A stretch of DNA of 64,000 nucleotides from Ascidia mentula (lineage: Eukaryota > Chordata > Ascidiacea > Phlebobranchia > Ascidiidae): contig OX387200.1 of assembly GCA_947561715.1 (NCBI GenBank), positions 20,772,501 to 20,836,500 on the forward strand, written 5' to 3'. Below the pieces are notes generated by a model, which worked only from the letters and a program-made list of their open reading frames with translations, was not told the DNA's origin and did no database searches. Shown in pieces: positions 1-64,000 of this stretch (positions are counted from its first letter, which is position 1; each line of letters opens with the position of its first letter). The position numbers and the translations under genes were made by a program.

Positions 1-262
1 GCTAATATGCCGAACACTCATAAGCAAACGTTTCAAACACGTCTGCGCTCCTCATCATTAGTGGTTAGCATATTAGTTTTGGTTTTCCTGTTCAAAGCAA
101 TTAACTCCGATCTTTTTGCACCTAAACTTGTTGATAAATTGGGGTTAATAGTAAAACTAATTCCTGGAATGCCAAAGCCTGGCTCACAACCATAAAGCGG
201 ACTTAGAACGAAAAAAAGTCATCTATTTACCAATTTTTCACTATCTGCACTTTTAATTCCAG

Positions 263-418
263 GGGAAAGGCGACAAGAAGGAAGTGATCGGCCGACTTTT
301 CAACCCAGCCTCTGGTCTTTGTTTGTCGGTTAACCAAGACGGCGACAGCTACGAAGTTGTTTTGAGAATTTGTCACAAACCGACGGTGCAAAAATTCACC
401 ATTGCCCGTTTACCTTAA
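263..418 (+). CDS. Last exon of a ricin-B-type lectin domain protein (possibly polypeptide GalNAc-transferase), partial
   Basis: An acceptor (ttttaattccag) precedes an open exon of 52 codons ending in TAA at 416-418. The 51 residues include GRLFNPASGLCLSV, typical of a beta-trefoil ricin-B repeat, and end in QKFTIARLP, where QKF sits at the place of the family's QxW motif. Such a C-terminal lectin repeat closes polypeptide GalNAc-transferases, Golgi enzymes that start mucin-type O-glycosylation. That assignment is an inference, since only this exon is in the window; another ricin-B protein is possible. Starting at 263 keeps phase 0. No further exon of the gene was recognised in 1-262. Confidence 0.5.
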   Translation, partial: GKGDKKEVIGRLFNPASGLCLSVNQDGDSYEVVLRICHKPTVQKFTIARLP

Positions 419-3036
419 AATTGCAAGATTCCAGCTCACTTTTTATAGAGTTGTAGCTGCTTTGTAGCCACAGAAAACATATTATGAGCAAATCGGCTTC
501 GCCGGGCCCTGTTAGCGCAGTTTTAAGTATTGCAAGATTTTTTTTTAGTTTGTTTTGAGTATTTTCTGCTGAAAAACAAATATTTGTTTTTTAATATATT
601 TTAGTTAAAAAATTACTTCATTAACAACGCACCATGTAGTAGTTTATCCGGGTAAAATAACATCGGACGTTTGCGAATAGCGAAGTATTACGACTTTTTT
701 TACTTAACAAGTTTCTTGAAGCCGTGCATACGCATATAGCCACCTTGTAGCTTAAATATGCCACAGAACAACAATACAGCGTGTAAATATACGTTGCAAA
801 ACTCTCAGCAAGAATTGTTACCTGGCAGAGGTTTATATGTACACGTTCCTTATATTTTTGTGGTAACTAAATTTAGTGGTCCTGTGGTTTTCGTTGAGGT
901 TGTATTTTTGCGATGATATAATTTAAACGACTGGCAAACTTTCCCAATTCATCCAACTGTGATTAGTAAAGTAACAATTATCCGAAAAAACATTTGTTGT
1001 TGTTAGCGCCGTACTATTATCCACCATAATATTGTTCACCTATACCCTGAATGTCAAAGTAAAATGTGTTTAAAATTGACCTTTTACTTGCAATTATAAA
1101 ATCGATCGTTTCAATTCGTGAATTTGAAACAAAAATGTTGTAGTTCTCAGATCACACTGTGTATAAAATTGATTGATCGTCAGCTGAATGGAAAGGCCAT
1201 TTATGCATTTAAAAAATGACCCAAGACATTTTCGAAAACCTTTGCAAAAGTTCGCATGTTGCGGCTTCGTGTGAATTTGCGCCGCTTTTTTTGTTATATG
1301 TTTTACCTTCAAACAAAACATGTGCAGTAAACATAGGAGTTTCGTATTGCTCCGTTTGTTCTTGAAACTTTGAGTATTTTGTCAACTTACGATTCTTGTA
1401 CATCCAATAAAGTTGTGACACCGACATAAATTATGTCTTGCTTTGTTTTAAGGCGCCGAGTTGTTAAAACTAAACTAATATTCGTAACTTGCGCAAAAAA
1501 CGCTGATAAACAGCAACCGCTGGGTTGTGTCAGGCTGCATATAGAACGTCAGGTGATAATTCACTCCCTGAACAAAGCAAAGTCGCGAAAAATGCGCGAA
1601 ATACAATGATCAAGACCAGAAATACCGGGCACAGGGTGAAAAGTTACAATCGCACTGACCAGCAGTCGTATTTAACGAATACCAGCCATTTTCGCTTTGC
1701 AGTTTCGTAAAACTAGGCCTAACTGCATGCACCCTACCAAACGGTGCCGGTTTAAGACGAAGAGCCAGATTTTTCGGCAGTGGCTTACTCTACACTCGTC
1801 CAACATCAACATGTGCAATTTGTTTGGGCCACAATTGATATGAACCTAATAGTGAAGCATCAATTCCACCCACCTATATATCCGACCATTCCAAACATCT
1901 CGCCTACGTAATACAATGTTTATTATCATTCCACAGCTGTCGGAAACGCTGTCTTTTGTTGAAACGATGTATTTTGGGCGGTTTTATTTTCGTTATCTTT
2001 TTTGTTGCTGAAGGAATGATAACCATTATGGCTTTATCGGTGCCCATGCCATTTCATTTCTCTGTATTTATTGTTCTTACGCGTAGTTGCTTTTTTCGCA
2101 AAATAAACATGATTTGAATGAACTTTTTTTGAAAATTATTAAAAAGAAACTAAATATTGCACATCTTCAGAACAAAATGCCAAATATAGTTTTTTTAATG
2201 AACAGTAAACTGCACAACACATGAACTGATACCTTGAGCAGTGTATTGGATGGCAAAACGTAGTCTGCGTTGTCACTTGTAGTGGGGATTGGGTGCTTAT
2301 TCAACACTTTCGGCATTTCTGATGTTGCACAAATCTTTTTCTGTTTATTACACTGCAAAGAAAAAATATTGCTTTTTTATATTGATTGTGAAAATATGTA
2401 CTAAATTGTCGCTTGTCGCTAGTCGTCTGTCGCGTACTTTGCTATTGTGGGTGGCAAAAGAAAGTTTTTTTTAGCTCGGGGCGACGGTGGCGGATTTTAG
2501 TTAGGTGTTTGGTGGTTGTGTGTGTATTTATATCGCAGCACTCGATTTTTTTGCTGCATTTTTTTTATCACGGGCATATCTTGTGTGGGCACGACAGGCT
2601 AGAAACCCTTTGAATTCAAAGCGGGTAAATGTGTGTGGCAACAAGGCACATAATTGCCATTTTCATTGCACAAATAGTTGTTTAATTTCTGGTTTCGTTT
2701 TAGTCAATTGTTCTTTTGTTGCGTAACGACATAAAATATTTTTAATTTCAACGTTACTTTTATATGCAATATTTATTTTAGGTGTTTTAGGGTCCGTAAA
2801 TTGACAAAAAGAACATTTTTAGTTTAGTTCAGCTGTGTTAAGTCAAATAAATTTTTAGAAACATAAAACCAGTATTTGTTTGTTTTCCTCACTGTATTTA
2901 TACCATTAAGGGTTATTTTAATAATTTTTTTGTGTATTAGAATCACTTTGCTTACATTTTGACTTTTTTGGTGGCTGCATAGTAATATGAAGTAAGAAAA
3001 AAACAGAAGAACAAGTTAAAGACTTTGTTAACAATC
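419..3036. other. Intergenic, AT-rich: 3' UTR of the lectin gene and 5' flank of CSK
   Basis: No protein-coding exon with splice sites was recognised on either strand. An AATAAA lies at 1405-1410 and another at 2102-2107, but neither can be tied to a gene. The last 100 bases before 3037 include a pyrimidine-rich stretch followed by AG near 2982, which could be the 3' splice site of a 5' UTR intron or a spliced-leader acceptor for CSK. Confidence 0.4.
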
Positions 3037-11486
<8,450 letters not shown>

Positions 11487-13809
11487 TCACCCTGTCCTAT
11501 GACGTCACTCCTCTTCCACTGTTCGTTGCAGTGCACTCACCGACTGACCTTAGTTAAATCTACGCTGAACATTGTTTTTTGATCGTGGTTGGTTTTCCTA
11601 CTGCGTGGACGACAGTGTGTGTTTTTGTAGTCATGTGCGCTTGGTTTTGCACTAATACCCATTTTTTTTAGTTTCATTCGTAAAGTCTCGTTGGGTGTGC
11701 GTGTGTCTTCTTTAAACTGGATTCCAAATGTGGCAGCGGTTTGAATATCGCTACTAAACCAGTTGCAAAAGTCGAATCAAAATACTTTAACCCACGAACG
11801 ACCTTCGATATTATGTTAATACCGTGGTCTAAATGCTATTCAAATCAGTGAGTGACAACTCTGATTGTTTCCATATAATGTATTCTGGAATTTACACTCA
11901 TTATCTCAATATGACGAAACAATACATCCGTAAGTTATCAAAGAAACCCTAATATTCCGTTAGTTTATTTTCCGAGACAGGCAATGTCTTGTCCATGCCT
12001 TTGCCAAGTTGTTGATGATCTGTTGCCGATGATGTTTTGGCTGCACCCTCGCGAAATTAGCTTCTGAGCAGTAAATTTTATCTATATCGGTCTTAGGCTG
12101 GGCCTGAGCATTTCATCTTCTTGTTTCGTGAATGCTTATATTGTACTGACCACTTTATCGCCCAATGTCAACGTCTGACCATATATGGAAATCAAATACG
12201 GATAGTTCTCTTCGCTAATAATTTCTAATTTGTATCCACAGATGTTTTTTCCCCTGTTTTGACACGACGTGTGACCGTGATAAAATATTTGATACGCCGT
12301 GGCAAACTAGTTCCCGCCAATATTATGTGTTGCGGAAATGTCCAAAAACGCAATGTGAATATGGTTTTGTTCTCACCGCATGATGTCGCCATAGATCTGC
12401 AACCCGACCTTTTCACGCCATCTCCCCTTCCAATCATTGTGTCGATTATTGCGTCATAATCAAGTGAAAACTTCTCGCCTAATTTGCGATCACGTATACA
12501 ACTTGGCGTTATTCCGGAGCGTCGCTTGCAAACTATCCAAAGCGCCTCTCTCATTTATTTTTGTTGTTATTTTCTTTCTGGGACAGCGGCTATAGTATGA
12601 ACTGTACTTTAATTAGTGGATTTAATTAGTGGTGGTCGAGGGTTGCAGTGGTACATTTGCTCCAATGCAGTTTTCGTAAACCTTATTAATTTACAATGGT
12701 CACATTTTTGTATCATTTTCAAACATATTGGATTGCTGCAGTAAAAATTTTAACACCAGACCCCGTCATAACCGTAAGGCACCCTTTACCTACTTTCGCC
12801 AACATTAAAACTTACGAAACCCCTTTGTCCACTTTACCCAAATCATACTTCTGTCGTTCACACTTTAAAATAGTGGGATTAAGTGAAATGTTCCGGACGA
12901 GCGTCACCCACTGCTTCGAAATTTGGCACCGCCAATCCTGCCTTTGTAATTAATATATTCATTGCTTTTGCCCGACATTTCATGTGTGCATCACTTTTCC
13001 TTATTACTACTATTATTCTTATTACTACCGTTGTTTCGCGCGCATTTTTATAACGCCGTAGTGAATACGCCTGATGGCAATGGGGAAACAAGCTATGTCT
13101 CTCACTTTCATTTTAGTGTCGTTGGTTTCGTGTCTGTGGAAATGTAGGTGACTTCAGATGAGATGTCCAGGTGTTACGAGAAGAACTGATAGTCGTAAAG
13201 CATGACGTAGTTTTTACAAATCGATCAGCACTAACGAAAGCTGCGTATTGGCTGTGTTTCGGCCAATGCTAAAATAAAGAAAAGATTTGCCCAAGCGCTA
13301 TGTCAGTCGTCACACGAACTAACATAAAAATGCACATTTGCTGCAAAGCGCAACGGAAAGAAGTTGAACACCTTTTCGTTGTTGTAAATGCATTTATGAA
13401 ATCACTGGTTTGAAGCAAAATTGCGTGCGGCGATGGTCACGCTTCACTGCCACTGAATCACGTGATCGTTAGCACAACACCGAGTGCCGACCGCTTTTGT
13501 AGTGAATGCTTTGATATAACGTTTCACGAGTACACGGCATATGAGTTTTTGAGTGGCGTCCTGTCGAGCGGCCAACGGACCACGCCGAAAACATGAGTGA
13601 TCGCAACTTTTAAATTACTGCTGATTGCCCTCAACGCAGAGATACAGTCGCAACATAGCGTTTATTGTCTAAGCACCTCGCGAGAGTCCTTCAACTGATC
13701 ATCTGAGTGCTGTTATGTTTTGTTGTGTGTGCTCCGGCGTATGAAGTTCAAGGCATCTAGAGTGGCGCAACTAGTTAAAGCGTAAAGGTTGTACCACTGA
13801 CCGAATAAT
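11487..13809. other. Intergenic: CSK 3' UTR and RAI14/UACA-like 5' region
   Basis: No conserved protein was recognised on either strand. The antisense reading frame around 12225-12554 has no family motif and no splice context, and I treat it as chance. The last 600 bases are less AT-rich and precede the start of the ankyrin gene, so they are the likely promoter and 5' UTR. Confidence 0.4.
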
Positions 13810-16800
13810 ATGAAAAGCATCAAAGCCAAATTAAAGAAACCGGCCAATAGTGTTCCAAGCAACAAGGTAAGCTTGCTATAGTAACGTCGTTGCTATAGGC
13901 ACATTGTCGTTCACACGTGCATACATACTTGACATGGTTATGAATATGAGCTCAATTACACAGTATGTAGTGATATTACCAATTCTGTACTTTGCTGGTG
14001 CACTATTACTGACTACTTAAAAATGTAACATATTTCATTTGAAGTGCTAATTCAGTGACAGTTGCAGTTTGTAGTTTTTTGATGAAATTGCTTTGGGAGT
14101 ATTTTTATGTAAATGATGCAGTATATGCTTTTCACAGGATGATTGGTCCAAGTTTGATCAGAGAATTTGGCATTCAGTTGCTGTGAATCAGCCTGTGAAA
14201 CTTGCTGCAAAACTAAGCAAGCATGACAGCATCAATGTCAACAAATTATCGCCAGATGTCGGCTATTCAGTGTATGGAAGCATTTTGTTATGTTTGTGTA
14301 CAATAAAACCAGAAGTAGTTTGTATAGTAGCCCTGTTTAAGTTATAACTACGAATCTTTTGTTAAATTCGGATTAAATACAGGTGAAGTCGTACATCATA
14401 TAGCTTGTTCTATTTATAAACAATTCCTCCATTAGATATGCATGCAGAGGTCAGTCTCGCTTAGTTGTCACAAATCTAAAACTGTGATAATTTATATTGC
14501 ACAGCGTCCATTATGCTGCAGCCAAAGGGTTGGATGACTGTTTAAACGTACTTCTTGCCCATAAAGCGAATGTGTCAACTCGAGATGTAACAGGTACACT
14601 ACGCCTATTATGCCTTGCTGCTAAATGCAAAGTGGTTACTTCATGCTTTGGTAGTAAAGCATTGAACAAAGTTGATTTCAAATCTATTAAAAAGTTGTTA
14701 CTATTGTGCTAGCTTTAATATTGCAGATTATTTACCGGATTACAAAAGATGTTGGTCACACTAAAAACATGTAAATCGAAACGCATCCCAAAGTTGAGAT
14801 ACCAGCTTGTTTGACTTTTCAGGTGCCACACCTCTACATGCAAGTGCACGTTATGGGCACAGAGGAACTACAACCAAGCTATTAGCTTCACGGACAGTGG
14901 ATGTCAATGCAAGAGACAACAATTCCTGTACTGCTCTTCATTTTGCGGCATTTGAAGGTCATCTGGGCTGCTTGTGTCTAATAGCCGAAGAAAAGGGTGC
15001 AGATATACATTGTGTAGATAAAGTGAGTCATGTAATTGTGTGTGCTTGGTGATTGTTGCAAGTAACACGGCAATGACCAAAAAGTTTGGTATTTGTAAAC
15101 TCTGTTTCGGGAAATATACTGACACAAAGTTTAAGAAAAGCATTGTTGCAATTGCTGATTTATGAAATTGGTGTCAAATTACATTTAATGTTGAGTTTTT
15201 TCTTGCTGAAAAGCACAATCTTTACATTGCGCCCAAAAGTAGAATTAAGATGACAGATAGTTATCAATAGTGCTCCTGGGTATGCCCAAGGCAATTTGTA
15301 AAGTAATTGATCCAAAGTGTGTTTTTATTGTGCTGTAGGTTTGATCTTCAATGTTATCAAATAAATAAAAAGGCTTTTGCTGCTAAAATAATTTTATATA
15401 AAACCCCCAATCACCAGGTAATTAAATAGGGATAGTTAAATATCCAACACTTTTTCGCTGGCCAAAACACTGTTGAAACGTCCAGGTGACAGTGTTAAGT
15501 TTGTATGCTTCTGATTGCTTGTTAATTGCTACCTTTCAATCTCACTAAAGGAAGGACGCACGTTGTTAATGGCTGCCGCGGCGATGGGAAGACTTCCTGT
15601 ATGTACAGAGCTTATCAGGCGGGGAGTGAATGTGAACCACAGAGACTCGAGTGACAAGCAACACACTGCTTTAATACTGGCAGCTGAAGCGGGCCATGCT
15701 GATGTTGTAAGTTCGTTAAAGTTTCTGTTTATTCAATCCCTGAACTGTTTTTCTGTTTCTTTTGTTCTTTTTTGTACAAAATTCACTTATCCATGTCCAA
15801 ACATTTGGTTTATAATATCAATAGTACAGAAGTATTATATGTGCAGAAGAGCCATAATAATCAATGAAAAAGGTGTTTTAAAAAGCTGGGTTATAATTTT
15901 TTCTCAAATCCATGAATGTTTTGCTAATTGACACATTCACACAAACACTTAACACAGAACTACAAATGAAAACATTGACAAACATACAAAGCCAGTTTGT
16001 GTTTCAACATTATCTTTTTTGGGAGCAGTAACATTGTCCGATCATTATTATGCTCGTTGCCCACCACTCAGTTACAGGAGGCGAAAAGACACTTCTTGGT
16101 TAATGTTTAACAGACAGTCGACAACTCAGCATGTGTTTACTCATCACACACAAATATCTTGTATCAATGATGACCAAAATATTTTGTACCACACAAAAAT
16201 ATTTCGTATGAAACAACATTTATACAATAGAAGACCCTTTTCTTTATAGAAGACCCTTAATGTTTTTTTCTTTTTGTTATATAACAATGTTTTGCTTGTT
16301 TTTTGCTACAATATAAAATATTAAATGGGTAATTCTTAAATAATATTAAACTCAATTCAACATGATATTTTTAACTGCCAATTCCCTATCATGTATTTAC
16401 ACACAAAAAGTGATTGCTCAAATAGGGGCCATGTCATATTTTAGGTTCAACATCATTCTTCTATAATCAGTACCCAGCTATTTTGCTTTGCATTGGGTAA
16501 AGTGTGTATGGGTTGAATGTGTCTTATGATAAAATTCCTAGCCCTCCACTGCTGCAGTCACATCTATGTTGTTTTAAGGTAATCCCATTTGGGTCATGCT
16601 CTAGTTGTTGTTGTGTTCAGTGTAAAGCTTTGTAGATGGCTTGTGTTGAAGGAGCCACTCAATAAGTACATCAAAAATCTGTATTCAAGTACCTTTTGCT
16701 TTGACACAAGACACTCTGATGTTTCCGCCCAAGCGTAATCTGTATTGGTTTTGAAACATTGCCTTTGTTCTTTTGATGTAGATTTTATTTTATTCACTGT

Positions 16801-19800
16801 TTACAAATTATGTTTAAAATAACTAAATAAGCGCAAAACAGTTTTTACAGTTTAAATCAAGTGCAATCTAAAGTTTTACTGAGTATATTATAAAATATGC
16901 CACATATTTATGCTTTAATTCTTTCTCAGGTCCGACTACTTTGTGAGAATGGAGCAGATTATGAAGCAAAATTATCAGATGGCCGAAATGCTCTCGATGT
17001 TGCAAGAGGCAGATCGAGAAAGAGCGTCATCGATGCTTTGCACATCATGCAACTCACTGAGGCAGCGAAAAAAACTGACAAAGGTGGAACTAACAGTGTG
17101 TTGTTGACATTACATAGTTGAGTCTGATGTACTTGCCAACAGTATATTTTACAAACCTGGTTGGCTTTCACTTCATAAATATGTAAATATATCAAAACAT
17201 TTGAATCCAATAAGATATTGATGATGTGATGTTGCCTGTAGAAAAAGCCAAAAAAAATTCCATTCATACGAACATGGTAGCAACAAACATTGAAATTCAT
17301 ACTGATTTTTTTTTACACCATGTCAACTGTGTTTTTCTGTTGGAAAGCATAATTTGTCACAATAATTATAGGACATTTTTAAAGTATTTGTTTAAAACAA
17401 TCTTAACTTCAAACTGGTTTTATGTATTGTAGCAAATGGTTTTCCACAATTAGGTAATATTGTGCCACGTCTGTCAATCAAACATATCTGTCTTGCTTTT
17501 AAAGGGGCTCGTTTAAGCACAAGTGGAAAACCGACCGATAAAATCGAGGAGCGGAATTCAAACAGGAAATCTATGGGTGATGTAAGTCCTACTTCCAAAT
17601 GTTGCTTGATGTGGTTGAAGTACTACTTGTTGTGTCATACTTGTAACGTTCACACGGAAGATTACAAATGTGTGTCCGGTTTTAGTGACGTTGTCGTTAT
17701 TGGCGATGGCGGAATTCACCTAAACCGACACCTTGTTCCAACGTAATTGGGAAGTAGTCTGTGTACATTTTTATCCGTGGTACAGGATTGCTTTGTCAAT
17801 TTCAAAATGGATTGAATTGACTGAAAAGAGCGACACAGAATGCTTACTCCCCCTTGAAGCTCTCCCTCACAAATATTTTCCATTACCACCCACCACAACC
17901 ACTAGTCGTTCCATTAAACCACGAATTCATTGTTGTTTTGTGTTCGTTGGTAGGTTTTTGTCCCGTCTGGGTCTGAGGACACGGCGACGGAACGGTCTGT
18001 GGCACCAAAACAACACGACACTCACACTAAGAATCAGGTGTACGCCAACAGTAAGTCGATAGCTTACCTTGTTGTGGAACCAGTTAGACGTTGTGCCTGC
18101 CTTTAACACGGGGAAGGAGGGAGTTATTTTTATGGCCATGGGATTTCTATGTCCTTTCCCTCAAAGTCTTTCAATGAATATTAAACTTGCATTACCGTTT
18201 TCCTGTTACTGTTCTATGCAATTCGATACATAAGAAGTTTTACAAACAAATTTACGACAGAAATCTTAGTCCAGCAATCTTTAGAAATGCATTAATTAAG
18301 TACTAATTTAATAGTAAACTTGAGTCCAAAATAAAATATATGAACCGTATTTGTCCGTTCACAACCGCCAGCATTTACTTGTACCATAATTGATGCAAAA
18401 ACCATTCTAAATAAATAAGAGAGAAAAAAAGAATCCCTGTAATATGTTTTTGTGCCTCGACAACACATGCGCGGAAATTGGACAAGTTGTTTTTTCAAAC
18501 TAACATTTTGCGACTAAAACTTGTCCAGAGCTGGATCCTAACAGCAGCGGGGTACTTTCCCTATACAACGACTCGAAGCAGTTCAGTACGATGTACGAGC
18601 GTGACGTCCACATGTACGACAGCAAAAGTACGCTCGCCTCCCTCTCATCCATCGACGTCACAAACGATTCGTCGCAAAACCGCAGTTACGTCACCGCCGA
18701 GTCGTCGATGGCGTCACCCTTGAGCACAGTGCAACAGCCCTCATCGGATTTAAAACGTCAGGTGACGCGGTTGTCGGGAGAGCTGAAGGAACGAGACGAC
18801 CTGGTGGCTTCTTTGCAGTTGGAGTTGAAAGGTTTGAAGGCGGTTGCGGTGGAAGCTGAAACGCTGAAGTTGGCCAACAGAAAAGCTGAAGCACTCGTCA
18901 AGGTAAAAGTTTACTTGAAGTTGCAGAACCAAGCGAAACAACCATACAGATAATGAAACAACAAAAAGGACTTGTCTGGCCGTCCAACGTGGTGTACAAT
19001 GGTCGCACCAAGCTGCACTATAAGTCGCAACAGTGGCCGTCTGTATGCACCTCACAGAATACAGATAAAGTTTGCATGACAGCGATAAAGATATAATAAT
19101 AACACGTGCGTCGTCTACAGTACCACTGTATTCACCATTATTTGTATCACGGTTGCTGATCAGTTTTAGACTACCTATTTATTAGTTGCTGTTACCAGTC
19201 TTTAATTATCATAGGAATTGCAAAACGATAACAGATCGTTGGCTTCGAATCGGCAGCAACTTCTCGAACAGAACGAGTTACTCGCTACCCGAGGTCGAAA
19301 ACTTCAAAACCAACTCGACAAATGCGACCAAGAAGAAACAAAAGCAAAACAAAAACTCGAAGAGTTGAAAAATGAAATCGTGCAAATGAACGGCAGAGTT
19401 TCCGACCTAACACAACAGGTAAGCTCGAGAGTGTTTGGTTCCATGATTTCAATATCAACCTGAAAACGCATCTTTGGTTCGTTGTTTATGCTTTGGAGAT
19501 GAAGACCATGTTGTTGCCTGTGTTTCGAAGATCGCTATTCTAATCTTTTTGTGCAAAGTGTATAGGCTGTCAACAACCAGAATGTATTTTATTGTCAACG
19601 ACATACGAGTTCTGTTGATATGTTCGGCATCATTTGGTAGTAGTGGAAGAAAGTAAGGTTTGGTTGACAGATTGAACAAAAAATCGCTGATACTGCGCTG
19701 AATTCAGATGTGCGTATCAACTTTGCATGAGTTTCCGCTGTACAAATCGACTTGTAAAAATGTTTATTCCAACATATGGTAATGTACGAAGTTTTAAATC

Positions 19801-22800
19801 CTCGAACAGCCAGTTGTGGTAACTCCCCAAAATAAATTTAAGTGCGAAGGTGTATATTTTCCTGGTTTATGGGCCAAACAGCTAAACTAAAATAAATGCC
19901 GTGGTTAGACAGCTTTTGCAACCTCGGGCATGGATACTAAATAACTTCTGCACCGCTGTAAGAGCCAGTACGCACGTTTTTATTCTACTTCACCAGGCGT
20001 TAAATCCCGCTGAGTGTTCGAACTGTTTGCCACAGGAATGCATTTCTCTATGTGGGTTGGCATTTTGTTGTAACAGTCGCCTCCTTCCATCTCTTCTAAC
20101 CCCGAAAATCCGGTTTAATCTTGTCGTCACGCTACAGTGGCTTTTACACTTTCTTGGGGAATTGGAGGTCTCTGTTTTTGGAAGATTATCAAGCGTTAAA
20201 TTTAATGCTTTCTTGGTGAATGTAATAATTCTGACCCATGAATAAACAAAACCACAAATAGTGTTTCTGGTAATATTGGATAGATATGTCAGGCTGAGGT
20301 GATGGGGTGAAAATGGAAAATTTCTCCATCTATCCAACATTACATGGAATACTCGTGACCTTGCACGTTTTGTGCTACGTCACAAATTTTCTGTGTAAAT
20401 ACGACTTGCTTTTCGCAGAACGAAGAGCTAGCGGCAATCAACAGTTCCCAGGCGCAGAAGCAAATTGCGCTTGACGTCAAAACTGAAGAGCTCCTGCGAG
20501 CTGTAGACGCTCCCACCGCAGAGTGTGGAGGTAGGCAGCCCAAAAACAAGCTTATGGCCCTCGGCGAAACAGCTAACATCTCCTTTTACGCAGATTCCGA
20601 CGCCAACTTCGATGCGCTCAAAACCCTTCTGCTACAACTGCACGAGGTAACGTGTTGCTTTTGCACTTGTGACGTAACAACTAGTTAATGACAATGTGCG
20701 ATTGTGACGTAACAGAGTAAGGTTTGGTCGACTGGTGGGGTAGAGTTAGGTTAGATTTGTCCGTGTGTGTTTAGATTTGTGCGTTCTGTGTGTAGTAAAA
20801 AAGGTGTCATGCCTTTTGGTTTGTTTAAAAAAGCGCCGTTGGTTCAGGATCGTCAGGCGAGACAGCGGAAGAGTGCTAGTGATGAGGAACACAAAAGAAA
20901 CGAGCTTGAAACCTTGCAGGTAAGTCTTGTGGTAAATATCTAATTAATATAATAGTGAGTGTAGATTAATTTTGAAACTATCGGGCAAAACATACCAAAA
21001 AGTAGTTGTATTGGTCTTGTATTTCTTTCGTGTTCATGACGCAACATAGTTTTTAATATGAGCAAATTACTTAGTGTTTATATTTATAGCCCTTTGTATA
21101 TGAGTAATGCTTTTTTATAGCGAATTATAAAACTTATTTTTTGTTATCTGCGGTATCTGCGTAACTTATTACCAACTTATATATAAACATGCAAAGATTG
21201 CCTACTTTATTTTGTGATAGGATCACTTTTTGTATTACTATGCTTTGGCTTACACAGTTTGCAAGACGGTTTTGTCACAAAGCGGCTTTCAATAGGTTTG
21301 CAGATGTAAAATTGTTTCACTGGAAACGTACGTTTTGTGATGGTCTAGCCTGAAAAAAGCAGTTTCAAAACTTGTATATATCCCATACTTTTGATGCAGC
21401 AAAACCATCTCTCGTAACTCGGCCTTGAATGATTGCCGTTGCCCGTGAATAGCGTTTAAAACGTCAGTCAATCATCGTTTAACGGCAGTCTGAGACGTCG
21501 GGCCCTTTTAAAGACGATAACACAACTTATAATAGGAGTGTGCGCTTAAAATGATCTGGACCCGGTGTAATTTAAGTCGGTTTTCTTCCATTGAAACCTG
21601 CTCCACCTACTTAATTACGATTGTTGAGACCTGTTGATTTTTCCATGTTTCTTTGGACAAGGCGCTACGGGGTTACAGTATTTTATTACATTGAAAGGTT
21701 GTTGTTTTTCCAGACACATTTGCTAGTTTACTGAAAAGTATGTTTTGCGTCAGGTTTATCTTTTTTAACTTTTACGAAAACGTGAAACGCGCCAGATAGA
21801 TAAAATATTTTTTGTAATTTACCTAAAATTTTGGCTTGGTATCGCTCGTGAACTCCAGAAACACATGGATAATAAGTTAATCCCTTCTTGTTAATGGACG
21901 TGGGCTTTACCGACAAGTTTCAGCACCTATGTTGTTTTTCCTAATCCTGTAAGTCTGTTGTTGTAATTTTTAGAGAAGACTTCGCGAAAAAGAGGACGAA
22001 GTTGAAAACCTGACGACTAGGTTCGCTAAAAGCCAAACGTCACTGGGAAAGTACCATGAAGAAAATAGCAAGCTTGTGGTGACGCTGCGAAACGAAGCGG
22101 TAAAAGTTAATTTTGTCAGATTATTTGTTGAATGAAACCGATGTTTTTGAAATACTATATGCCTGGCGGCAACACATTTTGTTGTATTCGTTTGCCTGAC
22201 GATTTTATTTAACTACAGAGCTTGATAACTTGAACAAAACGATGTATGTTCCTTCAGGTAATTAAGTGCGTTTAATCAACATTGTAGGAAGTGAAGATAT
22301 GCCCCGGAGCAAGATCGCTAAACAAGAGACTCCATATTGGGATTTTTGCCATAAAACCTTATCCTATAGTGTGACGAAAAATACTTTCTCTGGGCATGAC
22401 TCCACTGCCTATACACGTGATTTGATATGTTCTATGTTGATTAAACGTGTAGGGAAGAAAATAAGTACAGACGCAAACACAGATACTAAACCCGTATGTT
22501 TGCAGGAACGCCTCGACGAATTCGAAACCCTCAACAAGAAGCATTTTCACACTATAGAAAACCTCATGAAAGAAAACGCGAGATTAAAAGAGGAATTGTC
22601 GGGAAATACTGGAAGTCAAAACCATATAGGGTGAGTCGGAATCTACAAATCTATTTGTCCATTGATCCTTACGTAGACCGATTTATTTAGCTTTCAGGTG
22701 TGTTTTCAGTGCCACCTGCGACAATTTAAATCGTTGCGCAGCAAGACCTAGTTTCGCCTGCACGCCCATTGATACCTGAACCTTCTTTATCCAAGGTATC

Positions 22801-24343
22801 GATAAATTTTACATCCTGACACAGGGAATTGCAAGTTAAGATCTCCATCCTGGAGAAAACCTGTCAACGATTGTTGGATGAGGTCGCAAATGAGAAGAGG
22901 AAGCGAGATGAGCAGGAGGAGTTGATGAAGGAGGAGGTGGAATCGGTTTATGGGAAATACAACGAAAGTAAAAAATCCGCAGCCGAGCTTGAAAAGGTGA
23001 GATCCACGTTCAGTGTCGCTGTATGAGTCGTTGTGGATACTGACGTCATCCGACATGTGGCAACCTCTGTTTAATGTCAACATTTTTTTTAAAAAATTGT
23101 TCACTTCGTTTTGTGTCCATAAAAAGTTTTTGTTTTCCAAAAGTAGTTGATAAAAACACGTTGCTTTCTCATTTATATTTGTTACACATCGTTGAATGAT
23201 CAATATGACGTCATAGTATAGTTTGTGACGTGTGTGATGCGATTTGTAGGCAATGAGCGAACTCCGATCTGAGAGGAATCACAGGGAGGCGAAGGTCGCT
23301 CAACTGGAGAAAGAACTCCAGAGATCCGAGAGTAAACGGAATGAAAGTGACGTCGAGTGCAACAGAGCGAGACAGAAACTTACCGAAGCGAAACGGGAAT
23401 GTACACGGTTGCTAGACGAGGTACTATGACGTCACATGGTAAAAAATGGATATTGACCAATAGTCTTGCGCGGAAATTGGCAAAAGAACCGCGATTTGAC
23501 CTGCCGACAGTGCACGCTGTTTCGACCTGCTAAGGTCGCACCATTGTCGCTAGTGACTGTGACTCTATTGACTGGCTTGTAAACCAGTCAGGTACAGGTT
23601 TATTTACTTAGTGAAGCTGGGCAGTTAAAAGTCGATGCGCTGTGTAACCACAACTGGGTACAGGAACCACGTGGAGCGCACTACAAGTGTCGAATGTTTT
23701 CCGGTTTTTTAGCACACCTCTAGCGTTGTGCAATTTTTACACCAGGTGTCGCTGTTGCGCAAAAGCAAGAAAGAGCTTTCGGCCCAAGTGACGTCACTCA
23801 AGCTTTATGAGTTCAACGAAGCGGAACGTAAACGCATCGACTCCATGCAGGAGCAGCTCGACCACCTGTGCAAGCATATCCAGGTAAGCTTATACCGCGA
23901 AAAAAGCCAAGGAGGCTTTTATTAATCACGCGGTGACACGATAAAAAGTTTAAAAAGCTCCGCCTTTGTGTGAGAAAAGTGATGCAGATAGTGATGCTGT
24001 TTATTGTTTATGCAGACATCCGAGAATGACTACAACCAAACCATAGCCATATACAGGAACCACCTTCTTAAAGCGGCGGAGGTGAGATTATGTCAACACC
24101 TTGTTATTATGTTATTGCTGACTCTGCAAAAATGTGTAAAAATGTACGGAAAGTTTGATATTACACACTGGACTCGACGCTTTACAGAATCACTAACTTG
24201 CTGCTTAAAATGTCGCGCGCGCGCATGTTGCCTTTTTACTTAATCTGCCTTTTGTCCAGGGAGAATTAAACGACGAAGTCCTGAGCGAACTGAAAGGCAT
24301 TCTCAAACTTCTCGATCGGCCGCATTCCTCCAACAGCTCCTGA
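13810..24343 (+). CDS. RAI14/UACA: Ankyrin-repeat/coiled-coil protein, RAI14/UACA family, complete
   Basis: Vertebrate members (ankycorbin, UACA) bind actin and membranes. Coding exons: 13810-13866, 14138-14271, 14505-14593, 14823-15022, 15551-15706, 16930-17083, 17505-17581, 17954-18050, 18529-18902, 19215-19418, 20419-20646, 20848-20919, 21974-22099, 22506-22630, 22825-22996, 23250-23420, 23746-23883, 24016-24081, 24260-24343. All phases agree, giving about 907 residues. The start MKSIKAKLKK matches the MKSLKA N-terminus of the vertebrate proteins and is followed by DDWSKFDQR. About six ankyrin repeats fill residues 60-245 (ATPLHASARYGH; TALHFAAFEGH; TLLMAAAAMGR; TALILAAEAGH). A linker precedes a long coiled coil rich in E, K, Q and L. 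The C-terminal QTIAIYRNHLLKAAE matches the conserved family end. It is shorter than vertebrate members (roughly 980-1400 residues). The exon at 20419 may contain a 63-bp in-frame intron. AATAAA is at 24672-24677. Confidence 0.88.
20531..20593 (+). other. Possible 63-bp in-frame facultative intron in the RAI14/UACA-like gene
   Basis: Within the exon at 20419-20646 the sequence gtaggcag...ctccttttacgcag has a good donor, a pyrimidine tract and an AG. Its 63 bases are a multiple of three and contain no stop in frame. Retention adds 21 residues low in heptad character (GETANISFY), so splicing seems the default, but both products are open. Confidence 0.5.
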
Positions 24344-26129
24344 AGCAAAAAACAAACTATCGTTTTCCATTCCGAATCACTAAAACGCAATTTTTTTATG
24401 TCTATACATCGTCATTCTTACCAAATCCCACCCTTGCTTGCTTTGTCTCGTTTACCCGCTGCTGTGACGTCACCACATTCTGTTACGTCTTTGTGACGTA
24501 ATTTTATTCTTGAACGGTGCCGGATCCGTTTTTGTTTTGTTGTTCGATGTATTTTTTATCGACCTGTGTCGGTGCTCTATACTGCTGTGTGTGTTTTCCG
24601 ATAAGGTACGATGCGTCAGCTATATGCATATCAATACATTCTGAGCTATGACGAAATTCCCCAAGCTTTTAAATAAAGGGGTAACGGTAGTTCAGGTTGT
24701 GCTTTAAGAATTCATGTGTTTTGATTTAAAATGATGCGAATGTTTGAAAAACAATTTACCGCACGTGTTCAATATAAAATCGCAAGAGCGGTGCCTTATA
24801 GATTCGCTGGATTTATTGAAACTTATGGTGATGCGCGATCAGATCACCAATCGCGTCAGAACGGTGCAGTGGTCCCCAGAAAATCTATTTCAAGCTATTT
24901 TAATTGCAAGCAAGTTGTGCCAATAATGTGATTGAGCTGCAGGTAGATTGCCATTGTGCAGCTTTGTGTGACTCAACGACTCTGCCGACCAAACTGCCAG
25001 GCAAAGACTTTCACGTGGTGGTGAAATTCAATTACCGTCATCCGTTGGGCACCAAAAAGAATCGTATTATTGGCCACACTTACTTATACTTATATATATG
25101 ACTACCGTGACACGGGACATGACGGCACTCAAGGAAATTGCGAAATGTGTTTTTGTTGAATAAGAATGCCCAACTGTGTTTGAAAAGTCTGCTAAACATG
25201 TCCAGCATCTTATGGCTTTGACATTGTTATTCAAGATTACATGCTCCATGTATTTCCAGGCTTGGTTGACGTTTTACACAACAAACAAATATTTATTCAG
25301 CGCAGAGCAAACCTAGGTTTGGAGAAACCACTTCTGCACCAAGGCGCCGACCTTTCTTTCCCTTGTTCACGACCGAAAACTTTTTTCCTCTTACGCAGAA
25401 TACATCACAAACACCTGAAGTAGGATAAGGTGTTTAAAACCCTTTTCTAGTTATCTGTCCCGCTCAATCACCCGCAAACAGACTCAGCAATGATGTTTGC
25501 GGGCGATTAGCGGTGTCAAAAGGCACAGACTCGGACTGGTTCCTCTAACAGGCAGTTTGGATTAAGGGTTCATGCAGAGCTAGAATAGGTATATGAACCC
25601 AGTAATTGCGAAGCGGCAAAAACTGTTAGGGAGAAACTTTTTAGTAGCGGCATGGGCATGTTAACGCAAGCCCCGACTGCACGCGGGCAGTTTGGTTTGA
25701 GCAGAATTCAGAAGAATGAAGAACTCGTGATGCGTTCGCGTTCGCGGGCCTGGAAAACCCCAGTTTAACCTGACGTAGCTGGCTTAAAGACCACGCAACA
25801 TGACCACCGGAAGTAACTTGGCCTTCTTTTTAACATTTTACGATTGGTTCCGCATGTTCATTCCGAAAGTACGCCACACGTGCACAGCACATCTAGCTAG
25901 CTCAGTTACTGCTACAACATATTAATGTTGATTTCGGTTCCTATAATTTATTGCTGATGTTTTACAGACGTCTGCGGTTTATAACTTATGTCTTTTTTAT
26001 TGAGTAAACGTTACATTTTTTTATTGAGTAAATACATTGTTTTCATAATTAACCCCTTCTACTCTTTTCTGAATGCAGTGTTAAACTAACCATTAGGTTT
26101 GGTTTCAGGCTTAATGAACATAACGCAAA
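24344..26129. other. Intergenic between the RAI14/UACA-like and LCCL-A genes
   Basis: Holds the 3' UTR and polyadenylation signal (24672-24677) of the upstream gene, then about 1.4 kb with no recognised gene. It is repeated almost unchanged at 44478-46247. The last bases before the LCCL-A start contain a pyrimidine-rich 3' splice site (ag at 26107-26108). Confidence 0.5.
26108..26129 (+). promoter_or_regulatory. Candidate spliced-leader acceptor before LCCL-A
   Basis: The sequence ggtttggtttcag ends at 26108, 21 bases before the ATG, with no recognisable upstream 5' exon. Tunicates add a 16-nt spliced leader at such unpaired 3' splice sites. A normal 5' UTR intron would look the same. The same arrangement occurs at LCCL-B and LCCL-C. 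Confidence 0.35.
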
Positions 26130-29100
26130 ATGTCGAGGACGTTTATTGCGGCATTTTGGCTTCTCGGAGGATTTCTGATTAGAACCACTTCTGCTGCTGT
26201 TGAGATACGTGAGTAGCCTTGACATAGTAATTCACGGAGGTTGAGGCTTGGCTCAAGACATATTTTAAACAAACTTTGTCAAAAGTTGACTTCAAAAGTT
26301 GAAATTTTGGGATCTACCCAAGATTGCAGATGCAGGCCTAGCGATCACTGTAACTTATTTAATAACACCAAAAAAGCAGTAGCTTTTTATTACAGGATTA
26401 GCCTGGTTTATTATCAGGAATATATATTTCGCCCCATGGGCATCTTCAGTTCCTTGTTTACTGCACGGCGGTAGGCGGAAGAGCGTCTGATATTTCTGTT
26501 AACTTGGTGAAATTTCATTAACAAGGGGATCAGCGCTTATTGGTGAAACGTCGGGTAAATCTTGCAACGAAGGCGAGTTCGCTACTGTATATAAGCCGGT
26601 TAACGGTGACAGTGTTTTCACGCCCGTTCATTGCAAATATACATGGCTGTTTATCTATCACCTTATAGGGAACGTCATAAGCAGGATGTAATGTGTCAAC
26701 TCGTACAAAGACATGCGTACAGCTAGCCACTTCTTCAAAATAACCCGACTCTACCCTACCGTGCCTGTGCGTCCTGAGCGGCGTGACACAATTGTTCATG
26801 TGTATTTGTGCCTCTTTTGCTTACCCGACAGTTTCTAAGGCTTAAGGCCAGCGATAATTATATCAATGTTGAAATGAAACAAGAATTATTATCCCCATAT
26901 GTCATTGAAAAGCGAAACGATTAACCCAAAAAACATATGTGAGTGCACACGACGTGATCATAACTTGTCACAAAATGTCACAACGCTAAATGCACAATAC
27001 GAATTTGAGACTCGTAACACAAAGACCACTTGCAATTTGTCACAGCGTTTTTTGGTGGACGAAGGATTTCCAGTGGGACGCTTTTTTCATCCAATTCGGC
27101 GCAATTGCTGCTCGAGTGTTTTCAGGCGCCTTGCAGTTCAGGCGCATTTTGCAAATTTGCAGATTTGAACATTTGGTCGGTTTTTGTCCGTTTCTGAAAT
27201 TTTTTCTACAATGTAGTAAATGCGGTAGGCTATATATTTTAATCCAAATATTATTGCGTGGCGGAATTTTCGAATTTGTACACAGCAGAACGTTCGCCTG
27301 TATTTGATTGTCATTTAGCCTACAGCTTTTGCACCAACAAATGTTTTCAGTACAGTATTTTTTTGGTATTGATTGAAAACTTTTCAAATGACGAATAACG
27401 TGTTGTTGTTGCACAACAATTGCGCTCTCGAGCTGTTTTGAAGGATTGCGTCTGTGGCCCTTCTCAAATTACACTGTTCTGTTTTTTTGTGTTGCTAATC
27501 ATCTTAACGTCTAAATAAACGTTTCTCTCATTGTTATCGGAGTTTTATTATCTTCTGTGTGATTTTTATGCTTTAATTTCAGATAATGTGGATTGTAGCG
27601 AAACTCTGCTCAAGCAACGCCCGTTTTCTGATTTTATCATCAAGTGTCCGTCAAATTGTTTGGATTCGCATGCTGCTGCAAGACTTTTTCTCGACGTAAC
27701 TAAAGAATATTCAGAAATTTCAAAACTCTGTGTTGCCGCAAGGAAAAGTGGAGTTACTAGTGACCTTGTAAAAATTCGCGTGGTCAAACAACGGTTTCCA
27801 CCACCAACCCGGACATTCATTCCTATGCCATACGGTAAGTAAAAGTTGTGCTTTACTTCAGGTAAAATGTCAATCACAGGGAATCTATAGTTTTACACTG
27901 GTTATTGCAATTTGATTATGACAGATTCTCACAAAAAAAAAACAATTTGAATATTCCAGTGACCAGTACAGCCAGTATAACAACGGAAAGTCTTCCAATT
28001 ACCAGTACGAAACCATCCACCAGCCAGCCAACCACTAGTACGCAACCATCCACCAACCATTCAACTACCAGTACTCAACCATCCACAAGCCATTCATCCA
28101 CCAGTACTCAACCATCCACAAGCCATTCAACTACCAGTACTCAACCATCCACAAGCCATTCAACTACCAGTACTCAACCATCCACAAGCCATTCATCCAC
28201 CAGTACTCAACCATCCACAAGCCATTCATCCACCAGTACTCAACCATCCACAAGCCATTCATCCACCAGTACTCAACCATCCACCAGTTATTCAACTACC
28301 AGTACTCAACCATCCACAAGCCATTCATCCACCAATACGCAACCATCCACCAGTTATTTAACCACCAGTACTCAACCATCCACAAGCCATTCATCCACCA
28401 ATACGCAACCATCCACCAGTTATTTAACCACCAGTACTCAACCATCCACAAGCCATTCATCCACCAGTACTCAACCATCCACAAGCCATTCATCCACCAG
28501 TACTCAACCATCCACCAGTTATTCAACTACCAGTACTCAACCATCCACAAGCCATTCATCCACCAATACGCAACCATCCACCAGTTATTTAACCACCAGT
28601 ACTCAACCATCCACAAGCCATTCATCCACCAATACGCAACCATCCACCAGTTATTTAACCACCAGTACTCAACCATCCACAAGCCATTCATCCACCAGTA
28701 CTCAACCATCCACAAGCCATTCATCCACCAGTACTCAACCATCCACAAGCCATTCATCCACCAGTACTCAACCATCCACCAGTTATTCAACTACCAGTAC
28801 TCAACCATCCACAAGCCATTCATCCACCAATACGCAACCATCCACCAGTTATTTAACCACCAGTACTCAACCATCCACAAGCCATTCATCCACCAATACG
28901 CAACCATCCACCAGTTATTTAACCACCAGTACTCAACCATCCACAAGCCATTCATCCACCAGTACTCAACCATCCACAAGCCATTCAACCACCAGTACTC
29001 AACCATCCACAAGCCAGCCAACTACAAGCACAAAAGCAAACGGTGAAGTTACATTTTGTGCAAAGTCTATGTTACACATTGACAGTTTCACCAGCGTTAA

Positions 29101-29835
29101 AGACATAATCTGTTCACATAATTGTCAGCATCATCTTTTTGTGCAAAGTCTATGTTAAATAAATAAATGTTTGAAGGTAAAATGTTGCAACAAAGCCGTT
29201 AAATATTGTAATTGGATATACAGTAGTATTTAACGAGCAAACGTATTTTAGGGAGTGAAGTAGCAGAATTCAAGAGCCCCAAGGGTAGGTTTTTGATGTA
29301 TTTGATATGTATAACTTGGGAATTATTGATATGTCAACTAGTCAATAGAATAATCTGCCAACTGAAATTCTGGTAAACAGTCAATGGTTAAATGAGGCTT
29401 CCTTTTTTGATTTTCCATTTAAACAGAAGTCATGGGAGCTGTTCTGATTCACCAAACTTTAATGTTAAGTCGGAACTTTTTTGGTTGGTTGGTTATTGTT
29501 CTAGTTTGTAATATAAATTAATTAAATACCCTTTAAAACAATGGCCTTTCAAAAACAGTCAATGGCAGTAAAATAAAATGTTTGTTACTTATTCTATTGT
29601 TTGTTACTTATTTCCAGACAACCAATGATTTCTTTTTTTATTAGGAGCTGGATTTGCTGTGAAAATAGTTTGCGTAATTTTTGCTGTTGTTGTAATCGTC
29701 ATCATCCTTGTCCTGCTGCGTTTCTGTTACTTCAAAAAACCAATCCGCGAATTGTGGATCCACGTGAACCAAAATAAAAGGTATTGTTGTAAAGCAAATA
29801 AGAAATTTATGTCTTGCAACTTGCCTGGGTTATAG
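26130..29835 (+). CDS. LCCL-A: LCCL-domain mucin-like type I membrane protein
   Basis: Exons: 26130-26208, 27583-27834, 27960-29042, 29252-29284, 29645-29835; all junctions are phase 1, giving 545 residues. Residues 1-23 are a signal peptide (FIAAFWLLGGFLI, then TTSA). Residues 27-110 hold an LCCL-type domain with the four cysteines Cys31, Cys48, Cys52 and Cys76 (NVDC; IIKCPSNC; SKLCVAA; GV). The family is known from factor C, cochlin and LGL1 and is linked to extracellular defence and matrix. Its second half is diverged and Pro-rich. Residues 111-470 are 31 copies of an 11-residue unit (TTSTQPSTSHS), a heavily O-glycosylatable stem. A hydrophobic segment (VIFAVVVIVIILVLL) and a basic tail (FKKPIRELWIHVNQNKR) follow. 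The last codons (NLPGL) lie on a local deletion junction. Two further anchor exon pairs follow downstream. Function is not known. Confidence 0.8.
26416..26454 (-). ncRNA. Hammerhead-like folded motif in LCCL-A intron 1
   Basis: On the minus strand: AGGAA, CTGAAGA, T, hairpin GCCC/GGGC with a 3-nt loop, GAAA, six bases, TTCCT. The layout is identical to the CSK intron motif, including the single T and the six-base spacer, while both helices have different but compensating bases. An ATA triplet sits at the NUH position. Confidence 0.3.
27998..29020 (+). repeat. 33-bp coding minisatellite, 31 copies (LCCL-A mucin stem)
   Basis: The unit accagtactcaaccatccac... encodes an 11-residue Thr/Ser/Pro repeat. 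Variant units (..SYL, ..NTQ.., ..SYS) recur in blocks of 7-8 units (231-264 bp), a higher-order pattern seen about three times between 28296 and 29021. Because 33 is a multiple of three, the antisense frame is also open (Trp-rich); that is an artefact. Confidence 0.97.
29043..29167 (+). other. Alternative read-through 3' end of the LCCL-A mucin exon (secreted form)
   Basis: If the donor gtgaag at 29043 is not used, the mucin frame continues for 38 codons with three cysteines in its last third and stops at TAA 29156-29158. AATAAA signals at 29158-29163 and 29162-29167 overlap that stop. The product would lack the membrane anchor. The same layout is kept in LCCL-B (stop at 48717-48719). Confidence 0.45.
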
Positions 29836-32016
29836 GAGGCACAAAAGCAATGCGTATTGAAGCAAGTTTGTGCGGTCGGGTAACATAGTTTATGTGTGCA
29901 ACAAATTCCTTCACGAATTCAGTTGTTATACATCTGCGATCTCCCGTGTAAATCGTTTGAAGACGCTCGTCGTCTCTCGTTGTATCTTTTTATGTCTGGT
30001 TGAAAAGCTGTGTTTCTTTTAACATGACCTTCTCCCATTTAAAGTTGGTTCATTGCGACTCTACGAAATCCCTCCATAGACGACGAGCATTATGTGGTTT
30101 TTGTTTTCTTACCCTTATAGCACGGACGTAGAAATTAAAGAACCTGGGCGTAAATCAGAATGCGGTGTAAATTACCAAATTATAATTATGTCCGAAATAC
30201 TTGAAGTGTTTCTGACAAAAAATCGCTCAATGACCGACAAATGACACAAGGAAACCCAGGTGTATATTGTAGATATCAGAAATCGACTTAGTGGGACCTG
30301 GCAGGCTTGTTGTGTATTGTAGTGACATAGAACTTTTAAAACATGTATGAGAATCTCCCGACAGTCTCATGACAACAAAGACATGGTATCTAATTTTCTA
30401 GTAACATTTAAGAAACGTATTTTATGGTAAAAGTGACAAATGTGCTAACCCGTGCAGTGGGTTCTGTTGTTTTCCCCATAGGTTTGTACCCAAGTCGGCT
30501 GCCTGGCGGCAAGTTCGCTTTTTGGCATAAAATAACGCTGGGTTGCTTCCCTCATTTGTCAATAAGTAATCCCGCTGACAATATGTGGTTGGCTTTACTG
30601 TCGTGTTTTTCTGTGGAACGATTGTTTGAAAGCCAGTTTACTACCAAGTTTATTGCACTCGTTGTTTTCGGAAACCACAAATTGGTACAATACGGAAACA
30701 TGTATTTTAAACTCTAGCCGAAATTAAACTTCTGTACGTGGTGCAATTGTAAGCAGGTGAAATCACGACACACAGCAACGTGCAAAGCTGGACCAATGCC
30801 GCCAATCACCCGCCCACACCCTTTTTGACTTGATGCCTGGTATATGCGTTATTTTAACAGTGTGTGCAGAAGTGTGCAAATGCGGAACATCATAACACAC
30901 GCGTACAACATGAAGGGGTCATAGGCTGTAGTGTTAACGGTCCTTAAAGAGCGACCAGTGGAATGTTAACATTCGTTTCCAAGTAACACAAACCGCTGAA
31001 AACATTCTGGCAAACCTCCGAAATGCCTGCAAATATTTGTGATTTTTGTCTTTTCGTGATAACTTTCTATTTTGTAAATTATTAGGGCGTAACTTTGAAA
31101 CTACTGGGGCGTTACAGCCTGTGAAGCATTACGCTACAGTGTACTCAGATATGCGAATGTTTATTGACAGATTTCGTGTTTTCAGAGGTTGGATGAGTTC
31201 TCTACAGTGCTGCGTCCCGTCCGAATCTGGGAGCGGCAGGCAAGGTGGCTCGCAGCTTCGCGCGAGTTGCACAGTTGGTTGCGCAGAACCCCTAGTGACA
31301 CGCAAAACGGAGATAGGCGAGATGCTTATTGAACTCAAAGGCTAAGGCCGGGTCAACACAGAAACTGTCGCGGAAACGGTGTACGCCCGTGCGCTCACGC
31401 GCTGGCGCATTGGCTTCCACACAGAGTGAATAACTTTGAGCGCGTCCTCACTCACGCTTGACGTATTTTCGCTGCCAGTTATCACACTTGGTGCTTTGTT
31501 TTGTATACCATTCACAAACGCGCGAATTGTGCTGTTTATTATCGAAGACATTACGGCCGTGGTGAATGGTGTTAATCGTGAGAAAGTACAAAATGGCAAA
31601 AGAACATTCTGTGCAAAAACTTTGTTGTGCAGTTTTCCGGTAAAAGAGGAAAAATTACAGCAATATTAATTGTGCACGACGTGAAAAAAATTTCACATTT
31701 TTCACAAGAAACAATTGAGAAGAAGAATGTTAAATAACTAAGGATTTAAGGCGTTTATGAGTCCGTGCGTTTGCGCATTGAAATGTCTTGACATTACAAC
31801 TAACAAATTTCAACAATTAAACATACCTGGAGATGCAACTCAACAAAAAGTGTTTTTATACAAATTGTTATCTTTTCATTATTAAATGTATAATGTTGTT
31901 GAATAATCCGTGATATTATCCGTTAAATTTCTGTCGTATATCTGTTGGTTTTGGAAAATAGCTTGCGTTATTATTCTGCTGCTATTACTTAGTTTGTAAA
32001 CCAGTGCTCCGCAAGT
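29107..32016. repeat. Tandem array copy R1 (LCCL-A anchor exons plus 3' flank)
   Basis: First of three head-to-tail copies in unit A. Each starts at aatctgttcacataattgtc and ends at gtgctccgcaagt. R1 holds the first anchor exon pair (29252-29284, 29645-29835). Relative to R2 it lacks 473 bp (R2 positions 32725-33197), and the junction falls in the last codons of the tail exon. Apart from the exon pair I see no supported gene. Confidence 0.9.
31344..31634. repeat. 291-bp GC-richer block in R1 with a copy in R2 (34772-35062)
   Basis: Between the shared flanks caaaggct and ttccggtaaa, R1 and R2 carry about 290 bp (starting ggccgggtcaacacag) where R3 and unit B carry only about 75 unrelated bases. 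Composition differs from the AT-rich surroundings. I found no convincing terminal inverted repeats; it may be an old mobile-element fragment or a replacement. Confidence 0.45.
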
Positions 32017-35000
32017 AATCTGTTCACATAATTGTCAGCATCATCTTTTTGTGCAAAGTCTATGTTAAATAAATAAATGTTTGAAGTTAAAATGTTGCAA
32101 CAAAGCCGTTAAATATTGTAATTGGATATAGAGTACCGGTAGTATTTAACGAGCAAACGTATTTTAGGGAGTGAAGTAGCGGAAATCAAGAGCCCCAAGG
32201 GTAGGTTTTTGATGTATTTGATATGTATAACTTGGGAATTATTGATATGTCAACTAGTCAATAGAATAATCTGCCAACTGAAATTCTGGTAAACAGTCAA
32301 TGGTTAAATGAGGCTTCCTTTTTTGATTTTCCATTTAAACAGAAGTCATGGGAGCTGTTCTGATTCACCAAACTTTAATGTTAAGTCGGAACTTTTTTGG
32401 TTGGTTGTTTATTGTTCTAGTTTGTAACATAAATTAATTGAATACCCTTTAAAACAATGGCCTTTCAAAACATTCAATGGCATTAAAATAAGACTTCTAT
32501 ATGTTTGTGGCTTATTTCCAGACAACCAATGATTTCTTTTTTATTAGTAGCTGGATTTGCTATGGACATAGTTGGGGTAATTTTTGCTGTTGTTTATGTA
32601 ATCGTCATCACCCTTTTCCTGCTCTATTACTTCAAAAAACCAATCCGCGAATTGTGGATCCACGTGAACCAAAATAAAAGGTATTGTTGTGAAACAAATA
32701 AGAAATTTATGTCTTGCAACTTGCAATCATGTACCTAGTAAATATATAATGGGATGTACATACTCTGTAACCTTTGTTTGCTTAAATTAACCAAACTAAG
32801 TGTTATAAATCCGGCGTTTTATAAGTTTATGTTGTAGTAAAAACATGAACATAGCTTGCCTAACTTTTGTTTGCCATGAGTTGTTTGGCTGCGTTTAGAA
32901 AAGGTTGATTCTGTTTTGTTGGGCTTAAGTCTATCTGTTGATAAAATGCAATTGAAAGGCCTTATCCTGTTTAGTCAAACAAAGCGTTTTTACAAGATGT
33001 TTGGGATTAACTATTCTCCAGTCGAACTATAGGTCTTTACATGCCAAACCACCACGTTACACAGATTGCATAAAGCTCAATTTGTTACACAACGATAACC
33101 CAAAGCAGAAGAACAGGAACATACAGTATAAATTTAAACCAACTCATGTTCAAAGTAAACCAACGGTCGTTTGCCAAACATTTATCTTCGGGCAAACCTG
33201 GGTTATAGGAGGCACAAAAGCAATGTGTATTGAAGCAAGTTTGTGGGGCCGGGTAATATAGTTTATGTGTGCAACAGATTCCTTCACGAATTCAGTTGTT
33301 ATATATCTGCGATCTCCCGTGTAAATCGTTTGAAGACGCTCGTCGTCTCTCGTTGTATCTCGTTGTATGTCTAGTTGAAAAGCTGTGTTTCTTTTAACAT
33401 GACTTTCTCCCATTTCAAGTTGGTCCATTGCGACTCTACGAAATCCCTCAATAGACGACGAGCATTATGTGGTTTTTGTTTTCTTACCCTTATAGCACGG
33501 ACGTAGAAATTAAAGGGCCTGGGCGTAAATCAGAATGCGGTGTAAATTACCAAATTATAATTATTTCCGAAATACTTGAAGTGTTTCTGACAAAAAATCG
33601 CTCAATGACCGACAAATGACACAAGGAAACCCAGGTGTATATTGTAGATATCAGAAATCGACTTAGTGGGACCTGGCAGGCTTGTTGTGTATTGTAGTGA
33701 CATAGAACTTTTAAAACATGTATGAGAATCTCCCGACAGTCTTATGACAACAAAGACTTAGTATCTAATTTTCTAGTAACATTTAAGAAAATTGTTCATA
33801 CCTTTGTTTAATGAAGTTTTATTGCATATTTTGATCTTTGTTTGTAGTATTTTATGGTGAAAGTGGCAAATGTGCTAACCCGTGCAGTGGGTTCTGTTGT
33901 TTTCCCCATAGGTTTGTACCCAAGTCGGCTGCCTGACGGCGAGTTCGCTTTTTGGCATAAAAGAACGCTGGGTTGCTTCCTTCATTTGTCAATAAGTAAT
34001 CCCGCTGACAATATGTGTTGGCTTACTGTCGTGTTTTTCTGTGGAACGATTGTTTGAAAGCCAGTTTACTACCAAGTTTATTGCACTCGTTGTTTTCGGA
34101 AACCACAAATTGGTACAATACGGAAACATGTATTTTAAACTCTAGCCGAAATTAAACTTCTGTACGTGGTGCAATTGTAAGCAGGTGAAATCACGACACA
34201 CAGCAACGTGCAAAGCTGGACCAATGCCGCCAATCACCCGCCCACACCCTTTTTGACTTGATGCCTGGTATATGCGTTATTTTAACAGTGTGTGCAGAAG
34301 TGTGCAAATGCGGAACATCTTAACACACGCGTACGATATGTCGGGGTCATAGGCTGTAGTGTTAACGGTCCTTAAAGAGCGACCAGTGGATTGTTAACAT
34401 TCGTTTCCAAGTAACACAAACCGCTGAAAACATTCTGGCAAACCTCCGAAATGCCTGCAAATATTTGTGATTTTTGTCTTTTCGTGATAACTTTATATTT
34501 TGTAAAATATTAGGGCGTAACTTTGAAACTACTGGGGCGTTACAGCCTGTGAAGCATTACGCTACAGTGTACTCAGATATGCGAATGTTTATAGACAGAT
34601 TTCGTGTTTTCAGAGGTTGGATGAGTTCTCTACAGTGCTGCGTCCCGTCCGAATCTGGGAGCGGCAGGCAAGGTGGCTCGCAGCTTCGCGCGAGTTGCAC
34701 AGTTGGTTGCGCAGAACCCCTAGTGACACGCAAAACGGAGATAGACGAGATGCTTATTGAACTCAAAGGCTGAGGCCGGGTCAACACAGAAACTGTCGCG
34801 GAAACGGTGTACGCCCGTGCGCTCACGCGCTGGCGCATTGGCTTCCACACAGAGTGAATAACTTTGAGCGCGTCCTCAATCACGCTCGGCGTATTTTCGC
34901 TGCCAGTTATCACACTTGGTGCTTTGTTTTGTATACCATTCACAAACGCGCGAATTGTGCTGTTTATAACCGAAGACATTACGGCCGTGGTGAATGGTGT

Positions 35001-35443
35001 TAATCGTGAGAAAGTACAAAATGGCAAAATAACATTCTGTGCAAAAACTTTGTTGTGCAGTTTTCCGGTAAAAGAGGAAAAATTACAGCAATATTAATTG
35101 TGCACGACGTGAAAAAATTTTTACATTTTTCACAAGAAACAATTGAGAAGAAGAATGTTAAATAACTAAGGATTTAAGGCGTTTATGAGTCCGTGCGTTT
35201 GCGCATTGAATGTCTTGACATTACAACTAACAAATTTCAACAATTAAACATACCTGGAGATGCAACTCAACAAAAAGTGTTTTTATACAAATTGTTATCT
35301 TTTCATTATTAAATGTATAATGTTGTTGAATAATCCGTGATATTATCCGTTAAATTTCTGTCGTATATCTGTTGGTTTTGGAAAATAGCTTGCGTTATTA
35401 TTCTGCTGCTATTACTTAGTTTGTAAACCAGTGCTCCGCAAGT
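32017..35443. repeat. Tandem array copy R2
   Basis: 3.43-kb copy with a complete anchor exon pair (32168-32200, 32548-32738). It carries 54 bp near 33788-33846 absent from R1, R3 and unit B. Frames shared by all copies (about 33001, 33150 on the minus strand, and 33854) lack family motifs and show no coding constraint, so I do not call genes there. Confidence 0.9.
32168..32738 (+). CDS. Second membrane-anchor cassette (spare LCCL-A exon pair, copy R2)
   Basis: Exon 32168-32200 (GSEVAEIKSPK) and exon 32548-32738 keep the acceptors, the donor and the phase-1 boundaries of the LCCL-A anchor exons, so either could be spliced to the mucin exon. The second encodes a transmembrane run (VIFAVVYVIVITLFLLYYF), then KKPIRELWIHVNQNKR and a longer tail ending CNLQSCT before a stop. 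No signal peptide, LCCL or mucin exon lies between it and R1, so it is either an alternative 3' end or an unused duplicate. Confidence 0.6.
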
Positions 35444-38400
35444 AATCTGTTCACATAATTGTCAGCATCATCTTTTTGTGCAAAGTCTATGTTAAATAAA
35501 TGAAATGTTTGAAGGTAAAATGTTGCAACAAAGCCGTTAAATATTGTAATTGGATATACAGTAGTATTTAACGAGCAAACGTATTTTAGGGAGTGAAGTA
35601 GCAGAATTCAAGAGCCCCAAGGGTAGGTTTTTGATGTATTTGATATGTATAACTTGGGAATTATTGATATGTCAACTAGTCAATAGAATAATCTGCCAAC
35701 TGAAATTCTGGTAAACAGTCAATGGTTAAATGAGGCTTCCTTTTTTGATTTTCCATTTAAACAGAAGTCATGGGAGCTGTTCTGATTCACCAAACTTTAA
35801 TGTTAAGTCGGAACTTTTTTGGTTGGTTGTTTATTGTTCTAGTTTGTAACATAAATTAATTGAATACCCTTTAAAACAATGGCCTTTCAAAACATTCAAT
35901 GGCATTAAAATAAGACTTCTATATGTTTGTGGCTTATTTCCAGACAACCAATGATTTCTTTTTTATTAGTAGCTGGATTTGCTATGGACATAGTTGGGGT
36001 AATTTTTGCTGTTGTTTATGTAATCGTCATCACCCTTGTCCTGCTCTATTACTTCAAAAAACCAATCCGCGAATTGTGGATCCACGTGAACCAAAATAAA
36101 AGGTATTGTTGTGAAACAAATAAGAAATTTATGTCTTGCAACTTGCAATCATGTACCTAGTAAATATATAATGGGATGTACATACTCTGTAACCTTTGTT
36201 TGCTTAAATTAACCAAACTAAGTGTTATAAATCCGGCGTTTTATAAGTTTATGTTGTAGTAAAAACATGAACATAGCTTGCCTAACTTTTGTTTGCCATG
36301 AGTTGTTTGGCTGCGTTTAGAAAAGGTTGATTCTGTTTTGTTGGGCTTAAGTCTATCTGTTGAGAAAATGCAATTGAAAGGCCTTATCCTGTTTAGTCAA
36401 ACAAAGCGTTTTTACAAGATGTTTGGGATTAACTATTCTCCAGTCGAACTATAGGTCTTTACATGCCAAACCACCACGTTACACAGATTGCATAAAGCTC
36501 AATTTGTTACACAACGATAACCCAAAGCAGAAGAACAGGAACATACAGTATAAATTTAAACCAACTCATGTTCAAAGTAAACCAACGGTCGTTTGCCAAA
36601 CATTTATCTTCGGGCAAACCTGGGTTATAGGAGGCACAAAAGCAATGTGTATTGAAGCAAGTTTGTGGGGCCGGGTAATATAGTTTATGTGTGCAACAAA
36701 TTCCTTCACGAATTCAGTTGTTATACATGTGCGATCAACCGTGTAAATCGTTTGAAGACGCTCGTCGTCTCTCGTTGTATCTCGTTGTATGTCTAGTTGA
36801 AAAGCTGTGTTTCTTTTAACATGACTTTCTCCCATTTCAAGTTGGTCCATTGCGACTCTACGAAATCCCTCCATAGACGACGAGCATTATGTGGTTTTTG
36901 TTTTCTTACCCTTATAGCACGGACGTAGAAATTAAAGGGCCTGGGCGTAAATCAGAATGCGGTGTAAATTACCAAATTATAATTATGTCCGAAATACTTG
37001 AAGTATTTCTGACAAAAAATCGCTCAATGACCGACAAATGACACAAGGAAACCCAGGTGTATATTGTAGATATCAGAAATCGACTTAGTGGGACCTGGCA
37101 GGCTTGTTGTGTATTGTAGTGACATAGAACTTTTAAAACATGTATGAGAATCTCCCGACAGTCTCATGACAACAAAGACATGGTATCTAATTTTCTAGTA
37201 ACATTTAAGAAACGTATTTTATGGTGAAAGTGGCAAATGTGCTAACCCGTGCAGTGGGTTCTGTTGTTTTCCCCATAGGTTTGTACCCAAGTCGGCTGCC
37301 TGACGGCAAGTTCGCTTTTTGACATAAAAGAACGCTGGGTTGCTTCCCTCATTTGTCAATAAGTAATCCCGCTGACAATATGTGGTTGGCTTTACTGTCG
37401 TGTTTTTCTGTGGAACGATTGTTTGAAAGCCAGTTTACTACCAAGTTTATTGCACTCGTTGTTTGCGGAAACCATACATTGGAACAATGGGGAAACAAGT
37501 ATTTTAAACCCAAGCCGAAATTTTTGCAGGTTTATTTTTGGTATATGGGTCGTGCGCCTGACCAATGCTGCCAATGCCGCAAAACACCCGCCCAAACTGT
37601 TTTTGACTTGAGGCCTGGTAGATGCGTTATTTCAACATTGTGTGCCGTAGTGTGCAAATGCGGAACATCTTAAAACACGCGTACGATATGTCGGGGTCAT
37701 AGGCTGTAGTGTTAATGGTCCTTGAAGAGCGACCAGTGGATTGTTAACATTCGTTTCCAAGTAACACAAACCGCTGAAAACATTCTGGCAAACCTCCGAA
37801 ATGCCTGCAAATATTTGTGATTTTTGTCTTTTCCTGATGCCTTTCCCCCAAAAAAACGATTTTGTTCTATTTGGTAAAATATTAGGGCGTAACAATTGTG
37901 CACTCAGATGGGCAAATGTTTTTTGACCGATTTCGTGTTTTCAGATGTTGGATGAATACCCCAACATGCTGCTGCGCCCCGTCCGAATCTGGAAACGACA
38001 GGCAAGGTCGCTCGCGGCGTCGCGCGAGTTCACGGATTGATACCGCAGACCCTCTGTTGACATACGAAATGGAGACAGGAGGGATGCCTGTTTAACACAA
38101 AGGCTTGGAAAGGTGACGGCCAATCGGGATGCGAGAAATATTCTGAGCCATAAACTAGGATGCCGTGTTCCGGTAAAGGAAAAATTACAGCAATACCAAT
38201 TGTGCACAGCATGAAAACTTTTCATATTTTCACAAAAAACAATTGAGAAGAAGAATGTTAAACAACTAAGGATTTAAGGCGTTTATGAGTCCGTGCGTTT
38301 GCGCATTGAAATGTCTTGACATTACAACTAACAAATTTCAACAAATTTCAACAATTAAACATACCTGGAGATGCAAATCAACTCAACTGTTTTTTTCCAA

Positions 38401-38554
38401 ATTGTTATCTTCTCGGTACTAAATGTTGTAGTGATGTTGATTAATCCGTGATATTATCCGCTCAATTTCTGTCGTATATCTGTGGGTTTTGGAAAATAGC
38501 TTGCGTTATTATTCTGCTGCTATTACTTAGTTTGTAAAGCAGTGCTCCGCAAGT
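35444..38554. repeat. Tandem array copy R3
   Basis: Last copy, with an anchor exon pair (35590-35622, 35970-36160). Its 3' third from about 37480 resembles the unit B copy (50690-51765) more than R1 or R2, so R1 and R2 share a later history or conversion. Confidence 0.9.
35590..36160 (+). CDS. Third membrane-anchor cassette (spare LCCL-A exon pair, copy R3)
   Basis: Same architecture as the R2 cassette: exon 35590-35622 (GSEVAEFKSPK) and exon 35970-36160, phase 1 throughout. The tail exon differs from R2 at one residue in the membrane segment (TLVLLYYF against TLFLLYYF). Whether it is used cannot be told from sequence. Confidence 0.55.
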
Positions 38555-39755
38555 GGTGTGCCGCATGACGAATACAATTGGACCAATTGTTTCCAAAACT
38601 GTTTGAATATCCTTTTATTTTTGGCAACTTTCGGTGTTAGCTTGTATAGTTGGACAGAGCAACCGAAATCATGGTACACGAAGACCACATTTAAACGAAC
38701 ACTTCACCTGTGACGTGCACTTGGTACTTTTCCTCACCAACTTGCTCCTGTGTCTTTTACGTTAGGGGCCCGCTAATGGCGGCCCGCGCAAACAAATTAA
38801 GCGATGTGTTTGCTCTTCTTTGTTACCATATCGTTTTTATGATTTTCCCACACAAGGTTTCTGCTCACGTTTATTTCACATTTCAATTTGTCCATGCATG
38901 AAATTGTATTTGCGCTTGTCTAGCACGTGTTCACTGAAGCGTAACGGTGTTCGCTTTGACACCGACATGTGATTAAAACGTTTTGACACATTGATGGATT
39001 GTTGTTGCAACCTATACGCCAAATGTTGTTAACTTGACGCTATGGGTATGGACAATATTAATTAACCAAAGATAAGGAAATCCTATTTGATTAGTTCATT
39101 TGACACAAGGCCACACGTGAGTTCTAGCAAGTGTTGCGTTACAACAGGCACGTGTGAAACGAACCCTCTCCAAACATTTACTGGACAATTCGCTTAGAGA
39201 TCGTGTGAGAGCACAAAGACTGGTCAGTAACCGACCACCTGTCAATCAAATATAACTAAGAACATCGCGTGAATCCAAGGATTCCCTTGGCTGCAAGATT
39301 GTTTCCCCTGTGGTGTTACATTCCACACCAGTAAATCCCAGTTATTTTTTCGTCGGCACCTGTTTAAAATCAGCAACTTTTTGCCGCACCCCTCATAGCA
39401 AATATCATGTAGATAGCGTTACCACCGACATGGACTAAAAAATAAGCACGCTGCTTTTTGATGCCAAAAATAAGCACATGTCTTGTGTGAGAAAATAAGA
39501 ACATATCATGGAAATAAGCTTGGTGAGGTAACCTTGTTTGTAGCAAGCAATATATAATCAGTAAAAGTTCGCATTTTGTTGTAAACGACAATTGAATGCG
39601 TTGTCTAAAAAACAGAAACAGGACCGGTCCAAGGAAGTTCAATTCCCTGTGTTTAAAAAAGGACATTCCGATTGTGGAAAGCAAAATTGCGAGACCTAAT
39701 CTGTTTTGGTCTTCCTGGTAAACAATGGGAATCACTGTCAGTCATTATATTTAAC
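38555..39755. other. Flank beyond the array, no gene seen
   Basis: About 1.2 kb repeated at 51766-52965. No exon with splice sites or protein motif was found on either strand; the antisense frame at 39370-39735 is hydrophobic but matches nothing I recognise. Confidence 0.4.
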
Positions 39756-39822
39756 TGTGGAGCAAATGTGGCGCAAATGTGGAGCAAACGTGGAGCAAAT
39801 GTGGAGCAAATGTGGAGCAACG
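39756..39822. repeat. 11-bp minisatellite, about 6 copies (unit A)
   Basis: Unit tggagcaaatg with c/t and a/c variants, directly left of the MITE. The unit B counterpart (52966-53107) has about 13 copies. Confidence 0.9.
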
Positions 39823-39863
39823 ACGTCACGGGGAAACCCCTAAGGTTTTTCTGGCTGGTACTT

Positions 39864-40113
39864 GGTAGATGCTAAAGAACCGTCACCAGAATTAGTCGAG
39901 ATATGCCTTCTCATTAGGGTCTATGTAACATAGAAATGTTATTATAATTTAAAGAGTTATCATTTAAAGTAATATTTTAATTTCAATATATTACTAAAAA
40001 TAACAGTTGTTTGCCTTGCTTACACCTGACCATTAACATTCGCATAGATTTCTATGTGACATTGACTTAAATGTGGATCTCATATCTCGACTAATTCTGG
40101 TGACGGTTCTTTA
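39864..40113. mobile_element. MITE with about 42-bp inverted repeats, left part, split by the LINE (unit A)
   Basis: Starts ggtagatgctaaagaacc and reaches the inverted copy ending ggtgacggttcttta at 40113. The terminal repeats pair over about 42 bp. It is preceded by ctggtactt (39855-39863), the 9-bp target duplication seen on both sides in unit B. A 9-bp duplication fits Mutator-like elements. No transposase is present. The right tip is lost at the duplication junction. Confidence 0.8.
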
Positions 40114-42728
40114 TTTATTTTTTTTATTTTTATTTATTTTTTATTGAAAAAGGACGCTAAAGGCGTACAATTGAAGAAAAGGCTAAGCAAGAAGACAAAA
40201 AACAATGGTTAAACACAATGGCGAGAAATCAGCAAAAGAGAGTCAAGTTATTTGGGTATATGCTTCAAGCAGCGTAGGACCACTTTCTTCTGTAATAATT
40301 CGTTTTGCTACAGTATTTTTCACTGGCGATGTTTAGTTCTATAGATCTTGTTTTTTGCAACATATTTACAAATTCTGTTATTGTTGGTTTCTTCTTACCG
40401 TATTTGCATCGATAAATCACAAATCTGGCACAAAGAAGAGCGCAATTTAAAAAGCATTCAAAAATATTGTTATTTTCATGTCTACCAAACAGTAAATGCG
40501 CACGAGAAAAATACAAAGGTACACGAAGTTTGGCGCTTAGCCAACTGCATACATTTTCCCAGTAATGTGCTGCAATAGGGCAATTTACAAATAAATGTAA
40601 AACCGTTTCCTCGGCATTTTCGCAAAAGACACATGAACCTGTTTCTATAAACTTTAGATCTTTTAACTTTTTATTGGTCACAATGGCCCTGAGATTTAGC
40701 TTAATTTGAAAACTTATTAATTTAGTTTCCACTGTAGCTTGCGGTATATTTTTATATATTTGCCTCCAAGGTACTCTGTCATTGACTAAGGATTCCCATA
40801 CAGCTTGTGCTTTGGGTTGAATTATATTGGCGGTTTGAAGCCACGAATACAAAGCCTTTGTGCTCTCGCAATGTGTCAAGATATTTCTTAAAACGTCTGT
40901 TAGGTTTTTATGTGAAGGCACTGGTCCATAGTCCCACTCCTCGGGTATGCATGCTATAAGCTTGAGAAACTTAGTGAAATCTGTTGTACTTGGGTCAAGA
41001 CTATATTTTGTAGTAAGTGCATCATATTTCAAATATTCCCCATTGTGGTCTAATAGATCGTTGTGGGCCATTACTCCCGCGTCTATAAATTTTTCGAAAT
41101 AGAAGGGTTTACTGCGTTTTTTTAATGCTTTTTTAAGCCAGAGAGGTCTGTTGCATGCGTGGTCGGGGAGTTTGAAGACCCGTTATATTTTTTGTTTCCT
41201 CGCAAAATAATTCCCTGAGCGCTTTAAATTTTAGAGCCAACATATAGTTCTCAATATGTATCATGCCCGCCCCGCCGTTATCCAAACTTTTACACAGGGT
41301 AACTCTTTTAATTCGTTCCCAAGATGAGCCCAATATAAATTTAAATAAGGCTCGGTCGATTTTACAAATGCACTTTTTTGGGATGATCACTGGTAGGACG
41401 CACAGTTTATATGTCAATAGAGGTATAATGAGACTCTTAGCTATTGTTATTTTGCCGAGAAGGGTTAATCCTCTGGTCGCCCAAGGTTCATTACTATGTT
41501 CGCTTTTTTTAGTGCCGGAGAAAAGTTTAGTTCGATAAGTTCCTCATCTTTGTATTTTGTGAGTGGTATTATAACCCCAAGGTACTTAATAGATTCCGAG
41601 GGCCATTGAAGACCATCCTTTTGAAATGGCTTGTGATGGTTTGAGCGATTTGGACCTATGAAAAAGGCACAGGACTTTTCCATATTTACTTTGCAACCTG
41701 TCATTTCGCCGAACTCCTCTAAAATTTGAAAGATTTTAGTGAAATCCGCATCAGAACCTTTAGTAAAAACGAATGTATCATCCGCAAATAAGGATGTTTT
41801 GTATTCTTTGTCGTTTAGTCGTATGCCTTCAAAATCACCCTGTCTTAAAGCGCAGTTGCTAGGCATTCGATGCAGAGCACGAATAACGTTGGGGAGAGTG
41901 GGTCTCCCTGTCTGACGCCACGTTCTATGTCAAAAGATTCTGAGAGAAAGTTGCTATTGGTGACTCTCGCAGAGGCATTTTGGTAAAGGCATTTAATGAG
42001 ATTGACAAATCTGACTCCGAACCCGAACGCAGAGAGAGTTGCGTAAATAAATTCCCACCTTAAAGTGTCAAAGGCTTTATAAATATCTAAAGACAGTACT
42101 GCCCCAGGAACGCGGTAATGGTCCGTACTGTCAATCATGTCGAACAGCAACCGGATATTTGTTCCTATATAGCGGTGTGGAAGAAAGCCGTTTTGGTCGT
42201 TGGATACGATATCGTCGATAACACCGCGTATTCTTGTGTTAATCACTTTGGCGGCGATCTTATAGTCAACGTTTAGCAGGGTTATTGGGCGATAATTTTG
42301 GGCCTGTGAAAGGTCTTTCCCTGGTTTGGGAATTAGGGTGATGAGTCCTTCAGATTGGCTCGCGGACATTTTACCGGTTTCAACCGTAAACTTCCATGCA
42401 TTTAGGTAGACCAGTTTGATATCATCCCAAAATATCTTGTAAAATTCAACCGGGAAGCCATCCAAGCCTGGCGATTTGTTTTTTTGCATGGTTTTAATCG
42501 CATTTAAAAATTCCGCTTCCGTTGTCTCCTCATTCAGTTTTTCCGCTTGTTCGCAAGTGATTTTTGGCAGCGCGAGCTTTTCTAGGTTACTTGTCAGCAG
42601 GGTGTTTGGAGTCGAACATGGTGGTTTCTCATACAGGTGGGTATAAAAGCCAGCTAGGTTATTCAGTATTAATTTATGGTCAGTGGATATAGTCCCGTTG
42701 ATCAATAATCTAGAGATGGTTTTTTTTG
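40114..42728 (-). mobile_element. LINE of the L1/Tx1 group, 5' truncated (unit A)
   Basis: Read on the minus strand. It opens inside ORF2 just before the reverse transcriptase. The RT motifs are NYRPITLLNVDYKI, GFLPHRYI, LSLDIYKAFD, GVRQGDPLSPTLF and FADDTF. A C-terminal region follows with a CVFCENAEETVLHLFVNC zinc-knuckle-like motif, typical of L1/Tx1 ORF2. The tail is A-rich (TTTATTTATTTT on the + strand at 40113-40145). The frame shifts near 41850 and again between 41465 and 41071, so ORF2 is not intact. The 5' end at 42728 is the duplication boundary, not the natural end. Confidence 0.9.
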
Positions 42729-43142
42729 ACCACCCTCATTCTGGCAGAATTCTGGCAGAATAATTTTGCAAATTTGCCACATTTTCAAAGGAACAACAGG
42801 CATTTACTCAAAAATTGGTTTCCTTTGGATTAGAATCAAATTACAGGGATGAGCAAGCAGTTCAAACCTCAAAAAACACTTAAACAATTTTTTTCGCAGC
42901 TGTATCAATCAAAAAAATCGCGAATTAAAAAAATCGCCTGGTTTTGCGATTCAGCATAATGGCGGCATGCAAAAAACTTCCCTAATACAAAGAATTCTGC
43001 TCGGCGTTCTTGCAATAGGTGCCAATATTGACCAATATCACGAGAACGGAAATTTAATGCTCTACCACATGCAATTAACAAATTTGAAATTAAGGTGCCG
43101 GATGACCTTCAAATCGCCCATCGAAGACGACCCGCTTTTTGC
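42729..43142. other. Unique 414-bp spacer between duplication units
   Basis: Lies between the truncated LINE of unit A and the start of unit B and is found nowhere else in the window. It contains a short direct repeat (attctggcaga twice, 42738-42765). It holds no recognised gene. It may be filler at a duplication junction or the seam between two haplotypes. Confidence 0.6.
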
Positions 43143-43383
43143 GTTCAGTGTCGCTGTATGAGTCGTTGTGGATACTGACGTCATTCGACATGTGGCAACC
43201 TCTGTCAAAATTTAACTATTTCTATGAAAAATTGTTCACTTCGTTTTGTGACCATAAAAAGTTTTTGTTTTCTAAAGTTGTTGATAAAAACTCGTTGCTT
43301 TCTCATTTATATTTGTTACACATCGTTGAATGATCAATATGACGTCATAGTATACTTTGTGACGTGTGTGATGCGATTTGTAG

Positions 43384-44477
43384 GCAATGAGCGAACTCCG
43401 ATCTGAGAGGAATCACAGGGAGGCGAAGGTCGCTCAACTGGAGAAAGAACTCCAGAGATCCGAGAGTAAACGGAATGAAAGTGACGTCGAGTGCAACAGA
43501 GCGAGACAGAAACTTACCGAAGCGAAACGGGAATGTACACGGTTGCTAGACGAGGTACTATGACGTCACATGGTAAAAAATGGATATTGACCAATAGTCT
43601 TGCGCGGAAATTGGCAAAAGAACCGCGATTTGACCTGCCGACAGTGCACGCTGTTTCGACCTGCTAAGGTCGCACCATTGTCGCTAGTGACTGTGACTCT
43701 ATTGACTGGCTTGTAAACCAGTCAGGTACAGGTTTATTTACTTAGTGAAGCTGGGCAGTTAAAAGTCGATGCGCTGTGTAACCACAACTGGGTACAGGAA
43801 CCACGTGGAGCGCACTACAAGTGTCGAATGTTTTCCGGTTTTTTAGCACACCTCTAGCGTTGTGCAATTTTTGCGCCAGGTGTCGCTGTTGCGCAAAAGC
43901 AAGAAAGAGCTTTCGGCCCAAGTGACGTCACTCAAGCTTTATGAGTTCAACGAAGCGGAACGTAAACGCATCGACTCCATGCAGGAGCAGCTCGACCACC
44001 TGTGCAAGCATATCCAGGTAAGCTTATACCGCGAAAAAAGCCAAGGAGGCTTTTATTAATCACGCGGTGACACGATAAAAAGTTTAAAAAGCTCCGCCTT
44101 TGTGTGAGAAAAGTGATGCAGATAGTGATGCTGTTTATTGTTTATGCAGACATCCGAGAATGACTACAACCAAACCATAGCCATATACAGGAACCACCTT
44201 CTTAAAGCGGCAGAGGTGAGATTATGTCAACACCTTGTTATTATGTTATTGCTGACTATGCAAAAATGTGTAAAAATGTACGGAAAGTTTGATATTACAC
44301 ACTGGACTCGACGCTTTACAGAATCACTAACTTGCTGCTTAAAATGTCGCGCGCGCGCATGTTGCCTTTTTACTTAATCTGCCTTTTGTCCAGGGAGAAT
44401 TAAACGACGAAGTCCTGAGCGAACTGAAAGGAATTCTCAAACTTCTCGATCGGCCGCATTCCTCCAACAGCTCCTGA
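43384..44477 (+). pseudogene. Duplicated 3' end of the RAI14/UACA-like gene (4 exons)
   Basis: Exons 43384-43554, 43880-44017, 44150-44215 and 44394-44477 correspond to the last four exons of the full gene with all splice sites, frame and stop kept. Exonic changes seen are silent (gcg to gca in the AAE codons; ggc to gga in LKGIL). No promoter, start or ankyrin exons accompany them, so it is a gene fragment unless the whole unit is a mis-joined allele. AATAAA is at 44806-44811. Confidence 0.85.
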
Positions 44478-46247
44478 AGCAAAAAACAAACTATCGTTTT
44501 CCATTCCGAATCACTAAAACGCAATTTTTTTATGTCTATACATCGTCATTCTTACCAAATCCCACCCTTGCTTGCTTTGTCTCGTTTACCCGCTGCTGTG
44601 ACGTCACCACATTCTGTTACGTCTTTGTGACGTAATTTTATTCTTGAACGGTGCCGGATCCGTTTTTGTTTTGTTGTTCGATGTATTTTTTATCGACCTG
44701 TGTCGGTGCTCTATACTGCTGTGTGTGTTTTCCGATAAGGTACGATGCGTCAGCTATATGCATATCAATACATTCTGAGCTATGACGAAATTCCCCAAGC
44801 TTTTAAATAAAGGGGTAACGGTAGTTCAGGTTGTGCTTTAAGAATTCATGTGTTTTGATTTAAAATGATGCGAATGTTTGAAAAACAATTTACCGCACGT
44901 GTTCAATATAAAATCGCAAGAGCGGTGCCTTATAGATTCGCTGGATTTATTGAAACTTATGGTGATGCGCGATCAGATCACCAATCGCGTCAGAACGGTG
45001 CAGTGGTCCCCAGAAAATCTATTTCAAGCTATTTTAATTGCAAGCAAGTTGTGCCAATAATGTGATTGAGCTGCAGGTAGATTGCCATTGTGCAGCTTTG
45101 TGTGACTCAACGACTCTGCCGACCAAACGGCCAGGCAAAGACTTTCACTTGGTGGTGAAATTCAATCACCGTCATCCGTTGGGCACCAAAAAGAATCGTA
45201 TTATTGGCCACACTTACTTATACTTATATATATGACTACCGTGACACGGGACCTGACGGCACTCAAGGAAATTGCGAAATGTGTTTTTGTTGAATAAGAA
45301 TGCCCAACTGTGTTTGAAAAGTCTGCTAAACATGTCCAGCATCTTATGGCTTTGACATTGTTATTCAAGATTACATGCTCCATGTATTTCCAGGCTTGGT
45401 TGACGTTTTACACAACAAACAAATATTTATTCAGCGCAGAGCAAACCTAGGTTTGGAGAAACCACTTCTGCACCAAGGCGCCGACCTTTCTTTCCCTTGT
45501 TCACGACCGAAAACTTTTTTCCTCTTACGCAGAATACATCACAAACACCTGAAGTAGGATAAGGTGTTTAAAACCCTTTTCTAGTTATCTGTCCCGCTCA
45601 ATCACCCGCAAACAGACTCAGCAATGATGTTTGCGGGCGATTAGCGGTGTCAAAAGGCACAGACTCGGACTGGTTCCTCTAACAGGCTGCTTGGATTAAG
45701 GGTTCATGCAGAGCTAGAATAGGTTAATGAACCCAGTAATTGCGAAGCGGCAAAAAACTGTTAGGGAGAAAGTTTTCAGTAGCGGCATGGGCATGTTAAC
45801 GCAGGCCCCGACTGCACGCGGGCAGTTTGGTTTGAGCAGAATTCAGAAGAATGAAGAACCCGTGATGCGTTCGCGGGCCTGGAAAATCCCAGTTTAACCT
45901 GACGTAGACCACGCAACATGACCACCGAAAGTAACTTGGCCTTCTTTTTAACTTTTTATGATTGGTTCCGCATGTTCATTCCGAAAGTACACCACACGTG
46001 CACAGCACATCTAGCTAGCTCAGTTACTGCTACAACATATTAATGTTGATTTCGGTTCCTATAATTTATTGCTGATGTTTTACAGACGTCTGCGGTTTAT
46101 AACTTATGTCTTTTTTATTGAGTAAACGTTACACTTTTTTATTGAGTAAATACATTGTTTTCATAATTAACCCCTTCTACTCTTTTCTGAATGCAGTGTT
46201 AAACTAACCATTAGGTTTGGTTTCAGGCTTAATGAACATAACGCAAA
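44478..46247. other. Intergenic, copy of 24344-26129
   Basis: Carries the copied 3' UTR and the 5' flank of LCCL-B, with several small indels near 45700-45920 relative to unit A. No gene was seen. The acceptor before the LCCL-B start is kept. Confidence 0.5.
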
Positions 46248-49200
46248 ATGTCGAGGACGTTTATTGCGGCATTTTGGCTTCTCGGAGGATTTCTGATTAG
46301 AACCACTTCTGCTGCTGTTGAAATACGTGAGTAGCCTTGACATAGTAATTCACGGAGGTTGAGGCTTGGCTCAAGATATATTTTAAACAAACTTTGTCAA
46401 AAGTTGACTTCAAAAGTTGAAATGTTGGGATCTACCCAAGATTGCAGATGCAGGCCTAGCGATCACTGTAACTTATTTAATAACACCAAAAAAGCAGTAG
46501 CTTTTTATTACAGGATTAGCCTGGTTTATTATCAGGAATATATATTTCGCCCCATGGGCATCTTCAGTTCCTTGTTTACTGCACGGCGGTAGGCGGAAGA
46601 GCGTCTGATATTTCTGTTAACTTGGTGAAATTTCATTAACAAGGGGATCAGCGCTTATTGGTGAAACGTCGGGTAAATCTTGCAACGAAGGCGAGTTCGC
46701 TACTGTATATAAGCCGGTTAACGGTGACAGTGTTTTCACGCCCGTTCATTGCAAATATACATGGCTGTTTATCTATCACCTTATAGGGAACGTCATAAGC
46801 AGGATGTAATGTGTCAACTCGTACAAAGACATGCGTACAGCTAGCCACTTCTTCAAAATAACCCGACTCTACCCTACCGTGCCTGTGCGTCCTGAGCGGC
46901 GTGACACAATTGTTCATGTGTATTTGTGCCTCTTTTGCTTACCCGACAGTTTCTAAGGCTTAAGGCCAGCGATAATTATATCAATGTTGAAATGAAACAA
47001 GAATTATTATCCCCATATGTCATTGAAAAGCGAAACGATTAACCCAAAAAACATATGTGAGTGCACACGACGTGATCATAACTTGTCACAAAATGTCACA
47101 ACGCTAAATGCACAATACGAATTTGAGACTCGTAACACAAAGACCACTTGCAATTTGTCACAGCGTTTTTTGGTGGACGAAGGATTTCCAGTGGGACGCT
47201 TTTTTCATCCAATTCGGCGCAATTGCTGCTCGAGTGTTTTCAGGCGCCTTGCAGTTCAGGCGCATTTTGCAAATTTGCAGATTTGAACATTTGGTCGGTT
47301 TTTATCCGTTTCTGAAATTTTTTACTACAATGTAGTAAATGCGGTAGGCTAAATATTTTAATCCAAATATTCTTGCGTGGCGGAATTTTCGAATTTGTAC
47401 ACAGCAGAACGTTCGCCTGTATTTGATTGTCATTTAGCCTACAGCTTTTGCACCAACAAATGTTTTCAGTACAGTATTTTTTTGGTATTGATTGAAAACT
47501 TTTCAAATGACGAATAACGTGTTGTTGTTGCACAACAATTGCGCTCTCGAGCTGTTTTGAAGGATTGCGTCTGTGGCCCTTCTCAAATTACATTGTTCTG
47601 TTTTTTTGTGTTGCTAATCATCTTAACGTCTAAATAAACGTTTCTCTCATTGTTATCGGAGTTTTATTATCTTCTGTGTGATTTTTATGCTTTAATTTCA
47701 GATGATGTGGATTGTAGCGAAACTCTGCTCAAGCAACGCCCGTTTTCTGATTTTATCATCAAGTGTCCGTCAAATTGTTTGGATTCGCATGCTGCTGCAA
47801 GACTTTTTCGCGACGCAACTAACGAATATTCAGAAATTTCAAAACTCTGTGTTGCCGCATGGAAAAGTGGAGTTACTAGTGACCTTGTAAAAATTCGCGT
47901 GGTCATACAACGGTTTCCACCACCACCAACCCGGACATTCATTCCCATGCCATACGGTAAGTAAAAGTTGTGCTTTACTTCAGGTAAAATGTCAATCACA
48001 GGGAATCTATAGTTTTACACTGGTTATTGCAATTTGATTATGACAGATTCTCACAAAAAAAAAACAATTTGAATATTCCAGTGACCAGTACAGCCAGTAT
48101 AACAACGGAAAGTCTTCCAATTACCAGTACGAAACCATCCACCAGCCAGCCAACCACTAGTACGCAACCATCCACCAACCATTCAACTACCAGTACTCAA
48201 CCATCCACAAGCAATTCATCCACCAGTACTCAACCATCCACAAGCCATTCAACTACCAGTACTCAACCATCCACAAGCCATTCAACTACCAGTACTCAAC
48301 CATCCACAAGCCATTCATCCACCAGTACTCAACCATCCACAAGCCATTCATCCACCAGTACTCAACCATCCACAAGCCATTCATCCACCAGTACTCAACC
48401 ATCCACCAGTTATTCAACTACCAGTACTCAACCATCCACAAGCCATTCATCCACCAATACGCAACCATCCACCAGTTATTTAACCACCAGTACTCAACCA
48501 TCCACAAGCCATTCATCCACCAGTACTCAACCATCCACAAGCCATTCAACCACCAGTACTCAACCATCCACAAGCCAGCCAACTACAAGCACAAAAGCAA
48601 ACGGTGATGTTACATTTTGTGCAAAGTCTATGTTACACATTGACAGTTTCACCAGCGTTAAAGACATAATCTGTTCACATAATTGTCAGCATCATCTTTT
48701 TGTGCAAAGTCTATGTTAAATAAATAAATGTTTGAAGGTAAAATGTTGCAACAAAGCCGTTAAATATTGTAATTGGATATACAGTAGTATTTAACGAGCA
48801 AACGTATTTTAGGGAGTGAAGTAGCAGAATTCAAGAGCCCCAAGGGTAGGTTTTTGATGTATTTGATATGTATAACTTGGGAATTATTGATATGTCAACT
48901 AGTCAATAGAATAATCTGCCAACTGAAATTCTGGTAAACAGTCAATGGTTAAATGAGGCTTCCTTTTTTGATTTTCCATTTAAACAGAAGTCATGGGAGC
49001 TGTTCTGATTCACCAAACTTTAATGTTAAGTCGGAACTTTTTTGGTTGGTTGGTTATTGTTCTAGTTTGTAATATAAATTAATTAAATACCCTTTGAAAC
49101 AATGGCCTTTCAAAAACATTCAATGGCATTAAAATAAGACTTCTATATGTTTGTTACTTATTTCCAGACAACCAATGATTTCTGTTTTATTAGTAGCTGG

Positions 49201-49333
49201 ATTTGATGTGAAAATAGTTGGGGTAATAGTTGGGGTTATCATCCTTGTCCTGCTGTTTTTCTGCAAAAAAACAATCCGCGAACTGTGGATCCACGTGAAC
49301 CAAAATAAAAGGTATTGTTGTGAAACAAATTAG
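46248..49333 (+). CDS. LCCL-B: short-stem copy of the LCCL-mucin membrane protein
   Basis: Exons 46248-46326, 47702-47956, 48082-48603, 48813-48845 and 49194-49333, all phase 1, giving 342 residues. Same plan as LCCL-A: signal peptide, LCCL-type domain with all four cysteines, mucin stem, transmembrane segment, basic tail. The stem has 14 instead of 31 repeats. The LCCL exon differs from LCCL-A by N28D, L63R, V65A, K67N, R80W, K95I and one extra Pro codon, with only one silent change. The membrane segment is distinct (VIVGVIILVLLFFC) and the tail is shortened, ending RYCCETN, while IRELWIHVNQNK is unchanged. If the two units are alleles, this is the other haplotype of LCCL-A. Confidence 0.8.
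46534..46572 (-). ncRNA. Hammerhead-like motif, unit B copy
   Basis: Identical to the motif at 26416-26454, in intron 1 of LCCL-B. Confidence 0.3.
48120..48581 (+). repeat. 33-bp coding minisatellite, 14 copies (LCCL-B)
   Basis: Same unit as in LCCL-A, flanked by the same first (ITSTKPSTSQP) and last (TTSTQPSTSQP) units. The missing 17 units come from the middle, where LCCL-A shows higher-order blocks. Confidence 0.97.
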
Positions 49334-51765
49334 AAATTTATGTCTTGCAACTTGCAATCATGTACCTAGTAAATATATAATGGGATGTACATACTCTGTA
49401 ACCTTTGTTTGCTTAAATTAACCAAACTAAGTGTTGTAAATCCGGCATTGTATAAGTTTATGTTGTATTAAAAACATGAACATAACTTGCCTAACTTTTG
49501 TTTGCCATGAGTTGTTTGGCTGCGTTTAGAAAAGGTTGATTCTGTTTTGTTGGGCTTAAGTCTATCTGTTGAGAAAATGCAATTGAAAGGCCTTATCCTG
49601 TTTAGTCAAACAAAGCGTTTTTACAAGATGTTTGGGATTAACTATTCTCCAGTCGAACTATAGGTCTTTACATGCCAAACCACCACGTTACACAGATTGC
49701 ATAAAGCTCAATTTGTTACACAACGATAACCCAAAGCAGAAGAACAGGAACATACAGTATAAATTTAAACCAACTCATGTTCAAAGTAAACCAACGGTCG
49801 TTTGCCAAACATTTATCTTCGGGCAAACCTGGGTTATAGGAGGCACAAAAGCAATTTGTATTGAAGCAAGTTTGTGGGGCCGGGTAATATAGTTTATGTG
49901 TGCAACAGATTCCTTCACGAATTCAGTTGTTATACATCTGCACTCTCCCGTGTAAATCGTTTGAAGACGCTCGTCGTCTCTCGTTGTATCTCGTTGTATG
50001 TCTAGTTGAAAAGCTGTGTTTCTTTTAACATGACTTTCTCCCATTTCAAGTTGGTCCATTGCGACTCTACGAAATCCCTCCATAGACGACGAGCATTATG
50101 TGGTTTTTGTTTTCTTACCCTTATAGCACGGACGTAGAAATTAAAGAACCTGGGCGTAAATCAGAATGCGGTGTAAATTACCAAATTATAATTATGTCCG
50201 AAATACTTGAAGTGTTTCTGACAAAAAATCGCTCAATGACCGACAAATGACACAAGGAAACCCAGGTGTATATTGTAGATATCAGAAATCGACTTAGTGG
50301 GACCTGGCAGGCTTGTTGTGTATTGTAGTGACATAGAAACTTTTAAAACATGTATGAGAATCTCCCGACAGTCTCATGACCACAAAGACATGGTATCTAA
50401 TTTTCTAGTAACATTTAAGAAACGTATTTTATGGTGAAAGTGGCAAATGTGCTAACCCGTGCAGTGGGTTCTGTTGTTTTCTCCATAGGTTTGTACCCAA
50501 GTCGGCTGCCTGGCGGCAAGTTCGCTTTTTGGCATAAAAGAACGCTGGGTTGCTTCCCTCATTTGTCAATGAGTAATCCCGCTGACAATATGTGGTTGGC
50601 TTTACTGTCGTGTTTTTCTGTGGAACGATTGTTTGAAAGCCAGTTTACTACCAAGTTTATTGCACTCGTTGTTTTCGGAAACCATACATTGGAACAATGC
50701 GGAAACAAGTATTTTAAACCAAGCCGAAATTTTACAGGTTTTCTTTTTGGTATATGGGTCGTGCGCCTGACCAATGCTGCCAATGCCGCAAAACACCCGC
50801 CCAAACTGTTTTTGACTTGAGGCCTGGTAGATGCGTTATTTCAACATTGTGTGCCGTAGTGTGCAAATGCGGAACATCTTAACACACGCGTACGATATGT
50901 CGGGGTCATAGGCTGTAGTGTTAATGGTCCTTGAAGAGCGACCAGTGGATTGTTAACATTCGTTTCCAAGTAACACAAACCGCTGAAAACATTCTGGCAA
51001 ACCTCCGAAATGCCTGCAAATATTTGTGATTTTTGTCTTTTCCTGATGCCCTTTCCCCCAAAAAAAACAATTTTGTTCTATTTGGTAAAATATTAGGGCG
51101 TAACCTTTAAACAATTGTGCACTCAGATGGGCAAATGTTTTTTGACCGATTTCGTGTTTTCAGATGTTGGATGAATACCCCAACATGCTGCTGCGCCCCG
51201 TCCGAATCTGGAAACGACAGGCAAGGTCGCTCGCGGCGTCGCGCGAGTTCACGGATTGATACCGCAGACCCTCTGTTGACATACGAAATGGAGACAGGAG
51301 GGATGCCTGTTTAACACAAAGGCTTGGAAAGGTGACGGCCAATCGGGATGCGAGAAATATTCTGAGCCATAAACTAGGATGCCGTGTTCCGGTAAAGGAA
51401 AAATTACAGCAATACCAATTGCGCACGACATAGAAACTTTTCATATTTTTTCACAAAAAACAATTGAGAAGAAGAATGTTAAACAACTAAGGATTTAAGG
51501 CGTTTATGAGTCCGTGCGTTTGCGCATTGAAATGTCTTGACATTACAACTAACAAATTTCAACAATTAAACATACCTGGAGATGCAAATCAACTCAACTG
51601 TTTTTTTCCAAATTGTTATCTTCTCGGTACTAAATGTTGTAGTGATGTTGATTAATCCGTGATATTATCCGCTCAATTTCTGTCGTATATCTGTGGGTTT
51701 TGGAAAATAGCTTGCGTTATTATTCTGCTGCTATTACTTAGTTTGTAAAGCAGTGCTCCGCAAGT
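48668..51765. repeat. Single array copy (R type) in unit B
   Basis: Matches R1-R3 of unit A, with one anchor exon pair used by LCCL-B. Its 3' third matches R3. The 3' flank 49334-51765 has no supported gene. Confidence 0.9.
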
Positions 51766-52965
51766 GGTGTGCCGCATGACGAATACAATTGGACCAATTG
51801 TTTCCAAAACTGTTTGAATATCCTTTTATTTTTGGCAACTTTCGGCGTTAGCTTGTATAGTTGGACAGAGCAACCGAAATCATGGTACACGAAGACCACA
51901 TTTAAACGAACACTTCACCTGTGACGTGCACTTGGTACTTTTCCTCACCAACTTGCTCCTGTGTCTTTTACGTTAGGGGCCCGCTAATGGCGGCCCGCGC
52001 AAACAAATTAAGCGATGTGTTTGCTCTTCTTTGTTACCATATCGTTTTTATGATTTTCCCACACAAGGTTTCTGCTCACGTTTATTTCACATTTCAATTT
52101 GTCCATGCATGAAATTGTATTTGCGCTTGTCTAGCACGTGTTCACTGAAGCGTAACGGTGTTCGCTTTGACACCGACATGTGATTAAAACGTTTTGACAC
52201 ATTGATGGATTGTTGTTGCAACCTATACGCCAAATGTTGTTAACTTGACGCTATGGGTATTGACAATATTAATTAACCAAAGATAAGGAAATCCTATTTG
52301 ATTAGTGCATTTGACACAAGGCCACACGTGAGTTCTAGCAAGTGTTGCGTTACAACAGGCACGTGTGAAACGAACCCTCTCCAAACATTTACTGGACAAT
52401 TCGCTTAGAGATCGTGTGAGAGCACAAAGACTGGTCAGTAACCGACCACCTGTCAATCAAATATAACTAAGAACATCGCGTGAATCCAAGGATTCCCTTG
52501 GCTGCAAGATTGTTTCCCCTGTGGTGTTACATTCCACACCAGTAAATCCCAGTTATTTTTTCGTCGGCACCTGTTTAAAATCAGCAACTTTTTGCCGCAC
52601 CCCTCATAGCAAATATCATGTAGATAGCGTTACCACCGACATGGACTAAAAAATAAGCACGCTGCTTTTTGATGCCAAAAATAAGCACATGTCTTGTGTG
52701 AGAAAATAAGAACATATCATGGAAATAAGCTTGGTGAGGTAACCTTGTTTGTAGCAAGCAATATATAATCAGTAAAAGTTCGCATTTTGTTGTAAACGAC
52801 AATTGAATGCGTTGTCTAAAAAACAGAAACAGGACCGGTCCAAGGAAGTTCAATTCCCTGTGTTTAAAAAAGGACATTCCGATTGTGGAAAGCAAAATTG
52901 CGAGACCTAATCTGTTTTGGTCTTCCTGGTAAACAATGGGAATCACTGTCAGTCATTATATTTAA
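51766..52965. other. Flank beyond the array in unit B, no gene seen
   Basis: Copy of 38555-39755 with few substitutions. Nothing coding is supported. Confidence 0.4.
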
Positions 52966-53107
52966 CTGTGGAGCAAATGTGGCGCAAATGTGGAGCAAAC
53001 GTGGAGCAAATGTGGAGCAAACGTGGAGCAAATGTGGAGCAAATGTGGAGCAAACGTGGAGCAAATGTGGAGCAAACGTGGAGCAAATGTGGAGCAAATG
53101 TGGAGCA
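52966..53107. repeat. 11-bp minisatellite, about 13 copies (unit B)
   Basis: Unit tggagcaaatg/tggagcaaacg; about seven units longer than the unit A copy. Confidence 0.9.
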
Positions 53108-53151
53108 ACGACGTCACGGGGAAACCCCTAAGGTTTTTCTGGCTGGTACTT

Positions 53152-55815
53152 GGTAGATGCTAAAGAACCGTCACCAGAATTAGTCGAGATTTGCGATCTC
53201 ATTAGGGTCTATGTAACATAGAAATGTTATTATAATTTAAAGAGTTATCATTTAAAGTAATATTTTAATTTCAATATATTACGAAAAATACCAGTTGTTT
53301 GCCTTGCTTACACCTGACCATTAACATTCGCATAGATTTCTATGTTACATTGACTTAAATGTGGATCTCATATCTCGACTAATTCTGGTGACGGTTCTTT
53401 ATTTTATTTTATTTTATTTTATTTTTTTTTATTGAAAAAGGACGCTAAAGGCGTACAATTGAAGAAAAGGCTAAGCAAGAAGACAAAAAACAATGGTTAA
53501 ACACAATGGCGAGAAATCAGCAAAAGAGAGTCAAGTTATTTGGGTATATGCTTCAAGCAGCGTAGGACCACTTTCTTCTGTAATAATTCGTTTCGCTACG
53601 GTATTTTTCACTGGCGATGTTTAGTTCTATAGATCTTGTTTTTTGCAACATATTTACAAATTCTGTTATTGTTGGTTTCCTCTTACCGTATTTGCATCGA
53701 TAAATCACAAATCTGGCACAAAGAAGAGCGCAATTTAAAAAGCATTCAAAAATATTGTTATTTTCATGTCTACCAAACAGTAAATGCGCACGAGAAAAAT
53801 ACAAAGGTACACGAAGTTTGGCGCTTAGCCAACTGCATACATTTTCCCAGTAATGTGCTGCAATAGGGCAATTTACAAATAAATGTAAAACCGTTTCCTC
53901 GGCATTTTCGCAAAAGACACATGAACCTGTTTCTATAAACTTTAGATCTTTTAACTTTTTATTGGTCACAATGGCCCTGAGATTTAGCTTAATTTGAAAA
54001 CTTATTAATTTAGTTTCCACTGTAGCTTGCGGTATATTTTTATATATTTGCCTCCAAGGTACTCTGTCATTGACTAAGGATTCCCATACAGCTTGTGCTT
54101 TGGGTTGAATTATATTGGCGGTTTGAAGCCACGAATACAAAGCCTTTGTGCTCTCGCAATGTGTCAAGATATTTCTTAAAACGTCTGTTAGGTTTTTATG
54201 TGAAGGCACTGGTCCATAGTCCCACTCCTCGGGTATGCATGCTATAAGCTTGAGAAACTTAGTGAAATCTGTTGTACTTGGGTCAAGACTATATTTTGTA
54301 GTAAGTGCATCATATTTCAAATATTCCCCATTGTGGTCTAATAGATCGTTGTGGGCCATTACTCCCGCGTCTATAAATTTTTCGAAATAGAAGGGTTTAC
54401 TGCGTTTTTTATATAGCGGTGTGGAAGAAAGCCGTTTTGGTCGTTGGATACGATATCGTCGATAACACCGCGTATTCTTGTGTTAATCACTTTGGCGGCG
54501 ATCTTATAGTCAACGTTTAGCAGGGTTATTGGGCGATAATTTTGGGCCTGTAAAAGGTCTTTCCCTGGTTTGGGAATTAGGGTGATGAGTCCTTCAGATT
54601 GGCTCGCGGACATTTTACCGGTTTCAACCGTAAACTTCCATGCATTTAGGTAGACCAGTTTGATATCATCCCAAAATATCTTGTAAAATTCAACCGGGAA
54701 GCCATCCAAGCCTGGCGATTTGTTTTTTTGCATGGTTTTAATTGCATTTAAAAATTCCGCTTCCGTTGTCTCCTCATTCAGTTTTTCCGCTTGTTCGCAA
54801 GTGATTTTTGGCAGCGCGAGCTTTTCTAGGTTACTTGTCAGCATGGGGTGTTTGGAGTCGAACATGGAGGTTTCTCATACAGGTGGGTATAAAAGCCAGC
54901 TAGGTTATTCAGTATTAATTTATGGTCAGTGGATATAGTCCCGTTGATCAATATTCTAGAGAGGTTTTTTTTGCGACATGTCGTTTTTCTAAGTTCAGGA
55001 AGTATTTTGTGTTTTTTTCTCCTTCTTCTGCCCAACGTACCCTACTCCGAATAATAGCACTTTTTGTTTGTCGCTCTAAAAGGGTGTCCAAGTTTTCTTT
55101 AGCTTTTGAAAGTGCTTCGACTCGCTTCTGTTTATCGTCCCCTTGTAGGTTGGTTATCTCAGTTTCCAGTGACGTAATTTGCTTCTCTAAGGCGTTATGT
55201 TTGACGGTTAATTTGCGCTTTAATACGGCCGCAAATCGGATCGACTCACCCCGAATTACTGCTTTTAATGCGCCCCATTTGGTGTGGGGATTTGTGTCTG
55301 TTTCTGGGTTTTCAAGAATGAAGTTGTTGATGACTTTCCTGATTGTTGCCCTGTATTTTTCATCTTTTAAATGCATAGTATTTAGCTTCCAGTAGCCCCT
55401 TCCTTTCGGAGATGGGTTTATTGCAACATCTAAGGCACACTGTGATCTGACATAATTCCTGGGACAATGTCAACGTTTACTACGTCGCTAATTAAGCTGC
55501 GATCGACAAGAAAAAAGTCAATTCGTGATAGTGACAGTGGCGATTTCTGAGTGCGGGAATTTTTTTGTTGAGGGAAATTTAAGTCGATAAATGTCGGTAA
55601 GATTCGAGTGTTGCATGTAGTTTTGTAAGGCCTCCTTTGCTCGTTTGTTGGGGTGATGGGCGTTTCCGGTTTTATCAAGTCTTGGGTCAAATGCTAGGTT
55701 AAAATCCCCCCCCCCCATTATAACTGGCGCACCAGAAAAGTTTGACAGTTCTGCGAATAGGTTGTGGAAATATTCTGGGGAGTCGTTGTTGGGTGACGGT
55801 TCTTTAGCATCTACC
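53152..55815. mobile_element. MITE (about 259 bp without insert), with both ends and 9-bp TSD, interrupted by a LINE
   Basis: The left end ggtagatgctaaagaacc starts at 53152 and the right end ctttagcatctacc stops at 55815. The flanks are ctggtactt at 53143-53151 and again at 55816-55824, a perfect 9-bp target-site duplication. Terminal inverted repeats extend about 42 bp. There is no coding capacity. A 9-bp duplication suggests a Mutator-like family. The LINE sits inside the right terminal repeat. Confidence 0.85.
53402..55791 (-). mobile_element. LINE of the L1/Tx1 group, 5' truncated in the endonuclease, internally deleted (unit B)
   Basis: Flanked by ggtgacggttcttta at 53387-53401 and 55792-55806, a 15-bp target-site duplication, so both insertion ends are visible. 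On the minus strand it begins within the AP-endonuclease (GGGDFNLAFDPRLDKT, later SRIDFFLVD and SDHS). It continues through the linker typical of L1 (WAEEGEKNTKYFLNLEKR) into the RT start. About 1.05 kb, including the RT catalytic FADD motif, is missing at 54410 relative to unit A; the two ends meet at a short T-run. The C-terminal zinc-knuckle part (53553-54359) is open. The endonuclease frame shifts once near 55520-55690. The element is inactive. Confidence 0.9.
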
Positions 55816-55824
55816 CTGGTACTT

Positions 55825-57489
55825 GTATGAGCGGATGCTCCAAGCGGCGACATATCCACACATAATTAATGCCGCTGAGTGTCGCTGTGAAGCTGTTTAG
55901 GTCTATTTTGTTAAAATTTAAAAACGGCGAGTAGAAAAGCTGAATAGCCTGGGTTCGAATACCCGGTGTGTTCAATAAAATTAAAACATGCTGAAAAACA
56001 CAAGGGATATTTTGTTGAAAGCAGACAAAATGTAAAATTTGTAAACCCTCATAGCCTACCAAATATTAAAAGGAGTTATGCGAATGCAAGTTTAGTTGGC
56101 ATATGTTCAATTTCAAATACTACAAATCGACACTGATTTCAAGCAATAAACAAACCACACTCCAACGCAAGCACTTGGACAAGTGAAACTCCAAACGAAC
56201 CTGGGAATTAACTTGCGTTAGAAGCAGTTGACCGATGAACCTTCCAAAAACTGAGAAGGCCTAACAGTTAAACACAAAAAGGCAACTCTTTGCGTTTAAA
56301 ATTTGCCCCTGCAGCAGGGCGTGGTGCGCATTAAATAAATATTCTAACACAATACATTATGGGGAATGTGGCTTGTCACAAATTAATTCATTTCAATATT
56401 GATAAGACGAACCTTGACGTAGAATTCGCTGGTGCCAATATAGTCACCTACACCGCTGCTTTTTTCACCACGAATTTTTCTTTCAAGAATTAAACGTCGG
56501 TATTTTCGCAATTATTAGTTTCACAACAAAAAATACTTTTATCTAAGGTATAAAATACATTTAAGCACTTAAAAACGCTCGATGACGAAGGTTTAACCCA
56601 TATGTCTCGCGTCACGTATAATTTCCGCAAGCGTCCACTCTAAACCTCTGCCACAAATAAAAATAAACCATTCTATTTTGTGTGATGGAAAGTTCTGTAA
56701 ATGAACAAAATATACAGAAGTTGGATGACATACAATTTTAAGGCTGTGGAACTTTTCAAGTTAACTTCCTTGAATGTCTGCTTGGTCCGACTCTGTGTTT
56801 ATTTTTCTTTTGCAAACAGGGCCAGGGCATTGTTTGCACTGGGTTACGTGCCAGGGCGTGTTCAACCAATTGTAGTACTACGGGCTGTGATGACGAGGCG
56901 AAAAAAGTTAGCTTTTCCCGCAGCCAAAAAAATCTGAGAAAAAACTGAGAAAAAGCACGATTTTCGACAGGAAGGATTCCTTGTGTTATATTCTGCTGAC
57001 AGTGCAGCTGGGACGTCGTGAAAATCTTATTGGACTCAGTAAATATTTAAATACAATGAAAGGTTATGCTTTGACGACTACGTGACCTTAAATTTTTGTT
57101 CAATGGGGATTGTATCACGCTGGCGGCGCACTGTGTGTAGTAACCGGTCTCTAGTCTAGACCACCATCTGGTTTTGTCATTGAGCGGTAGATGGTCGCGT
57201 TATTGAGATATAAAATGTGACTTATGGTGGGCTTTTGGTGTTCTGTTGCTGTCGTGATTGATGAATGTGACAAGTGAGCGTTTCTCAGTGAACATGTTTA
57301 CATATAAAACATAGCGGCGCGGTCGTGTTTTTGTTTACTATCTTGTTTCTGAAACAGACAGTTTTGAGGAACAAAAATGACTTTTACTTGTAGCAGGGGC
57401 TTGCTGCTTCATTGAAATACAGCTAGGAAAAAGACAAGTGAACATGCTAAAAAAACTGACCTTGTGAGATTCATTTGCAGACTGTAAAT
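55825..57489. other. Intergenic, upstream of LCCL-C
   Basis: No gene recognised. At 55951-55971 gggttcgaatacccgg resembles a tRNA T-arm, but no A-box or cloverleaf surrounds it. The last bases before 57490 form a 3' splice site (tcatttgcag, ending 57480) 9 bases before the ATG, a candidate spliced-leader acceptor. Confidence 0.4.
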
Positions 57490-59290
57490 ATGTTGACAAG
57501 TATATTCTCCACGATACCTTTTTTAATTTTAGTTGTTATACTGAAAAGTATTGTAGCCATACCTGTGAAACAGCAAGAAGAAATACGTAAGTAATATTAA
57601 ACAATTTTTATAATTTAATGTACATATGTTGTATTTATTATTCAATTTCAGAAAACGTATCATGCAGTAATACGCTGGATTCAATTTCAACATCTAGATC
57701 CAGTTTTGTTATAAGATGTCCAGGGAATTGTTTACAATCATTCATTTGGATACAGGGCACTACAAATTATAGCCCGTCGTCAAATTTATGTGCCGCTGGT
57801 ATTCATAATGGAGTCATTGTAAGTAATTTGTTGTGAGTAAAACTAAATATTTTTAATGAAATTACAGCATATACTGCATATTGTTTACGCATGACAAGTG
57901 ATATTTAAAAGGATTTATTTTATTTCAAGACTAATGATGGTGGCCTGATGACAGTTAATGTCCAGTATAATTGGGTACCTCTGGTAGGTTCTCATAAAAA
58001 TGGAATAACATCATTAGATGGTTTGGAAATTCCCAGATCTTTTGTTCTTGAGAGTGAGTAAATTTGCTTGTTTGTACTTTTTTACACGTCTGCGTGGCTT
58101 CAAAAAAATTAAACCGTGTGTATGTTCTGCTATCAGGTGTTGCACACTCCAGTACGTCAAGTATTAAAGCAACACCAACCAGTGCACCATTAAGCAGTGT
58201 TTCATCTTTGTCCACAACCACAAGCACCACAACGAATGCTGTAAAAACCTTATCAACGCAGCCAACAGTTTCATCAGAAAAATTTTATGCTGAACCAGGT
58301 ATATACCATACTTTCGTCATTATGCAAATAAACCCAAGTGGGTAGCACTGAAAGGATTGATTTCTATGCACTATTTGCTGGTGGTGTGACAATGATTTGC
58401 CGTGTATAGGATTAACTCCAAACAATGCTCCGCAAGTGTCAAGTACAGACGGTAAACCTCAAATAATACCTTCCACTGAACCACCATCACCCAGCTCAAC
58501 AAAATCACCTGTTACCTCTGAATCTTTACATTTGGAAGAACTAAAGCAACATAATATTCAATCTTGGCCTGATGGAGGTAGGAATTAAATGTCAAAGTTG
58601 TTTGTGGTCTCATCTCGCTCAATGTATTAACATATCCAATTGTCCAATGATAAACTTTTATTAGGTGTTTTTTCTGGTATAAATAGTTGAAAACAACACA
58701 GTAAGTATGATCAAGCATGAGAAAATGTGCCTGCGGTATAATTGTGGTTTGTTTCATTCAAGAATTTAATCTCGTTTACTGGAAAATAGCATTCCATAAA
58801 ACCACATATTGGGCTGTTTCCAAGTATTTGACTCTGTGGCCATTGGTGTATCCTGTAGCTTTACACAAACCATTGGCTTTCATTTTTATTGGCTAGCTGT
58901 AACCCTGTGAAACTGTAATGCATAATAATTCCTTGTTCAATTCATTGAAATTCTGTGATTTTATTGCAGAAGCGGTTGAAGTTTCTATGGGGCACACAGA
59001 AGATGGAAAAATACATTCTACTCTTAACTTCAAAGGTTGGTAGTTACCTTCATCAGCCTGTTTTTGTTTAAGTAGATGGAAAACATCAGTATAGTTAATT
59101 TTAATGTTGTCAATATTGAGAGGAAACTAATTCAACACAAAGACACTTGTATTTTCTTCCTAATAGCATGTATTTGAATTTAGTGTTATATTTTGCAGTG
59201 TGGATACCTGGTGGAATAGGTGTATGTGTTGTACTTGTTCTCTTTGCAACCCTTCTACTATGGTTCTGCAGGACAAGGAAAACAAGGTAA
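57490..59290 (+). CDS. LCCL-C: LCCL-domain type I membrane protein with Ser/Thr-rich stem
   Basis: Exons 57490-57586, 57652-57818, 57930-58053, 58137-58298, 58410-58577, 58970-59035 and 59199-59290 give 291 residues. Signal peptide 1-26 (IPFLILVVILKSIVA). The LCCL domain is complete: Cys37, Cys55, Cys59 and Cys79 (FVIRCPGNC; SSNLCAAGIHNGVI), then the conserved second half GGLMTVNVQ...GSHKNGITSL, ending near residue 129. The stem is rich in S, T and P but not repetitive. The membrane segment is IGVCVVLVLFATLLLWFC and the tail RTRKTR. The final AGG codon runs straight into TAA, overlapping a possible donor (gtaatt), so a longer spliced tail is not excluded. AATAAA is at 59772-59777. Exon 1 ends in the same phase and residues (E-I) as LCCL-A and LCCL-B, marking common origin. 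LCCL-A and LCCL-B lack the mid-domain intron at 57819-57929. Confidence 0.85.
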
Positions 59291-61253
59291 TTTAAATAAA
59301 AATTATGGAAAAAAGAATTTTTTAATTTTTATTGCTATGTTATATATACAATTTAACTGTTTAACACCTTTTACATGTAACATGATTTCAACAACTCAAT
59401 TTTACTGGGTTGTTACTATGGCAGCACAGAAACGCAAATCATATGTTAAATGCTTACAGTACTTACAGATTGACATAGTATTAAAAAATCACGAAAATTT
59501 CTGGGGGGAAACCCAAAATGAATAGGTCCATCAGAGGTTGTACGTATACATGTTAGGATATAATAATGTTGAAAAGCATGTGGCATGTTGTCACTTCCTC
59601 AGTCAACAGTCTTGTTGTTGATGTGTGTCATACTTTTACCATAAACATTAGCTGGGGTTATTCTGCAAATTTTGTTTAATGTTGTACATTCAAAATGACA
59701 AAAGGGTGTTGACATCAGCGTGTTTACTGTCACTATTTCTGTGACTTTTAATATTAATGTAATTGTTTACAAATAAAAGCAAGAATTTGTTAACAATATC
59801 ACTTTTTGTGTGTGACATGTTTCATGTATGTAAGGTTACCATAGGCATAGACCAAACATATATAGCACACTGCCATGATGGAGTACATAACCAAATTTGA
59901 ATTTTTTCATTTACAATGCTTGTTTTGAAGATTATTATTTATTACCTCATAATCTTCTTCTTTTGGGTGCCATAATATGTTGCAACGTCAACCAAACTGC
60001 CATAAAAGTAAAAATCCATATTTCATGGAAGTGTACATAAAAACATTAGGAGCGCCTAAACACCGGTTACCAACGGGCAGTAAATTTGAGTTACCTTTGG
60101 GTTAAAGTTGTCAGCAAGACATTTGCACTTTTAACTGTATGCCAAGAAGTTTTGAAACGGTTAAGTTTGGAAATACCTATTAGTTATTTTTACATTATTT
60201 CTTTGCTTTGCTGTAGTGCTTTTAGGTTTCTTACAATTTTGTTTGGATATGTATTTCAAAACCTCTCTTTTGCTTTGCAAAATGAATATGTTAAAACAGG
60301 GGGGTAAATTTAGTCCTTAAAAGGGTGCCAGGTAAATCAGAGAAAAAAACGTAAGACTACTTTTTATTTTGGGGTATTTTGCATTACCCGCACTGCTGGA
60401 CGTGCTGGTGACATCTTAATGCAAAGTTCGTGACAGTGTTGTCACTTTTCGCTGCTGCCTGCATGCTTGGCTGCACAACTGGTGGCCTGGTATTCTGAGT
60501 AGGGTTTGTGTCTGACGTCAATAACCCAGCCACCTGGCCGTGATGATTTGCATGAAACACCTGTTAGAGACACTAACAGATTTTAAGGAGGCACAAATTG
60601 GAAAATACAGCTTATTATTGAATTGTATACCACTATAACTGTCATTTTTGCTATTGGTGTTTGTGTAAGACGTAATACACAAAAAAAACTGCCTAACTAC
60701 GCAGTAACTCATACTTGAGCAATGTTGCATAAAGTTAGCATGCCACAAATTTAATAATAATGTGTAAGCTGCTTTATCAGCCCAAAACAACAAGCTATTA
60801 ACTGTTCAATTACTTTTAATGGAGCTATCATAGAAGTAGATTTAGAGAAAATCACCCATATTTATGTTGGAAGCACACAAAAATTGTTTTGCTTGCGTAG
60901 CTGAAATGGTTTGTTGCAACGTCAGTCTCGCAGTGTGATATGCCAACAGGTACTTGTTGTAGACCGATCTCGTTTGTTCATTGTTAACGCCGCCCTTTTG
61001 GCTAATGCACCTCATGCATTAAAATTCAATTTTTTTCATACCTGATGACGTCGTAGTAACAATTCATGACGTCACAATATAGCCACCCCCCTTGGAAAAA
61101 TGAAAACTAGGCGCCTATGCCCAGGGTGTATGGTATTATGAGAAATCCATTTGTACATTTGTCCAAAAATTGCTTATCTCGTCGATTTAACTTTGTCTAC
61201 ACAACCAAGCAGTTTTTCAAACACAAATTTAAAACCTGAATACATTATGTTAG
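59291..61253. other. Intergenic, LCCL-C 3' UTR and flank
   Basis: The LCCL-C polyadenylation signal lies at 59772-59777. The rest shows no supported gene on either strand. Confidence 0.4.
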
Positions 61254-61512
61254 GTCTGCGAATGTGGGGACACCATGCGGTAAGCACAAACTCCGTAGCA
61301 GCTCGCGAGGTGGCGTAGAAACGTGCGTGTGTTACGTTGCCGTCGATTCGTCGGTGCAAGCTCTTCTACACGACCCGGAAACTTGTGAGAGACCGTGCGA
61401 GCTAAGGGAAAAACTTCAAGAAACCGACGGCCAGTTGGGGTGTGGGGGACATTCGGGACCACAGTGCGATGACTGCACAGGTGAAAAGTGTGCGAGCCTT
61501 TATGATTTCTAG
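61254..61512 (+). CDS. Orphan cysteine-rich exon, possibly WSC-like
   Basis: After tgttag the frame starting SANVGTPCGK is open to TAG at 61510-61512. It encodes ETCVCYVAVDSS, then C-x3-C (ETCERPCE), then LGCGGHSGPQCDDC. The order CxC...CxxxC...CGG resembles the second half of a WSC carbohydrate-binding domain, but residue matches are few. A donor-like g|gtgaaa at 61481 would end the exon at DDCT. No partner exons were recognised, so it may be a stray exon, a pseudogene piece or chance. Confidence 0.3.
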
Positions 61513-63204
61513 CACATGTGAACTGCGTTGCGTGAAAGTTTATTTATTCGTATTTTTGTAAAATGTTTCGTCGCTTTATTTGCAATCTGTTGTGTCTCCT
61601 CCTGTGGCTCTTTCTCGTGTAATGAAACCGCCGCTGCGTCTTGCAGGTCATAATTTCCAAAGCCGCACGCGACCTTTACCTCTGGAAGTTTTCATGGACT
61701 TAGCGAATTTTATAACTAACGATCCGCCCCTTTAAAGACAATTTTTTTGTAAGATCCTGCTGGTTTGAAACAATATGCTGAAGGTTGCGCCTTCATCAAT
61801 GAAATCCACGTGTTAACACGTCAGCAATCCATTTCCTCTTCTTACCTAAATTTAAGCAACGTTTATAATAGCTTGACACTTCCTGTGTCACTTTATTTGA
61901 CAAATGTTTCGTCTTAGTCAGTTTTTGGTCGACGCATTCAGCTTTTATGACGGACCTTTTAGATACACAAGCCATGCAAGCGAACACTCAAATCATTTTT
62001 GTAAACCTTTGAACAGCTTTGCACGCCCGTATTGACAATTTGTAAGATTCACAAATGCGTTCTTTAACAATCTCCCCTCACTACTGGTTAAAAACTATTT
62101 TTTTCTGTGTTACTTTAATTTCAAACAAGTATGTTGTTTTTGGTAATTATCTGTTTAATATCCCTCTCACTACTGTATAGCTAAAATGTGAAAGACACCA
62201 TAAATTCTACACAATTATTTCGGTGCATGGATATGCAACATCGTCGTGTAAGTATCCAAATGCAAATTCAAAATAGGTCAATTCGGCCAACAGTTTATCA
62301 GCGGCGTTATTATGTGAATTGCACAGAACCTCATCACCATGCTTTTTAGAAAAAATGCTTGCTTCTCCATTTGTCACTAGTTCCCATGTTAAATTATAAC
62401 TGCACTCTGCAAAACTGAAAACTTTTAGAATTTTGTGTTCTTTTTCAACGTGTTACGTCAACTTATTTCGTTTAATATGCAAACATGTGTACGGTATTAT
62501 TGGAAAACAAAATACTTTGTTCAGTGCCTCTATAGAATAAAATTTCGGCATTATCAATTAGCTTTTTATGTTTGCCCGTAATTTTTATGTCTTTTAGAAA
62601 CACAGGATATTTATTAGAAATAATCTTAATATATCGCCGTTTTGAGCGCTTTAATTCATTGTCATGCCCTTGCATTGCTTTTGCTTTTTTGTAGCTATAA
62701 AAAATTGGTCGCATTGACCACGTAGTTGTCTGCACTAAAACTGAAAAAGTTTCCAAAACAGTTGCAATGTGAAAGCCTTTTGTGTTTTCTGGTGTGTTTG
62801 ACGTTTAAGGGAGTTTTGTCCGTTTGTGACGCAGAGATAAATAAATTTGGAGATTTTACCAGTACGGAGTGAAATTGAGGTTATTACATGAAGCAAGTGG
62901 TTGTGAAGCGTTGACGTAGAAGATTGCGGATTGACGTAAGAAAACAGCTTATTTAATTAGTATCGAAGTGCTTGTGCGCAGTAAATCCATCAAGAAAGCT
63001 GCTAACAAGTTTCTGCTGAATAAAATAGCAAAATTACGACATTTCTGTCGGTATGTGCACGAAATAAATATATAATTTAAAAAACAACTTTTTAATAAAA
63101 ATCCATCTGCATATGATTTCTATGTAACTTCGTTGTGCGGTTATTTTAAAGTTGTTTATTGTTCTGCTCGACAATTTGCTGGAATCATTTTATTAATCGT
63201 TGCA
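61513..63204. other. Intergenic, no gene recognised
   Basis: AT-rich with no supported exon or repeat. The antisense frame at 62472-62756 lacks motifs. The end should include the 5' region of the gene starting at 63205. Confidence 0.4.
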
Positions 63205-63582
63205 ATGCCTGCCGATGGAGAACTTCGAAACGCAAACAAAAAGTTATTGCAAAGACTTAAGCAGTCACAGGTATAACTTTTATATATACATATTGTTAAT
63301 TAGTAATTGAACGTCACGAGCTACAGACATTTCCCAGTAACATGTTAAGAAAGATGTCATGTTTGCAAAGCACTGCTACTATATTTTGTATTTCTGCCAT
63401 GTTATTCTTTTCATTTCAGGCGGAGATAGCAAGGTTGATCGTGGCATCAAAGCATTCTGACCCACGACTACTGACTGGTGTCCCCCTAACATCAACAGTA
63501 GTTCATAGAAATAATGATGATGTTTTGCGAAGGTCTGGGAGGTTGATCAGTCAAGCAAGAAGTGTGCTCACAAAGTCACCAG
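63205..63582 (+). CDS. First two exons of an unrecognised gene (partial, runs off the window)
   Basis: Exon 63205-63270 (ATG; MPADGELRNANKKLLQRL...) ends at gtataa and joins in phase 0 to exon 63420-63582, which starts after tttcag and ends at g|gtaccc in phase 1. The 76 residues start with a basic, helix-prone segment with coiled-coil character (LLQRLKQSQAEIARLIVASK), then a Ser/Arg-rich part (RRSGRLISQARSVLTKSPG). I do not recognise the family. The remaining 418 bases of the window contain no further in-phase exon that I can support. Confidence 0.55.
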
Positions 63583-64000
63583 GTACCCTAAATTGGTTCC
63601 TGTTAACTGTATAACACTGTAAAACTTTTTCGTTTCTGTTCATCCCTCTCACACTGAATGCTGCTTTCCATTCACCCAAAGGCAAAAACCGCTATGACCG
63701 TAACTTTACATAATATTGTTATTATGGTTTTTGTGTATTGTACAAGATGTACAGTTTAATATTTTTTATGCTAAGTTTACTGAGTTACTGCAGTTAACCT
63801 ATTTGTCTGACATGTTTGTTGGAATTATATTGGATAGGTGCAAATCTAGTAGTGCGTACAAACAGAAATATAAAATAGAAATCATTTACCCCTTCCTGTA
63901 GGTTCACCCTTGCGCAAATTCTATTTACCCTGGGTGGCCATTCACTAGTTTTTACCCAAGTCTCTGTTATCAATAGATTGTTTTCTTAATAAAATGTCTG
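63583..64000 (+). other. Intron of the partial gene at the window edge
   Basis: Starts gtaccc. No exon continuing phase 1 was found before the end of the window. Confidence 0.4.

Follow-up and report, generated by a model that had tools for sequence, protein, structure and literature searches.

Vertebrate proteins with an LCCL domain include DCBLD, CRISPLD and cochlin. Allorecognition loci are known from the colonial tunicate Botryllus (fester/FuHC) and from hydroids (Alr). For the sea urchin Sp185/333 family, 15 predicted genes are described in three clusters of similar copies with repeats, and recombination, conversion, duplication and deletion are proposed (PMC5103432). In the titles and opening lines of abstracts on LCCL in ascidians and tunicates, an LCCL-mucin-transmembrane receptor was not found. 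The locus described here lies in the window, the whole stretch of 64,000 nucleotides of Ascidia mentula that was analysed, and carries a tandemly duplicated gene predicted to encode such a receptor (Table 1). The differences between its two LCCL exons are best, and probably correctly, explained by a recombination mosaic (unequal crossing-over or conversion) in a young tandem array combined with weak protein constraint.

Table 1. Positions of the duplication, its predicted exons and cassettes, the divergence islands and the neighbouring gene in the window.
Feature	Positions	Strand	Remarks
Copy 1 of tandem duplication	23007..42728	+	RAI14-like 3' exons, LCCL receptor gene with three 3' cassettes, part of LINE-like element; self-alignment of window
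Divergence island 1	23050..23221	.	16 substitutions; outside predicted exons, left edge of duplication
Divergence island 2	25554..25873	.	13 substitutions; outside predicted exons, upstream of exon 1
Copy 1 exon 1, signal peptide MSRTFIAAFWLLGGFLIRTTSAAVEI	26130..26208	+	predicted; one silent difference from copy 2
Copy 1 LCCL exon	27583..27834	+	Pfam PF03815 23.6 bits, cut-off 22.6
Copy 1 mucin-like Ser/Thr exon	27960..29042	+	33-bp repeat, 30.8 copies; ends hand-placed from splice signals
Cassette U1, copy 1	29252..31345	+	predicted; alpha tail
U1 exons	small 29252-29284, transmembrane 29645-29780, tail 31186-31345		predicted
Cassette U2, copy 1	32168..34773	+	predicted; alpha tail
U2 exons	small 32168-32200, transmembrane 32548-32680, tail 34614-34773		predicted
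Cassette U3, copy 1	35590..38095	+	predicted; beta tail
U3 exons	small 35590-35622, transmembrane 35970-36102, tail 37945-38095		predicted
Copy 2 of tandem duplication	43142..54973	+	content like copy 1, one 3' cassette; self-alignment
Copy 2 exon 1, signal peptide	46248..46326	+	predicted; first-exon scan
Copy 2 LCCL exon (comparison sequence)	47702..47956	+	Pfam PF03815 24.5 bits
Copy 2 mucin-like exon	48082..48603	+	33-bp repeat, 13.8 copies
Cassette V, copy 2	48813..51314	+	predicted; beta tail, identical to U3
V exons	small 48813-48845, transmembrane 49194-49311, tail 51164-51314		predicted
Third LCCL-Ser/Thr-transmembrane gene	57490..59288	+	exons hand-placed; LCCL domain split by an intron

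Self-alignment of the window gave three blocks shared by the two copies, with identities of 98.5%, 96.7% and 98.8%. Base differences were patchy, at 0.7-1.4% by block: 53 of 5,066 aligned sites differed in block 1 and 80 of 5,653 in block 2, and block 3 was 562 bp long. The region around the LCCL exons was compared by aligning 22901-29900 with 43036-49430. Reverse-transcriptase frames on the minus strand (40265-42735 and 53553-55865), named LINE-like by eye, lie where each copy ends on the right, and the element of copy 1 is apparently cut at the duplication breakpoint. An 11-bp minisatellite, TGTGGAGCAAA, is present in 5.9 copies in copy 1 (39756-39820) and 12.9 in copy 2 (52967-53108).

The LCCL exon is predicted to belong to a gene for a membrane-anchored surface protein, with exons for a signal peptide, LCCL domain, mucin-like stalk, a short exon, a transmembrane segment and a tail, in that order. 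A scan for first exons, using an ATG, a hydrophobic core and a phase-1 donor as criteria, returned one candidate per copy. The predicted exons are open in both gene copies. Both indels between the copies in the counted exons (3 and 15 bp) are multiples of 3, compared with 1 of 16 outside the exons of the gene, the LINE included, so the reading frames look maintained. Both genes are presumably expressed. Past the mucin exon the frame continues through a short Cys-containing stretch (48604-48719 in copy 2, 29043-29158 in copy 1) and then reaches a stop. By eye this stretch looks like the beginning of a further LCCL domain; it may be what is left of an exon, or may give rise to a secreted form.

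Both LCCL exons lie above the curated Pfam PF03815 cut-off, as marginal and partial matches covering positions 2-70 (copy 1) and 2-60 (copy 2) of the 96 in the profile. AlphaFold models of the two exons (mean pLDDT 52.8, pTM 0.33) were too poor to place the changes on a shared surface.

Alignment of the two LCCL exons revealed seven substitutions, at positions 27585, 27691, 27697, 27704, 27741, 27787 and 27824 of copy 1, and one in-frame CCA codon that is extra in copy 2, exactly as the earlier note had counted. Its six replacements were all confirmed (N28D, L63R, V65A, K67N, R80W and K95I), and the residue numbers are consistent with the 26-residue exon 1 of the gene model; the single silent change is CCT/CCC. 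The surrounding sequence also proved as uniform as claimed. Against a claim of about 100 bp of identical upstream intron, a stretch of 110 bp (27475-27584) is identical between the copies, with a few differences further upstream in the same intron. Downstream, 266 bp (27825-28090) are identical and take in the whole 125-bp intron. The first coding difference beyond this tract, at 28091 in the mucin exon, is a replacement (H>N). The RAI14-like exons, delimited by hand at 23250-23420, 23746-23883, 24018-24080 and from near 24261, contain two base differences (24078 and 24298), both silent in open frames, which agrees with the claim that these RAI14/UACA-like exons differ only silently.

The ratio of replacement to silent changes was examined using the Nei-Gojobori method, which gave 192 replacement sites with six changes and 60 silent sites with one. 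For these two sequences dN/dS (omega) was 1.9, with an exact 95% interval of 0.23-86 (Fisher p = 0.47). Simulated neutral mutation with a 1-3-fold transition weight produced at least six replacements among seven changes in 37-46% of trials without a stop, and the corresponding binomial probability under neutrality was 0.475, so that the 6:1 ratio has a p of 0.37-0.48 against neutrality. At a neutral replacement share of 0.76, even seven replacements out of seven would give p = 0.15, and 12 of 12 would be needed for p < 0.05. Because seven changes are too few and the power of the test is almost nil, the exon pair cannot show selection either way. In a test of such low power dN/dS was not significantly above 1, and the pattern of diversifying selection that the earlier note saw in this exon is unsupported, since a 6:1 ratio is as expected at neutrality and the omega interval is so wide.

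The density of changes in the exon was considered separately. The LCCL exon carries 7 changes in 252 sites and the quiet parts of the block 17 in 4,297 (Fisher p = 0.0002); two quiet stretches of block 1 have 9/2,332 and 8/1,709, making the exon six to seven times more changed than these, and its flanks have 0/108 and 0/256. Block 1 also contains denser islands, with 16/241 at the left edge and 13/303 around 25554-25873, both exceeding the LCCL exon. When the changes of block 1 were shuffled uniformly, a 240-bp window with at least seven changes arose in 64% of shuffles, and a densest-window p of 0.016 was obtained for the LCCL exon after the two other islands had been set aside. Overlapping 240-bp windows with at least seven changes, those on the LCCL exon included, make up 6.7% of block 1, 18.6% of block 2 and none of block 3. 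A slide test that keeps the clustering, in which the changes of blocks 1 and 2 were shifted along relative to the LCCL exon, gave p = 0.15. The LCCL exon is conspicuous beside its immediate flanks, but ordinary for a duplication as patchy as this one. In the counted coding exons taken as a set, 23 of 764 sites were changed against 110 of 9,955 elsewhere, with a plain Fisher p of 6e-5 that ignores clustering and a p of 0.055 in the slide test; the mucin exon was counted only to 28090, and the sites elsewhere take in the RAI14-like exons as well as the LINE-like part.

The two islands within the gene both lie on exons, the LCCL and the transmembrane exon, with nearly identical intron adjoining. 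To this extent the observations favour the earlier note, but the divergence is not limited to a ligand-facing coding exon, since two islands fall outside predicted exons and one on the transmembrane exon. The latter (15/118) is denser than the LCCL exon. Its values were pS 0.20 and pN 0.13 between U3 and V (p = 0.37), and pS 0.38 and pN 0.15 between U1 and V (p = 0.03). Because its silent sites have diverged at least as much as its replacement sites, this island needs no selection on amino acids, and the islands can be older tracts instead of products of accelerated amino-acid change.

The 3' part of the gene consists of transmembrane/tail cassettes, three in copy 1 (U1, U2 and U3) and one in copy 2 (V), all of them open. 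The tail is of an alpha type in U1 and U2 and of a beta type in U3 and V; the U3 and V tails are identical across the 191 bp compared, while alpha and beta tails differ with pN 0.26 and pS 0.23 (p = 0.83). U1, U2 and U3 are possible alternative 3' ends. Four-way alignment of the cassettes revealed conflicting groupings along the copies: 12 sites in the front part group U1 with V and U2 with U3, 182 sites in the back part group U1 with U2 and U3 with V, and one site is odd. The break falls between about 50513 and 50685 in copy 2 coordinates. Three switches of grouping were seen against 24 expected, and none of 5000 shuffles reached three. A further 19 U1+V/U2+U3 sites (48622-48666) were left out, since the junction sequences with which U2 and U3 start in this interval are unrelated; keeping them (31 such sites) left the result unchanged. 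The change of grouping part-way along the cassettes indicates recombination in the array, and copy 2 may be what remained after unequal exchange, or a deletion, involving a U1-like and a U3-like cassette.

The genome (195.8 Mb in 79 contigs) has two GH6 matches over the Pfam cut-off, on contigs C71 and C52, which point to a tunicate, as GH6 is not known from other animals. It was searched for further copies of the gene. Besides the two copies with their cassettes there was one match, a neighbour at 57.5-59.3 kb with 40% identity; among the best candidates of the DNA and protein searches in the 79 contigs, no donor of the LCCL tract was found beyond the two copies. The suggestion in the earlier note that variation had been imported by conversion receives support of a general kind from the switch in cassette grouping and from the islands scattered through a near-identical duplication, but not from a donor for the LCCL exon itself. 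The neighbour, a third gene beside the duplication, is the nearest relative found, being 38-40% identical to the duplicated gene. Its LCCL domain scores 64 bits to PF03815 and matches cochlin in the PDB (LCCL structure 1jbi) with an E of 1.9e-6. At 38-40% identity it was too distant to serve as an outgroup for polarising the LCCL changes; N28 may be ancestral, as the third gene likewise has N. Large tandem LCCL arrays occur elsewhere in the assembly, at C72:5124980-5182581, C69:1890517-1912016 and C67:1649638-1657835, and account for most of the matches listed; the array on C69 is regularly spaced.

The locus is a mosaic of identical and divergent tracts with conflicting cassette groupings, and the 6:1 ratio in the LCCL exon is compatible with neutrality. 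In the mosaic explanation, the tandem array would be young, recombining and for the most part homogeneous, and the exon would be among several islands in it where divergence is older. Unequal crossing-over, gene conversion or both, between tandem or allelic copies, would leave long identical tracts together with leftover or exchanged divergent ones, and under weak protein constraint replacements inside a divergent tract would accrue near the neutral share of roughly three in four, a share at which a 6:1 split is expected. We infer that the LCCL tract arose by exchange and not by chance clustering. Relaxed constraint or the incipient loss of one copy, with replacements at the neutral rate and no special exchange, accounts for the replacement share, for tails with pN about equal to pS, and for LCCL scores barely over the Pfam cut-off with the final quarter to third of the profile unmatched. 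It is nevertheless unlikely, as both copies have open predicted exons, the coding indels keep frame, and the six- to seven-fold excess of the LCCL exon over the quiet stretches is left unexplained. The adjoining near-identical copies could also reflect an assembly error in which two haplotypes were falsely placed in tandem, a recognised kind of artefact; here the window is free of N and the flanks of copy 1 and copy 2 are unrelated by eye at both ends, which makes such an error extremely improbable. The same patchy divergence, and the variation of the array in cassette number, would follow if the copies derived from two haplotypes by unequal crossing-over between divergent alleles, their differences being old allelic polymorphism, but among the best candidates in the 79 contigs neither a further copy nor an alternate haplotype was found and this origin is considered very unlikely.

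At MHC-type loci, selection acts on the recognition domain while recombination keeps the introns alike. Diversifying or balancing selection of this kind on the LCCL domain, driven by self, pathogen or gamete ligands, would produce an island within unchanged flanks that is replacement-rich in direction, with more change at coding than at other sites, all of which are seen here. The excess, however, comes from two sequences and is non-significant, there are denser islands outside predicted exons, and the transmembrane island has diverged at silent sites too; such selection is accordingly regarded as quite unlikely. Several observations count against the mosaic reading. Both intragenic islands are on exons and coding sites are more changed, which is the direction that selection would give, and the replacement at 28091, outside the coding count, is a further point. 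The switch of grouping was seen in the cassettes, and the LCCL exon, present in two copies, yielded no exchange tract of its own. The exon position of the two intragenic islands still leans towards the interpretation of the earlier note. A more elaborate arrangement, to which we give little credence, is a compact, rapidly recombining recognition locus in which three tandem transmembrane/tail cassettes, of two tail types, would be alternative partners for a single LCCL-mucin ectodomain, while the LCCL and transmembrane exons diversify and the introns are homogenised.

The mosaic reading illustrates that a few substitutions in young tandem copies can mimic selection where divergence is patchy. 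In ascidians, structural and allelic variation could sensibly be sought at this locus, where a predicted LCCL-mucin receptor is duplicated and its transmembrane/tail cassettes vary in number. With LCCL proteins (PF03815; cochlin 1jbi) the duplicated gene shares a domain that passes the cut-off in both copies, and it differs in matching only part of the profile. Like fester/FuHC and Alr, the locus would combine an extracellular domain and a transmembrane segment with an exon that differs between copies. Fester/FuHC are tunicate loci, as is this one; histocompatibility is a feature of those loci. Sp185/333 has 15 predicted genes, in contrast to the two gene copies and a distant neighbour here; clustered similar copies, repeats and proposed recombination are features of that family and of this locus alike (PMC5103432).
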